Shown piece by piece: positions 1 through 64,000 of a DNA stretch of 64,000 bases. Source of the stretch: Dactylorhiza incarnata. Its lineage: Eukaryota > Streptophyta > Magnoliopsida > Asparagales > Orchidaceae. The notes beneath the pieces are model-generated. The model saw only the letters and a list, made by a program, of their open reading frames with translations. It had not been told where the DNA came from and searched no databases. Both the position numbers and the translations under genes were made by a program. The stretch spans positions 37,575 to 101,574 of the forward strand of contig JAWHQI010001218.1 in the NCBI GenBank assembly GCA_033032865.1, written 5' to 3'. The stretch's first letter is position 1; each line of letters begins with the position of its first letter.

Positions 1-262
1 GTTGTATGATTGATAATGATATTTATTCATTCACTTATTTTGGCAAAGTTTATATGTTTTTTTAATCTAAGAATGCTTGCTTGTGTATTGTAATTGTACA
101 ATGAATTAAATTTGCACAAATGTCTTACCTACACCACTTTCATTTGCACTCTTAAAATTATGACAAGTGGGTGTGCTTTCAAAATTTCATTGGTTTGCAA
201 AACAAGTGTATTCGGAGGACTTTGTACAAAAAAATGAATAAAGTAAATTAACAAAGATAACA

Positions 263-1230
263 TAAGAAGGTTGCCCCCAAAATTGAGCCAACAAATCTAA
301 CATGCCCACTAGAGCTGGCGGTAGCACCTAGCGCCCGGCGCTAACGATGATTAGCGCAATCCCGGGAGCACATTTAGAAGGTGCCAGCGCTAGGAGGTAG
401 CGAATAGCGCAGGCGGCAGCGCGGAGCACAAGAGGAAAGATGAAAATGTTACCTCGGATTGAAGATTCTCCCGCGCAGAATATGTCCTTATATGGGATAG
501 CGTTGACGGTAGCGATAGCGCGGGCGCTAGCGCTTAGGCTATAAATAGGGCCCCTCTTCTCTCATTTTGGACAATTATTATAGAGAGAGGTTGAGTGCTA
601 TAATTCTAGAGCCTGATTTGGCCGAAAGTTGATCTCCTACCAAAGCTCTGCGAATTTCTAAAGGAGAATCTCTTCACGCCAGATCCAAATGACTTCCGCT
701 TCTACAACGCTTATTCTACAGCAGATCTTCATCTCCAACCTCAGAAGTTCTTCAAGAGGGAGTTTTTATTATTATCATTTCATATCATTTGTAAACCGTT
801 AGAGAATTCACCTCGTGTTGGTGACTAGGTCTGAGAAGAGCTTAGGGAGAAATTCTCCTCATGTTGGCGACTAAATCTAGGGTAGGTCTAGGGGTGCTAA
901 AGGATATATCCGGGGTAGGATTGGCTAGAGCGGCTTGAGGCCGAATCTGGTGAAGGATATGCTAGGGCTACCGGTTCGTGGGGATGCGAGTTGGGAAAGA
1001 AAACAAAAGGAGTTTATTATTATTCACCACCGATTTCTAGCATTATTGAAATCAACTTTTGTAAAACAATATTTCATATTAATAAAGCATGTCTCTACTT
1101 TATTTCACTTGGTTTGTTTGATTTCTCACCTTCTTAATCACGTATTATTTCAAGTATTCCAAAATATATGAAAAGGTTTTAAAACCCTTATTCACCCCCC
1201 CCCCCCTCTAAGGGCGCCTATCGATCCAAT
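263..1230 (+). repeat. Truncated Copia-3-family LTR
   Basis: Colinear with 46922-48105 and 55308-56510: GCGC/GGCGGTAGCG-type motif array (309-540), TATA box, the twice-repeated phrase about CTCGTGTTGGCGACTAGGTCT (here diverged), and the terminal C-tract followed by TCTAAGGGCGCC. It is clearly more diverged from the two Copia-3 LTRs than they are from each other. Confidence 0.85.
540..549 (+). promoter_or_regulatory. LTR TATA box
   Basis: TATAAATAGG lies directly after the palindromic motif array, at the same place as the TATA boxes of the other LTRs of this family. Confidence 0.75.
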
Positions 1231-1378
1231 AGAAACTCTATAAACAATTGTGTGTTTTCTGGGTGCTTAATACTTAACTAACCTAAAATCAGAAAATAGC
1301 TAGGTTAAAGCCTAAAATACAAAACAAACCTATTCACCCCCTGTATGTGACTAAGACTACATCCTAAATAAACTATCA
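1231..1378 (+). repeat. Copia-1 5' LTR, 3'-terminal remnant
   Basis: AT-rich sequence with a TATTCACCCCC motif typical of the ends of SIRE-type LTRs. It ends ...ACTATCA two bases before a primer-binding site. The rest of the LTR is displaced by the Copia-3-family remnant on its left. Confidence 0.6.
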
Positions 1379-1380
1379 AG

Positions 1381-1398
1381 TGGTATCAAAGCGAGGTT
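1381..1398 (+). other. Primer-binding site, initiator-Met tRNA type
   Basis: TGGTATCAAAGCGAGG, two bases after the LTR end. It matches the complement of the 3' end of plant initiator-Met tRNA (TGGTATCAGAGC) with one mismatch in the first 12 bases. Confidence 0.75.
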
Positions 1399-1459
1399 GG
1401 TCAAGAAGGACATAACTGTCTGACCAGATCCTATAAAGGAGTAGTCACATCTCAATCCA

Positions 1460-3985
1460 ATGGCCTCCTCTGGATTGCAGAAGGAGATGGGATCCATGAA
1501 GTTGTCCATATGCAACAAAGGAAACTTTGGCATATGGAAGCAAAGGGTTAGATTGTTTATGGAAGCATCTGGCCCAAGGATTTACATCACTGTAAAACAA
1601 GGGCCTTTAACTTTTCAAACTGCCTCCACCATAGATCCAACCAGAAGAGTGGTCAAGGCTTTCAATGACTTAACCAAGGATGAACTTGCATTGTTCACTA
1701 TGGATAAAAGAGCCCAAAACATAATTGTTAATGCAATAGATGACTCAACATTTCAGAACTTGGTGCACTACACAACTGCCAAGGAAATGTGGGATACACT
1801 GGTGGTGTATATGGAAGGGAAAATTGAGGTGAGTGATGATAGAAATCACTCCTCAACCAAGAATATGAAGCTTTCAGGCAACTGGGCCAGGAAAACATCT
1901 CCATTTGCTATGAAAGGTTCATTAGGATAGTCAATGAACTAAGAACCTATGAAAGAGTGTTCAGTGACTATGAGCTTAATGATAAGTTCCTTAGATCTCT
2001 AACTAGAGACTGGGACACAAAATTTGTGCCATCAGGGAAGTGGCCAAGCTAGGTTCATTGGGAAGCTGCTCTCTTTTGAGATGTAGTTATCTGCAAGAAA
2101 GGAAGAGGACACTTCAACAAGGGCTCATGCAAGGGAGATATCTGTGGCTCTTAAGGCTGACAGCTCTAAGAAGAGCAAGGCCAGGATGGTGTCTCCTCCA
2201 AGAAGGAGTGTTGAATCAGATAAGTCTGAGAACAACACTTCAGACAGCTTTTCATCTGATGAGGAGTTTGCAGCCTTTTCAAGGCAGTTCAAGAAGATGA
2301 TGAGGAGGAAACAGTGGAGGAACAAGCCCTCCTCCTCCTCACACTCCAAGAAAGACCGCATCAGATCAGAAAGACAGCACCCAAGGGTGACAGGTATGAT
2401 TCTAAATCTAGTAAACATGTTTCAAATAACATCATTTGCTATTGCTGCAGCAAGCCTGAACATGTCATAGCTGACAGTCCAGTAAAAGGAAGGAAAAGGG
2501 TGATAAGAAACATCACCACCATAAGGATAGGAAGGGAGAAAAATCCTTCCTAGAAAAGAAAGAAAAAAGATGGAGTGAATCTTATTCCTCATCCTCAGAT
2601 TCAGATGCTGAAGAAGAAGCCTTCTTTGGGTTGTTTGCAGCAGATACAGATGATGATTGTCCTGCTGCCAGAATTGGAATCAGGGCCCCTCTATCACATT
2701 CAGACAGTGATATAGAGGAGGATGAAGAGAACAAAGTTCAGCTAGGCCTCATGGCCATCACTGATGAGGAGGACAATCAGAACAACTCTGACAATGAACA
2801 TGTATTAATTCACTCCATCTCCTCTTCTGATTATGAGACAAGCCCAGAATCTGAAGCACCTTCATCAATTGGTGGAAGTGATTCAAAATCTGAGGAAGAT
2901 GTCAATTAATTGATTGACAAGTATGGTGCTCTCTTAGAATCTCTGAAAAAGAGCAAGAAGTTTGCCAAGAGGCAAGCCCAAGAAATTGCTTCCTTTAAGA
3001 TGGATAAGAAAGAGTGCACTGAGTCACCCTCCATGATGGCTTAGATGAGTAGACAAATAAGCCATCTAAAGGGAATAAAATTGTGCATTTAAGCACCATA
3101 TCCCAAAAGAACAAGGTCATCAAGGACCTTGAGGAGAAGCTTGTGAAAGAAAATGGCCTAGTGGCTCAATTCTCCAAGCCCAAATCTATAATTCTTATTA
3201 TTGACACATTTTCCTCTCAAACCAATAGGAGAGGACTAGGTTTCAATAAAATGGAAGTAGGAGAAGGGAGTGGAGAAAAGAGCAAGGTCAAGGCTAAGCC
3301 TCATACCACCTTTCAGAAGGTGTTGCTTCCTTCTAACAGGTATGATCATGAAAGTATTTATGGTCACTAGAAGAATGGAAGCTCCTATAGGAAGGAAAAT
3401 ACTCCCTCCTATAGTGGAAGAAAGGGTATGGAAATGAGTACCATGAAGGCTTCCCATGAAGAAATTCAAATGGCCCAACCTGGACCATTTGTATTTGGTA
3501 CTTCAGCCCCATCATTCAGGAGTATGGAAGCTAGTTCTTCCAAGCTCTGTCCAACAAAGAACATGGCTGTTGTAAAACCTGTAGACAAGTCTTATTGCTC
3601 AATGTCTGATGCCATCCAATCTTGCCTGGCCTCCAAGCCAAAGCAAGCTGATGCCATTAAGACAAAGGGTGCCAAGACTGTTCAGAGGTTAACATTCAGC
3701 CAGATCATTGCTAAAAGGAACATGAAAAATGTTGTTGTCTCCCCTCTTGAACATAAGCACAGTGATGCTCTCTCCTCAAGAAATGTTCAGAAGAGGAGAT
3801 ACAATATTCATGAATGTTGGTGTTGTGGTAAAGTGGGACACTTTGCCATAGATTGTTGGCATAATCCCAATGTGCCAAGTGCAAAGAAGAGTCTTCCTGC
3901 AAAGGGTGCAGCCGGTGTGAGGTCATTTCATCATGCTAATAAGGACCTAGGACCCAAAATTATTTGGGCTCCTAAGGGTAACTAA
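1460..3985 (+). pseudogene. gag: Copia-1 Gag (capsid/nucleocapsid), multiply broken
   Basis: Structural protein of the virus-like particle. The start at 1460 (MASSGLQKEM) follows the leader. The first 156 codons hold the copia gag core, with MWDTL near the end, as in the UBN2-type gag family. Frameshifts and stops follow through 1930-3080. A first zinc knuckle near 2440-2480 is damaged: it reads CYCC-SKPE-H-VIAD-S, losing the last Cys and the Gly. A Ser/Glu/Asp-rich acidic stretch spans 2590-2910. A second, intact CCHC knuckle (CWCCGKVGHFAIDC) lies near 3814-3855. The frame ends IIWAPKGN-stop at 3983-3985, the usual SIRE gag end (IWVPK-like). Gypsy-1 sits 15 bases beyond the stop. Confidence 0.85.
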
Positions 3986-4060
3986 ACCCCTTATTGCAGG
4001 TGTAACATCCCAATCCTGGAGGAGCAGATATGGCTGTTGCTGATAAAAATTCTAGGCTAG

Positions 4061-4545
4061 CAGCTTCCGTTCGACGAACTCGTCGAATTCGTCGAACGCA
4101 AGCTGCTCCCGTTCGTCGCTCGACAAACGGGGAGCGCTCCCGTTCGACGAATGTCGAACGGGGAGCGTTCAGCAAAAAGGGCTCCCGTTCGTCGTTCGAC
4201 GAACGGGGAGCGCTCCCGTTCGACGAATGTCGAACGGGGAGCGTTCAGCGAAAAGCGCTCCCGTTCGTCGATCGACGAACGGGGAGCGCTCCCGTTCGAC
4301 GAATGTCGAACGGGGAGCGCTCAGCTAAGATCATCTCGTTCGTCGTTCGACGAACGGGGAGCTGCTCCCGTTCGACGAATGTCGAACGGGGAGCGCTCAG
4401 CTAGAGAACCTCCCGTTCGTCGATCGACGAACGGGGAGCTACTCCCGTTCGACGAATGTCGAACGGGGAGCGCTACGCTGGGAAGGCTCCCGTTCGACGA
4501 TCGACGAACGGGGAGCTGCTCCCGTTCGACGATCGTCGAACGGGA
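4061..4545. repeat. Tandem GC-rich double-hairpin array (TTCGACGAA type)
   Basis: About six units of about 60-70 bp. Each unit holds two near-perfect inverted repeats. One pairs CTCCCGTTCGTCG with CGACGAACGGGGAG across two bases. The other pairs GCTCCCGTTCGAC with GTCGAACGGGGAGC across GAAT. Units are separated by short spacers such as GCTCAGCTA. The 3' LTR copy is at 12330-12814. Confidence 0.9.
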
Positions 4546-5218
4546 AAGTCTAACTCCTTCCCGAGAAAACTGGAGTGCTGTTGTTTATTTTTATCTTTGG
4601 GAAGGCAGTGGATTTTGTCCGATAAGGGTTTGACTTCAGAGTTGGGGTTCCCAGGCTATTAATTATCAAATCCTATAGCAATCCTTTCACTCTTAATTCC
4701 TGGCAGAGATTTTCCTCCCGGGAGTTTTCTTTATCTTCTCCATCTTTCTCTCTCTCTTTCTCATTCTCCGTCTCCACCTCTCCCCCACCCGACTTAGGGT
4801 TTTGGCCAAGAGAATTCGTGGAGAATCTCGTACGTCCGTTGGAAGAAGAGCTAGCTTGGAAAGAGTTGAGTTCGTCCAAGCGCCGTCATGCCGCCGCGAT
4901 CGTCGGCCCGGATTCAGGTGACTTCCGACCCCTACCCCTTGGTGCTAGTATCTTAGACCCCCTAGGCGAGATATCGAACTCAATTGAGTCGATTTGGGAG
5001 CGAAATGAAGTTCTGTAGGTTGAGGCCGCGTTAGGGTTTTCGCCGTAGGGCGTCGTTCGCCGCGAAAATGCCCCCAATCAACTCCCCGCTTCAATACGAA
5101 CGTGGGTCGTTGGTTTCGTGAGACGTGGTGGCCTTTTGAGGGAGCATGGGAGGAGAGAAGGTGTTCGCCCTAAATTCCATTTGGGAAGACGATGAATAAT
5201 TCCCTGTAATTGGGATTT

Positions 5219-5545
5219 CATTTATATATATATATATGTGTGTGTGTTTAACAAGGATGAATAAGGTGGCCTTTGTTTGCTATATATATGTATATGTTCC
5301 CTGTCAATAGGATTTCAATTATATATAATTATATATATGTTCAACAAGGATGAAGAAGGTGGCCTTTGCTTTGCTATATATATATGTATATGTTCCCTGT
5401 CAATAGGATTTCAATTATATATAATTATATATATGTTCAACAAGGATGAAGAAGGTGGCCTTTGCTTTGCTATATATATATGTATATGTTCCCTGTCAAT
5501 AGGATTTCAATTATATATATTTATATATATGTTCAACAAGGATGA
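5219..5545. repeat. AT-rich minisatellite, about 93-bp unit
   Basis: About 3.5 units containing TATATGTTCCCTGTCAATAG, ATTATATATAATTATATATA and GTTCAACAAGGATGAAGAAG. The 3' LTR copy is at 13488-13826. An open frame of over 100 codons crosses it only because the unit length is close to a multiple of three. Confidence 0.88.
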
Positions 5546-6386
5546 AGAATCCTCTGTGATAGGATTGTTAATTAATTATGACCAATGGTGGAAGTCCAGT
5601 AGCTTGGCTCGAATAGATTCCATAGTTAAATAATATGTTATGCCCTCATGTGTGCAAGTAATCCACAGTCCTATGAGTTGGTTTAATAATGTCCATGTTA
5701 TACGCACACCACTGCACACGAGTAATCTACTCGGAATGGGCGGCACGGTTAACTTAGTGCGGGTCACAAGTTATAGTTATAGCCGGTGGTAAAAAGGAAA
5801 GGACTCAGTTGTTGGGAGCCTTGGATGCTAATTAGCATCGATTGTTGTCGCGCGAGGCGGAAGGTGGTAAGGCTCATTGAGCGAGTCCTTGGTGCTCGAT
5901 GGCACGCATGGTGTGTTCAAACTACGTAGGTAAACATAATTGCGCATGGTGTATAGATCCTCGTGGGAGGATAAGTTGTGGCGGGTCTACGGGCTCGCTA
6001 GTCGTGACACCGACAGAAGCCGGCAGTTAGACTCAGACCGGTTGGGTTGGAATGTCTTGGTGTCCATCTACCCAATAGATCCCCTCCGCGTCTTGGAGAC
6101 CCCGCATGAATGCGGGTAGTACGCAGGGACTCCGCTATGAGCAAGAGCGTCGAGGCGTACTAGGCCTAGGACCGGTAGTGTTCATACCCTCCTAGTAGTG
6201 GCGAAGCCCGTGCCACTGCCACCGTCTGGCCACGACGGGGGGCGCCTGAGTGGTTAGCTACCCTCGAAAAGTGGGAACTAAATGTCTATGTCGACATAGC
6301 AATCGTGCATGAGTCAGTCCTCATATCATAATCATTGCATTGCACCGCATTCATATCATAATCATTGCATTGCACCGCATTGGAAC

Positions 6387-6485
6387 CTCATCATATAAAC
6401 TTGTATGGGCATCCTTATATGATGAGTTACCTTTATACGCAGACCCTTGACTTATAAGCTTGTATGGGCATCCTTATAAGTTAAG
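6387..6485. repeat. Two hairpins with one shared loop and unrelated stems
   Basis: Hairpin 1: CTCATCATATAA (6387-6398) pairs perfectly with TTATATGATGAG (6415-6426) around ACTTGTATGGGCATCC. Hairpin 2: CTTGACTTATAAG (6446-6458) pairs with CTTATAAGTTAAG (6473-6485), with one G-T pair, around CTTGTATGGGCATC. The loop is conserved while both stem arms differ together. The 3' LTR copy is at 14666-14764. Confidence 0.88.
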
Positions 6486-7194
6486 TTCAATTCAGTTCTC
6501 TAATACTCTGCTTATGTCTGTGCTACTTATACTTGCAAATATATATAACCACTGCTACTTTTATGCTTACGAACATATTAGATAGTGCTATGGAAAGTGC
6601 GTGGGCACTTAAACAACCGACACATATGAACAACTACTACCTGTCACCTGCTTGTTTATTATTGCTAATATTGCAGCTCCTCTTCTTCCTTTCCGCCCGG
6701 TGCCTTGGAGTCGTCGGGGGAGCGGATGTGAAGCCACTTAGTCTTTATGACTAACGGTTGCTACGTCCCCTTTTTAGGAGCGCATCCTGGCGCGGTAGCG
6801 CAACTTGGAGCAGCAGCGCATGGCGCTGGAGACGGATAGTCCGGCCGGGACGATAGGGCAGGATACTACGATACCATCGCAGCCGTCAGTGACAGATGTG
6901 AGCGAGTTTTGTTGTAGCCCTTGGGTCCTTTCCTTTTGTTACTCTGATATTATACACTCGTTTGGTGTGTATTTGGACTGTACTTATGCGGATATATATA
7001 TCTGGTGGCTTCTTGTTGTATTTTATATGATGGGTTGGCATTGATGATATTTGTTAGCCGGCAGGATAGGCGTCTTGTGGAGGAGGCTAGCCCGTGAGCT
7101 GGCGCTTCGGCAAGGCGGCTGTCCTGGGCATAAGACTTCCCTCGGCCGTGTTTTGTGTTCCAGAGAGGGGGGGGGGGGGGGGGGGTCTTACAAA

Positions 7195-7206
7195 TGGTAT
7201 CAGCTT
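7195..7206 (+). other. Gypsy-1 primer-binding site
   Basis: TGGTATCAGCTT, two bases after the LTR end. The first nine bases match the initiator-Met tRNA 3' complement; the match fades after that. Confidence 0.65.
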
Positions 7207-7420
7207 GCAACGATCCTGAGGTCAAGAAGTCCACTTCCGCATGGTGCACCCCTCTCACCTCTTCAGTTTGAGGACAAACTGAATGAGCAGAAGCAGTGGT
7301 GTGCCCATGTGTGATTCGCATTAAGTATGTCTATTACCTTCTTTCGAATAGCCAACCTAAACCCAACATCTATCTTGCACGTAGATTCCGGTACATTCAG
7401 AACCGGCGACGGCCACTCCC

Positions 7421-8495
7421 GTGCCTCCAACACCTACTCCTTTTCAACAATCAGAGCTAGGCCAGACTCTGACGGAAATCCTGGATGCCTTCAGGTCTCA
7501 GCAGATGCCGGTGCAGCCGCAGGCCCCAAGCTCAAATTGGTTGAGCACCTTCCGTGCTCTCTCCCCTCCCACCTACCATGGGACGGAGTCCGCAGTTCAG
7601 ACGGAGGAGTGGCTGGATACAGTGCAGGAGTTACTGGCAGGGATTCGTTGCCCGAGCAACATGGCAGTCACATTGGCAGTCACGGCCTTGGATCTACATG
7701 CGAAGAGGTGGTGGAAGTCCTTGTTGGGCTCCACCTTCGAAGGACGCAACCACCTGGACATAAGCTGGGACGAGTTTGCGGACGCGTTCCTGGAGCACTT
7801 TGTCTCTTCTACGGCCAGGGACGAGCTTGAGGAGAGATTTCTGCAGCTGAAGCAGGGGTCGAGATCGGTGGTCGACTACCAGTGGGAATTTCAGCACTTA
7901 GCCAGATTCACAGACTCTTATGATTTAGATGATCGCGGGTACGCGAAGCGGTTCTACAAGGGCCTGCGAGATCCTCTGAGGCAGGCTCTCCTCTTCGTCG
8001 CCGATTCGAGCCTCGCGCAGATTATAGAGATGGCACCGAAGTTGGAGGCGGATCACTTGGGGGTCCAGGCCAGGAATAAGAGGCCCGCAGAGGAAGTGAT
8101 GGAGGCGGGGCCCAACTTCAGGAGGAGGCAGAACACCAGGGGCAGAGACAGAGGCCAGCGGAGAGATGGCGGGCGTCCTCGCCCAAACTTCAGGTTGGAG
8201 CAGCCAGCGCGACCGCTACCATTGCCCCCACCACACTAGGGTCAGGCGCTTCAGCCGCCGAGAGAGCACTTTCGAGTGGTGTGCTATCATTTCAACCAGC
8301 CCGGCCACATTCGGAGATACTGCCCGCAGCTGCAAGGAAACGCTCCGAATCGCCCCATGGCTCCTCCCGCAGCGCAGCGAGGAAGAGGCCGAGGTCGAGG
8401 CCAGGGTCAGCAGGGTAGGAACCCCAGACCTGCTCGGGAGCAGGTATACGCTTTGAATCTAGCTCAGGAGCGAGACCCGCAGGAGGTCATCACAG
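7421..8495 (+). pseudogene. gag: Gypsy-1 Gag with one in-frame stop
   Basis: Capsid/nucleocapsid protein. The open frame has no ATG; its first usable codon is GTG at 7421, after a TAG at 7382, so the original start is lost or lies upstream. Residues of about 60-150 (WLDTVQELL, KRWWKSLLG, FLEHFV, RFLQLKQGSRSVVDYQ, FYKGLRDPL) are the Retrotrans_gag core. A TAG at 8237-8239 sits where the protein otherwise continues in the same frame to a nucleocapsid segment at 8276-8460. That zinc knuckle reads CYHF-NQPGH-IRRY-C: the second Cys is Phe (TTC for TGC), which should abolish zinc binding. An Arg/Gly-rich tail follows. The frame ends at the intron-like junction described next. Confidence 0.85.
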
Positions 8496-8562
8496 GTATT
8501 TATGTTTGTATTTTCCTCGTTTCATAACTAAGGTGCTTAAGGTCGCATGATTTTAACCCCAG
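8496..8562 (+). other. 67-nt GT-AG intron-like segment between gag and protease
   Basis: Gag is in one frame up to ...VITG and protease starts in another. Deleting the bases from GTATTTATG to AACCCCAG joins codon G|GT and continues directly into [10 protein letters not shown] and the protease DTG. Donor GTATTT, acceptor CCCCAG and a CTTAA/CTAAG branch-like sequence are present. Without removal the gag frame stops at 8525-8527. The length is near the lower limit for plant introns. A chance insertion is the alternative. Confidence 0.6.
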
Positions 8563-11500
8563 GTACCGTGCTCGTTTGCGGTAAACCCGCTCTTACTCTT
8601 TTTGACACGGGTGCCACTCATTCGTTCGTATTAGAAGAATTTGTGAATGAACTGGATGCAGTACAGTGCTTCAGGGGAGCCCTCAGGAGGGTGCGCCTTC
8701 CGGATGGCTCGGAGATACGATCTACCTCCAGGTGCAACTTGGTAATATCCATCGGTGGGAAGCAATTTGAGACACCGGCAACAGTGTTGCGGATGCCCGA
8801 CCTTGATCTAATATTGGGCATGGCGTGGTTGCACTGGAATCACGCGATGATCGACTGTGTGGCGAAGCGGATTACGCTGAGGCAGGATGACTCAGAGGTG
8901 GTAATTCAAGGTATAAGACCCGTATCACGAAACTTGTTGTCTTCTATACAGGTTGTGAAGGCTCACGAGCAAGGCGATGAGGTGTTCGTGATCTGTTTTG
9001 AGATGAAGGAGATAGGGCCTGAATTGAAGGATGTATCGGTAGTCCGGGATTTTCCGGATGTTTTCCCCGAAAAACTACCCGGATTACCCCCACCTAGGGA
9101 GGTAGACTTCCAAATTAAGCTGGTACCGAGAGCTAAGCCTGTTTCACGGCCCCCGTACAGAATGGCGCCCAAGGAGCTAGCAGAGTTCCGTGTACAACTG
9201 CAAGAATTGGTGGACTCAGGGTTCGTTCGTCCTAGCTTGTCACCCTGGGGAGCCCCGGTTCTGTTCGTGAAGAAGAAGGACGGTTTGCTCCGCTTGTGCA
9301 TAGATTATCGGGAGCTCAACCGACTGACGGTCCGGAACACTTATCCTCTGCCGCGAATCGACGAACTCTTTGATCAGTTGGAAGGAGCGCAATGGTTCTC
9401 CAAGCTCGACTTGCGCTCTGGCTATTATCAGTTGAGGATTCAGGAGGAGGATATCCAGAAGACTGCTTTCAGCTCGAGGTACGGGTTGTATGAATTTACG
9501 GTTATGCCCTTCGGGCTCACCAATGCGCCCTCTGCGTTCATGAGCCTGATGAACAGGGTGTTTGCGCCTTATTTGGACGAATTCGTGATCGTATTCATCG
9601 ACGACATCTTGGTTTATTCGAAGTCATTACTGGACCATTGGAAGCATCTAGAGCTGGTGTTGGCAAAACTGAGGGAGCATCAGTTGTTCGCAAAATTTGG
9701 CAAGTGCGAGTTCTGGCTCCGCAAGGTGGCTTTCTTGGGTCATGTTATCAGCGGTGCGGGATTGGCCGTAGATCCTGCTAAGGTTCGTGCTGTGAAGGAA
9801 TGGCAGCCATTGAAGTCAGCCGCAGATGTGCGCAGCTTTTTGGGGCTTGCCGGGTACTACCGCAAATTTGTCGAGGGGTTCTCGAAGATCGCTCTCCCAC
9901 TCACTAAGCTGACCAGAAAGGAGGTGCCGTTTGAGTGGTCGCCTGAGTGTGAGGCCGCATTTCAGGAGCTGAAGGATCGCCTCACCTCAGCCCCGGTCCT
10001 TACTCTTCCGTCTGGTAGAGAAGGATTTCAAATTTATACGGATGCGTCCTTGCAGGGGATGGGTGCCGTACTGATGCAGTACGACCACGTGATTGCTTAT
10101 GCGTCGAGGCAGCTTAAAAAGCACGAGGCAAACTATCCGGTGCATGATCTGGAGCTGGGTGCAGTGATATTTGCTTTGAAGATTTGGAGACACTATCTAT
10201 ATGGGGTCCACTGCGAGATATTCACCGACCACAAGAATTTGAAGTACATACACACCCAGAAGGATCTGAATTTGAGGCAGCGGCGGTGGATCGAGTTCCT
10301 GTGTGACTATGATTACACGCTAAACTATCACCCAGGGAAGGCAAATTCGGTGGCCGATGCTTTGAGCAGGAGGACATCCAGTCCGGAGTCACGGCTGATG
10401 GCCATGGAGTTGGTAAGGATGCTCGAGGAAATGCAGATCACGCTCGTGTCTAAAGCCGATCCAGAGGTTTTCGCCGAGTACCTGTCCACGATGAGCATAG
10501 TTTGTGATATCCGAGATCGCATTCGAGCAGAGCAGAGGAAAGATGTTGCCCTTGAACCTATTCTTCGAGCAGTGGAGGCTGGTTCTGCGGAGGAATACAC
10601 CATGCAGGAGGATCTGGTTCACTTCCGTGGCAGGTTATACATACCCGCAGGTGGAGGAATTCGAGAGGACATTATGAAGGAAGCTCATTGCACAAAATAC
10701 TCGGTGCACCCCGGGATTGTCAAGATGTACACTGATCTGCGAAGGACGATGTTTTGGCCTGGGATGAAGAAGGATGTCACTTATTTCATCACTCACTGCG
10801 AGGCGTGCCAGAAGGTAAAGGCAGAGTGTAGGAGTCCGGCAGGGTTGCTGCAGCCGTTGTCCATTCCCGAGTGGAAGTTTGAAGACATATCCATGGATTT
10901 CGTTCACGGGCTGCCTCGTTCCCGCTCCGGGAGTGACTCTGTTTGGGTGATCGTGGACCGTCTGACGAAGGTCACAAGATTTATACCGATGAGGAAGGAT
11001 TCACATGTCGATGTGTTGGTAAGACTCTTCGTCGAGCAGTTTGTTCGCTATCATGGGGTGCCCAAAACGATCGTTTCGGACCGTGACGGTCGCTTTACCT
11101 CCAGGGAGTGGAAAGCGGTGCAAGCTTATTTGGGTTCCCGTCTGACCTTTAGCACGGCCTTCCGCCCTCAGACGGATAGTCAGTCAGAGCGGACGATCAG
11201 GACCCTGGAAGATTTGTTGCGCCTTTGTGTTTTAGATCGAGGAGAGCCATGGGAGAGACTCCTGCCCTTGGTGGAGTTCTCGTATAATAACAGTCACCAG
11301 GCGAGCATTGGCATGGCTCCTTATGCGGCATTGTATGGAAGAAGGTGTAGGACACCTTTGTCTTCGGTCCAAGATGAGGACCCGAAGGCGTTAGGGGTGA
11401 AATTCATCGATGATACCGATGAGATGGTCAGGCTGATACGAGACCGCATGCTTGAAGCGCAGAGCCGGCAGGCAAAATATTATGACAAAAAGCACAGGGC

Positions 11501-11945
11501 CGTGGAGTTCCATGTTGGGGACAAAGTGTTCTTGAAGATCAGGCCGATGCATGCTGTGTCTCGGGTTCGGGGAAGGAAAAAGCTCAGCCCTCGTTATATG
11601 AGGCCTTATACCATCCTGGAGCGGATTGGCCCCTTAGCTTATCGATTGATGTTACCGCCAGAATTGGAGAATTTACACGACGTATTCCATGTGTCCTCCC
11701 TTCGGAGGGCCTTGCTTCGCCCTGATCAGCATGTGGTAGCTACGTCTGGTCCTGTGGAGACCGACAGGTCTGTCCGACTGGAGCCTTTGCGGATAGTAGA
11801 CACCGAGACCAGAGTGCTGCGGAGAAAGAGGGTTCCGTTGGTGAAAGTGTTATGGTCCAACCATGGACGGGAGGAATACACTTGGGAGCCGATGGACCTT
11901 ATGCGGCAGCATTACCCGGGATTGTTTTCCCCAGGTATGGCCTAA
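8547..11945 (+). CDS. pol: Gypsy-1 Pol polyprotein (protease, RT, RNase H, integrase, chromodomain-like)
   Basis: 1132 intact codons, the only complete pol here. Aspartic protease: DTGATHSF from Asp20. Reverse transcriptase: about residues 170-420, with [22 protein letters not shown] and the catalytic FIDD at 350-353. RNase H: starts near residue 490 (YTDAS, Asp499). Integrase: an HHCC zinc region (HCTKYSVH ... CEACQ), then Asp784, Asp845 and Glu881, giving D,D-35-E. The C-terminal stretch [19 protein letters not shown], ending at GLFSPGMA, is the chromodomain-like tail typical of Tekay elements. ATG 8547 lies inside the intron-like segment, so after splicing pol would be fused to Gag; otherwise it needs its own initiation. 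No stop or frameshift is seen, so pol may still be functional although gag is damaged. Confidence 0.92.
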
Positions 11946-12269
11946 ACTTGTTTGTCATACCTTGATTTAATACCATAGCCTAAACTCAGTATCGTGTAAA
12001 TATGCGCTAAACCCAGGTAGAAGCCTTGTAGGCTATCCATCCCCTTCTTGGTTTTGTTATGCCCCAGGAAAAGTTTTGGTTTATAAACTAGGAAATCTGT
12101 GGTTATTAGTAACCCCATTATAGTGTTGTTTGAGGGTTTGCACTCCAGGAAAGTTAGGCTAGCATTTTATTTGTGTGTTCAGAATAGACCTGCTGCTATG
12201 GTTTATGTGACCCTCGTGACCCCAACCTAAATTTCGGGGGCAAAATTATTTTTTTTCGTTTATAGGATT
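11946..12269 (+). other. Gypsy-1 3' untranslated region
   Basis: No coding sequence. TTTCGGGGGCAAAATT at about 12231-12246 resembles the purine-rich segment near the 3' end of Tekay elements, but it lies about 25 bases before the LTR. The bases touching the LTR (TATAGGATT) make a poor polypurine tract. Confidence 0.6.
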
Positions 12270-13491
12270 TGTAACATCCCAATCCTGGAGGAGCAGATAT
12301 GGCTGTTGCTGATGAAAATTCTAGGCTAGCAGCTTCCGTTCGACGAACTCGTCGAATTCGTCGAACGCAAGCTGCTCCCGTTCGTCGCTCGACGAACGGG
12401 GAGCGCTCCCGTTCGACGAATGTCGAACGGGGAGCGTTCAGCAAAAAGGGCTCACGTTCGTCGTTCGACGAACGGGGAGCGCTCCCGTTCGACGAATGTC
12501 GAACGGGGAGTGTTCAGCGAAAAGCGCTCCCATTCGTCGATCGACGAACGGGGAGCGCTCCCATTCGACGAATGTCGAACGTGGAGCGCTCAGCTAAGAT
12601 CATCCCGTTCGTCGTTCAACGAACGGGGAGCTGCTCCCGTTCGACGAATGTCGAACGGGGAGCGCTCAGCTAGAGAACCTCCCGTTCGTCGATCGACGAA
12701 CGGGGAGCTGCTCCCGTTCGACGAATGTCGAACGGGGAGCGCTACGCTGGGAAGGCTCCCGTTCGACGATCGACGAACGGGGAGCTGCTCCCGTTCGACG
12801 ATCGTCGAACGGGAAAGTCTAACTCCTTCCCGAGAAAACTGAAGTGCTGTTGTTTATTTTTATCTTTGGGAAGGCAGTGGATTTTGTCCGATAAGGGTTT
12901 GACATCAGAGTTGGGGTTCCCAGGCTATCAATTATCAAATCCTATAGCAATCCTTTCACTCTTAATTCCTGGCAGAGATTTTCCTCCCGGGAGTTTTCTT
13001 TATCTTCTCCATCTTTCTCTCTCTCTTTCTCATTCTCCGTCTCCACCTCTCCCCCACCCGACTTAGGGTTTTGGCCAAGAGAATTCGTGGAGAAGCTCGT
13101 ACGTCCGTTGGAAGAAGAGCTAGCTTGGAAAGAGTTGAGTTCGTCCAAGCGCCGTCATGCCGCCGCGATCGTCGGCCCGGATTCAGGTGACTTCCGACCC
13201 CTCTCCCTTGGTGCTAGTATCTTAGACCCCCTAGGCGAGATATCGAACTCAATTGAGTCGATTTGGGAGCGAAATGAAGTTCTGTAGGTTGAGGCCGCGT
13301 TAGGGTTTTCGCCGTAGGGCGTCGTTCGCCGCGAAAATGCCCCCAATCAACTCCCCGCTTCAATACGAACGTGGGTCGTTGGTTTCGTGAGACGTGGTGG
13401 CCTTTTGAGGGAGCATGGGAGGAGAGAAGGTGTTCGCCCTAAATTCCATTTGGGAAGACGATGAATAATTCCCTGTAATTGGGATTTCATT

Positions 13492-13522
<31 letters not shown>

Positions 13523-15467
13523 TCAACAAGGATGAAGAAGGTGGCCTTTGCTTGCTATATATATATATGTATATGTTCCCTGTCAATAGGATTTCAATTA
13601 TATATAATTATATATATGTTCAACAAGGATGAAGAAGGTGGCCTTTGCTTTGCTATATATATATGTATATGTTCCCTGTCAATAGGGTTTCAATTATATA
13701 TAATTATATATATGTTCAACAAGGATGAAGAAGGTGGCCTTTGCTTTGCTATATATATATGTATATGTTCCCTGTCAATAGGATTTCAATTATATATATT
13801 TATATATATGTTCAACAAGGATGAAGAATCCTCTGTGATAGGATTGTTAATTAATTATGACCAATGGTGGAAGTCCAGTAGCTTGGCTCGAATAGATTCC
13901 ATAGTTAAATAATATGTTATGCCCTCATGTGTGCAAGTAATCCACAGTCCTATGAGTTGGTTTAATAATGTCCATGTTATACGCACACCACTGCACACGA
14001 GTAATCTACTCGGAACGGGCGGCACGGTTAACTTAGTGCGGGTCACAAGTTATAGTTATAGCCGGTGGTAAAAATGAAAGGACTCAGTTGTTGGGAGCCT
14101 TGGATGCTAATTAGCATCGATTGTTGTCGCGCGAGGCGGAAGGTGGTAAGGCTCATTGAGCGAGTCCTTGGTGCTCGATGGCACGCATGGTGTGTTCAAA
14201 CTACGTAGGTAAACATAATTGCGCATGGTGTATAGATCCTCGTGGGAGGATAAGTTGTGGCGGGTCTACGGGCTCGCTAGTCGTGACACCGACAGAAGCC
14301 GGCAGTTAGACTCAGACCGGTTGGGTTGGAATGTCTTGGTGTCCATCTACCCAATAGATCCCCTCCGCGTCTTGGAGACCCCGCATGAATGCGGGTAGTA
14401 CGCAGGGACTCCGCTATGAGCAAGAGCGTCGAGGCGTACTAGGCCTAGGACCGGTAGTGTTCATACCCTCCTAGTAGTGGCGAAGCCCGTGCCACTGCCA
14501 CCGTCTGGCCACGACGGGGGGCGCCTGAGTGGTTAGCTACCCTCGAAAAGTGGGAACTAAATGTCTATGTCGACATAGCAATCGTGCATGAGTCAGTCCT
14601 CATATCATTATCATTGCATTGCACCGCATTCATATCATAATCATTGCATTGCACCGCATTGGAACCTCATCATATAAACTTGTATGGGCATCCTTATATG
14701 ATGAGTTACCTTTATACGCAGACCCTTGACTTATAAGCTTGTATGGGCATCCTTATAAGTTAAGTTCAATTCAGTTCTCTAATACTCTGCTTATGTCTGT
14801 GCTACTTATACTTGCAAATATATATAACCACTGCTACTTTTATGCTTACGAACATATTAGATAGTGCTATGGAAAGTGCGTGGGCACTTAAACAACCGAC
14901 ACATATGAACAACTACTACCTGTCACCTGCTTGTTTATTATTGCTAATATTGCAGCTCCTCTTCTTCCTTTCCGCCCGGTGCCTTGGAGTCGCCGGGGGA
15001 GCGGATGTGAAGCCACTTAGTCTTTATGACTAACGGTTGCTACGTCCCCTTTTTAGGAGCGCATCCTGGCGCGGCAGCGCAACCTGGAGCAGCAGCGCAC
15101 GGCGCTGGAGACGGATAGTCCGGCCAGGACGATAGGGCAGGATACTACGATACCATCGCAGCCGTCAGTGACAGATGTGGGCGAGTTTTGTTGTAGCCCT
15201 TGGGGCCTTTCCTTTTGTTACTCTGATATTATACACTCGTTTGGTGTGTATTTGGACTGTACTTATGCGGATATATATATCTGGTGGCTTCTTGTTGTAT
15301 TTTATATGATGGGTTGGCATTGATGATATTTGTTAGCCGGCAGGATAGGCGTCTTGTGGAGGAGGCTAGCCCGTGAGCTGGCGCTTCGGCAAGGCGGCTG
15401 TCCTGGGCATAAGACTTCCCTCGGCCGTGTTTTGTGTTTCGGAGAGGGGGGGGGGGGGGGTCTTACA
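12270..15467 (+). repeat. Gypsy-1 3' LTR (3198 bp)
   Basis: Near-identical to 4001-7192 and carrying the same subrepeats: hairpin array 12330-12814, minisatellite 13488-13826, shared-loop hairpins 14666-14764, and a G-tract at 15446-15460 that is four bases shorter than in the 5' LTR. It ends TCTTACA and is followed by target copy GCAGG. Confidence 0.92.
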
Positions 15468-15471
15468 GCAG

Positions 15472-18400
15472 GTTAGTTCAAGTACCAGCCTCAACCAAAT
15501 ATGGTACTTGGACAGTGGATGCTTAAGGCACATGACAGGAACCAAAAATCTTCTACAGGACTACAAAGTTATGAAGAATGGACCAGAAGTCATCTTTGGT
15601 GGATCAGAAAGAGGAATCACCAAGGGATATGGTATGTTCTCCAATGGCATAGTTTCAATCACAAGCGTAGCTTATGTTGAAGGGTTGCAACACAACCTAG
15701 TAAGCATAAGTCAACTATGTGATCTAGGCCATGTCATTGAATTCCACAATGATAAATGCTTGATCAAAAAGTCTAATGACTTAGAGACCATTCTCTCAGG
15801 CACTAGGAGTGGGAATGTTTATTGCATAGACTTTATATTTAGTAATTCTCTTTCATCTGTAAGTCTAGTAACTAAAGAAAATGAGTCTCTTTGTGTTCAA
15901 TGGCACAAGAGACTTGCCCATATTAACTATAAGACAATGTATAAACTATTCTCTAAAAACCTTGTTAGGAATAGTCCTAATTTAAAATGTATTAAAAGTG
16001 TTCCCAGTCATGCTTGCCAAATGGGTAAGCAAACAAGGGCCACCTTTAAAAGTATTGGCTCCAAAGACACTGAAAGATGTCTATATCTGTTGCACATGGA
16101 CTTGTTTGGTCCTTTGCCAATTCAGATCCTAGGAGGGAAGTTGTGTACTTTGATGATTGTTGATGATCACTCAAAATATACATGGGTATTCTTCCTTAAG
16201 AAGAAATCATATACATTGAATGTCTTTATAAATCATGTCAAGGCTATTCAGAATGACTTACAATGTGCTATGGTCAGGATTAGGACTGACCATGGTACAT
16301 AATTTCAATCTGAAGTCATGACAAGGTTTTGTCAAGAATATGGTATCACCCAAGAGTTCTCCTCCCCAAGGACACCACAACAAAATGGTGTGGCTGAGAG
16401 GAGGAATAGAACCTTGATAGAAGCAGGAAGAACGTTGCTTAGTGACTCCTCACTCCCAAAATACTTCTGGGCTGAGGCAGTCAATAATGCATGTTATGTT
16501 CTTAATAGGGCTTCCATCAATAAGGTTCATGGAATTACTCCCTATGAGATTCTGAAAAGCAAACAACCTATAATTTCATACTTTAGAATCTTTGGTTCAA
16601 AATGCTACATATTAAACAATGGAATATCTGAATTAACCAAGTTTGCAGAAAAAAATGCAATGTGGGGGTTCTTGTTGACTATAGCTCACATAGTAGAGCT
16701 TATAGAGTTTATAACAAGAAAACTCATGTTGTAGAAGAGTTTATGCATGTAGTATTTGATGAGACCAGCATAATCTATAAGGGCTGGTCTAGTTCTTCTG
16801 TTTTGACAGGGAATGAAGAGGAGATGGAAAAGATGTATGTGCAAGACATACCCAGTAGCAGCAAAGCATATATAGATGCAACAATTCCTAAAGAAGAAGA
16901 GGTCCAAGGTGCTGAAGACACTACTGAACCAGCAGAAGTATTACAACAAGTTGAGGACAGATTGTCTGCAGCTCTAAGACACCTAAGGGATCATCCAAGA
17001 GAACAAATTATTGGAAACCAGAACCAAGGTGGGTACTGACCAGAAGCAGGGCTCATAATGAGGCCCTATTCTTAAGCTTCTTATCATAATGGAGCCCAAG
17101 AAGTTTGAAGAAGCCAACCAAGACACCTTTTGGATTCAAGCAATGCAATAAGAACTTCTACAATTCAAAAGATGCAAGGTATGGAAGTTGGTGCCAAAAC
17201 CTCAAGAACACAATATTATTGGCACCAAATGGATTTACAGGAACAAGTTGGATGAAAATGGTATAATCATAAAGAACAAGGCAAGATTGGTCGCCAAGGG
17301 CTGCAGAGAAGAAGAGGGAATAGACTTTGATCAAACCTTTGGCCATGTTACAAGGTTAGAAGCAATTAGGCTATTCCTTGCCTATGTTGCCCACAAGGGG
17401 TTCAAGGTATACCAAATGGATGTCAAATCAGCCTTCCGCAATGGTGACTTGAAGGAAGAGCTATATATTGAACATCCATCAGGTTTTGTGCATCCAACCC
17501 TCACTAATCATGTATATTTACTTAGGAAAGCTCTTTATGGTCTAAAGCAAGCCCCTAGGGCTTGGTATGAGACATTGTCTAGCTTTCTCATCAAAAACAA
17601 GTTCTTGAGGGGAAAGATATATAGTACATTATTTCTTAGGGAAACAAGGGGCAAATGTCTTCTAGTCCAAATATATGTTGATGGCATAATATTTGGGTCT
17701 TTTGATGACAACCTATGCAAAAGGTTTGCTAACCTTATGCAAGGGGAGTTTGAGATGAGCAGTATGGGAGAGCTCAAGTACATTTTAGGCCTCCAAGTGA
17801 AACAGTCTGATGAGGGTATATTCATCTCTCAGACCAAGTACACTAGGGAGCTTATCAAGAAGTTTGGGATGGAATCAGCTTCCACCATGAAAACTCCCAT
17901 GGGGTCCAACATTTCCCTGGACAAGGATGAGAAGGGCAAGGCCTTTGATGAATCCATGTGCAGGTGCATTACTGGATCCCTATTATATCTAACTGCTAGT
18001 AGACCAGACATTATGTATGATACATGTGTTTGTGCTAGATACCAGGCATGCCCTAAGGAATCTCACTACTCAGCTGCAAAGAGGATTTTGAGATACCTAA
18101 AAGGCAGACTACATCTTGGCCTTTGGTACCCTAAGAACAATGACTTTGAACTAACTGGATTTTCAGATGCAGATTTTGCTGGCTGCAAAGAAGACAAGAA
18201 AAGCACAAGTGGCACTTGTCAATTCCTAGGAAGGAGGTTGATATCATGGAGCAGCAAAAAGAAGACAAGTGTGGCAATATCCACTACTGAGTCTGATTAC
18301 ATTGCTGCAGGAAGTTGTTGTGCACAACTTTTGTGGATTCAACATCAGTTAGAGGACTACAACCTCAAGGTATGTGAATCTCCTCTCAATTGTGACTCAT

Positions 18401-18617
18401 CTAGTGTTATCTCTATTGCTAAGAATCTTGTCTCTCATAGCAGGACTAAACATATAGAGATAAGATATAATTTTTAAGGGAACATGTTGAATGTAAGGAC
18501 ATCTGTCTTGAATTTGTCCCCACTGACAATCAAGTAGCTGATATCTTTACAAAGCCATTGGATGAAGCCAAGTTTAACTCTTTCAAGATTGAACTAGGAA
18601 TGTTAAATATTGAATAA
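15472..18617 (+). pseudogene. pol: Copia-1 Pol (protease, integrase, RT, RNase H), broken
   Basis: Resumes right after Gypsy-1. Protease: IWYLDSGCLRHMTG near 15500. GAG-pre-integrase and HHCC region: 15890-16050. Integrase core: LLHMDLFGP, then RTDHGT, cut by TAA at 16300-16302, then QQNGVAERRNRT with the catalytic Glu. Frameshifts fall near 16650 and 17030 and a TAA at 17148-17150. RT: 17188-18000. The catalytic YVDD box reads YVDG (17674-17685), so the second metal-binding Asp is lost. RNase [21 protein letters not shown] to [10 protein letters not shown] one-base insertion in a T-run near 18470 gives an early stop, but the frame can be followed to LGMLNIE and a stop at 18615-18617. This copy cannot encode active RT. 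Confidence 0.9.
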
Positions 18618-19114
18618 TTCCTTCTTGCAAATCTTCTATGCTATTATACTTGCTAAGTTAGGATTCAAAATCTTATCACATCAACTCCTAGTGACATGAT
18701 TAGGTCTCAGCACATTCTGACATTATAAGGCTTAATGATAAGGTAATAAGATCAGCTAAAACAAACAAGGATGTTTCAGCTGAGTCGCTGAGACAGCTGG
18801 GAAAAGTCTCAGCGGAACCGCTGAGACTGCTAAAATTGTCCCAACAGCTGATATCTGTCCCAGCGTTTAGGTCGCCATCTCAGCGGTTCCGCTGAGACGG
18901 GATGGGTTCATTATACTTTGTCTAAATGCAACCCCAATTGACCCAATTCCACTTACAACTATAAGAGCAATTAAATCTAATTATTAGGGTTAATCATAAC
19001 ATTGACTTAGGTCATATAAATAAACAATCTTTAATCAGTAAGAGGTACACAACCCTTCTTTCCTAGCCACCGAGACGAACCTCTTCCATCCCAGCGCATT
19101 CTTCTACATCAACA
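18618..19114 (+). promoter_or_regulatory. Copia-1 spacer between pol and env-like ORF, with palindromes and promoter
   Basis: Non-coding. It contains GTCTCAGCGG/CCGCTGAGAC around AA (18806-18827) and TCTCAGCGG/CCGCTGAGA around TT (18878-18897), plus degenerate copies (GTCGCTGAGACAGCTG at about 18784). The same motif recurs in the Copia-1 3' LTR. A TATA box and short leader follow before the env-like ATG. Confidence 0.7.
19015..19022 (+). promoter_or_regulatory. Internal TATA box before the env-like ORF
   Basis: TATAAATA lies 93 bases upstream of ATG 19115. A CA-rich stretch (GGTACACAACCC) at about 19045 is a plausible start region. The ATG context CAACAATGGCT is an excellent plant start context. 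Confidence 0.55.
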
Positions 19115-21729
19115 ATGGCTCTGAAAAGCTCTAAAGACCTTCTGGAGGGATATGAAATCATCAGGAATGGGTTTGCCCATGCTCAAGAAGAAATCAAGGG
19201 AGTGATTCAACTCCTAGAAGTCGAAGGTCTGGAGTTTATTATGTCTGAACCATGTGTCATTCTCAGAACTGAAGTTCTTGAATGGTTTGTCCATGCTAAG
19301 TTATCCACTTCCAAGTCATCCCTCAAATCAAAGATTGGAGAAGATAGAATTAAGATAACTCCTGCAAAGTTAAAAAAGCCTTACATCATCCATCCTGCAG
19401 TCCAAGTGAGGAGGAAGAAATCTCTGAGAAAGATAAGAAAAAGGCTCTGAAATGGACTGAATACAATGACGCCAAAACTGGATCATTAAAAAGGAAATTC
19501 TTCAACCAAAGGGGCAAACTCTTATCTGATATTGTGGGAAAAGCTATTCTTTGCAAACCTGGGTCCCATGATACAATCACACATTACATGTTTGACCTCA
19601 TGACAAGGATAATACTGAAAAGGAAAACCTCTTGGGGAGAAGTTAACGTTCAAAGAATCAAGGAATGTTTGCAGGCACCAAATTTGTGCAGAATTCTTTC
19701 CCTATACCTACTCTAAACTTACCCTGACAAGTTTGGCAAATACAAAGGAGCAAACCTCCACTATCTCAAGAGGATGGACGTCAAGACATTAGATAGTTTA
19801 CCAGGGTTCTTCCCATGAGTCGCCCACTGAGGCAAAGGGGAAAGAACCAGAGAAAGCCAAAGCAGTGCCAAGAATGGTTTTATCAATTTCTGAGTCTGAC
19901 CACTCAGATACAAATAAAGATGCTGGTGCGGATCTTGGATCACAAAGTATTCCTGATAAGGATGACTTGCCTCCTGATAGTGCCCATCCACAAGACTTGG
20001 ACATAGATACTACCCCTGGTAATTAATCCTTAATCTCCACATTACTCATAATATTATCTAACCATAGATAATCACTTAGTTAGACACTAATGACTCTTAA
20101 ACTTATGTGGACCATAGCTCCCCAAGGCCAGCTGAATGCTCCATCCGAGGGGGAGCATCAACAAGAGCCATCCCCCATGGATGGTATCAATGATCAAACT
20201 GGGTGTGAAGGAGACAAATCTGACAAGGACAAAGTTCCTTCTCCTAAGGGCTTACAAAGTAAGCTTGATACACTAATACTAGATCTTAAAAGAAGAATAT
20301 CAAATAACATTGATGACTCCCCAGCTCTTTGGGACTTACCCCAACAAGGACTATCTGGTGCCCCATCTGAGGAAGAGAAGCAACAAGAGCCAATTGCAGA
20401 TAAAGATGAAGTTCTTGGTAAGCCTTACAAACCTATCTTTAGAATTACTAAGTCATTAACTCTAACTTCAAATAATTGTCTCAGCCTTCTTGGACTCATC
20501 TGACAAAGATGCTCTCTCTGAGGGGGAGGAGAAAGATAATGTTGATGATGACATGGATGATATGGATCATGATGGAGTCCACCCTGCTCACATTGAGGAT
20601 ATAACACCTTTTGCTGAGAAGATGGATGATCCAATTCAAGTGATGCCTGCAGCTGCAGTGCAAATTGTACTTCAAGTAGTCTCTCCTCCAAGTCCACCAA
20701 GGCTCCCAGACCCCATTATCCCAGATCCACAAGCTTCCACCTCCACTTCCTCAAATGAGATCATTATAAATGCAATCCACCTCATGCTAGAGACTCATCT
20801 CACTTCCATGAAGAATTATGTAGACCAGTCAGTTAGCACAGTCAAAGCATATATTGATTAGTCCATCGTGAATGTGAAGACTGATGTAATGGCTGAGTTC
20901 AAGGAAATTAAGGAAGACACTAGATTGCTGAACAAGCAGATGACCAAATGGTTTGAACTAGCAAAAAAGACAGTAATATCTCAGAATACCATTCTTTGGT
21001 CTATGGACAAACACCTCCAGCTGTCTGAACAGGACATAACATATATCAAAAATTTTGTCAGCAAGACAGATGAAGTGATAGAAAAATCAGCCAATCACAT
21101 CCAAGAGTTTGTCTACTCAACAGCCTTGCAGTTGAATGAAGAAGCTGACAGGAACAAGGAAGAGCTGAAAGAAGATATTGCCACTGTCTTTCAATCCATT
21201 GCTGAAATAGTCACTGCTACCCAACTGAATGCTGAGGTAGTCAAACTTAAAGATAAGCTTCAAGATGATTTTGAAAATGTTTTCCAAACCCTATCTGGCA
21301 CTATAACAACAGCTAAGCAAGACCTCTATCAACAAGTGTTTGAAGAAGCCAGAAAGGGGGAGGATACAAATGCAATCATAAATTCTGACTTAACTCTTAA
21401 GGTTCTACAAGGTACAAGGCTGGCACTAAATCTTCCTCTCTTAGATGTAAATAGGGCAGAAGATTGGGATTTCCCACATCAAGAAGCAATTGCCCAGAAT
21501 GAGAGATTGAAAAAGAGAAGAGAACATGTATTGCTGACTGAAGAATACATGGCCAGGCAAAGGGATGTGCAAAATAGAGATCCTGACTATGAGTACTGGA
21601 GTGATGACTCCAAAGAAATAATACTAAATGCCTGGATAAGCCATGGTCAAATTGGAAAAGATATTGATAAGCTCTATCCATCTGAAGAGTGGATAAAACA
21701 TTTAGAGAGAAACACAAAAATAGAAAGAG
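19115..21729 (+). pseudogene. Copia-1 env-like/additional ORF, first part
   Basis: Position after pol and sequence style match the env-like or extra ORF of SIRE-type elements; its function is not established. The N-terminal piece (19115-19450, MALKSSKDLL, VLEWFVHAKLS, EDRIKITPAKL) resembles the N-terminal domain of plant 'putative retrotransposon' proteins, where a fingerprint of this form precedes a long charged region. Frameshifts break the middle (19450-20090). The open pieces 20090-20503 and 20490-20861 are acidic and Pro/Ser-rich. The last piece (20868-21729) is Lys/Glu/Gln-rich and strongly coiled-coil-like over about 180 residues. I see no signal peptide or membrane segment, so 'envelope' is a positional name only. 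Copia-2 inserted at 21730. Confidence 0.65.
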
Positions 21730-21859
21730 TGTTGGAACAACCCTATTTATGATTTGGGCTAGGATCACTATATGTTGACTAAGGACAAGTTGACCCCAAT
21801 GTATAGTTTATGGGTCAAGAGTTTTGGCTGTTAGAACTAGAAATTTCATTCAATTTCTG

Positions 21860-22220
21860 CGTTCGACGAACGACTATCTTCGTTCGACGAAAGGCTATCT
21901 GCGTTCGACGAATGATAAGCTCTATGCGTTCGACGAACAAACTTATTCTCAGCGGTCAATAAACCCGTCTCAGCGGTCGAAGAATTTGTCTAAGTGCAGC
22001 GCTCGACTAATATATTTTGCTCAAGCTCAGCGGTCGACGAAATTATCTAGGCTCAGCGGTCGACGAATACTTCCATTCGACGAACTCCAATCTGCGTTCG
22101 ACGAACACCTTCAGATCAACAAAATTAATCATTCTAGCAAGATTCAATTGAGGTTGACGAAGTAAATGTTGCGTTCGACAAAAATCTTGAGGTCGACGAT
22201 TCTGCGTTCGACGAATTTTG
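21860..22220. repeat. Copia-2 LTR palindromic motif array
   Basis: More than ten copies of TTCGACGAA or variants (TGCGTTCGACGAACG, CTTCGTTCGACGAAAG), mixed with CTCAGCGGTCGACGAA. The core matches the Gypsy-1 array. The 3' LTR copy is at 43566-43910. Confidence 0.85.
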
Positions 22221-22398
22221 TTCAGATCGAAGAATTATTATTTAAGCTCAGAAATTTCAGAAAGAATATATCATTTCATTCTCTGAACTCAGTTTGACTA
22301 ACAACAATGGCTCTTTCTGACAGATTAAGTAAGAAAATATATTTCTTTTGTTTATTCAAGTTTTAGCCATTGACCTTCCAGCCGAAAAGGACATTCCG

Positions 22399-22406
22399 TA
22401 TAAAAG
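22399..22406 (+). promoter_or_regulatory. Copia-2 5' LTR TATA box
   Basis: TATAAAAG about 180 bases downstream of the motif array; conserved in the 3' LTR at 44087-44094. Confidence 0.75.
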
Positions 22407-23154
22407 AAAAGGCTAAACGGCGCAGCAGTACTGTACTGATATCTCTTCAGTGCATGTTATTCCTTAATATAAGGATTTGCATTTAATTTCTGTCAGATTT
22501 TTCAAAAGAAAGTATGGAAGAAGACATAGCAACTTAATATACAGCAGAATATACACAAACTTACACGATAACAGATAAAGTACAGAATACTTTACAGTTT
22601 TGCTGTACAGGAAAAGTACAGAGAAAAGAATGAAAGAAAAGGAGATAAAAAGAAAAGAAGAACCAAGCACAAAATAGTTTTTCTTCTTCTTCATCTCACT
22701 CGAGCAGCAGCAACATTCAGAGAACATCTTCAACACCTCCTTTCAGTCATTTTTGCTGCAAAGATTCAGATCAAAAGAAAGAAGAAAAAGCTACGGGAAG
22801 AAAGAAGAACATCAAAAGCTTATACAGATCTTCTTCTTCCTCAAAGCAGCATTCATTTTCTGAGAACATTTGCTTTTATCTCTCAGTCATCAGCTGCAAG
22901 CACAAATCTCCAAAGAGCAACAAACAATCTGAGAAGCAGTCTTGTTTCTCTGATTTTTCAGCTACAGGAAAATTATTTCTTCAAGAAAAGGCTCCAGCCA
23001 ATCTACTGTCAAACATCTTCAATCAGACAGAGGAATTCTTTTCTACATCAAATCCACTAGAGTCTTCTCTATACATCTTGACAGAGAAGAACACCTTAAC
23101 CCCTCTCTATCCCATTCTGTACAGGGTTAATACTCCCTTCAAAATGTAACCCAC

Positions 23155-23310
23155 TGGTGGCAAGACACCTTATCAAAAAATCCTTGTGTGGTTTTTAAGC
23201 ACCTTATCAAAAGCTTATCGGTGATTTGGGCACCTGATCAAACTCCCATTGGTGTGTGGACACCTTATCAAAAATCCCTTGGTGTGAGTGCACCTTATCA
23301 AAACTCCTAG
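23155..23310 (+). repeat. CACCTTATCAAAA tandem repeat
   Basis: Five degenerate units of about 30-35 bp (CACCTTATCAAAAATCCCTT then GGTGTG). The 3' LTR copy is at about 44850-45000. The repeat is downstream of the TATA box, so it is in the transcribed part of the LTR. Confidence 0.8.
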
Positions 23311-23572
23311 TGGATTCCTAGCAAGGGTGGTAGAAGAGTAGACGTACCCAGATTTATTGGGGAACTACTATAGCTCCTTGTGTCCTCTGTGATTGTTTAT
23401 TTCTTTGTGCTATGCTGTGTGATTTTATTTATTATGTTTTTATTAATCACTCTACTTACACATATATATATAACACCATTTTTTAATTCCGCAAATAAAA
23501 CTAAGGTAAAAAGTTTTAAACTCTATTCACCCCCCTCTAGAGTTAATTTAAGATCTAACCTCCACTTTCAAT

Positions 23573-23590
23573 TGGTATCATAGGGAGGTT
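23573..23590 (+). other. Copia-2 primer-binding site
   Basis: TGGTATCATAGGGAGG, two bases after the LTR end; initiator-Met tRNA type, with differences after base 8. Confidence 0.65.
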
Positions 23591-23683
23591 GATTCTTTAT
23601 AGGCTAACACCTGGATCACAAAGATCAATTAGATCTTAAATTATTTTAGAGTTTTTGTTGTTTTTATTTTCTGTTAAAAACTC

Positions 23684-23825
23684 ATGGCACAAAACAAGGA
23701 GTATTCAAGCACAAGACCTCCTATGTGCAATCCCAGTAAGTTTGCACTGTGGAAAGCAAGGATTAGGTTATATATGAACTCAATTGATGAAGAAATTTTT
23801 AATGTGATTTTGACAGGGCCTCCAG
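23684..23825 (+). pseudogene. gag: Copia-2 Gag, N-terminal part (before Gypsy-2)
   Basis: The start at ATG 23684 gives MAQNKEYSSTRPPMCNPSKF followed by ALWKARIRLYM, the usual SIRE gag opening in which a substrate-like F-x-W-K/R motif begins the capsid domain. After 47 codons the reading is cut by the Gypsy-2 LTR at 23826, inside the proline codon of GPP. It continues in the same frame at 37536. Any frame reading on into 23826-23983 is LTR sequence, not gag. Confidence 0.9.
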
Positions 23826-24666
23826 TGTTTACCCGGAAAACCGCTTCTCGGGTTGGATCATTCTCGGACCGGGCGAACTGCTGGGCCAGGCCGCTGGTTT
23901 CCAGGATCAGTGGCTCTCAGTTCAGGGTAAAGCAGGCTGGGTGGTCTGATGTCATTCCGGACCGCCCCCAAGATTGGAGGTAGTCAAGAGCCAAGGCAAT
24001 AAGGCTATCCGCGGTCTCAGATAGGAAACCGTCCGGGTTGAGACATAGAAACTCAAGGTTCAAGCCCGGGGAACAAGCCGCGGTCTCAGATCGGGGACCA
24101 TCCAGGTCGCATCATGAAGATCAGCCAGGCCATGTCCAGAAGGCAGACCGCGATCTCAAGCCGGAGACCGACCGACCCGTATCATTGACTTGGCCACGGT
24201 ATCTTCAGCCTCAGGTCAGACGGGTCGGGAGGGCAAGCCGCCAAGCCGCGCGGCTTCTTTCTTTTTCTTCTTTGTGCATCCCGTCACCGCTTGCCCGTTT
24301 CGCCTGTACCCAGGCAGGTGGCTATTCTATCCCTGCCCATTCGGGCAGGCCCCCAAGCCTATAAATAGGGAGCGGCACTGTTCACAAGACACGCACACTC
24401 GAATCCAGGAGCTCGCTTGTTTGAGCTGCGGTCTCGAGTTTCCCATCTTGTGGACTGTCTGACCGGCCGGCTTCTCTTTTCTTACATTTATAACCGCTGT
24501 AACCGCCTCATTTGAATCAAAGGAAAGCCCGTCGCAGGAGTGGAATTTACCGCGGCGGGCGAAGTCCGGCCTCGACCGCTGCTAGCGGTCCAAATTCTCT
24601 AACCAAATAGTAACTGATAATCTGCAACCCTCGATTTCCTTCGGAGGCGCACTTTTGAATCGAACA
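23826..24666 (+). repeat. Gypsy-2 5' LTR (841 bp)
   Basis: Carries copies of GCGGTCTCAGAT, AGACCGCGATCTC and CCGGAGACCG (24005-24180), the inverted repeat GCCGCGCGGC (about 24244), a TATA box and the inverted-repeat-like GTCTGACCGGCCGGC near 24456. Confidence 0.92.
24360..24368 (+). promoter_or_regulatory. Gypsy-2 5' LTR TATA box
   Basis: TATAAATAG, conserved in the 3' LTR at 37224-37232. Confidence 0.8.
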
Positions 24667-24717
24667 GAAACACGCGACCTTCAGATCGCAGACTGTCAGT
24701 GAAATCTTTGGTTCAGA

Positions 24718-27700
24718 ATGTCAGACCGCCATTTCCCTCCAAGAGACCGCTCCGACCACAGCGACGATTCTTTATGGGAGGCTCTGGAGCAAACAAAGAG
24801 AGACGCCGACCAGGCCCAGAAAGCAACCGATCAGCGTCTGGACGCGATCAGTTAAGCTTTAACTCTGTTAACCGAGCGGCTAGCCCCCCAGCAGGCCGCG
24901 GTTAACCGTGCAGTAACTCCTGTTCTACCACCTCCGCCGCCATTTCCACTACCACAAGTCGCTCATTCCCAGCCACCACCAGAAGGTTCTGCGGCTCGAC
25001 TGAACTTTTATCAAGAGGCTGCGCGCTGTATGCCGGCTCGAGTCCTCGACTTCCAAGGGGTGGCTTCTCAGGTTGCCTACCAATCCTACCCGCCTGAGGT
25101 CGCCTCCTACCAATCCTACCCGGCTGGAGTCCCTGTCCGCTCCTATCAGGCGGCTTGTCCGCAAATGACCGCAGCTGAGGTAGTCGTCACTCTGCTTTCC
25201 CTCTGTACGAAGATACCGAGGAAAGTTCTCCCTTCACGGACGAGATCCGAGGAGAGCCGGCCCCAAATAACTTTCGAGAACCACGCCTGTCAACATATAA
25301 TGGGGAGTCCGATCCGTCAATTCATCTCCAAGCATTTGAATCGGCTGTTGCTCTGAGGACCATCACCGACGCAACTAAGTGTAAGCTCCTGATAACGTCC
25401 TTTGATGGACAAGCCCGAGAATTGTTTTACGGATTGCATCCTCGATCCATCAGATGTTTTGCGGAATTGCGTAGAGAATTCCTGCTTCGTTTCTCTACCT
25501 CTAAAAAGAGGAAGAATGGTCCGGCAGCCCTATTTGAGATACGGCAACAAGAAAACGAAATGTGGGCCCGTTTCGTCGACCGTTTCCAAAGGGAAATAAT
25601 GGAGGTACAGAACGTCGATCCGGAATTATACAGGGTCGCTCTGATGCACGGCCTTAGGGAGGGGCCGTTGAAATTTGAAGCTCAAATCAGAGAACCAAAG
25701 ACCTATCAAGAGATGATTAGTCTTGCTAATAAGTTTATCAGAGGGGAAAAGACTAATCCTGGTTATGTTGCCAAGTTGCTCAGCGACAATGATCAGTTTA
25801 ATTCTGCATCAACCCATCAGCCACGTTACAATCACTCATCCCAGCCTGACTTTGAACCTCGGGCTCAGAGGGGAAGAAATCTTAAGCCTAAGCAACCATT
25901 CTTTGGCCATCAACGGTTTCAAGATCAGAAACCGCCGTTGGCCATCACACCCGCTCAACCCCTTGGGGCTCCACAAGTAATGCCGGTATATCTGCCGCAA
26001 TATATCGCACAACCATCCCCTACTATTCCATCCATCCGATATGATAAATCACAGGAATCATTCACCCCTCTTAACGTCAGCATGAATGAGGTTGTTCAGA
26101 TTCTCCAAAAAAGGCCTGACTTCAAGAGACCTCCACCTTTGAAATCAGAAGTTCTCAATCGAAATCCGAACTTCTATTGTGAGTATCACAAAGAGGAAGG
26201 GCACCTGACTGAGGATTGTCGGGCCCTCCGGTGGTTGATAGAAAAACTCCTGAAAGAAGGGAAGCTCCTAGGGTTGATCAGGCAAGAAACCCCGGTTGAA
26301 CCACGAACCGAGAAGAAGAAGGAAGCAGTCGAAGTGACCTGGGAGTGTGCTGACGTAGAAGAGGCAGGTTGCTATGGGGATATACATCCCGCCACCGAAT
26401 GTATAGAAGTAAATGATGTTGGCCCCCTTGGCAACATCTATTGTATCCATGGAGGAGCAGGACCAGAATCCTCTCGGAAATCCAACATCGGGAGAGTCTC
26501 CAAGCAGGAAGTAGCAGCCGCCTCCACTTCTGCTCTAGAAAGGTCGGTTGTCACTTTCGGCCAAGAAGATCTTCCCCCAAATGCAAATCCTTTCGATGAT
26601 GCAGTAGTGATAAAGGCAGTCATCGAGAACTACACCGTACATAAAATCCTGATTGATACTGGTAGCTCGGTTAATCTCATTTTCCGCCAAACATTTGAAG
26701 CCCTTAAGACTGGAAAGTCTTTGCTCTCCACAGAAGGGCCCCTCTACGGCTTCTCAGGAGAAAAGAAAGAAGTGGAGGGGTGCGTGAAGCTTTTGGTGTC
26801 GCTGGGAGGCATAACGAAGCTGATAAACTTCGTAGTAGTGGAAGCCCCGAGCAGCTACTGTGCAATCTTCAGAAGACCAATCCTGAATGCTTACAAAGCG
26901 ATAGTATCCACTTTTCATTTGGCCTTAAAATTCGCTGTCGAGGGGCGTCAATATCGGGTTCGAAGCGATCCAAAGGTTGCTCGTGAATATTATGTGAAAA
27001 CAGTTAATATGATCACCGGGGCACCACTTCCCAAGGTTCAGGATGACATCCATGAGGTATCTAAACTCCCTGAGGAGGCCGAGGAAAGCGCAGAGCGGAA
27101 AGGGACTTATCTGGAACCTGCCCAGGAGACCCAAGAGATCCCCATTGCTGAAGGAGAAGGGAAGAAGCTGATCATCAACGCCGAGCTATTAGTAGAAGAG
27201 AAGGTTCAGTTAATCTCCTGCCTGTTGGAGAATCTGGACATCTTTGCCTGGTCAGTAGAAGATATGCCTGGAGTAGATCCAGATGTTGCGTGCCATCACC
27301 TCAACATCTCTCCTGAATTCAAGCCAGTCCAACAGAAGAAGAGGGAGGTAGCAACCAAGCTGGCGGTACCCATCAAAGAGGAAGTTGCAAAGCTTCTTAA
27401 AGCCAATTTCATTTCTGAAATCCAATACCCCACTTGGATGTCAAATGTGGTAATGGTGAAAAAATCTGGGGGAAAATGGCGCATGTGTGTAGATTTTACA
27501 AAGCTCAATAAAGCGGGCCCCAAAGATTGTTATCCCTTGCCTCAGATAGATGTTTTAGTAGATTCCGCGGTGGGATATAATTTCATGAGCTTTCTAGATG
27601 CATTTTCTGGTTACCACCAGATTAAGATGCATAAACCTGATATCCCGCATACGTCCTTCATTACCAACGACGGGTGTTATTGTTATCTTGTCATGCCTTT

Positions 27701-30326
27701 CGGGCTCAAAAATGCAGGTGCGACATATCAAAGAATGATGGACAGGGTTTTCAAAAAGCAGAAAGGAAGAAATCTTGAAGTATACGTTGATGATCTTCTT
27801 CTAAAAAGTAAAACTTTTTTAATCCATCTGAAAGACCTCGTAGAGACGTTCGCTACTCTACGGAGGTTCAAATTAAAACTAGATCCACTGAAATGTGTGT
27901 TCGGGGAAAACAAAGGGAAATTTCTTGGACATCTTCTCACCCCTGATGGCCTCGCGCCAAATCCAGATAAAGTAAAGGCCATCCTAGATATGACCCCTCC
28001 TCGTAATCAAAAAGAGGTGCAGCAACTTGGGGGGAGGTTGGAAGGACTAAGCCGGTTCATTTCCAAGTCAGGAGATAAGAGCGCTCCATTCTTCAAAACT
28101 CTCAGGGGAGGATCTAAGTTTGAATGGAATGAAGAGTGCGATAGTGCTTTCGAACAGTTGAAAAAGCAGTTAACCTCAACCCCTCTTCTCCAAAGCCCTC
28201 GCGAAGGGGAAACATTATTCTTATACTTGGGAGTGGGTCCAGATGCAATAAGCTCTGTCCTTGTTTGGGAGGAGAAAAAGAAGCAATTTCCGATATATTA
28301 CGTCAGCCACATCCTCAAAGATGCGGAAACTAGATATTCAATTCTGGAAAAATTAGCCTTGGCTTTGGTCATGTCATCGTGAAGGCTCCGCCCCTACTTT
28401 CAGGCTCATCCTATCCAGGTGGTCTCGGATCTTCCACTAAGAAGTATCCTGGAAAAGACAGATCATTCAGGTAGATTGGCCAAATGGGCGATCGAGCTCA
28501 GTGAATTCGAAATATTATACATTCCCAGAACGGCAATAAAGGCACAAGTACTGGCAGATTTCTTGGTGGACACGATGGAGTGTAATCCAGAGCGAGTAGA
28601 GGAATCTCCTTTTGCCTGGATCATTTATGTAGATGGAGCTTCAGGAAGAAACTCCGTGGGAGCCGGAGTAGTTCTTATCAGTTCAAACGCCATCAAACTT
28701 GAGCAAGCAATCAAATTCTTCTTTCCAGTGACGAACAACCAGGCTGAATACGAAGAACTTTTGGCTGGCCTAAGACTCGCAAAAGAGCTTGGGATAGAGC
28801 ATGTTCATGTAAAAACTGATTCTCTTGTAATGGCTTCACAAGTTCTAGGGAATTACAAAACAAGAGAACCGATGTTGAGAAAGTATCTATTGCTAGCTAA
28901 GGAAGAGATCGGGAAATTCAAATCCTTCATCATCGAGCACATTCCAAGGACACAAAATTAAGAGGCAGACGAGTTGTCGAAGTTTGGTCTTCCATCAGGA
29001 GGGGTGACCTCGGAACTTTTTCATCCGGCCACAGAGAACGAGGAGCTCATGCAGATCGATCAGAAACCTTCCTGGAAGGACCCTTATGAATTATTTCTGT
29101 CAAGAGGGGAGTTTCATCAATCGATCAAGGACAAAAGTAGATTCAGGAGAAAGGCGGCCTACAACTACTTAATAGCAAGAGTTTTGTATAGAAAAACTTT
29201 GATTTCTCCCTCAGCACGGTGTGTTTCAGAAGAAGAGATCCCAATCATACTTCAAGAAGTTCATTCTGGGGAATGCGGTAGCCATTCAGGGGCAAAAACC
29301 TTAGAGAAAAGGATCCTGCGGCAAGGATATTTCTGGCCAACTATGAGAAAGGATGCTGAAGCATTTGCCAAGCGCTGTGTACAATGTCAGAAATTTGCTC
29401 CTCTTCAACATCTGCATGCTCAATCGCTTAGGTCAATAGCTGCACCCTGACCCTTCGCGGTTTGGGGGATGGATCTTGTCGGACCCTTTCCAATGGCTAG
29501 CGGCCAGCGCCGCTTTATCATAGTAATGATCAACTACTTCAGTAAGTGGATTGAGGCAAAAGCATTGGCAAAAACTACTACTCAAATTATCAAAAATTTC
29601 ATCTGGGGAGAAATATTCTGCCGACACGGAATCCCGCTGGCAATTGTCACTGATAATGGACCGCAGTTCAATAATCCCGAGATGATAAACTTTTGCGATG
29701 AAGTTGGAATAGATCTTCGGTTCTCCTCAGTACATCATCCAAGGACCAATGGTCAAGTAGAAGCTGCAAACAGGCGAATTCAGCAACTCCTGATGAAAAG
29801 AGTTTTGAATCAAAAAGGAAATTGGGCAGACCAACTTCCCTCCATCCTTTGGACTCTTCGCACTACCCCATCTTCAGCTACAGGGGAGACACCATTCAAA
29901 TTATCTCATGGCTCGGAGGCTGTTGTTCCTGTAGAGTTTGAGGTGGTCACTCCAAGAGTTGTCTATGCAAAAGAGGGAGGAGAAGCATGGGTAGAATACA
30001 ACGATGAGGCCATCAGGTATAGTCTGGATCTGATCGAAGAGCTTCAGGACGAGGCAACAATCCGACAGGAAGAAGTTAAGAGGAGGATGGCAAAATATTT
30101 TGACAAAAATATCAGGGTAAAACAGTTTGCAGTTGGGGATTTGGTGTTAAAAAAGGTAGATGCTGCGGCCAGATCTGGTAATGTTGGAAAGCTGAATCCC
30201 AACTGGGCAGGGCCTTTTATTATCAAAGAGGTATTAAAGAATGGGGCCTACCGTCTCCAAACCAGCGAAGGAGAAGACATCTCACACACCTGGAGCGGTG
30301 ACGATCTTAAACGATTTTATCCTTAA
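24718..30326 (+). pseudogene. gag-pol: Gypsy-2 Gag-Pol polyprotein, four stops and one frameshift
   Basis: Gag starts at ATG 24718 (MSDRHFPPRD). A TAA at 24853-24855 and a frameshift near 25180-25205 break it; one frame then runs from about 25200 to 30326. Gag core: 25260-25760. Tat-type knuckle: CEYH-KEEGH-LTED-C near 26178. Protease: DTGSS at 26655. RT: MCVDFTKLN, YVDD at 27783-27794. First RNase H: to about 28580, with TGA at 28380. Second, archaeal-type RNase H: YVDGASG ... NNQAEYEELL, 28610-28980, with TAA at 28959. Integrase: HHCC, TGA at 29448, then Asp (29472), Asp (29652) and Glu (29760), giving D,D-35-E. The last four stops each fit a single transition (CAA to TAA, CGA to TGA or TGG to TGA). 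Catalytic residues are otherwise kept. Confidence 0.9.
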
Positions 30327-30689
30327 AATATCTCTTTTATTCTTTACATTTCTTGATATTAAATAAAAGGCCCTATACTGACACTTCTCCTTGTCCAAAT
30401 GGTGCTCTGCATTATTAATATATATGTATATACGTATCTCACTCCCTGAACCTCTGAGATATCGCCAAATTCTGCTCGAACCCCCTCGGATTGTAGTCAT
30501 AGCGTAAAACCCACCAAGACCATGTGATGCGGGGAGTTTTCGCACACATGTAGTGGTAGCTTGCCAATTCCGCTGCGGTGGTCTTCAGAACTTTGGATCC
30601 CGGTCGATATCTGACACACCCCTGCATCAAGGGAGGTCTAGGTGATTGTCAGCTCTATCGTACCCCGAAAGGGATATAGTTACAGCTTT
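30327..30689. other. Gypsy-2 post-pol spacer
   Basis: AT-rich, non-coding. Nothing recognised apart from the beginning of the region that holds the hairpin repeats. Confidence 0.5.
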
Positions 30690-31077
30690 GATGATCTTTC
30701 TGAGGAAAGCAATGTTCGCCGCCGAGGCCCACCTGCCCAACTGATCATCATAGCCTGTGACCATCGAATACTCTTAGGAACTCTCGAAACGGAGCCTAGT
30801 AGGGCCCACAACTAAGTTGATCTCTCTGAGGAAAGCAATGTTCGCCGCCGAGGCCCACCTGCCCAATTGATCAACTCGTCTTGTAACCCTAGGCAAGAGA
30901 GCAGATGAGTCGCTTACAGCTCTTATGACCACTTGAGGAAAGCAATGTTCGCCGCCGAGGCCCACCTGCCCACTTGGTCATCTGAGTCTGTACATATTTT
31001 TTCTTTTTCCCTACAGCTCTTTTGACCACTTGAGGAAAGCAATGTTCGCCGCCAAGGCCCACCTGCCCATTTGGTCA
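30690..31077. repeat. Four hairpin repeats with conserved core and covarying stems
   Basis: Core TGAGGAAAGCAATGTTCGCC ... GAGGCCCACCTGCCCA, with one change in copy 4. Flanking arms: GATGATC/GATCATC (30690-30749), GTTGATC/GATCAAC (30816-30875), ATGACCA/TGGTCAT (30925-30981), TGACCA/TGGTCA (31023-31077). Each pair is perfectly complementary although the arms differ between copies. Confidence 0.88.
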
Positions 31078-31239
31078 TCTGAGCCTGTAGATTATTCATT
31101 TTTTCCTACAGGAAGACATTCACCTCTTGTGGTTTCTTGTCCAAACCATTCGAGGAAAATATAATCAAAACAGGTGCAGGTATTCGTCTACCCTAGTTAT
31201 GATATTAAGGCCGGACGGTCTGAATTTTCAAACCGAGCG

Positions 31240-31640
31240 GTCTGATTGAATATAAGTTTGGATATTTCTGGATATAATTATATGATTGCCCGAGTTGCAT
31301 TCTGACCGAGCAGGCTTATCTATCTTTTACTGAGTTAGATTTTTCTGGATCTGAAAATATTGCCCGGGTTGGATTCTAACCAGGCGGGTTTATCCATCTT
31401 TTATAAGTTGGATATTTCTGGAGCTAATTATATGATTGCCCGAGTTGCATTCTAACCGGGCGGGTTTTATCTATCTCTCCATTTTATTAAATTAGATATT
31501 TCTTGAGCTGCATATATTGCCCGGGTTATACTCTAACCAGGCGAGTACTATCTATCTTTTATAATTAATTCAACTGGATATTCTTTATGTGATCGCCCGG
31601 ATTATGCTTCTAACCGATCGGCGGGCTGAGCCATTTCTTA
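31240..31640. repeat. Degenerate tandem repeat, about 80-bp unit
   Basis: About five units with TGGATATTTCTGGA, then GATTGCCCGAGTTGCATTCT and AACCGGGCGGGTT and TTATCTATCTTTTA. The GCCCGGGTT and AACC..GGGCGGG parts are partly self-complementary. Confidence 0.75.
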
Positions 31641-32113
31641 GTAAAAAGTTATCTCTAGATACAGTTGATTACTCGCCAGGGGTTGAATTCAAAACCACTC
31701 AAAGTTGTTATTCATTATCTATATCAGCAAGGATAAGGTATCTCTGACTGACAAAAAACCGCCCGGTCTGAATTGAAGTCGCACGAGTCTATCCGTTATG
31801 GATCATATTATCGGATATCGGATATCTGGAGGTCTAAATGAGTAACCGCACGGGATGAATATAGATCGTCCAAAGATCATCAAAATTATCACTTATACTC
31901 AGATCAGGATAACCGCACGGCTAGACCATAAAAAGCAAAAGGTAAAAAGAAAGAAAAGAGACAAGACATCAGCCACAAGTAAGTAACAATAGAAGGACAA
32001 TTAAACAGGTAAATTTTCTTTTCATTCTTCAAAATGTGTTAACAAAATATTATCCGCCCGGCTAACAAAAAGAGACCGGCGGTTACACAAAAAATAAAAT
32101 CAAGACAAGGGCA
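31641..32113. other. Gypsy-2 spacer
   Basis: Non-coding, with scattered ACCGCCCGGTCT- and CCGCACGG-type motifs like those in the LTR. Downstream end of the antisense gene next to it. Confidence 0.5.
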
Positions 32114-32596
32114 TTAGTCTGCCGACTTCTTCTTCTTCTTGACAGGAGAACTCGAGTCCACACCATCAACATCAACGTCGGGCGAATAACCTTCACTTGA
32201 CGTGGAAGAAGAATCCGATGAATCACTACCACTAGACCGCCCGGTCTTACTAGCGGAGCCAGTTGTTCCAAAGGACAAGCTGTCCTCATCATCATCATCA
32301 TCCGCGTCGACCTCCTCAGCGGCCTCACCACTTCCATCACCTCCTCGATGAAGTACAATCTCCCTGCCCGCATCGGCTTCAGCCTCCTCGCCCACCTTGG
32401 CTTTTCCTTTTTGCCTTCGGCTGATCTCATCAAGTTGGACCTTCAAAGCAGGGAAGAGGTCGGAGAAAGTAGTACCCCCGAATCCTTCGCACAGACCGCC
32501 CCAGTCTTCCATAAGACCCAAAGCTTTGTTGATCCCTTGGGCCACATGAGGCAACACCTCGTCTTGGAAGGCCGGGTTGGTCATCTCATATTGTTT

Positions 32597-32670
32597 CTGC
32601 AAGAAAGGAAAAGTAAATTAGGCCGCTCGGTCTCAACAAAATAAGCCGCGTCATCGTTTGTCAAACTCAC
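32597..32670 (-). other. Intron 2 of antisense gene B (74 nt)
   Basis: Minus strand GTGGCG|GTGAGTTTG ... TTCTTGCAG|AAACAATATG. It joins complete codons and keeps the frame. Confidence 0.8.
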
Positions 32671-33182
32671 CGCCACGACTTCTTGAAGCCGCGCATTCTC
32701 TTCTTGAACCCGCACATTCTCCGCGACCTACTCCTCGTACTTCTTCTCCAGAAATTTCTGGACAGAAACCAGCCGCCTGTACGACAAGGCCATGAAGTGA
32801 TTGGCTGCGAACCCCCATGCGCCGGCTTGCGCCGCTAGCCGGGGAAGCTCTTCTTCCGGAGTTTTCTTCAGCTTCTTTAAAGTCTTTCGACCGTACATAA
32901 CGGCCCCGGCGGCTAGCGCATGGCAGTTAATCTTGTCACTTCCCCATGGAGGAAGTGCAGTGGATACCCGGATGCGGCTCCCATCCCTATGCCAGAGGAC
33001 ACTCGGGTTGCCCTGCAGGTCGGGCGGGTTTCCGCAGGAACGAAGAAGTTCGTATTCATCAGGAGAAGCCGGGCCCTCTTCTTCTGATGATGGCGACCTA
33101 TTTCGCCGCTGCCTTTTTTCTCTCTGGGTCAAAACCGGGCCGGCCGGAGTGACCGGCTTGTTCGCAGGGACGATGTGGGCAG

Positions 33183-33253
33183 CTGCAAGGGAAAATCAGG
33201 AGTTTAAATAAAGCAGTCGCGCGGTCATATACAAGCGGTCTAGAGGAACTTAC
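33183..33253 (-). other. Intron 1 of antisense gene B (71 nt)
   Basis: Minus strand GAGCATA|GTAAGTTCC ... CCCTTGCAG|CTGCCCAC. It joins the two flanking open frames within one codon. Confidence 0.8.
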
Positions 33254-34489
33254 TATGCTCGGGGAGGACGTCCTCTAGCTCTGAGAACAGCGGGATGTAA
33301 TGATTGATGTCCAACCGCTCGTTCTCAAGAAACGAGAAGGTGTCCATCTCGATCTTTCCAACCTGGGGGATTTGGAAAGCCTCTTCCCCCCAAACTTGCG
33401 GGTTGGTTTGCAACAGCCCGAAGTTGCCTTCGAGCATTACGAACCGCTCCGACCAGTCCGAGACCTGGTTCGCCAGGTTAACGATCTTCAGTCCGTGGCA
33501 GCCAAAGTAGAGGTGCCCTCTGAAAGTTGAAGTCCCCACGTCGGAGACAGCCCTGCACCGAGAAAAATTTCCTAAACAGATCAAGGGAAAATCTGGTTCG
33601 CTCGAACCGCAGGTATGAAATAAAACTATATATAGAAGCGATGGAGTTCGGCGGAAGCTGGCCGGGTACAACCCCGTAATGGTCAAAAATGGCTATGACT
33701 TCAAGTGGAAGCGGAAATTTGAAGCCATATTCAAAGTGGTCGACCGGAACGGCTATTTGGTGCGGATTGGAAGAGTTGATCCGCTCATCGCGCAAAGGAA
33801 GCCGCGCGAGCAGATTAGAGCAGATTACTCCCTACCATGTGTTTTGCAACGAATTCGTCTAGTTCGCTCTGAGTAAGACGGCACTCTGGATGGTCCGCCG
33901 AGTGAAAAGCCAAGGCCGCGTCTGCTCGGACGGCCTTAACCTTAACAGGCCGCTGCGACTTGTTCTTAGATCGCGCCATTTGAAATCGTGAAAATGACTT
34001 CGAAAAAGTCCCTACTTATAGATTTTGACGATCTGCAAATAGTAAAAATATATCGCGGCTATACATTCTAACCGTGCGGCCAACGGCCTGCACGGTCAGA
34101 TTTATCAGAAAAACAAAAAGAACCAAAGACATTCAGGAAATTAGGAGCAAGCATACATCACAGATCGCGCAACCTGTAATCAGCTCGGATAAAACACAGA
34201 AGATCTAAACAGAACACAAACATAGCGGCAAAACAAGAACCCGCACGGGTTATTCAAATAAAAGACAAAGTAAAAAGAAGCATTGTCTAAACAGAGGCCG
34301 AAATCAACAGGCCGCATTCATAATACAAAATTGTTCTAAGAAGCCGTTCACGGCTGGCGGTGTTCTGGGGAGACATCCTCTCTATGCAGTCGCGCGACCT
34401 GGTCGCTGGTGGTGTTCAGAAGGGAGTAAATCTGGCTGGTATGATAATGGATGTGGTTGATTGTGCTATGAAGCCGCCCGGCATCCCTT

Positions 34490-36500
34490 TCAACCCGCGT
34501 AGCGGCGATCATACGGGGGGGTTGCGGTGGCTTCATCAATCATTGGATCAGCCGCCCGAACCGGGGGAGGATTTGAGCCCGCCCCAACAGTTGGGCGGCT
34601 AGCAACCTGCATCCCATCATTCATACTTCGCCGGCCTGAAGCGACTTCCCTAGTTAACCGCAGGAATTTATCCTGGTAATATCTCGAGTCATCCTCGAAC
34701 TTAGCAGATTCTCTCTTCTCCTTCTCGAGCTGAGCGGTCAGAGTAGCGACTTGCGCCACCTTAGCTCTCTTCTCGGCCTCCACTACAGCTCGCGTAGCCT
34801 CCACCGCAGCTCGCGCGGCCTCCAGCTGAATCTCCAGGCCGTTCTCCTTTTCTGTCCTGGAATTCCCGTCGATCTCCATCTGCGCCTTCAGCGCCTCTTC
34901 AGCCTTTTTTCTTGCCATTCGCTCGGCCTCCAAAGCGGTCCGAGTGGCGGCCTCCCGATCTTCCACCTCCTTCAAACAGACCCTCAGGTTTGCTAGATCT
35001 TCCTCTAGATGCCCAAACAGTTGCGGCCCTTCTCGCGAAGTCGTTACACAGGTTGATATCGGGGGAACTAATGGAGGCAGGCTGGCCTCAAGGTCGCCCG
35101 ACTTCGCAATCTGATCCTCGCTATCTGCAAGAAGCCGCGCGGTTATAAAAAAGCAAGAGCATGCAACGCCATATACATACAAAAATGGACATAAATATAA
35201 GATCAATGCCTGGGCACACAGGCCGCTTAGATTGTTCCGGGTCCATCCTCCGTCGTTGCTCACGCCAGAGTCTCTCCGTACTCTGCCTAGCGGAAGAGGA
35301 CTAGGCCGCTAAGGGGAAAAAGCTCGGCGGTGGGTTCAGTAATTTATTACGATGAGGCCGCGGAATGAAGAAGCGGATAGCTTTATAATCCGTGGGGCGC
35401 TTACCTGGCGTAAAAGGATCAGGCCGCAGCAGCTTGTTAAAAGCCCGTTCCACCCCTTCCTTCTTCACCATCATTATCTCCTCCCCGGTCATCACCGGGG
35501 GAACCTCCTCCCGCACTTTCAACACTTCTCCGAGTTCCCTCGCTTTCTCTTCGACCTCCAAGGCGGTCCGGGCAGCAGCTTCTCGCTCTTCGGCCTCCGT
35601 CTGAGCAGTCTCCTCAGGCTGGGCTATGTTGTCTGTAACAGGGGCGGTTCGCTTTGAAGCCATCGAGCTGTCGAGAAGCTTATCTCGCCCCATCAGCTCA
35701 TCCATATCCTGAAAGATCCCATTAAGTGATAAGCTACTCGCCGAGTCCGGAAACAGGCCGCCCGATTTCGCATCAGGGGTAGCCGGCGAGTCATTTACCT
35801 TAGCAGATGGGGGAGTCGCTAGGCCGAGCTCCTCTTTTAGTCGCGGATTGGTCTGGAGGCGGGACTCAGCCGGTTTCTTAAAAGCCGCCCTTTCCTTGGA
35901 GGCCAGCCTCTTCACCTTCTTGGTTATCCGGTCGGTCACTGACCCAGACTTTTTTCTCTTCTTCTCTTTCTTACCCGGAGCTGGACTAATTTCTTTGGAG
36001 GGGCTGGGATAATCGTCCACGGATAGAGGGGTACTCAGGTCGCCCTGCCTCGGAGAGCTAACCGCCTCCTCCCCCAAATCCTTGACCAACAAATGAGGAT
36101 TCTCGGATGGGGTGATTTCCATGCCAAATGAGTCGGACCCGCCGACTTTCTTTAAAGGGCTGCCAGAGCCAACTTTTCTAGAAGGGGCGGCCTCCCCTTT
36201 GTTCAGCGGGCTGACGGCCTGTTGGCCGAGATCTCGGGGAGGAATCAGTGAGTCGCTGGGAGGAGGCCCTGAATGCTCTGCTGCAGGCTCTACAGGAGTC
36301 TTGCAGATTGTTGAGTCCACAGCGGCCTTGAAACTATCCGCCGCGGTTTTCTCAGACCGCTCCCTCTTTTTCCGGTCTTTCCGGTTCTGCTTTTCCTTGT
36401 CCTTCCTCAATTTCTTCGTTGATTTGCGCCTCTTTCCTTCCTCCTTTTTCTGATCGCGGACAGGGACCACGCGGTCTAACATGGTGTCTAGGAAGTCCAT
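34490..36500 (-). CDS. Gypsy-2 antisense gene A, basic/coiled-coil protein, two exons
   Basis: I do not recognise a domain. ATG 36500-36498 (MDFLDTMLDRVVPVRDQKKE) opens a Lys/Arg-rich segment (repeated KKR, RKD, KKRERSEK; likely nuclear), then Ser/Pro/Asp-rich sequence, then an Ala/Glu-rich coiled coil (TAQTEAEEREAAARTALEVE). Exon 1 ends at 35405. Removing 35125-35404 (GTAAGC ... TTGCAG) joins ...TPG to ..SEDQIAKSG in frame. Exon 2 carries a second coiled coil with the same seed (EDREAATRTALEAERMARKKAE), so exons 1 and 2 share a duplicated coiled-coil element. It ends at 34490. No stop or frameshift is seen in the spliced frame of about 580 codons. It lies head-to-tail upstream of antisense gene B and is presumably transcribed from the 3' LTR side. 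Confidence 0.7.
35125..35404 (-). other. Intron of antisense gene A (280 nt)
   Basis: Minus strand CGCCAG|GTAAGCGCC ... GGCTTCTTGCAG|ATAGCGAGG. The codon split by the intron is rejoined in frame. The acceptor follows CGCGCGGCTTC, a copy of the family's GC motif. Confidence 0.8.
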
Positions 36501-36689
36501 CGTTGAAGAGTTACCGGTCTTAAAAACTCTAACCACAAATAGCGAGTAATATCCCGTGATTTCAGAAAAAAACTCTGCAGAATGAGTTCTCTGGCTCTCT
36601 TATAGAATTCAGGACAAGTCGGAAGTGGTCTCCCGGCTAAAGCTAATATTTTCGAAATCCTCTTGGGATTTGAAAATATGCGGGGATTA

Positions 36690-37530
36690 TGTTTACCCGG
36701 AAAACTGCTTCTCGGGTTGGATCATTCTCGGACCGGGCGAACTGCTGGGCCAGGCCGCTGGTTTCCAGGATCAGTGGCTCTCAGTTCAGGGTAAAGCAGG
36801 CTGGGTGGTCTGATGTCATTTTGGACCGCCCCCAAGATTGGAGGTAGTCAAGAGCCAAGGCAATAAGGCTATCCGCGGTCTCAGATAGGAGACCGTCCGG
36901 GTTGAGACATAGAAACTCAAGGTTCAAGCCCGGGGAACAAGCCGCGGTCTCAGATCGGGGACCATCCAGGTCGCATCATGAAGATCAGCCAGGCCATGTC
37001 CAGAAGGCGGACCGCGATCTCAAGCCGGAGACCGACCGATCCGTATCATTGACTTGGCCACGGTATCTTCAGCCTCAGGTCAGAAGGGTCGGGAGGGCAA
37101 GCCGCCAAGCCGCGCGGCTTCTTTCTTTTTCTTCTTTGTGCATCCCGTCACCGCCTGCCCGTTTCGCCTGTACTCGGGCAGGTGGTTATTCTATCCCTGC
37201 CCATTCGGGCAGACCCCCGAGCCTATAAATAGGGGGAGGCACTGTTCACAAGACACGCACACTCGAATCCAGGAGCTCGCTTGTTTGAGCTGCGGTCTCG
37301 AGTTTCCCGTCTTGCGGACTGTCTGACCGGCCGGCTTCTCTTTTCTTACATTTATAACCGCTGTAACCGCCTCATTTGAATCAAAGGAAAGCCCGTCGCA
37401 GGAGTGGCATTTGCCGCGGCGGGCGAAGTCCGGCCTCGACCGCTGCTAGCGGTCCGAATTCTCTAACCAAATAGTAACTGATAATCCGCAACCCTCGATT
37501 TCCTTCGGAGGCGCACTTTTGAATCGAACA
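36690..37530 (+). repeat. Gypsy-2 3' LTR (841 bp)
   Basis: Same length and ends as 23826-24666; TATA box at 37224-37232. The bases before it (ATATGCGGGGATTA) are the only candidate polypurine tract, and a weak one. Target copy TCCAG follows at 37531. Confidence 0.92.
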
Positions 37531-39422
37531 TCCAGCACCTACAACATCAACAAGTACTGATGCAACAACAAAAAACACTGTTGTTCCACCTCCCGAATGG
37601 ACTGAAGCTCAGAAAAAGAAAAGAAGTGTTGATGTAAAAGCCATGAATATTCTGGCTCAAACAATGTCTGATGACATATTTCAGAGAGTGGTGGATTGCA
37701 CCTCAGCTAGAGAGATATGGACCTCTCTCAACAATATGGTTGCAGGCTCTGCTGATGAAAGAAAGGACATAAGATCTCACTTGATCTCTCTGTATGAGAA
37801 CTTCAAGAATGGTGAAGAAGAATCAGTTGCAGATATGTACACTAGATTAAGTGTAATCATAAGTGAACTCGGAACACTGGACAAGGAAATCTCATTAACT
37901 AAAATCAATGACAAAATCCTAATGTGCTTCCCCAGCACTTGGGACTCTAGGATCTGGCCTATCAAGGAAGCCAGAAGCCTTAATGAGATAACTACTGAGA
38001 CACTGCTAGGAAAGCTCAAATCCTATGAACAACTCATCAAGACAAGGGAAGCTGAACAAGTGAGCACCTCCTCTTCAACAAAGAAGGACAGGAACATTGC
38101 CTTCAAGCTACAGAAGAAGAAGGAAAGACTCCTGACAATGAGGAATTGATGAGTCTGTTTGCCAAAATATTCTACAAGATGGCAAGAAAAGACTTCAGGA
38201 AAAAGTCATCCAGAAGCTATGAAAAGCCAAGGTATGACAAAAACAATTCTAAAGAAATTATATGTTTTGGTTGCAGGAAACCAGGACACATTGCACCAGA
38301 CTGTCCAGAAAACCAGAAGAAAGAAAAGAAAAAGAACAAAGAAGAGAAAAGAAACTCCAGCAAGTCTTCCTCCCACAAACACAAGAAGAAAGGAAGAGGA
38401 TTTGTAGCAGAATCTTGGAGTGAAACTGAATCATAATCATCATCCAACTCATCAGATGATGAAGAAGAAACAAAAGAAAATGATCAGTGTCTGATGGCAA
38501 TTTATGACTCAAGCAGTGAGTCAGCAGATGCTTCTTCATCCAGTGATGATGAAGACAATGAAGAAGAGAAGAACTTCTGCATGATGGCAATCAATGCCTC
38601 AGCCAACAATTCTGATGAAGAAAGATCAGAATCAGAAGCAGAAACTGATGCAGATCAGGTAATATCTACCTTTGATTTTACTTCAGTTGAATTCAAAGCT
38701 GAATTCAAAGTCCTTTGCTCAGACTTAATCAAATCTGAGAAAGAAATAATCTCACTCTGACTTAAGATAGCTGAAATGAATAATATAAGTGAAGAAAATG
38801 TAAATCTTAAGAAAGATTTGGCTGCCTCCAGTGAACACATTGTTCTCATTGAGAACAAGTTGTATGAAGCCAAGAAGTTTGAAGAGTCCCTCATTGGGAG
38901 AAGCATCAAACTGATGGACATTACAAGCACAGTAAAGGCTAGACTTAATAGCAAACTGGGCTTGGGTGCTTCATCAAGTGAGCCACCTCTAATTAAGAAG
39001 AACATACTCTCTACACCTATAAAATTCATCTCTGCTAAGAGCAAAGAGGTTGTGGGAGCAAATAAAAACATTTCAAGTAAGACTGTCGAGAATAGCAGAA
39101 TTCAGCAGAATTTGTCGAACGGAGCTCGCCAAAATATAGCCACTTCGTCGAACGGAGCTCGACAAACTCTGAAGACAGATTTTCAATATAGTCATTTTAT
39201 GAATGGGGCTCGACGAGCTCAGCTAAATTCATCGAACAGAAACTATACAGCAAATCTGAACAATTCTCATTCTTCACATTCTATCAATCCTTTCACTGAA
39301 TGAATAATACCTCCAAGGAGATATCATCCAAGGACAAACATGAAATGTCTTTTATTTCAGATTTTTGTGGAAATACAAAAAGCAAGGTAATCTGGGTCAA
39401 GAACAAATAGATTGTTTTTCTG
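37531..39422 (+). pseudogene. gag: Copia-2 Gag, main part (after Gypsy-2)
   Basis: Continues the frame of 23684-23825. The UBN2-type capsid core (MNILAQTMSDDIFQRVVDCT, REIWTSL, RSHLISLYENFKNGEEES) runs to about 38140. A frameshift there leads to a CCHC knuckle (CFGCRKPGHIAPDC, 38270-38311) and a Lys-rich stretch. TAA at 38434-38436, then acidic Ser/Asp/Glu sequence with CLMA and CMMA. A TGA at about 38758 and another at 39301 interrupt the coiled-coil and linker part. The linker at 39083-39238 encodes NLSNGARQ / SSNGARQT and carries the LTR motif TCGTCGAACGGAGCTCGAC. The second zinc knuckle seen in related gags is missing. The gag end is recognisable as VIWVKNK-stop near 39390-39411. Confidence 0.85.
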
Positions 39423-42400
39423 TTTTTTCAGGTACACAGCTGTCCAAAAAAAATGGAAAATGGTATTTGGACAGTGGCTGTTCAAAACATATGACAGGGA
39501 ACAAGGCCAACCTAAACAATTACAAGGCAAAGCTTGGACCAAAAGTTATATTTGGAGACTCCAACTGTGGACAGACCAAAGTCTATGGAAAATTCAAGGT
39601 TGGAGAAGTCACCTTCAAAGAGGTAGCTTATGTCAAAGGACTGAAGCACAATCTCATCAGCATAAGCCAATTATGTGATGAAGGGTATCAAGTAACCTTT
39701 AATAAATTGAAATGCCTTATTAAATCGGCTGATGATGTTATTTTTTATCAGGTATTATGCAGGGTAATATATATTTAGTAAATTTCAATTCATCTACAAC
39801 AGAAATTTGTTTATTTAATGAATTAAGCAAACCTAGTGAACTTTGGCATAAGAGATTAGGACATGTACACCTTAGGACCATTACTAAATTATCTAAGGAC
39901 AATCTTGTTAGAGGTTTACCTTTAGATTCATAGAAGAAAGAAGGTCTTTGTAGGGCATGTCAACTAGGCAAGCAAACTAAAAATAGTTTCAAATCATTAT
40001 CTAAAAGTGATTCACCTAGAATCTTATATTTGCTACATATGGACCTTTTTGGACCTATTGCAACAAAGAGTTTAGGGGGGAAGTCTTACACTCTAGTTAT
40101 TGTAGATGACTTCTCTAGATTCACTTGGGTGTTCTTTTTGAGAGGAAAGTCAGATAACTTTAAAGTTCTTACAGACTTTCTTAAGAGCATAAAGATTGAG
40201 TACTCTACTGAAGTTGCATTGATCAGAAGTGATCATGGCACTGAGTTTGAGTCTCTTCTTATGCAAGAATTCTGTGAGAAGGAAGGTATCAGGCATTGCT
40301 TCTCAGCTCCTAGAACTCCTCAACAAAATGGGGTAGTTGAAAGGAAAAATAGAACTCTAATTGAATCAGCAAGAACATTGCTTGCAGATACTAATTTGCC
40401 CCTATCTTTTTGGGCAGAGGCTGTTAGCACAGCAAATTATGTACTGAATAGAAGTTTGATACACAAACTTAAGGGTAAGACTCCTTATGAATTACTTAAA
40501 GGGAAGAAACCTAAAGTTAGCTATTTTAGAGCATTTGGCTGTAGATGTTTTGTTCATAATAATTATAAGAAATATCTTAGGAAATTTGAACCAAAATCTG
40601 ATGAAGGAATTTTCTTAGGTTATTCACTAATCAGCAAAGCTTATAGGATTTATAATAAATCTTCTCTTAAAATATAAGAATCTATGCATGTTTCTTTTGA
40701 TGAAACTAATATGTTTTACAAGGAGAAGAATTCTTCTACCATAGAAAATCTGCAGGTACCCACACTATGTGAGCAGCTAGATCAATTAGCTCTACATAAA
40801 GAAGGATTTATGGATCCTGTACAGCAGAATGCTGAAGACAGTGAAGAGGAAAATCACCCAGATTTAGCTGAAAGTTCAGTACAGATAACAACAGATCATC
40901 CTCCACAGGATATAGCAGCTGAACAAATTCCCCAAGTAGAAATTATTGTTGAACCCACTCCAACTGTTGATCACATCACAGTTAGAGATCACCCAATATC
41001 TCCAATTATTGGTGATATTTCAGCAGGTGTGCAAACAAGGCATCAAGTAAATTAGAATTTGATGCACACTTGTTTTCTCTCTCAGATTGAACCTCAATTC
41101 CTACAAGATGCAGAACAAGATCCCAACTAGATCATTGCTATGCAAGAGGAGCTCAATCAGTTTGAGACAAACAAAGTTTGGGATTTGGTTCCTAGACCAA
41201 AAGATCATCCAGTCATTGGAACCAAATGAATCTACAGGAATAAGCTAGAAGCAGATGGAAACATTGTGAGAAACCAAGCTAGACTAGTAGCTCAAGGATA
41301 CTCACAAGAAGAAGGAATAGACTATGATCAAACTTTTGCACCAGTTGTAAGGTTAGAAGCAATCAGAATTTTCCTTGCATTTGCTGCATATAAGAAATTC
41401 AAAGTTTATCAAATGGATGTAAAGAGTGCATTTCTGAATGGAGAAATCAAAGAAGAAGTCTATGTGGAACAACCACCAGGTTTTATCTCTCCAACTCATT
41501 CCTCTTTTGTATTTAAGCTTAAGAAAGCTCTCTATGGCCTCAAACAAACTCCTAGTATGAGACCTTAGCTAGCTTTCTTTTAGAGAATAAATTCTGTAGA
41601 GGCATAGTAAATAAAACATTATTTTTCAGGATACATAAAAATCAAAATTTACTAGTTCAAATATATGTAGATGATATTATCTTTGGCTCTACTGATTCAA
41701 ATTTGTGCAAGAGATTTTCTAATCTAATGCAATCTAAATTTGAAATGAGTAATATGAGTGAGTTATCATACTTCCTTGGTTTTCAAGTGAAGCTAACTCC
41801 AAATGGAATCTTCATATCACAATCTAAGTTTGCTAAGGAATTAGTGAAAAGATTTGGTATGTATGATTCTTCCACCATGAAAACACCCATGCCCTCAAAT
41901 GTTGTTGTTGATAATGATGAATCAGGGAAACCTGTTGATTCAAAGGTATATAGAGCAATTGTTGGCTCTTTACTTTATTTAATAGCTAGTAGGCCTGATA
42001 TAATGTTTGATACCTGTATTTGTGCTAGGTTTCAAGTTAACCCCAAAGAATCTCATCTAATTTTATTAAAAAGGATTTTGAGATATATAAAGGGTTGCCC
42101 TAATTTAGGACTTTGGTATCCAACAGCATCTGAATTTGAATTAATTGGATTCTCAGATTCAGATTATGCTGGATGCAGAGTAGACAGGAAAAGCACATCA
42201 GGAACTTGCCAGTTTCTTGGTGATAGGCTTGTGTCTTGGTTTTGTAAGAAACAAACATCTGTGTTTACATCAACAGCTGAAGCTGAATATATAGCTGCAG
42301 GCAGTTGCTGCTCACAAATATTGTGGATACAAAATCAGCTCATAGACTATGGTGTCAACTTAAATAATTCAACTATATTTTGTGACAATACTAGTGCAAT

Positions 42401-42617
42401 ATCTATAGCACAAAATTCAGTTCTCCATAGTAGGACTAAACACATAGAGATTAGGCACCACTTCCTTAGGGGTAATGTGGATAAAAACAAAATTTGCCTA
42501 CAATTCATCTCTGCTGATTTGCAAAGAGCTGACATTTTCACCAAGCCCTTGGATGAAAAGAAACATATATTCTTTATAAATCAGTTGGGAATGATAGATG
42601 GAGATTCAATCTGTTAA
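39423..42617 (+). pseudogene. pol: Copia-2 Pol, broken
   Basis: Protease WYLDSGCSKHMTG near 39461; frameshift near 39750. GAG-pre-integrase and zinc region 39840-40000, with TAG at 39931-39933. Integrase core from HMDLFGP (40033) through SDHGTEF to QQNGVVERKNRT; TAA at 40675. Acidic linker to TAG 41053-41055. TAG near 41128 and TGA near 41227 each replace a Trp codon conserved in relatives. RT start ([20 protein letters not shown]) and [20 protein letters not shown]; frameshift near 41550. Then QIYVDDIIFGSTD (intact YVDD, near 41660) and RNase H ([31 protein letters not shown]) to a stop at 42615-42617. Catalytic motifs look intact, so decay is by stops and frameshifts. Confidence 0.88.
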
Positions 42618-43437
42618 AAAATAAAATTTCTATTTACCCCTCATTCCTTATCATATCAAACTATGTGTTTTTTATTATATAAATTCCTACAGAATTGTTT
42701 CTCTTTCTAGTTCCCATTAGCATTTGATCTCTAATTTATTGTGCAGGAACAACAGCAATATAAATCTTGCATCCTTCCCTACCTCCATCAAATTTCCCTT
42801 CTTCAAGGGGCCTAGCTTTAGGCCTTTCCTGAAACTAGGTAGGGGAAGAAGTTTGTATGAACAAGCTCCATTTGATGCACTGTTTTGCTCAGGGGGAGTG
42901 TTCTATAAACTAGGCAAGGAGAGAAAGCTGAAGAACCTCCAGAACTCAGGGGGAGACACTCTCAGGGGGAGTTGCTGTATGAAGAAGCTTGGTAAAGCTT
43001 ACAGCAGTTTGCTGATTACAGTTTTCTGTTTCAGAAATATTCAGATAAAGTTCAGTTCAAGTTCAGATGCAGATACAGATCAGAAGAAGTATTTTGATAT
43101 AGCAAAATTCAGTATCAGTCATTGCTACAGCTCAGCTTATCAGAAATTCAGAAATCAATTAAATATACAGATCAGAATTCAGAATAATACAGATCAGATA
43201 AAATCAGAATTTCAGAATTCAGAAGCAGCAGTATTCCGAAAATTCAAGGTTCTAATTGTATTTTCATTTCTGTTTTTATTCAAATGTATTTTCAAAACTC
43301 ATAGTACTTTTTACTTCATATCTGATAAAATATTTAAATAATATCAGATATATTCATGCTCTGTTGTTTTTGATGTTTTAGTATTAGTTTATTTTCATTT
43401 TTTGTCAAATAGTGTCCTAACCCAAATAGGGGGAGAT
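42618..43437 (+). other. Copia-2 3' untranslated region with repeated polypurine tracts
   Basis: CAGGGGGAG occurs at about 42891, 42948 and 42963, and AATAGGGGGAGAT lies against the LTR at 43425-43437, the expected polypurine tract for plus-strand priming. The 205-codon open frame here (42724-43341) has no recognisable domain and low-complexity composition, so I treat it as chance. Confidence 0.75.
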
Positions 43438-45259
43438 TGTTGGAACAACCCTATTTCTGATTTAGGCTAGGATCACTATATGTTGACTAAGGACAAGTTG
43501 ACCCCAATGTATAGTTTATGGGTCAAGAGTTTTGGCTGTTAGAACTAGAAATTTCATTCAGTTTCTGAGTTCGACGAACGGCTATCTGCGTTCGACGAAC
43601 GGCAAGCTCTCTGCGTTCGACGAACAGACTTATTCTCAGCGGTCGATGAACCCATCTCAACGGTCGAAGAATTTGTCTAAGTGCAGCGCTCGACTAATAT
43701 ATTTTGCTCAAGCTCAGCGGTCGATGAAATTATCCAGGCTCAGCGATCGACGAATACTTCCGTTCGACGAACTCCAGTCTGCGTTCGACGAACACCTTCA
43801 GATCAACAAAATTAATTATTCTAGCAAGATTCAATTGAGTTCGACGAAGTAAATGTTGCGTTCGACGAAAATCTTGAGGTCGACGATTCTGCGTTCGACG
43901 AATTTTGTTCAGATCGAAGAATTATTATTTAAGCTCAGAAATTTCAAAAAGAATATATCATTTCATTCTCTGAACTCAGTTCGACCTACAGCAATGGCTC
44001 TTTCTGACAGATCAAGTAAGAAAATATATTTCTTTTGTTTATTCAAGTTTTATCCGTTGACCTTCCAGCAGAAAAAGGACATTCCGTATAAAAGAAAAGG
44101 CTAAACGGCGCAGCAGTACTGTACTGATATCTCTTCAGCGCATGTTATTCCTTAATATAAGGATTTGCATTTAATATCTGTCAGAGTTTTCAAAAGAAAG
44201 TATGGAAGAAGACATAGCAACTTAATATACAGCAGAATATACACAAGCTTACACGACAACAGATAAAGTACAGAATACTTTACAGTTTTGCTGTACAGGA
44301 AAAGTACAGAGAAAAGAAAGAAAGAAAAGGAGATAAAAAGAGAAGAAGGAACATAGCACAGAATAGTTTTTCTTCTTCTTCATCTCACTCGAGCAGCAGC
44401 AACATTCAGAGAACATCTTCAACACCTCCTCTCAGTCATTTTTGCTGCAAAGATTCAGCTCAAAAGAAACAAGAAAAAGCTACAGGAAGAAAGAAGAACA
44501 TCAAAAGCTTATACAGATCTTCTTCTTCCTCAAAGCAGCATTCATTTTCTGAGAACATTTTCTTTTATCTCTCAGTCATCAGCTGCAAGCACAAATCTCC
44601 AAAGAGCAACAAACAATCTGAGAAGCAGTCTTGTTTCTCTGATTTTTCAGCTACAAGAAGATTATTTCTTCAAGAAAAGGCTCCAGCCAATCTACTATCA
44701 AACATCTTCAATCAGACAGAGGAGTTCTTTTCTACATCAAATCCACAAGAGTCTTCTCTACACATCTTGACAGAGAAGAACACCTTAACCCCTCTCTATC
44801 CCATTCTGTACAGGGTTAATACTCCCTTCAAAAGTGTAACCCACTGGTGGCAAGACACCTTATCAAAAAATCCTTGTGTGGTTTTTAAGCACCTTATCAA
44901 AAGCTTATCAGTGATTTGGGCACCTGATCAATCTCTCATTGGTGTGTGGACACCTTATCAAAAATCCCTTGGTGTGAGGGCACCTTATCAAAACTCCTAG
45001 TGAATTCCTACCAAGGGTGGTAGAAGAGTAGACATACCCAGATTTATTGGGGAACTACTATAGCTCCTTGTGTCCTCTGTGATTGTTTATTTCTTTGTGT
45101 TGTGCTGTGTGATTTTATTTATTCTGTTTTTATTAATCACTCTACTTACACATATATATAACACCATTTTTTAATTCCGCAAATAAAACTAAGGGAAAAA
45201 GTTTTAAACTCTATTCATCCCCCCTCTAGAGTTAATTTAAGATCTAACCTCCACTTTCA
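43438..45259 (+). repeat. Copia-2 3' LTR (1822 bp)
   Basis: Same ends and subrepeats as 21730-23570: motif array 43566-43910, TATA 44087-44094, CACCTTATCAAAA repeat about 44850-45000. Followed by target copy AAGAG at 45260. Confidence 0.92.
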
Positions 45260-45264
45260 AAGAG

Positions 45265-45595
45265 TATTCAAAGCTAATCTGGTAAGAAAAGATAACCCAA
45301 AAGGAATGCCTTCTAGAGATATCCCAAAGCCATATCTGTATTTCTAAGGCAAGAGAACAAAAGGAAGATAGTTGAGATTGAGGCTGCAAATACAGAAAAA
45401 GACACAACCACCAATCAAAATATGATTGTGGCTGCTGGCATAGATGTTGCAGCAGACCCATATGCCTCAGCTAAAGAAGAAGGAGTAGCTGCTGAAAGTG
45501 TGAATGCTGCAGCAGACCAAGATGCTTCAGCCAAAGAAAAAGAAGTGGTTGTTGACATTCCTGAGTGCTCTACTTCTAAGAAAAGAAAATTTTAA
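45265..45595 (+). pseudogene. Copia-1 env-like/additional ORF, C-terminal part
   Basis: Continues the frame interrupted at 21729: codon G|TA is restored and 27 further codons (FKANLVRKDNPKGMPSRDIP) follow. A frameshift near 45345 then moves to a frame rich in Ala/Glu/Asp with an imperfect 20-residue duplication (AAGIDVAADPYASAKEEGVA / AAADQDASAKEKEVV). It ends CSTSKKRKF-stop at 45593-45595. The KKRK end is a possible nuclear localisation signal, which argues against an envelope role. No membrane segment is visible. Confidence 0.7.
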
Positions 45596-45972
45596 ATGAA
45601 CGTATAAATGTCTTATGAATGCCTGGATGTAAATTGAACTATACTTTATCTGAAATGCTTATGAATGAATTGTTATATTAGTCATTTATGTCCTAAGACA
45701 ATCTGAGCTAGCTTAATTTTTCCCTGTAATATTGGTTAAGTTAATATGTGATACATCATCATGTTTATCTAATCATATTATTGGTTTGTTAGACTTTGTT
45801 AGTAACATACCTGACATGAATATCACTTGTTACAATCTTATTCTAAGTATCATAATAATGTTTACCTGAGTATGTTATAATGACTATCATGATATGAAGT
45901 TACATGACAAACATTTATGTGTTATGTACTTTAGCATTTGAGGGTGTTCTGCCTTCTTCAAATAGGGGTGAT
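45596..45972 (+). other. Copia-1 3' untranslated region
   Basis: AT-rich and non-coding. AAATAGGGGTGAT (45960-45972), touching the LTR, is a degenerate polypurine tract. Confidence 0.65.
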
Positions 45973-46402
45973 TGTTAGGAAAATGACCCTCAATGTTCCC
46001 TTGATTTGAAGAAACTTCACACTCAATGTTAAGTACAAGTTGTATTTGATATACCTCATTTTATCTCATGACCATGCAGGGTTAGGTCATACCAAGGTGT
46101 GAAGTAAGTTCAGTAGGTTTGCTGTCAAAACCACTGAGACAAGCTCTTAGTCTCAGTTGAACCGCTGAGACAAGGCCAAGGGCCGCTGAGAAGGTGTCTG
46201 GGCCAGCTGAGCTGCAGATAGAAGAAAACAGCTTAGACAACTGTCTGTCTCAGCGGATCCGCTGGAATGGGTCAGAAGAAGCCATTGATACTGGAAGCTG
46301 TCTCAGCCCAACCGCTGAGATAGATTCAGAAGGACTGGCAGGTTTTTCTTTTGGCGCAAGGTGCAGAAAAGCAAGATATGGTATTCCATCCAAAAAAAAC
46401 TA
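45973..46402 (+). repeat. Copia-1 3' LTR, 5' part only
   Basis: Begins TGTTAGGAAAATGACC after the polypurine tract. It contains CTCAGTTGAACCGCTGAG-type palindromes, including CAGCGGATCCGCTG (46251-46264), the same motif as 18806-18897. It stops near 46402, where the sequence becomes Copia-4 LTR. Confidence 0.8.
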
Positions 46403-46742
46403 TCACTGGTAGCAGGTTGGCGACCTGTGTAGTTCACGCGATCTCAGTGGTGCATGCGGCCTGACCTTCTTAGTGGTCGTTGTCGGTCTCAGTTATTCTG
46501 ATTGCTAGTTTGCTTGTCTCTCTTATTTTCCCTGTTTTTTGATGAATCATTTATCGCCATGTATACCTCACATTGTAAAGAGATAGTTTATATTCAAGAT
46601 TGTTTTTCTCTTCTGTTGTTGTTGGTTACTTATCTTGGTATGGTTGTAGTGTTCCTGCGTCTGATTCCCGCTTCTAAGTTTCTTACTTTTGGTATCTGAA
46701 CTGAAATTCAGCATTATATATCAGAGATAGAAAATATTAACA
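46403..46742 (+). repeat. Copia-4 5' LTR, 3' third only
   Basis: Matches 59862-60189 of the 3' LTR, ending GATAGAAAATATTAACA. The first two thirds are missing and replaced by Copia-1 LTR sequence. Confidence 0.87.
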
Positions 46743-46757
46743 TGGTATTAGAGGGAC
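46743..46757 (+). other. Copia-4 primer-binding site
   Basis: TGGTATTAGAGGGAC directly after the LTR; initiator-Met tRNA type with one mismatch in the first 11 bases. Confidence 0.75.
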
Positions 46758-46833
46758 AAAAGGATTGAGTAGCGATCAACCTCAGTATCTTGCTTAAGGT
46801 TTCTGGAAGGTCAAGTTAACTTGCTGAATAACA

Positions 46834-46921
46834 ATGGAAGGAGGTTTTACAAGAGGTCTTGGTATTGAGCTCCTTACACAGACTAACTTGAAGAAGTGAA
46901 AGTCTTGCATGGAGAGCTATC
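46834..46921 (+). pseudogene. gag: Copia-4 Gag, N-terminal part (before Copia-3)
   Basis: ATG 46834 (MEGGFTRGLGIELLTQTNLK). TGA at 46897-46899 replaces a Trp codon expected from the L-x-x-x-N-x-x-x-W motif of copia gags. Copia-3 inserted after ESY-L; the frame continues at 56516. Confidence 0.82.
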
Positions 46922-48105
46922 TGTTGGAACATGGTCTTCCGCATCTCCTAGGTTTGAGAATAACAAATCCTATGTGTATTTGATCTTGTGTGTTTAAGTG
47001 TGCAGGAAATCAAAGTCCACATGACTCAAGGATGGTTGTCCCCAAAATTGAGGCCAGAATTTCAAAATGGCCACTAGCGCCGGCGGTAGCGATAGCGCCC
47101 GGCACTAGTGATGATTTGCGCGATTCCGGCAGTGTTTTTAGAAGGAGCTAGCGCCCGACGGTAGCTACTAGCGCTGGCGGTATCATGGCGCACAAGAGTC
47201 ATAAAGCAAATTATTGTCGAGGATTGAAGATCCTGTCGCGCAAAATGTTACTTAATCAGGGATAGCGCCGACGGTAGCTACTAGCGCTGGCGGTAGCATG
47301 GCGCACAAGAGGCATAGAGCAAAATGTTGCCGCAGATAGAAGATCCTGCCGCGCAAAATGTTACTTAATCAGGGATAGCGCCGGCGGTAGCGGTAGCGCC
47401 GGTGGTAGCGCTTTGGCTATAAAAGGACCCCCTCTCCTCTTGTTTTCCACACCTATTGCATACACCTCTGAGAGAGAGTGCTAGAATTCCAGAGGCTTGT
47501 CTTGGCCGAAATTTGAGGTCCCAGCGAAGCTCTGCCAATTTCTGAAGGAGAATTCCATCACGCCGAATCCAGACGAAGTCCGCTTCGACAAACGCTGATT
47601 CTACAGCGGATCTTCCCCTCCATCTTCAGAAGTTCATCTTAAGGGAAGTTTTATTATTTTATTTATCTTTCTTTGTAAACGGTAGTGAAATCGCCTCGTG
47701 TTGGCGACTAGGTCTGGGGTAGGACTTAGGGCTGAAATTCGCCTCGTGTTGGCCACTAGATCTAGGCTAGGTCTAGGGGGTGCTCGAGGCCACATCCGGG
47801 GAAGGATTGGCTAGAGCGGCTTGAGGCTGAATCCGGGAAGGAGAAGGCTAGGGCCACCGGTTCGTGGGGAAGCGAGTCCGGATAGAAAATGAAAAGAGCT
47901 TTTATTATTCGCCCCCGATCTCTAGCGTCATTAAGATCAAGTTTTGTAAAACTTATTTAATATCAATAAAGCTTGTCTCTCCTTTTGTTTTACTTGACTT
48001 CTTGTTTTAATATTGCAATATTCCAAAGTTTTTCTAAATAAATCTAAAGTTTTTGGAAACCCTTATTCACCCCCCCCCCCTCTAAGGGCGCCGACCGATC
48101 CAACA
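46922..48105 (+). repeat. Copia-3 5' LTR (1184 bp)
   Basis: Motif array of GCGCCGGCGGTAGCG and relatives at 47080-47412, built partly from an internal duplication of about 100 bp. Then TATAAAAG, two copies of a CGCCTCGTGTTGGCGACTAG phrase, and a terminal C-tract. Confidence 0.93.
47418..47425 (+). promoter_or_regulatory. Copia-3 5' LTR TATA box
   Basis: TATAAAAG five bases after the last motif (GGTAGCGCTTTGGC). The 3' LTR equivalent is at 55822-55829. Confidence 0.82.
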
Positions 48106-48107
48106 AG

Positions 48108-48121
48108 TGGTATCAGAGCGG
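48108..48121 (+). other. Copia-3 primer-binding site
   Basis: TGGTATCAGAGCGG, an exact match to the initiator-Met tRNA complement over the first 12 bases. Confidence 0.85.
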
Positions 48122-48154
48122 TTTTTGTTCCAATCGGCTTAACAACCAGGAACA

Positions 48155-50040
48155 ATGGCGTCTCATGATCTCGCTTTCTCGGAGGGTCAAGGGATTAGTC
48201 GACCACCTCTATTTACTAGGTCAGATTTTAACTATTGGAAAAATAGAATGATGTGCTTTCTTATGACGATGGATGTTGAAGTCTGGAATATGGTAGAAAT
48301 CAGATACTCTCCTCCTGCAACTGTAGTGGGAGAGGCAACATTATTAAAACCTAAAGATAAATGGGACGATAGCGACAAATTAAGGTGTAAAAATAATGCA
48401 AAAGCAATGAACGCCTTATATTGTGCCCTAAATAGGACTGAATTTAATAGGATTTCTGCTTGCACTACTGCTTATGATATTTGGAATCAATTAGAAGTAA
48501 CTCACGAAGGTACATCGCAGGTGAAAGATGCCAAGCTGTTTCAACTGGAATCTGAATATGAGAAATTCAGGATGGACACAGAAGAGGATATCAACTCAAT
48601 GTACACTCGCTTCACAAAGATTCTCAACGCATCCAAGGCGCTTGGAAAGACCTACTCCGACGGGGACTTGGTGAGGAAAATTCTTCGTTCCTTACGTCCA
48701 AGGTTCAATCCGAAGGTGACGGCTATCTCGGAGTCGCACAACTTAAGAACGCTCCAGATCGAGAATCTCATTGGGAATCTCAAAACCCATGAGGTAGAAC
48801 TACAAATTCAACATGACGAATACAACAAGGAGCCGAAGAAAAAGGCGTTGGAGCAGACATCAAAGAAGGAGTGCATCGATGAGGACGATGATGATGAAGA
48901 AGGACTCCTGGTGAAGAATTTCAAGAAGTTCATCAGAAATCCAGAGAGAAGGAACACATTCCGAAAATTCTTCCAAAAAGATACTCGACGAAAGGGATCC
49001 TCCTCTTCATCGAAGAAAGAAAAAGGAAGCGATGACGAAGAAGAAAGGCCGCCTCCAGAATGCTATCACTGCAGAAAAACCGGGCACATTCAGAGCCAGT
49101 GCCCAAAATATCAAAAGGAGCGGAAAGAACAAAAGAAAGCAAAAGAGAGGAAGAAAGTGCTGAAGGCCGCTACTTGGGATGACTCTTCCTCTGAAGAGTC
49201 AAACGGTTCTGAGTCAAGTAGCGAGGAGGAAGCAAACTTGTGCTTAATGGCCAAAAGCGACGATGACGACACTAGTGTTCTTAGCGACACTGAGGTATCT
49301 CCTCCTACCTTTGAAGAACTTTATGATACATTTGTTTTATTAAATCATGAAAATGAATCTATTATAAAAGAAAATCGTAAGCTCACACAAAATTAGTCTC
49401 TCTTGAAAAAAGAAAAGTTTCATGTCAAGAATGTGAGCACTCTTTATTTAAGATAAAAGAACTTGAAGTTTCTCTCTCTAATGCCCTTTCACAAAACAAA
49501 ATCATTGCAAAAGAAAAATGAAACTTAGAGAGAAAATTGAAAACTTCTATATTACAAATTGAAAAGAACAAAAAAGGATTTGAAAATAAATGTGTTATGA
49601 TTGTTCAAGAAAATACATCTCTTAAAAAACAAAATCAAAATCTCAATTTAGCCATAAACAAATTCGGGATTGGTCAAAAATCCCTGGATATGCTTCTGGG
49701 TAATCAATGCTTTGGGTCTGCAAAATTCGGACTCGGATATAAAAGTGAACACTACCGCCCGGCGCTAGCTACTAACGCCGGCGGTAGCTCTAATGTTAAA
49801 AATTCTTCTAGTTTTTCTAATGTACAAACATCATCCAGCAAGGGCAACGTAGAAACTCAGAAAAGGGTCTCAACCCCCTTTATTTCATGTGCTAATTGTC
49901 TTAAATTTGGACACACGTCTGGCTCTTGCAGGAATATAAAACAACGATCTTTAAAACAAATCTGGGTACCTAAGAAAACCACTTTCTCTATGGGTGGTAC
50001 CTCTTGGGTATCCGGATCTTTACTCTCATCTTCTTTCTAG
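48155..50040 (+). pseudogene. gag: Copia-3 Gag, lightly broken
   Basis: ATG 48155 (MASHDLAFSEGQGISRPPLF). A 413-codon open part covers the capsid core (YDIWNQLEVTHEGTSQVKDA) and the first zinc knuckle CYHCRKTGHIQSQC starting at Cys303, then an acidic Ser/Glu region with CLMA. A TAG at 49394-49396 marks a one-base frame change; the downstream coiled coil has TGA at about 49519. From 49537 the frame is open to TAG 50038-50040. This part includes KFGLGYKSEHYRPALATNAG, whose codons for the last ten residues are the LTR motif. The second knuckle CANCLKFGHTSGSC and the usual end QIWVPKK follow. Confidence 0.88.
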
Positions 50041-53000
50041 ATTTGCAGGAAGGCTAAGGAAACAGAAGACGTGTGGTATTTGGACTCAGGCTGCTCCAAA
50101 CACATGACGGGCAATAAAGCAAAATTCGTTAGCCTAGAAATGAAGAAAGGAGGAATAGTGACGTTTGGCGATAACAGTAAAGGAAGGATCATGGGAGTTG
50201 GTATAGTGGGTAACGCATCTTTTCTTATATCAAATGTACTTTATGTGAAAGGATTAAAACATAACCTAATATCTATAAGTCAACTGTGTGATAAAGGTTT
50301 AGACGTACTTTTTGAATCTTCCACTAACCTTTGCAAGATTGTTAATCCTAAAACAAAAGATGTGTTATTAACTGCACCTAGAATTCATAATGTTTACATA
50401 GTTTCATTTCATGATATGTCTAAATCTTCAATAAAATGTTTTATAACGAAAAATGATGAATTAGAATTATGGCATAGACGCTTAGGCCACGCTAGTACAA
50501 AGCTCATCTTAAAACTAGCAAAAAGAGAATTGATTAGAGGATTGCCTAAGTTCAATGGAAATTTATCTTCATTATGCTCTCCATGCCAGAAAGGCAAATT
50601 TACTAAGTCATCTTTTAAAAGCAAAAACAAAATTTCTACATCAAAACCTCTGCAATTAATTCATATGGATCTCTTTGGTCCCGTTAACACTGCGAGTCTT
50701 GGTGGTAGATTATACACTTATGTTCTCATAGATGACTATTCTAGATATTGTTGGACTTTATTTCTCTCCTCCAAATCTGATGCGTTTTGCGAATTTTCAA
50801 AATTATGTACTCGCATTCAAAATGAATTAGATTTAAAAAATAAAATGCATTCGCTCAGATCATGGAGGTGAATTTGAAAATGAAAATTTTAAATCTTTTT
50901 GTGACATGTTAGGTATTAAGCATGAGTTCTCCGCTCCAAGCACACCTCAACAAAACGGTGTTGTAGAACGGAACAATAGGACAATACGAGAACTTACACG
51001 CACCATGCTATCTGAATATATATTACCTAAGTATTTTTGGGCAGCAGCCGTAAGCACTGCTGCTATGTAATGAATAGAGTTATGCTTCGCCCATCATTAA
51101 CTCTCACACCATATGAACTCTACTATCAAAAGAAACCTAACGTATTGTATTTTAAAGTATTTGGATGTAAATGCTTCATTCTTAATACAAAAGATTCTTT
51201 AGGAAAATTTGACGAAAAATGTGATGAAGGAATATTTCTTGGTTATTCTTCAACTAGTAAAGCATATAGAATATTTAATAAAAGATCAAGTAAGGTTGAA
51301 AAGTCAATTAATGTCAGATTTAATGAGTTTGTTCCATGTGTAGAGAAGCTCCCTACAGGTACCGATGATGAACCTTTGCCATCCTTGGAACACGACGAAG
51401 AAGAACCGTCCAAAGAAGAGGAGGAGAAGTCCAAAGAAGATGAATATGTACCTCCAAGCTTTCTAAATTTCTCCAAAAATCATCCAAAGGAGCTAGTCAT
51501 TGGGGAACCTTCTACTGGGGTAAGAACTCGGTCCTCTCTTCATGAAACATTTTCAAATATTTGCTTTGTGTCTGAAATTGAACCTAAAAACGTTTCCACC
51601 GCTTTAAATGACGAATTTTGGTTTTTGGCAATGAATGAAGAGTTAGGACAATTTGAAAGAAATAAAGTTTGGAATTTAGTAGAAAGACCATCTAATCATC
51701 CAATTATTGGCGTAAAATGGATTTTTAAAAATAAGCTAGATGGTGAATCTAGGATTGTAAGAAATTAAGCACGCTTAGTTGCTCAAGGCTATTCACAAAT
51801 CGAGGGGGTAGATATTGAAGAAACTTTTGCACCCGTAGCTCGCCTAGAATCTATACGAATATTTTTGGCATTTGCGAGTTTTAAAAGAATAAAATTATTT
51901 CAAATGGATGTTAAAAGTGCCTTTTTAAACGGGTTTATTAAAGAAGAAGTTTATGTAGAACAACCCCCCGGTTTCATAAATGAAAATTTTCCAAATCATG
52001 TTTACAAATTAGAAAAAAATGCTTTATGGTTTAAAACAAGCGCCCCGTGCATGGTATGATCGTCTTACATCATTTTTGTTAGAGCACGGTTATGTTATGG
52101 GAAGTGCAGACAACACACTCTTCATTAAGCATAAAAATAGCGAATTAATTATTCTACAAATATATGTTGATGACATCATTTTTGGAGCCACTAATAAAGA
52201 GTTGTGTAATGAAGTAGTCTTAATAATGAAAAATGAATTTGAAATGAGTCTTGTAGGAGAACTATCATATTTTCTTGGTTTTCAAATTTCACAAAGAACT
52301 GATGGTATTTTTATTTGTCAATCAAAATATGTTCACGATATGCTTAAACGATTTGGATTTGAAAATCTTAAACAAGCTTCTACTCCTATGAGTGCTTCTT
52401 TAAAACTAGGAAAAGATGAATCTGGAATTTCCATTGATCAAACGCTATATAGAGGAATGATAGGATCTCTTCTTTATTTAAGTGCATCTAGACCAGATAT
52501 AATGTTTGTCGTATGTTTATGTGCTTGCTTTCAAGCCGATCCAAAAGAATCTCATTTAAAAGCGGTAAAACGGATTTTTCGTTATCTAATAGGGTCATCT
52601 AAATTAGGATTATGGTACCCACACAATGACTCTTTCACGCTCCACAGCTATTCCGATTCGGACTACGCCGGGTGTTCACTAGATAGAAAAAGCACTAGCG
52701 GTACATGTCACTTTTTAGGACCCTCTATAGTTGCTTGGTCTAGTAGAAAACAATCTTCGGTTGCACTCTCCACCACGGAGGCCGAATATATAGCACTTGG
52801 CAGTTGTTGTGCACAAGCGTTATGGATGAGCCAAACACTAGAGGACTTTGGATTTCATCCCAAAAACATAGATCTTAAATGTGACAACAAAAGTGCAATA
52901 GACCTCACATATAATCCCGGACACCATTCTAGATCCAAACACATCGACGTTCGTCATCATTTTATTAGGGATCACATTAAGAAAGAAAATCTAAAAGTAA

Positions 53001-53110
53001 GCTTCATTGGGACGGACTCTCAACTTGCTGACATATTTACTAAACCCCTTCCCGATGCAAGATTTCGATTATTACGACTTGAATTAGGTGTCCTACATCT
53101 TTCAAGTTAA
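50041..53110 (+). pseudogene. pol: Copia-3 Pol, three breaks
   Basis: Same frame as the gag end after a single TAG. Protease: WYLDSGCSKHMTG (50074). GAG-pre-integrase: ELWHRRLGHAS. Integrase: HMDLFGP; frameshift near 50845 just before the second catalytic Asp; QQNGVVERNNRT; a one-base loss near 51057. Linker with an acidic EEEPSKEEEEKSKED run. TAA at 51766-51768 replaces Gln in [34 protein letters not shown], an extra A near 52015, then [16 protein letters not shown] and an intact YVDDIIFG (about 52168). RNase H: DSDYAGCSLDRKSTSGTCHF, HSRSKHIDVRHHF. The final 363 codons are open to TAA at 53108. Few lesions, consistent with a young element. Confidence 0.88.
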
Positions 53111-55307
53111 AACATGCTCACAAATACAATTTTCTTCATTTTTAACCATCCAAAACATCTCCTAAAAATCTGCAACTTCAGCATGGAACTACTATTGGGA
53201 CACCTAATCAAGACCACCAATCAAAATTTCCAAAATCCTAAAAAATCATTCACTGTCTCCCGCGCTAGCGCTACCCGCAGGCGCTAGCGTCCATGTTCCT
53301 TTTTCCGTGTTTTTAAAATTTTGAAAAATTTCTAAAAATATATTAATCTATATTTTCTACTTAGTTTTGCACTTCTGTGTTTCTTTATTTTTTGAAAAAT
53401 CAAATACAAACTACAAAACCAAATTACAAAAAATATGTTTTTTCTTTTTCGCTTGTGTTGTTTCCTTTGTTTAAAGTTCATCTTTATGCTAAAATCAAAT
53501 ATAAAATTACGAAAGCAAAAATTACAAAAATATGCTTTTATTTGCTAAAATCAAATACAAAAATATAAACTTTAAAACTATCAAAAAAAAACTGTATGAT
53601 TTTTATCAAGCATGATATAATCTATTATTTAGAAATTCTACAATGTTGCAATTTATCTTTTCAAACTTCTTTGGACATTGTCTTTTTTCATGCTTTGATA
53701 TATCTATTCAAATGTGCATCAATTATCATTTAAAAGTTGTGTAGGATCATGCTTAGCATGCCTCTAAGTATGATAAATGTTTAATGTTTGATAATGATAT
53801 TTATTCACTCACCTTTTTTTTGGCATTGTCTACCTATGTATTTAATCTAAGAATGCTTGTGTATGTTTTGTATTAGTACAATGGATTAAAATTGCACAAG
53901 TATCTTACCTACACTCCTTATTTTGCACTCTTAAAAATTAAGAAAAGTGGTTATGTTTTTCATAAATTCTATTGATTTGCAAAATAAGTGTATTCGGAGA
54001 ACTTTGTACAACACCAAATTATAAAATAAATGACAAAGATAACTCCACCAAGCACTACTTGAACCTCCTGATAAGTCTTAATAAGCATTGTGAGGCTAAG
54101 CACCTTGGAAAGAATAGTAAAGTGTCTTGTGCAAATCAAATCTTTCTTTCAAAAATAAGAAAAACCACTTACTCTTAAGTACACCGGATCACTAGTCTCA
54201 AAATTCAAATAAAATATGTGATCCCCCAAGCACTACTTTGCACCCTATTAAGTCTTAATGAGCATTGTGTGTGAAGAGCACCTTGGTAGTTGTACTTTTT
54301 ATTGTGCATTAAAGTGTGTGGAAGTAATCTTATTTGTGTTTTATTGTGCTCGTACTTTACATATATCTTGTATTTTTGATTAAAACATTTGTTTACATTA
54401 CTCAAAAATACACTTTTGTGCACATCATTATCTTCCATAACACTTCTTCTCATGAGTATTGGATCTTAATGCTAATTCTATATTACTCTTTCTTTATGAA
54501 ATGCACTAGATAACCTAACATGTGTTCTACAATGTTTTGTATGTTTTTTGAAAGTATGAATTAAAGTAACATTGTGGTAATCTCTTTTTGATAAACATTA
54601 TTTCATGCTTGGTTATTATCAATTTAAAGATCTAATTAAAAAATGATTTACAAAAACATCATCTTTTGTGAACTTTAACTCATATCTTTTTTTTGGATTA
54701 TCATTACTATCTGATGTTTTTTGTATTGCTATAAGTCTTCGTATCTTAACCATAGAAGTGTTTTACCTTGCGCTTTCATGCTTACTTAATATCTTGTATT
54801 CTTTGCATCATCACTTATTCTTAAAAAATCCTATCTTTCATTAAGTGATAGATTTACTTGGAACACTTTTTATTGGTTACTTCAAACATAAAAATCTTTT
54901 ATGTTAAAAACTCTGATTTCCTTCTATGAAATTTTTTGTAATAACTCTGATCTATTTCAATAAAAAACAATTCTAAAACTCCTTATCATTTACTTAAAAA
55001 ACTCGATCATGCCTTCTCTTCTATTTACAAATTCTTTGGTGCTTTGTTTCCCTACCCACTTTTGCTAATAACAAAGGGGGAGAACTAACATGATAAATAT
55101 AACCCGTAATCAAAAACCCAACATGACAAATTAAATGATAGCTTACATATTAGGGGAACATTCACTTAGGGGGAGCAAATCTAAATGCTAAAATCAATAA
55201 TTATCCTAAGTCGTCACTCACACACACACAAGTATAATTTCATCATACTTATTTATTAATGCTTTGATTTATCATTAATGGATTTGTTATTATCAAAAGG
55301 GGGAGTT
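53111..55307 (+). other. Copia-3 downstream non-coding region (2.2 kb)
   Basis: AT-rich, no credible coding sequence. It holds motif copies CCGCGCTAGCGCTACCCGCA..GCGCTAGCG at 53260-53289. A roughly 65-bp segment (CCAAGCACTACTT .. TAAGTCTTAAT .. AGCACCTTGG) is duplicated at about 54049 and 54226. GGGGGAG-type polypurine tracts are at about 55075, 55169 and against the LTR (AAAAGGGGGAGTT, 55295-55307). The 1-262 remnant derives from the same region. Confidence 0.8.
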
Positions 55308-56510
55308 TGTTGGAACATGGTCTTCCGCATCTCCTAGGTTTGAGAATAACAAATCCTATGTGTATTTGATCTTATGTGTTTAAGTGTGCAGGAAATCAAA
55401 GTCCACATGACTCAAGGATGGTTGTCCCCAAAATTGAGGCCAGAATTTCAAAATGGCCACTAGCGTCGGTGGTAGCGATAGCGCCCGGCGCTAGCGATGA
55501 TTTGCGCGATTCCGGCAGTGTTTTTAGAAGGAGCTAGCGTCCGGCGGTAGCTACTAGCGTTGGCAGTATCATGGCGCACAAGAGGCATAGAGCAAATTGT
55601 TGCCGCGGATTGAAGATCCTGCCGTGCAAAATGTTACTTAATCAGGGATAGCGCCGGCGGTAGCTACTAGCACTGGCGGTAGCATGGCGCACAAGAGGCA
55701 TAGAGCAAAATGTTGCCGCGGATAGAAGATCCTACCGCGCAAAATGTTACTTAATCAGGGATAGCGCCGGCGGTAGCGGTAGCGCCGGCGGTAGCGGTAG
55801 CGCCGGCAGTAGCGCTTTGGCTATAAAAGGACCCCCTCTCCTCTTGTTTTCCACACCTATTGCATACACCTCAGAGAGAGAGTGCTAGAATTCCAGAGGC
55901 TTGTCTTGGCCGAAATTTGAGGTCCCAGCGAAGCTCTGCCAATTTCTAAAGGAGAATTCCATCACGCCGAATCCAGACGAAGTCCGCTTTGACAAACGCT
56001 GATTCTACAGCGGATCTTCCCCTCCATCTTCAGAAGTTCATCTTAAGGGAAGTTTTATTATTTTATTTATCTTTCTTTGTAAACGGTAGTGAAATCGCCT
56101 CGTGTTGGCGACTAGGTCTGGGGTAGGACTTAGGGCTGAAATTCGCCTCATGTTGGCGACTAGATCTAGGCTAGGTCTAGGGGGTGCTCGAGGCCACATC
56201 CGGGGAAGGATTGGCTAGAGCGGGTGAGGCCGAATCCGGGAAGGAGAAGGCTAGGGCCACCGGTTCGTGGGGAAGCGAGTCGGGATAGAAAACGAAAAGA
56301 GCTTTTATTATTCGCCCCCGATCTCTAGCGTCATTGAGATCAAATTTTGTAAAACTTATTTAATATCAATAAAGCTTGTTTCTCCTTTTGTTTTACTTGA
56401 CTTCTTGTTTTAATATTGCAATATTCCAAAGTTTTTCTAAATAAATCTAAAGTTTTTGAAAACCCTTATTCACCCCCCCCCCCCCTCTAAGGGCGCCGAC
56501 TGATCCAACA
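55308..56510 (+). repeat. Copia-3 3' LTR (1203 bp)
   Basis: As the 5' LTR, but with one extra roughly 18-bp GGCGGTAGCGGTAGCGCC unit before the TATA box (55822-55829) and a longer C-tract. Target copy CTATC follows. Confidence 0.93.
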
Positions 56511-56515
56511 CTATC

Positions 56516-57830
56516 TTCTTGGCGAGGACTTATGGGAGGTAGTCGGTGGAGAAGCGAGACAACCAGTGGTAGCTGCTGAAGGGAATGCTGAGCAGGTGAA
56601 GGCTTGGAAGAGAACAAATGTGAAAGCTGAGTTCACTCTCAAGCGAGCTATCATTCCTGAGCTCTTTGACAAAATCATTGGATGTCGGTCTGCTGCTGAA
56701 ATTTGGACTACCTTGGAAGGTTTGTTCAACAAGAAGAATGTAGCTCGGCTACAGTTTCTTGATAATGAGTTGACAAAAGTAACTCAAGGAGACTTATCTA
56801 TCTCATCCTTCTTCCTGAAGATGAAAAACCTTTGTGCTGAGATATCAACGTTGGACTCAGAAGAGCCCATCTCAGAAGCAAGGTTGAAGAGGCACATAAT
56901 CCGCGGCTTGCGGAGGGAGTATGTGTCCTTTGTCACCTCTATGCAAGGTTGTGCCAATCAGCCATCGTTGCTAGAGCTCGAAAACTTACGTGCTTCGCAG
57001 GAGATTTTAGCTAAGCAGATGGCGGGGATGTCTATCTCCGGTGGGAGAAAGTGAGGTTCTTTATTCTGCTAAGAAGAAAAGACGGGACAAGAAGAAGAAG
57101 TCATCTGGAGGTGATGGTCTGTCTACTTCATATCTGCAGGAGAGGAGCTATATATGCTCCTAAGCATGATGGGAAGAAGAAGGAAGAGCCAAGATGCTTC
57201 AGGTGCAACATGCCTGGTCACTTCAATAGAGACTGCAAAGTTAATCCTCAGACGGGTCACGCTGCAGGAAAGGAGGAGGCTAGTTCCAATGCAGAAGGTA
57301 GTTGGAGTGGTGAAGGTGCTTTCATGACGGGCACTTGTATTCAGGCTTTGGATTCCATCAACTACCAGGATGATTGGATAGTGGACTCGGGGTGTGGTCA
57401 TCACCTCGCCAGGGATGAGTCAAAGTTCTCTTCTTTGCAAACATACTCAGGTAATGATGATATTATTATAGCTGATGATACTGTTCATGCAGTCGAGAAG
57501 GAGGGTGTCATTTTTTTAGGATGTGATAGAGGACCACTCACCTTGAGGAGTGTATATCATGTGCCGAGTATGAAGAAGAACCTCTTCTCCGTGACCAATG
57601 CTGTAGATGCAGGATATCACGTTCTGTTTGGCCCAACAGAAATGAAGTTTCTCCGAAACATGTCAAGCATGAAAGTTGATGTCACTCATGTAAGAAGAAG
57701 AGTGGAGGACTTGTTTGTGTTATCAACAAGCTCCTATGTTGATAAGATGAGAGCTAACGATAGCGCTACTATCTGGCATTGAAAGACTTGGTCATGTTGG
57801 GATGGATAAGCTGAAGAAGAAGGCTGAAGG
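56516..57830 (+). pseudogene. gag: Copia-4 Gag and protease, to the deletion point
   Basis: Continues 46834-46921 in frame. Gag core (FDKIIGCRSAAEIWTTLEGL, FNKKNVARLQFLDNELTKVT) is open to 57052-57054, where a frameshift follows ISGG. After a second shift near 57145 comes the zinc knuckle CFRCNMPGHFNRDC (57198-57239). Protease DDWIVDSGCGHHLAR is near 57370 and the GAG-pre-integrase segment reaches SATIWH (57780) and LGHVGMDKLKKK in another frame. At about 57825 the sequence jumps from the pre-integrase domain (KLKKKAEG) straight into RT (SIERYKARLVALGFSQ), so the whole integrase core and the start of RT are missing. Confidence 0.85.
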
Positions 57831-59206
57831 CAGTATTGAGCGGTACAAGGCCCGCCTTGTAGCTCTAGGGTTCTCTCAACAGTTTATTGAAGACTATGAA
57901 GAGACATTTCATCCTGTTGCCAAGATGACTTTAGTTTAGGTTGTGATTGCGTTGGCTTCTTGCCAAGGTTGGAAGATTTGACAACTCGACGTGAAGAATG
58001 CTTTTCTTTATGGCGAGATTGACAAGGATATCTTCATGGTGCAACCATCTGTCTATGTTTCTGAAGCTCATCCAGGACATGTTTGCAAGCTTAATAAGGC
58101 TCTTTATGGCTTGAAGCAAGCACGTCGGGCGCAGTATGCAAATATCACATAATACTTCTAATTCTGCGGGTACTTTGCTTCAGATTCTGATTCAAGCTTG
58201 TTTGTAAAGAAGACAGGGGAGCTGCAAGTCTTGGTGTTGTTGTATGTGGATGACATGATCATCACAGGGAACTCTGAGAATGAGGTAGTTAGTCTTCGGG
58301 ATGAACTAGCTATCAGATTTGAGATGAAGGATTTGGGTGAGCTCCACCATTTTCTTTGTCTTTAGGTGGAGAGGAAAGAGAGCGGTATGCTCGTTTCCTA
58401 GAAGGGCTATGCGGAAAGGATCGTGAAATGATTCAGCATGGGTGAGGGGAAGAGTAGCTCACTCCACTAGAGGTTGATTTGAAACTTCGACGTGATGAGG
58501 GAAGGGTTCTTTCGAATCCTTTGGTTTTCCGGGCTTTGGTTGGAAGCCTGATTTATCTGACGATTACGAGGCCAGATATTGCTTATGTTATGGGTCGAGT
58601 AAGTCGATATATGGTAGAGCCGCGGAATCCTCGTCTAGTGGCAGCAAGGAGAATTTTGAAATATGTGAAGTCCACCTCTGATATGGGTCTCTTTTATGGG
58701 AGGGACTCGAGCTTCAATCTGCATGGTTATACAGGTGATGATTATGGAGGAGATTCAGATGATCGGAAGTTGACTTCTGGTTATGTCTTTATGATTTTCT
58801 CTGCAGCTATCTCGTGGTGAGCAAGAAGTAGGATTTGATGTCTGTCTCCACTACGGAAGCAGAATAAAAGGTTTTGGCTTTGGAAGCTCAGGAAGTCATC
58901 GGGCTTAGAAGGCTAGTGGGAGACATCCATGAGGAGGTGTGAGGTCATACTCTGCTTAGTGGTGACAATGAGAGTGCTCTTAAACTGGTTAATAATCAAG
59001 TTTGTCATGCGCGAACCAAGCACATCGAGATCGAGCATCACTTCGTTCGGAAGAAGGTGCTGGTGGGATCATTGATGGTTGAATATGTGCGGAGCGAGGA
59101 CAAAGTTGCGGACATTTTTATGAAGCCACTGTCAAAGGGACCTTTTGGCCGGTTACGAAGTTCGCTTGGGTTGACTTCCACTTCCCACTTCAAGGGGGAC
59201 TGTTAA
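57831..59206 (+). pseudogene. pol: Copia-4 RT and RNase H, heavily decayed
   Basis: RT resumes at YKARLVALGFSQQFIEDYEE. Stops follow in LV-stop-VVIALASCQGWKI-stop-QLDVKNAFLYGEID (57938 and 57979). [14 protein letters not shown], then two stops (about 58150-58160). Catalytic LYVDDMIITG is intact near 58240. Further frameshifts or stops lie near 58363, 58400 and 58430. 58479-58820 is open (LVGSLIYLTITRPDIAYVMG, GYTGDDYGGDSDDRKLTSGY). RNase H continues with stops to HARTKHIEIEHHF and VADIFMKPLSKGPF. The terminal codons HFKGDC-stop run six bases into the 3' LTR, and AAGGGGGAC there serves as the polypurine tract. Confidence 0.85.
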
Positions 59207-60189
59207 ATTTTTGAAGTGGAAGAGGAAGTATGCTGGGCGGTCTGAAGAAGTTAGACCGCAGAGACCGCGCGGTATGCGCGGGCTCTCTGCTTTATTGTGT
59301 TGGATGACAAGTTGTCCAAGTGTTGGTGATCGGGCAGTCTACTTTACTGAGACCGTGCGCGATCTGGATGGGCGGTTATTGCACCTCTTTTGAGCGGTGA
59401 TGACATCCGTCTGTTTGCCTATAAATAGAGGTGCAAGGCCCGTCATTCATAATCGAGAACTATAAGAACTAGAGCTTGGGTTGTTTGTGTCGGTCTCACT
59501 TTTGAGGTCATGCGGTCTGAAGATTGTGTTGACTGTTTGTTGTGTTTGCAGGTTAGAGGACAGCAGTCAACAATCTTCTTCCTTCCCAGCTTTGAATAAC
59601 CAGTTCGCCAGCGATCTCCGATCCTATGGGCGATCTAAGTTATAGTTCTTGGGCTATTCGCAGCAAGCTCGGCGATCAGGCAACCTAGCAGTCAAGCGAT
59701 CTAGAGTTGCGATCAGGCGACAACTTTTGCAGTTTTGTTCTCTATTCTCGGGAAGCTTCTGTGATTATGAGATCAGGCGATCAAGAAGTGCAGACAGGTT
59801 CTTTCGGCAGTTCAATAAGTCAGTAGCTCGCTCGGTCTGAGTTGGCGGTATGGACGGTAGCAGGTTGACGGCCTATGCAGTTTGCGCGATCTCAGTGGTG
59901 CATGCGGTCTGACCTTCTCAGTGGTCGCTAGCGGTCTCAGTTATTCTGATTGCCAGTTTGCTTGTCTCTCTTGTTCTCCCTGTATTCTGATGAATCATGT
60001 CTCTCCATGTATACCTCGCATTGTAAAGAGATAGTTTATATTTAAGATCGTTTGGCTCTTCTATTATTGCTGGTTACTTAGCTTGGTATGGTTGTAGTGT
60101 TCCTGTGCCTGATTCCCGCTTCTAAGTTTCTTACTTTTGGTATCTGAGCTGAATTCATCACTAGATATCAGAGATAGAAAATATTAACA
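59201..60189 (+). repeat. Copia-4 3' LTR (989 bp)
   Basis: TGTTAAATTTTTGAAG ... AAAATATTAACA. Contains GCGGTCTGAAG, TTAGACCGCAGAGACCGCGC and GGTATGCGCG motifs (59237-59280), further GCGGTCTGA copies at about 59509 and 59923, and TATAAATAG at 59420-59428. Confidence 0.88.
59420..59428 (+). promoter_or_regulatory. Copia-4 3' LTR TATA box
   Basis: TATAAATAG, about 140 bases downstream of the GACCGCGCGGT motifs. Confidence 0.78.
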
Positions 60190-60219
60190 GGAACATCCAG
60201 ACAGGAGGGCATGATGCGT

Positions 60220-60367
60220 TGTTAGAAGATAGAAAGATAATAGATGGTGTGATTTATTCTTCCACATATGGCTAATTTATAGGAATTACAACAGACTCAC
60301 AAAATTAATCCACGATGTGGGACTAAACCCACTCACATACAAATACTAAATATTAATAATTATAACA
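60220..60367 (-). repeat. TRIM-like element 3' LTR
   Basis: Plus-strand TGTTAGAAGATAG ... TTATAACA; about 90 percent identical by eye to 61146-61294. Confidence 0.82.
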
Positions 60368-61145
60368 TTCCCCCTCAAGCTGGAAAGGAACCTCCATCTT
60401 GGACACATCAAATAATGGCAACGGTGGTAGAACGACGTGGGATAAAACATCAGACGAGCCACCGGGGGAAATTCCAAACTGGGGAATATAAACTAGGGAC
60501 ATAGCCACACACGACGCAGGACCCACACATGATGTGGACTCACTGGAAACCGGTCAACCAACGTCACCTACACATATAACATGCAGAAGGGAACCAACGA
60601 TGTGGAGAAAACTGTTGAACGGGCAACCGAGGATAATCTTTTGGGGATAAATCCGCATAAGAGCAATCCACACATCACATTACCACACGCTACAGTCCCT
60701 CCGACACAACCCAATAATATTTAGAGCACCAACATCAATCGCGTCCCATCACATGACCACGAAAGAAAACATGGGGAGACACATATGACATAAGCCTGGA
60801 GGCCGTGTTGAAGAAAGGTGAAAAGTAAGGAAAGATCATCTGAGTTGCGTTCATCCAAACACTCCCCCTCGCGTGAAAAACATGTGCATATAGACATAAC
60901 AACAACATGAAGCAAATGCAATAAAAAACACAGACAAAAAACTGAAAAACACACAAACATCATCGTCGACGGGGATATTACCACCCACAAAAAGGTGTGG
61001 GACAGCGACCAGAGGCAGCAAAAGTCATCGGAAAGCAACGAGAAGCGGTTGGAGACAGCGGAGAGCAAGCCACCATGAAATGTACGTTGCCCATAATTAG
61101 GGCAACCAAATTTCAGGGAGGAGACAATTCCTGCTTTGATACCAC

Positions 61146-61294
61146 GTTAGAAGGTCGAAAGATGATAGATGATATGATCTATTCTTCCACATAGAGGCTA
61201 ATTTATAGGAATTACAACGGGCTCGCAAACTTAATCCACGATGTGGGACTAAACCCACTCATATACAAATACCTGAATATTAATAACTCTAACA
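61146..61294 (-). repeat. TRIM-like element 5' LTR
   Basis: Plus-strand GTTAGAAGGTCG ... CTCTAACA, flanked by the primer-binding site at 61133-61144 on the inside. Confidence 0.82.
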
Positions 61295-62175
61295 GGCATA
61301 GTAGTGGGCGGTGGAGGAACCCAAGCTTCTTGAAACAAGTGGCCTCTGTTTGACTCGGGCAGCCACAATAAGTACAGAGTCGAGTATTGGGCCGGGATAA
61401 GGAAGTGCGACTAACAATTCTAACCGCCGCGGGAGCCATGACGACCACCCCGATACGAGGAGGGCGCAAGACAGTTGTGTGGCCCAAAAGGGCAGGAGAG
61501 GGGGGAGCCACAAAATCAGGAGGCAGTGTAATTTAATGAACCATTGAACACACATCAGAGAGAGACAGAACAATGGTGATGAGAGGATGGTCGTCCGGGA
61601 CGCTGTGAAGATGGGAGGAGAGTCGTGCCATCATGAGATCTATACCTACATGCTTCTTTGCGTGCGTTGCAACAAGATCCAAGGAGGGGGGTGTTGAAGC
61701 CAGGATTCAACGAGGGTCTTGGACATGTCCACAAAGGAGTTCAAGTCATCATTCACACCAGGGTCAAGCGCCTAGAGCCCAGTAAAGATATCTTAGAGAT
61801 GTTGGAGACTGTCCTTTCCTGAGTAAAGAGTTTAAAGCTCGTCCCACATGGATTTAGAAGTTTCATTGTACATGTACATACGGTATGGCTCAGACTCCAT
61901 AGAATTGAGGAGTCAATATTGAACCCGACCATCATCATGGAGCCACTGCTCCATAGGTTCAGTGGGAGGAGCACGAGTTGACTTTTGGTCTGAAGGATAC
62001 AACACGTCGAGTGCACCCTTTCCACAAAATTCCTCTTCACATTGAGGGAAAGAGTGGTAATCTTAAGTTCAATCACGGATGTCAGGTTGAGAATCCGAGC
62101 AAGAGCAGGAGTTGGAATAAGAGACGAATGAGAGGAAGGGGAAGTTCCCGCATATGTGCCAATGACCACCAAAGG

Positions 62176-62639
62176 GAAAGTAAATTATGCGGCTGAAGGA
62201 GCATGACGATCCCAGGAGCAGGGAAATCGCAGGAAGCTGGCACGACGGGCTTGGTGGCATGAGGAAGAAACCGCAAAGAGGCAAAATAGGAAGAAGCTGC
62301 AAGGTGCGAGCTTTGGCGGCCTGGGGAGTGGGTTCTATGGACTTAAGGAGAAAGATGCAAGGAGAAGAACACATGAAGAGGGCCGCAAGGGGAGGGAAGA
62401 CACATGAGGAGCCTCTACGGACTGAGAAATAAGCTCTGCTACTTGGCGGACACAAGGAGGAGCTCTATGGCTTGGCGGGCTTCTGTAGTCTTAGGAAGAA
62501 ATCGCAATGGTGGCCGCTGCGATCATGAAACAGAGGAGGTGGACGAGGGCGAATGAGAAAGAGGTCGCATTCTTGAGGAGGAAGTGGTGAGGAGGGTCGC
62601 AGTATCTTCTTCACGATCTTGATAAGATCATACTCATTT
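62176..62639. other. Unassigned sequence, possibly Copia-6 leader
   Basis: GC-moderate, with short minus-strand open frames that show no domain. It may be the decayed gag start or leader of Copia-6. I see no LTR or primer-binding site. Confidence 0.35.
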
Positions 62640-63264
62640 TATCTCAATGGAAGTACTGTCTTGACCTTCTTCATGACGTCGAAAACTCTGGGTGCAAGCC
62701 GGTAACACACATTTGGATGCCAACCATAAGCTCTGCGCCCATGCTTCCGACTCTGATTGCTCCTCCCTAATCTAGAGTATTATCATCGTCTTTTGGGTAA
62801 GCTAATTTATCTTACTGTTACAAGACCTGATATATCCTATGTTGTTGGGGTGGTCAGTCATTTTATGAATGCTCTAAGGATCTCCCATCTTCAGGTTGTT
62901 GAGCGCATCCTCCGTTATCCAAAGAATGCTTCGGGACAAGGGCTTGTGTATATCCCTCTCCCTCCTTATCTCTAGTTTACTACTCTAATGTTGACTATGC
63001 TGGCTCTCTAGATGATTGTCGATCCACAAGTGGATACTGCATATACTTTGGTGGACATCCTGTCACCTGGTGGGCAAGAAGCAAATTGTGTTTGCGCGTT
63101 CATATGCAGAAGCTGAGTACCATTCGATGAATTATGTTGTTTCCAAACTTACATGGTTGAAGAGCCTCCTGAATGATCTGGGTGTGAAACTTGCTTCTCT
63201 CCGACCACTCACTTCTGTGACAGCCAAGTGGTTATTCATATTGCCAAGAATCCAGTGTTTCATG
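62640..63264 (+). pseudogene. pol: Copia-5 RT (end) and RNase H fragment
   Basis: Copia pol fragment beginning near YCLDLLHDVENSGCKPV (about 62655) in the RT thumb. It continues as YYHRLLGKLIYLTVTRPDIS (62780-62840), SHFMNALRISHLQVVERILR and then RNase H in shifting frames: NVDYAGSLDDCRSTSGYCIY, SYAEAEYHSMNYVVSKLTWL, ending in NPVFHV-like sequence. At least three frameshifts. It lacks protease, integrase and the RT catalytic box. The lineage differs from Copia-1 to -4. It is cut at 63264 by a Copia-3-family LTR. It faces the minus-strand Copia-6 fragment. Confidence 0.8.
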
Positions 63265-64000
63265 TGTTGGAACACGGTCTTCCGCATCTCCTAGGTTTGA
63301 GAATAACAAATCATATGTGTGTATTTAATCTTGTGTGATCTAAGTGTGCAGTTTAACTGGTCAAAATGACTCAAGGTTTACATATGGAGGTTGCCCCCGA
63401 AATTGAGCCATCAACTCCAAACTGATCACTAGCGCAGGCGATAGTGGATAGCGCCGGCGTTAGCTCGTTGCACAGAAGGCATGCTGGAATTGTTGCCTCG
63501 GATTGGAGATTCTGGCGCGTACAATGTTTCTTAATCCGGGCTAGCGCCGGCGGTAGCGCTAGCGCCGGCGGTAGCGTGAAGGCTATAAATTGGACCCCTT
63601 GCCTTCGTATTCTTGATCCTCTTTAGATCCCAAACTCCAGAGCCTCGTGCCACATCAGAGAGAGGAAGTTGTAGAGAGATACTCCCAAAATCTGAAAAGC
63701 TGAAGGAGATCCGTGGAGAAGATTTCAACACGCGTCATCATCTTGACGAAAGACCGCATCGACTACGATCATACTCTGCGGGCCTTCGTCCACTTCTCCA
63801 GGAGATCCACATAGGGAGTTTTTATATTATTGTTTGTCTTTTTATTTCATTTCATATTCTTGTAAACGGTTCGTTAATTCGCCTCGTGTTGGCGACTAGG
63901 TCTGGGTTAGACTTAGGGGGTAATTCGCCTCGTATTGGCGACTAGGTCTAGGGAGTAGTATTCTAGGGGGTGCTCGAGCCTTCTGGGGATAGATTGGCTA
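63265..64000 (+). repeat. Copia-3-family LTR, running off the window
   Basis: TGTTGGAACACGGTCTTCCG start; motif array at 63427-63577 with GCTAGCGCCGGCGGTAGCG; TATAAAT at 63584-63590; both GTGTTGGCGACTAGGTCT-type phrases; the LTR end is not reached. The five bases before it are TCATG, a possible target copy. More diverged from Copia-3 than Copia-3's own LTRs are from each other. Confidence 0.88.

Follow-up and report, generated by a model that had tools for sequence, protein, structure and literature searches.

A four-hairpin array with covarying stems and a nearly invariant internal loop in a Retand/Tat-type retrotransposon of Dactylorhiza incarnata: a candidate cis-acting RNA element

Analysis of a 64,000-nucleotide stretch of the Dactylorhiza incarnata genome (hereafter the window) revealed four units of about 81 nt, at 30680-31090, each of which can fold into a hairpin whose stem covaries while its inner sequence hardly changes. 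The units lie between the pol stop (30326) of a retrotransposon and its antisense open reading frames (32114-36599), one of which encodes a TRP28 domain. Both the foldable hairpin structure of the units and the slower evolution of their stems relative to the surrounding DNA, which points to selection on the structure, are well supported by comparison of genomic copies. We infer the strand and the function from these comparisons, and tentatively favor, a little short of calling it probable, the reading of the four units as repeats of a single cis-acting RNA element under selection, probably acting in the sense genomic RNA in export or packaging.

The first 20 nt of the core occur in four exact copies in the window (starting at 30701, 30827, 30934, and 31031), compared with a mean of 0.01 in shuffled sequences, and the units are spaced by 126, 107, and 97 bases. 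Only one of 39 columns varies in the 39-nt core, while 22 of 42 vary in the flanks (Fisher 2.4e-7). All four units are read here on the + strand. In hairpin 1 (30680-30760), the basal stem arms at 30680-30697 and 30742-30760 enclose a core (30701-30739) whose internal-loop halves, 30701-30714 and 30730-30739, lie on either side of an apical stem formed by GCC (30718-30720) and GGC (30726-30728). Hairpin 2 (30806-30886; core 30827-30865) is partly decayed in the window copy. Hairpin 3 (30914-30993; core 30934-30972) and hairpin 4 (31011-31090; core 31031-31069) are 97-bp tandem partners; hairpin 4 carries A in place of G in its apical loop. Pyrimidine-rich tracts ending in CTACAG precede and follow hairpin 4 (30997-31016 and 31092-31111); we take them to resemble plant splice acceptors.

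The basal stem comprises 18 candidate pairs, of which mostly 14-16 are formed, with a constant one-base bulge and a single register in all copies. The arms named in a preliminary description of this DNA (GATGATC/GATCATC, GTTGATC/GATCAAC, ATGACCA/TGGTCAT, and TGACCA/TGGTCA) are present as written, inside this longer stem. An outer stem (ACAR/YTGT, the bulge, then CT/AG) extends every hairpin past the limits given there, with the CT/AG pairs partly lost in window hairpin 2. Between CT/AG and the pairs already described, some types have mismatches over one to three positions. The internal loop is asymmetric and nearly invariant, with TGAGGAAAGCAATG on one side and CACCTGCCCA on the other, and leads into a short apical stem-loop. 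The "fixed core" of the preliminary description is thus correct in that the inner sequence is nearly fixed, but it is not a single loop: it consists of an internal loop and an apical helix, the latter swapped in one subfamily.

Tandem Repeats Finder reported no array at 30680-31090. Searching the window to E 10 with a covariance model of the hairpin gave 60 matches, with no convincing fifth copy among them; apart from the four units, the highest score was 16.7 bits. When we searched for pairing between the core and the rest of the element, the best 14 sites were the core's own complements only. The preliminary description also held that hairpins in an unrelated Gypsy element (Gypsy-1) follow the same design. 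That proposal is not supported: those sequences are near-palindromes of about 31 nt that reach at most 16.7 bits under the hairpin model, compared with 97-105 for the units described here. The near-palindromes, of the GCTCCCGTTCG...CGAACGGGGAGC kind, form arrays at 4105-4544 and 12374-12813, within 3.2-kb direct repeats of another element.

The host is a complete 13.7-kb Gypsy element (23826-37530) that we assign to the Retand/Tat type on the basis of its Pfam domains and best protein matches. Its 5′ LTR (TG...CA; 23826-24666, + strand) pairs with the 3′ LTR (36690-37530, + strand) at 97.5% identity over 841 bp, and the target duplication TCCAG stands at both element ends (23821-23825 and 37531-37535). 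On the + strand, gag-pol occupies a single frame (25179-30326; Pfam gag, RT, RNase H, and integrase) with three in-frame stops, because of which this copy looks broken; its LTRs have diverged by 2.5%. Among the 7989 candidates sharing most words that were scored, proteins of the orchid Platanthera zijinensis matched the first gag-pol ORF (25179-28382) best, at 65% identity. On the − strand, the ORF at 33478-33831 contains the Transposase_28/TRP28 domain (PF04195 at 33831-33481; E 2.3e-9, 37.8 bits vs. a cut-off of 26.2), and the ORF list adds antisense frames at 35301-36599, 34490-35308, 32728-33195, and 32114-32617. For the ORF at 35301-36599, scoring of 7995 candidates gave no relative at E ≤ 0.001. 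NCBIfam gave no match near cut-off for the first gag-pol ORF or the five antisense ORFs, and IMG/VR held no loci related to the first gag-pol ORF. The POL-3′LTR region (6,363 bp), the LTR (841 bp), and the internal region (12,023 bp) all fall within the Retand/Tat ranges of 2,933-6,566, 315-1,194, and 7,380-12,869 bp given in passages of PMC11963269, where the TRP28 domain is reported for 97% of Retand clusters. Just past the pol stop, between the convergent gene sets, AATAAA occurs on both strands (30336-30367; + at 30362, − at 30336-30341). A pair of 1.85-kb direct repeats with 95% identity (21726-23571 and 43434-45260) flanks the whole element, which therefore looks nested in another one.

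The window's four copies by themselves give moderate support for a structure. Their perfect arm runs of 8, 8, 7, and 6 bp have chances per site in the element of 0.005, 0.005, 0.014, and 0.043, respectively, and the arm duplex energies of hairpins 1-4 were matched at 43, 270, 88, and 61 of 5000 random places in the window. Own arms ranked first among the 24 arm permutations by total energy, and the 5′ arm of hairpin 3 found a slightly better partner in the 3′ arm of hairpin 4 than in its own. On the sense strand, 81.9% of the 72 cells were paired, compared with 25-42% when one side was slid. Column shuffles matched the covariation score in 36 of 500 trials for the + strand and four of 500 for the − strand, and equaled the count of both-sided pairs in 80 and 22 trials of 500, respectively. 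In a neutral simulation, pairing and double changes were jointly reached with a probability of 5.5e-4. Folding z-scores against shuffled sequences were −2.6, −0.71, −2.9, and −3.85 for hairpins 1-4 in the sense direction and −1.7, −1.2, −2.7, and −2.6 in the antisense direction. Folding of the whole region was unremarkable (z −1.8 sense, −1.1 antisense), and several LTR windows fold more strongly than the hairpins. The strongest local + strand folds found in the element belong to the 3′ LTR, at 37112-37223 (z −4.7 to −5.7).

Decisive support came from other genome copies, beyond the four in the window. A search of the plant's own genome (3.27 Gb in 3184 contigs) for the first 22 core bases, allowing up to three mismatches, returned 19,061 matches (9635 + 9426), while the reversed control returned 1 + 1. 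From 78 loci we kept 57 distinct arrays after removing repeated ones; these 57 are a small, non-random sample, taken from the first contigs of the listing and the best DNA matches. Counting the swapped hairpins described below, 50 of the 57 arrays carry four hairpins, five carry three, one carries five, and one carries a single hairpin; with swapped hairpins left out, there are 35 four-unit and 20 three-unit arrays. The collection excluded units with more than five core-half mismatches or lying too near a locus end, and swapped hairpin 1 is therefore absent from the resulting 112 distinct core-bearing hairpins. At least 14 of the 18 pairs are formed in 104 of these hairpins and at least 13 in 108, with 8-10 in the other four, although taking the better of two gap placements for each hairpin favors pairing slightly. 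The flanks of further copies, which the preliminary description had singled out as the place where its proposal could fail, are therefore paired in nearly all of these hairpins. Also considered was the possibility that the arms are duplicated insertion-target sequence, which does not fit because target duplications are direct and the arms are inverted.

The stems differ among copies in ways that keep them paired. Pair types over the 112 hairpins include C-G in 66 and T-A in 45, A-T in 74 and T-A in 24, C-G in 65 and G-C in 22, G-C in 73 and A-T in 25, and T-A in 70, T-G in 26, and C-G in 12. At the bulge, 62 hairpins have C and 50 have T, and the only commonly variable base of the core sits in the apical loop. 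The two mismatches of window hairpin 2, 30812/30879 and 30814/30877, each occur in three of the 57 arrays, the majority having C-G (51 of 57) and G-C (52 of 57), and hairpin 2 of the majority type gives folding z-scores of −2.9 and −3.2. In nine representative hairpins, hand-chosen as types, 85.8% of 162 cells are paired, compared with 24-42% when slid, and seven pairs show changes on both sides. None of 500 shuffles matched the covariation score, the paired cells, or the both-sided cells of these nine, while the bare number of both-sided pairs was matched by 40 of 500 and the pair types by 483 of 500. Four modal stems, likewise hand-chosen, have 61 of 72 cells paired and six double-change pairs. 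In 40,000 runs of a neutral simulation started with every pair of the ancestor intact, values as high as those of the modal stems arose with P = 0.0125 for paired cells and 0.0007 for double changes, and no run reached both. When arms were exchanged among the four modal types, 12-16 of the 18 pairs still formed, compared with 15-16 with own arms, and two types paired as well or better with the arm of another; exchanged arms still pair well because eight of the 18 pairs are invariant in the nine types. All of this covariation comes from one family and few lineages. The co-varying, interchangeable stems proposed from the window alone are nonetheless borne out by the genome copies.

One of two subfamilies provides two natural exchanges within the hairpins. 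Pair 30921/30985 of hairpin 3 sits in a three-pair helix between the bulge and an internal loop, and over the 57 arrays it is T-A in 35, as in the window, C-G in 18, T-G in two, C-A in none, and gapped in two. The compensatory C-G replaces T-A in the subfamily with T in the apical loop (core-T). In hairpin 1 of the same subfamily, the apical part is swapped (TTC-GCC-GCCGA-GGC-C to TC-GGT-ATA-GCC-CCCGC-GGC-ATA-ACC-A), while the stem and both internal-loop halves are kept. The swapped part is longer and again has a GCC/GGC stem with a five-base loop. Swapped hairpin 1 occurs in 17 of the 57 arrays and folds with z −3.4. Given that the apical stem-loop was swapped with the loop kept, the core can be described as an internal loop that hardly varies, set between helices that can each be exchanged.

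We compared the rate of change in 40 and 16 arrays of the two subfamilies, counting as near-fixed those differences present at more than 70% in both and using sites with at least eight and six letters. Near-fixed differences number seven at 172 stem sites, nine at 156 core sites, and 19 at 82 spacer sites, compared with 50 of 342 in the upstream non-coding DNA and 62 of 300 downstream (stems vs. spacers, p = 8e-6; hairpins vs. surroundings, p = 1.3e-9). An exact match to the core was the route to many of the arrays, which inflates core conservation in these figures; the contrast between stems and spacers is unaffected by this. Two of the seven stem differences are the compensatory pair, 30886 makes a pair, 31084 is the bulge, 30994 and 31010 lie outside the 18 pairs, and only 30750, in hairpin 1, breaks one. 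The nine core differences consist of seven in the hairpin 1 apical swap and two at the apical-loop site, one of which had itself defined the subfamilies. Our comparison thus indicates that the stems evolve more slowly than the surrounding DNA and argues well for selection on the structure.

To a lesser degree, the design may extend beyond this family. A Pfam search for TRP28 gave 28,242 first-look candidates, of which 150 were scored, and 30 loci fell into five groups apart from that of the window; the stretch 3′ of TRP28 was read for one member of each. One of these, the sister Tat family L112 (G000:C2850:129500-132500; pol end included), has an integrase 71% identical to that of the window element and, at 540-1080, three diverged hairpin-like repeats of about 70 nt in the same place between pol and TRP28. 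The middle repeat folds strongly in the sense direction (z −4.75), while the other two have no clear fold. Downstream of TRP28, L115 (1-822) and L116 (542-881) contain ordinary 88-bp and 34-bp tandem arrays. The core is absent from all of L082-L116, with a best local score of 15 of 39. None of L113-L116 has an integrase match, so these stretches may miss the homologous region. The hairpin-array design may therefore be present in one sister, in the form of weaker hairpin-like repeats. Tat elements as a whole look extremely abundant in this genome, judging from the core matches and the TRP28 candidates. Directly downstream of the hairpins in the window lies a second array (31251-31617 by Tandem Repeats Finder), with 74-81 bp repeats that contain short GC-rich inverted repeats; taken as 31276-31630, it has 85% of its 40 cells paired, with no covariation. 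An LTR motif that seemed to recur in it was rejected, as its scores of 20 and 19 stayed below the background maximum of 25.

The combination of a nearly frozen loop with exchangeable stems, repeated in several copies and located 3′ of pol, is as expected for a protein-binding RNA element. Its internal loop would be a putative binding site for the Gag of the element, for a product of the antisense genes, or for a host export factor, and the multiple copies could add avidity. The RNA concerned would be the sense, full-length one, in which the array directly follows pol on the 3′ side, and the likeliest role would be in its packaging or its export from the nucleus. The array's position between the last sense ORF and the 3′ LTR, together with its covariation, marks it as a structured-RNA candidate, with RNA as the putative acting form. 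In the window, pair counts lean toward the antisense strand, whereas folding and the few single-change states of the subfamily pair lean toward the sense strand. A rather unlikely alternative is selection on the structure in antisense RNA, as a 3′-UTR stability, localization, or 3′-end element of the TRP28 transcript, or for mutual control of convergent transcripts. In the window copies, the − strand is 83.3% paired with six double-change pairs and paired cells matched by four of 500 shuffles, compared with 81.9%, five, and 35 of 500 on the + strand, and the − strand AATAAA at 30336-30341 lies beyond the hairpins. Part of this advantage, however, is due to the decayed hairpin 2 of the window copy. 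Moreover, single-change states of 30921/30985 are T.G, a sense-strand wobble found twice, and C.A in none of the 57 arrays; hairpins 1, 3, and 4 have the stronger fold z in the sense direction; and the last antisense ORF stop is 1.0 kb away from the hairpins.

Readings without an RNA structure fare less well. That the units are a repeated operator or cruciform in DNA, bound by the element's own TRP28 protein and regulating transcription, is improbable in our view. The motif is fixed and repeated, the same element has a TRP28 ORF, and TRP28 is predicted to bind DNA in passages of PMC11963269, but a linear site has no need of complementary arms 45-50 nt apart or of a conserved bulge, and it would not call for one apical inverted repeat to be replaced by another. 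We give just as small a chance to a functionless by-product of tandem duplication, in which a hypervariable Retand 3′ array has its arms kept complementary by template switching of reverse transcriptase. Among the Retand elements with recent activity examined in PMC11963269, about one in two carries tandem arrays in this region, and hairpins 3 and 4 are themselves tandem duplicates of 97 bp. Template switching, however, should erase the bulge and the mismatches, yet these are kept, even beside compensatory pair 9-74, and the nearly frozen loop, the slower change of stems than of spacers, and the presence of four hairpins in 50 of 57 arrays would be left unexplained. That the GC-rich core is a captured coding fragment, either a repeated peptide-coding piece or part of a host gene, is very improbable: third positions are GC-rich in one core frame, but the spacings of 126, 107, and 97 place the copies in more than one frame, no synonymous pattern is seen, and the apical part is replaceable.

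If the units do act as a cis-acting RNA element, some hypervariable 3′ arrays of Tat elements, perhaps including that of L112, would not be junk but RNA recognition arrays in the course of evolving, and the repeat-rich stretch that separates pol from the 3′ LTR would be explained in part. The roughly 19,000 core copies, the natural stem swaps, and the nearly frozen loop also amount to a ready experiment, with the loop as bait and the swapped stems as controls. We consider it possible, though on balance doubtful, that these units represent the first multi-copy RNA recognition element acting in cis in a plant LTR retrotransposon, with exchangeable stems presenting a fixed internal loop that an element-encoded or host protein reads so that genomic RNA is exported or packaged. 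Within the literature searched, which was largely open-access and took in few of the earlier studies of 3′ tandem repeats in plant retrotransposons, we found no such packaging or export element for plant LTR retrotransposons, and the core letters were absent. Rfam 15 (4227 models) gave no match in the window at gathering score and none with E up to 5 in 30500-31250; exact core patterns had no match in IMG/VR; and three matches of a core 18-mer in GTDB genomes have neighboring bases unlike the core.

The parallel with export and packaging elements of animal retroelements rests on place and anatomy, and is to be read as a suggestion. CTEs lie near the 3′ end and have conserved internal loops between helices. 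The MPMV/SRV CTE and the mouse IAP/MusD RTE/MTE are structured RNAs that serve nuclear exit of unspliced or full-length RNA, as described in parts of two papers (PMC12786077; PMC3856414); our units were compared with them in sequence through Rfam only, which gave no match, and export is putative here. Plants are said in the same 2025 review to use TREX and not the NXF1/TAP receptor of CTEs, which counts against a CTE-like export reading, and its relevant section states that RNA export of LTR retrotransposons has had no direct study in plants (PMC12786077). The DR elements of Rous sarcoma virus offer a likeness in being repeated, about 115 nt long, and placed near the 3′ end like the hairpin array, with effects on cytoplasmic unspliced RNA and packaging reported in passages of PMC3856414; they differ in flanking src in a bird retrovirus. 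The MER11-derived CTE of SERV-K1 is likewise a non-coding block before the 3′ LTR and a demonstrated transport element, but it is a block of about 750 bp acquired via recombination, and a repeated hairpin unit is absent from its description in the portions of PMC11379458 that deal with it. Closest in lineage and region are the arrays in the POL-3′LTR region of Retand elements, whose repeated units also adjoin antisense TRP28 genes; they are presented in passages of PMC11963269 as family-specific tandem repeats of unknown function, and its main text never uses the terms hairpin, inverted repeat, or secondary structure. Repeat arrays in this region are thus a known kind, and what would be new is a structured RNA array: unlike those repeats, the units described here are spaced, usually four in number, and built of covarying stems around a nearly frozen internal loop.
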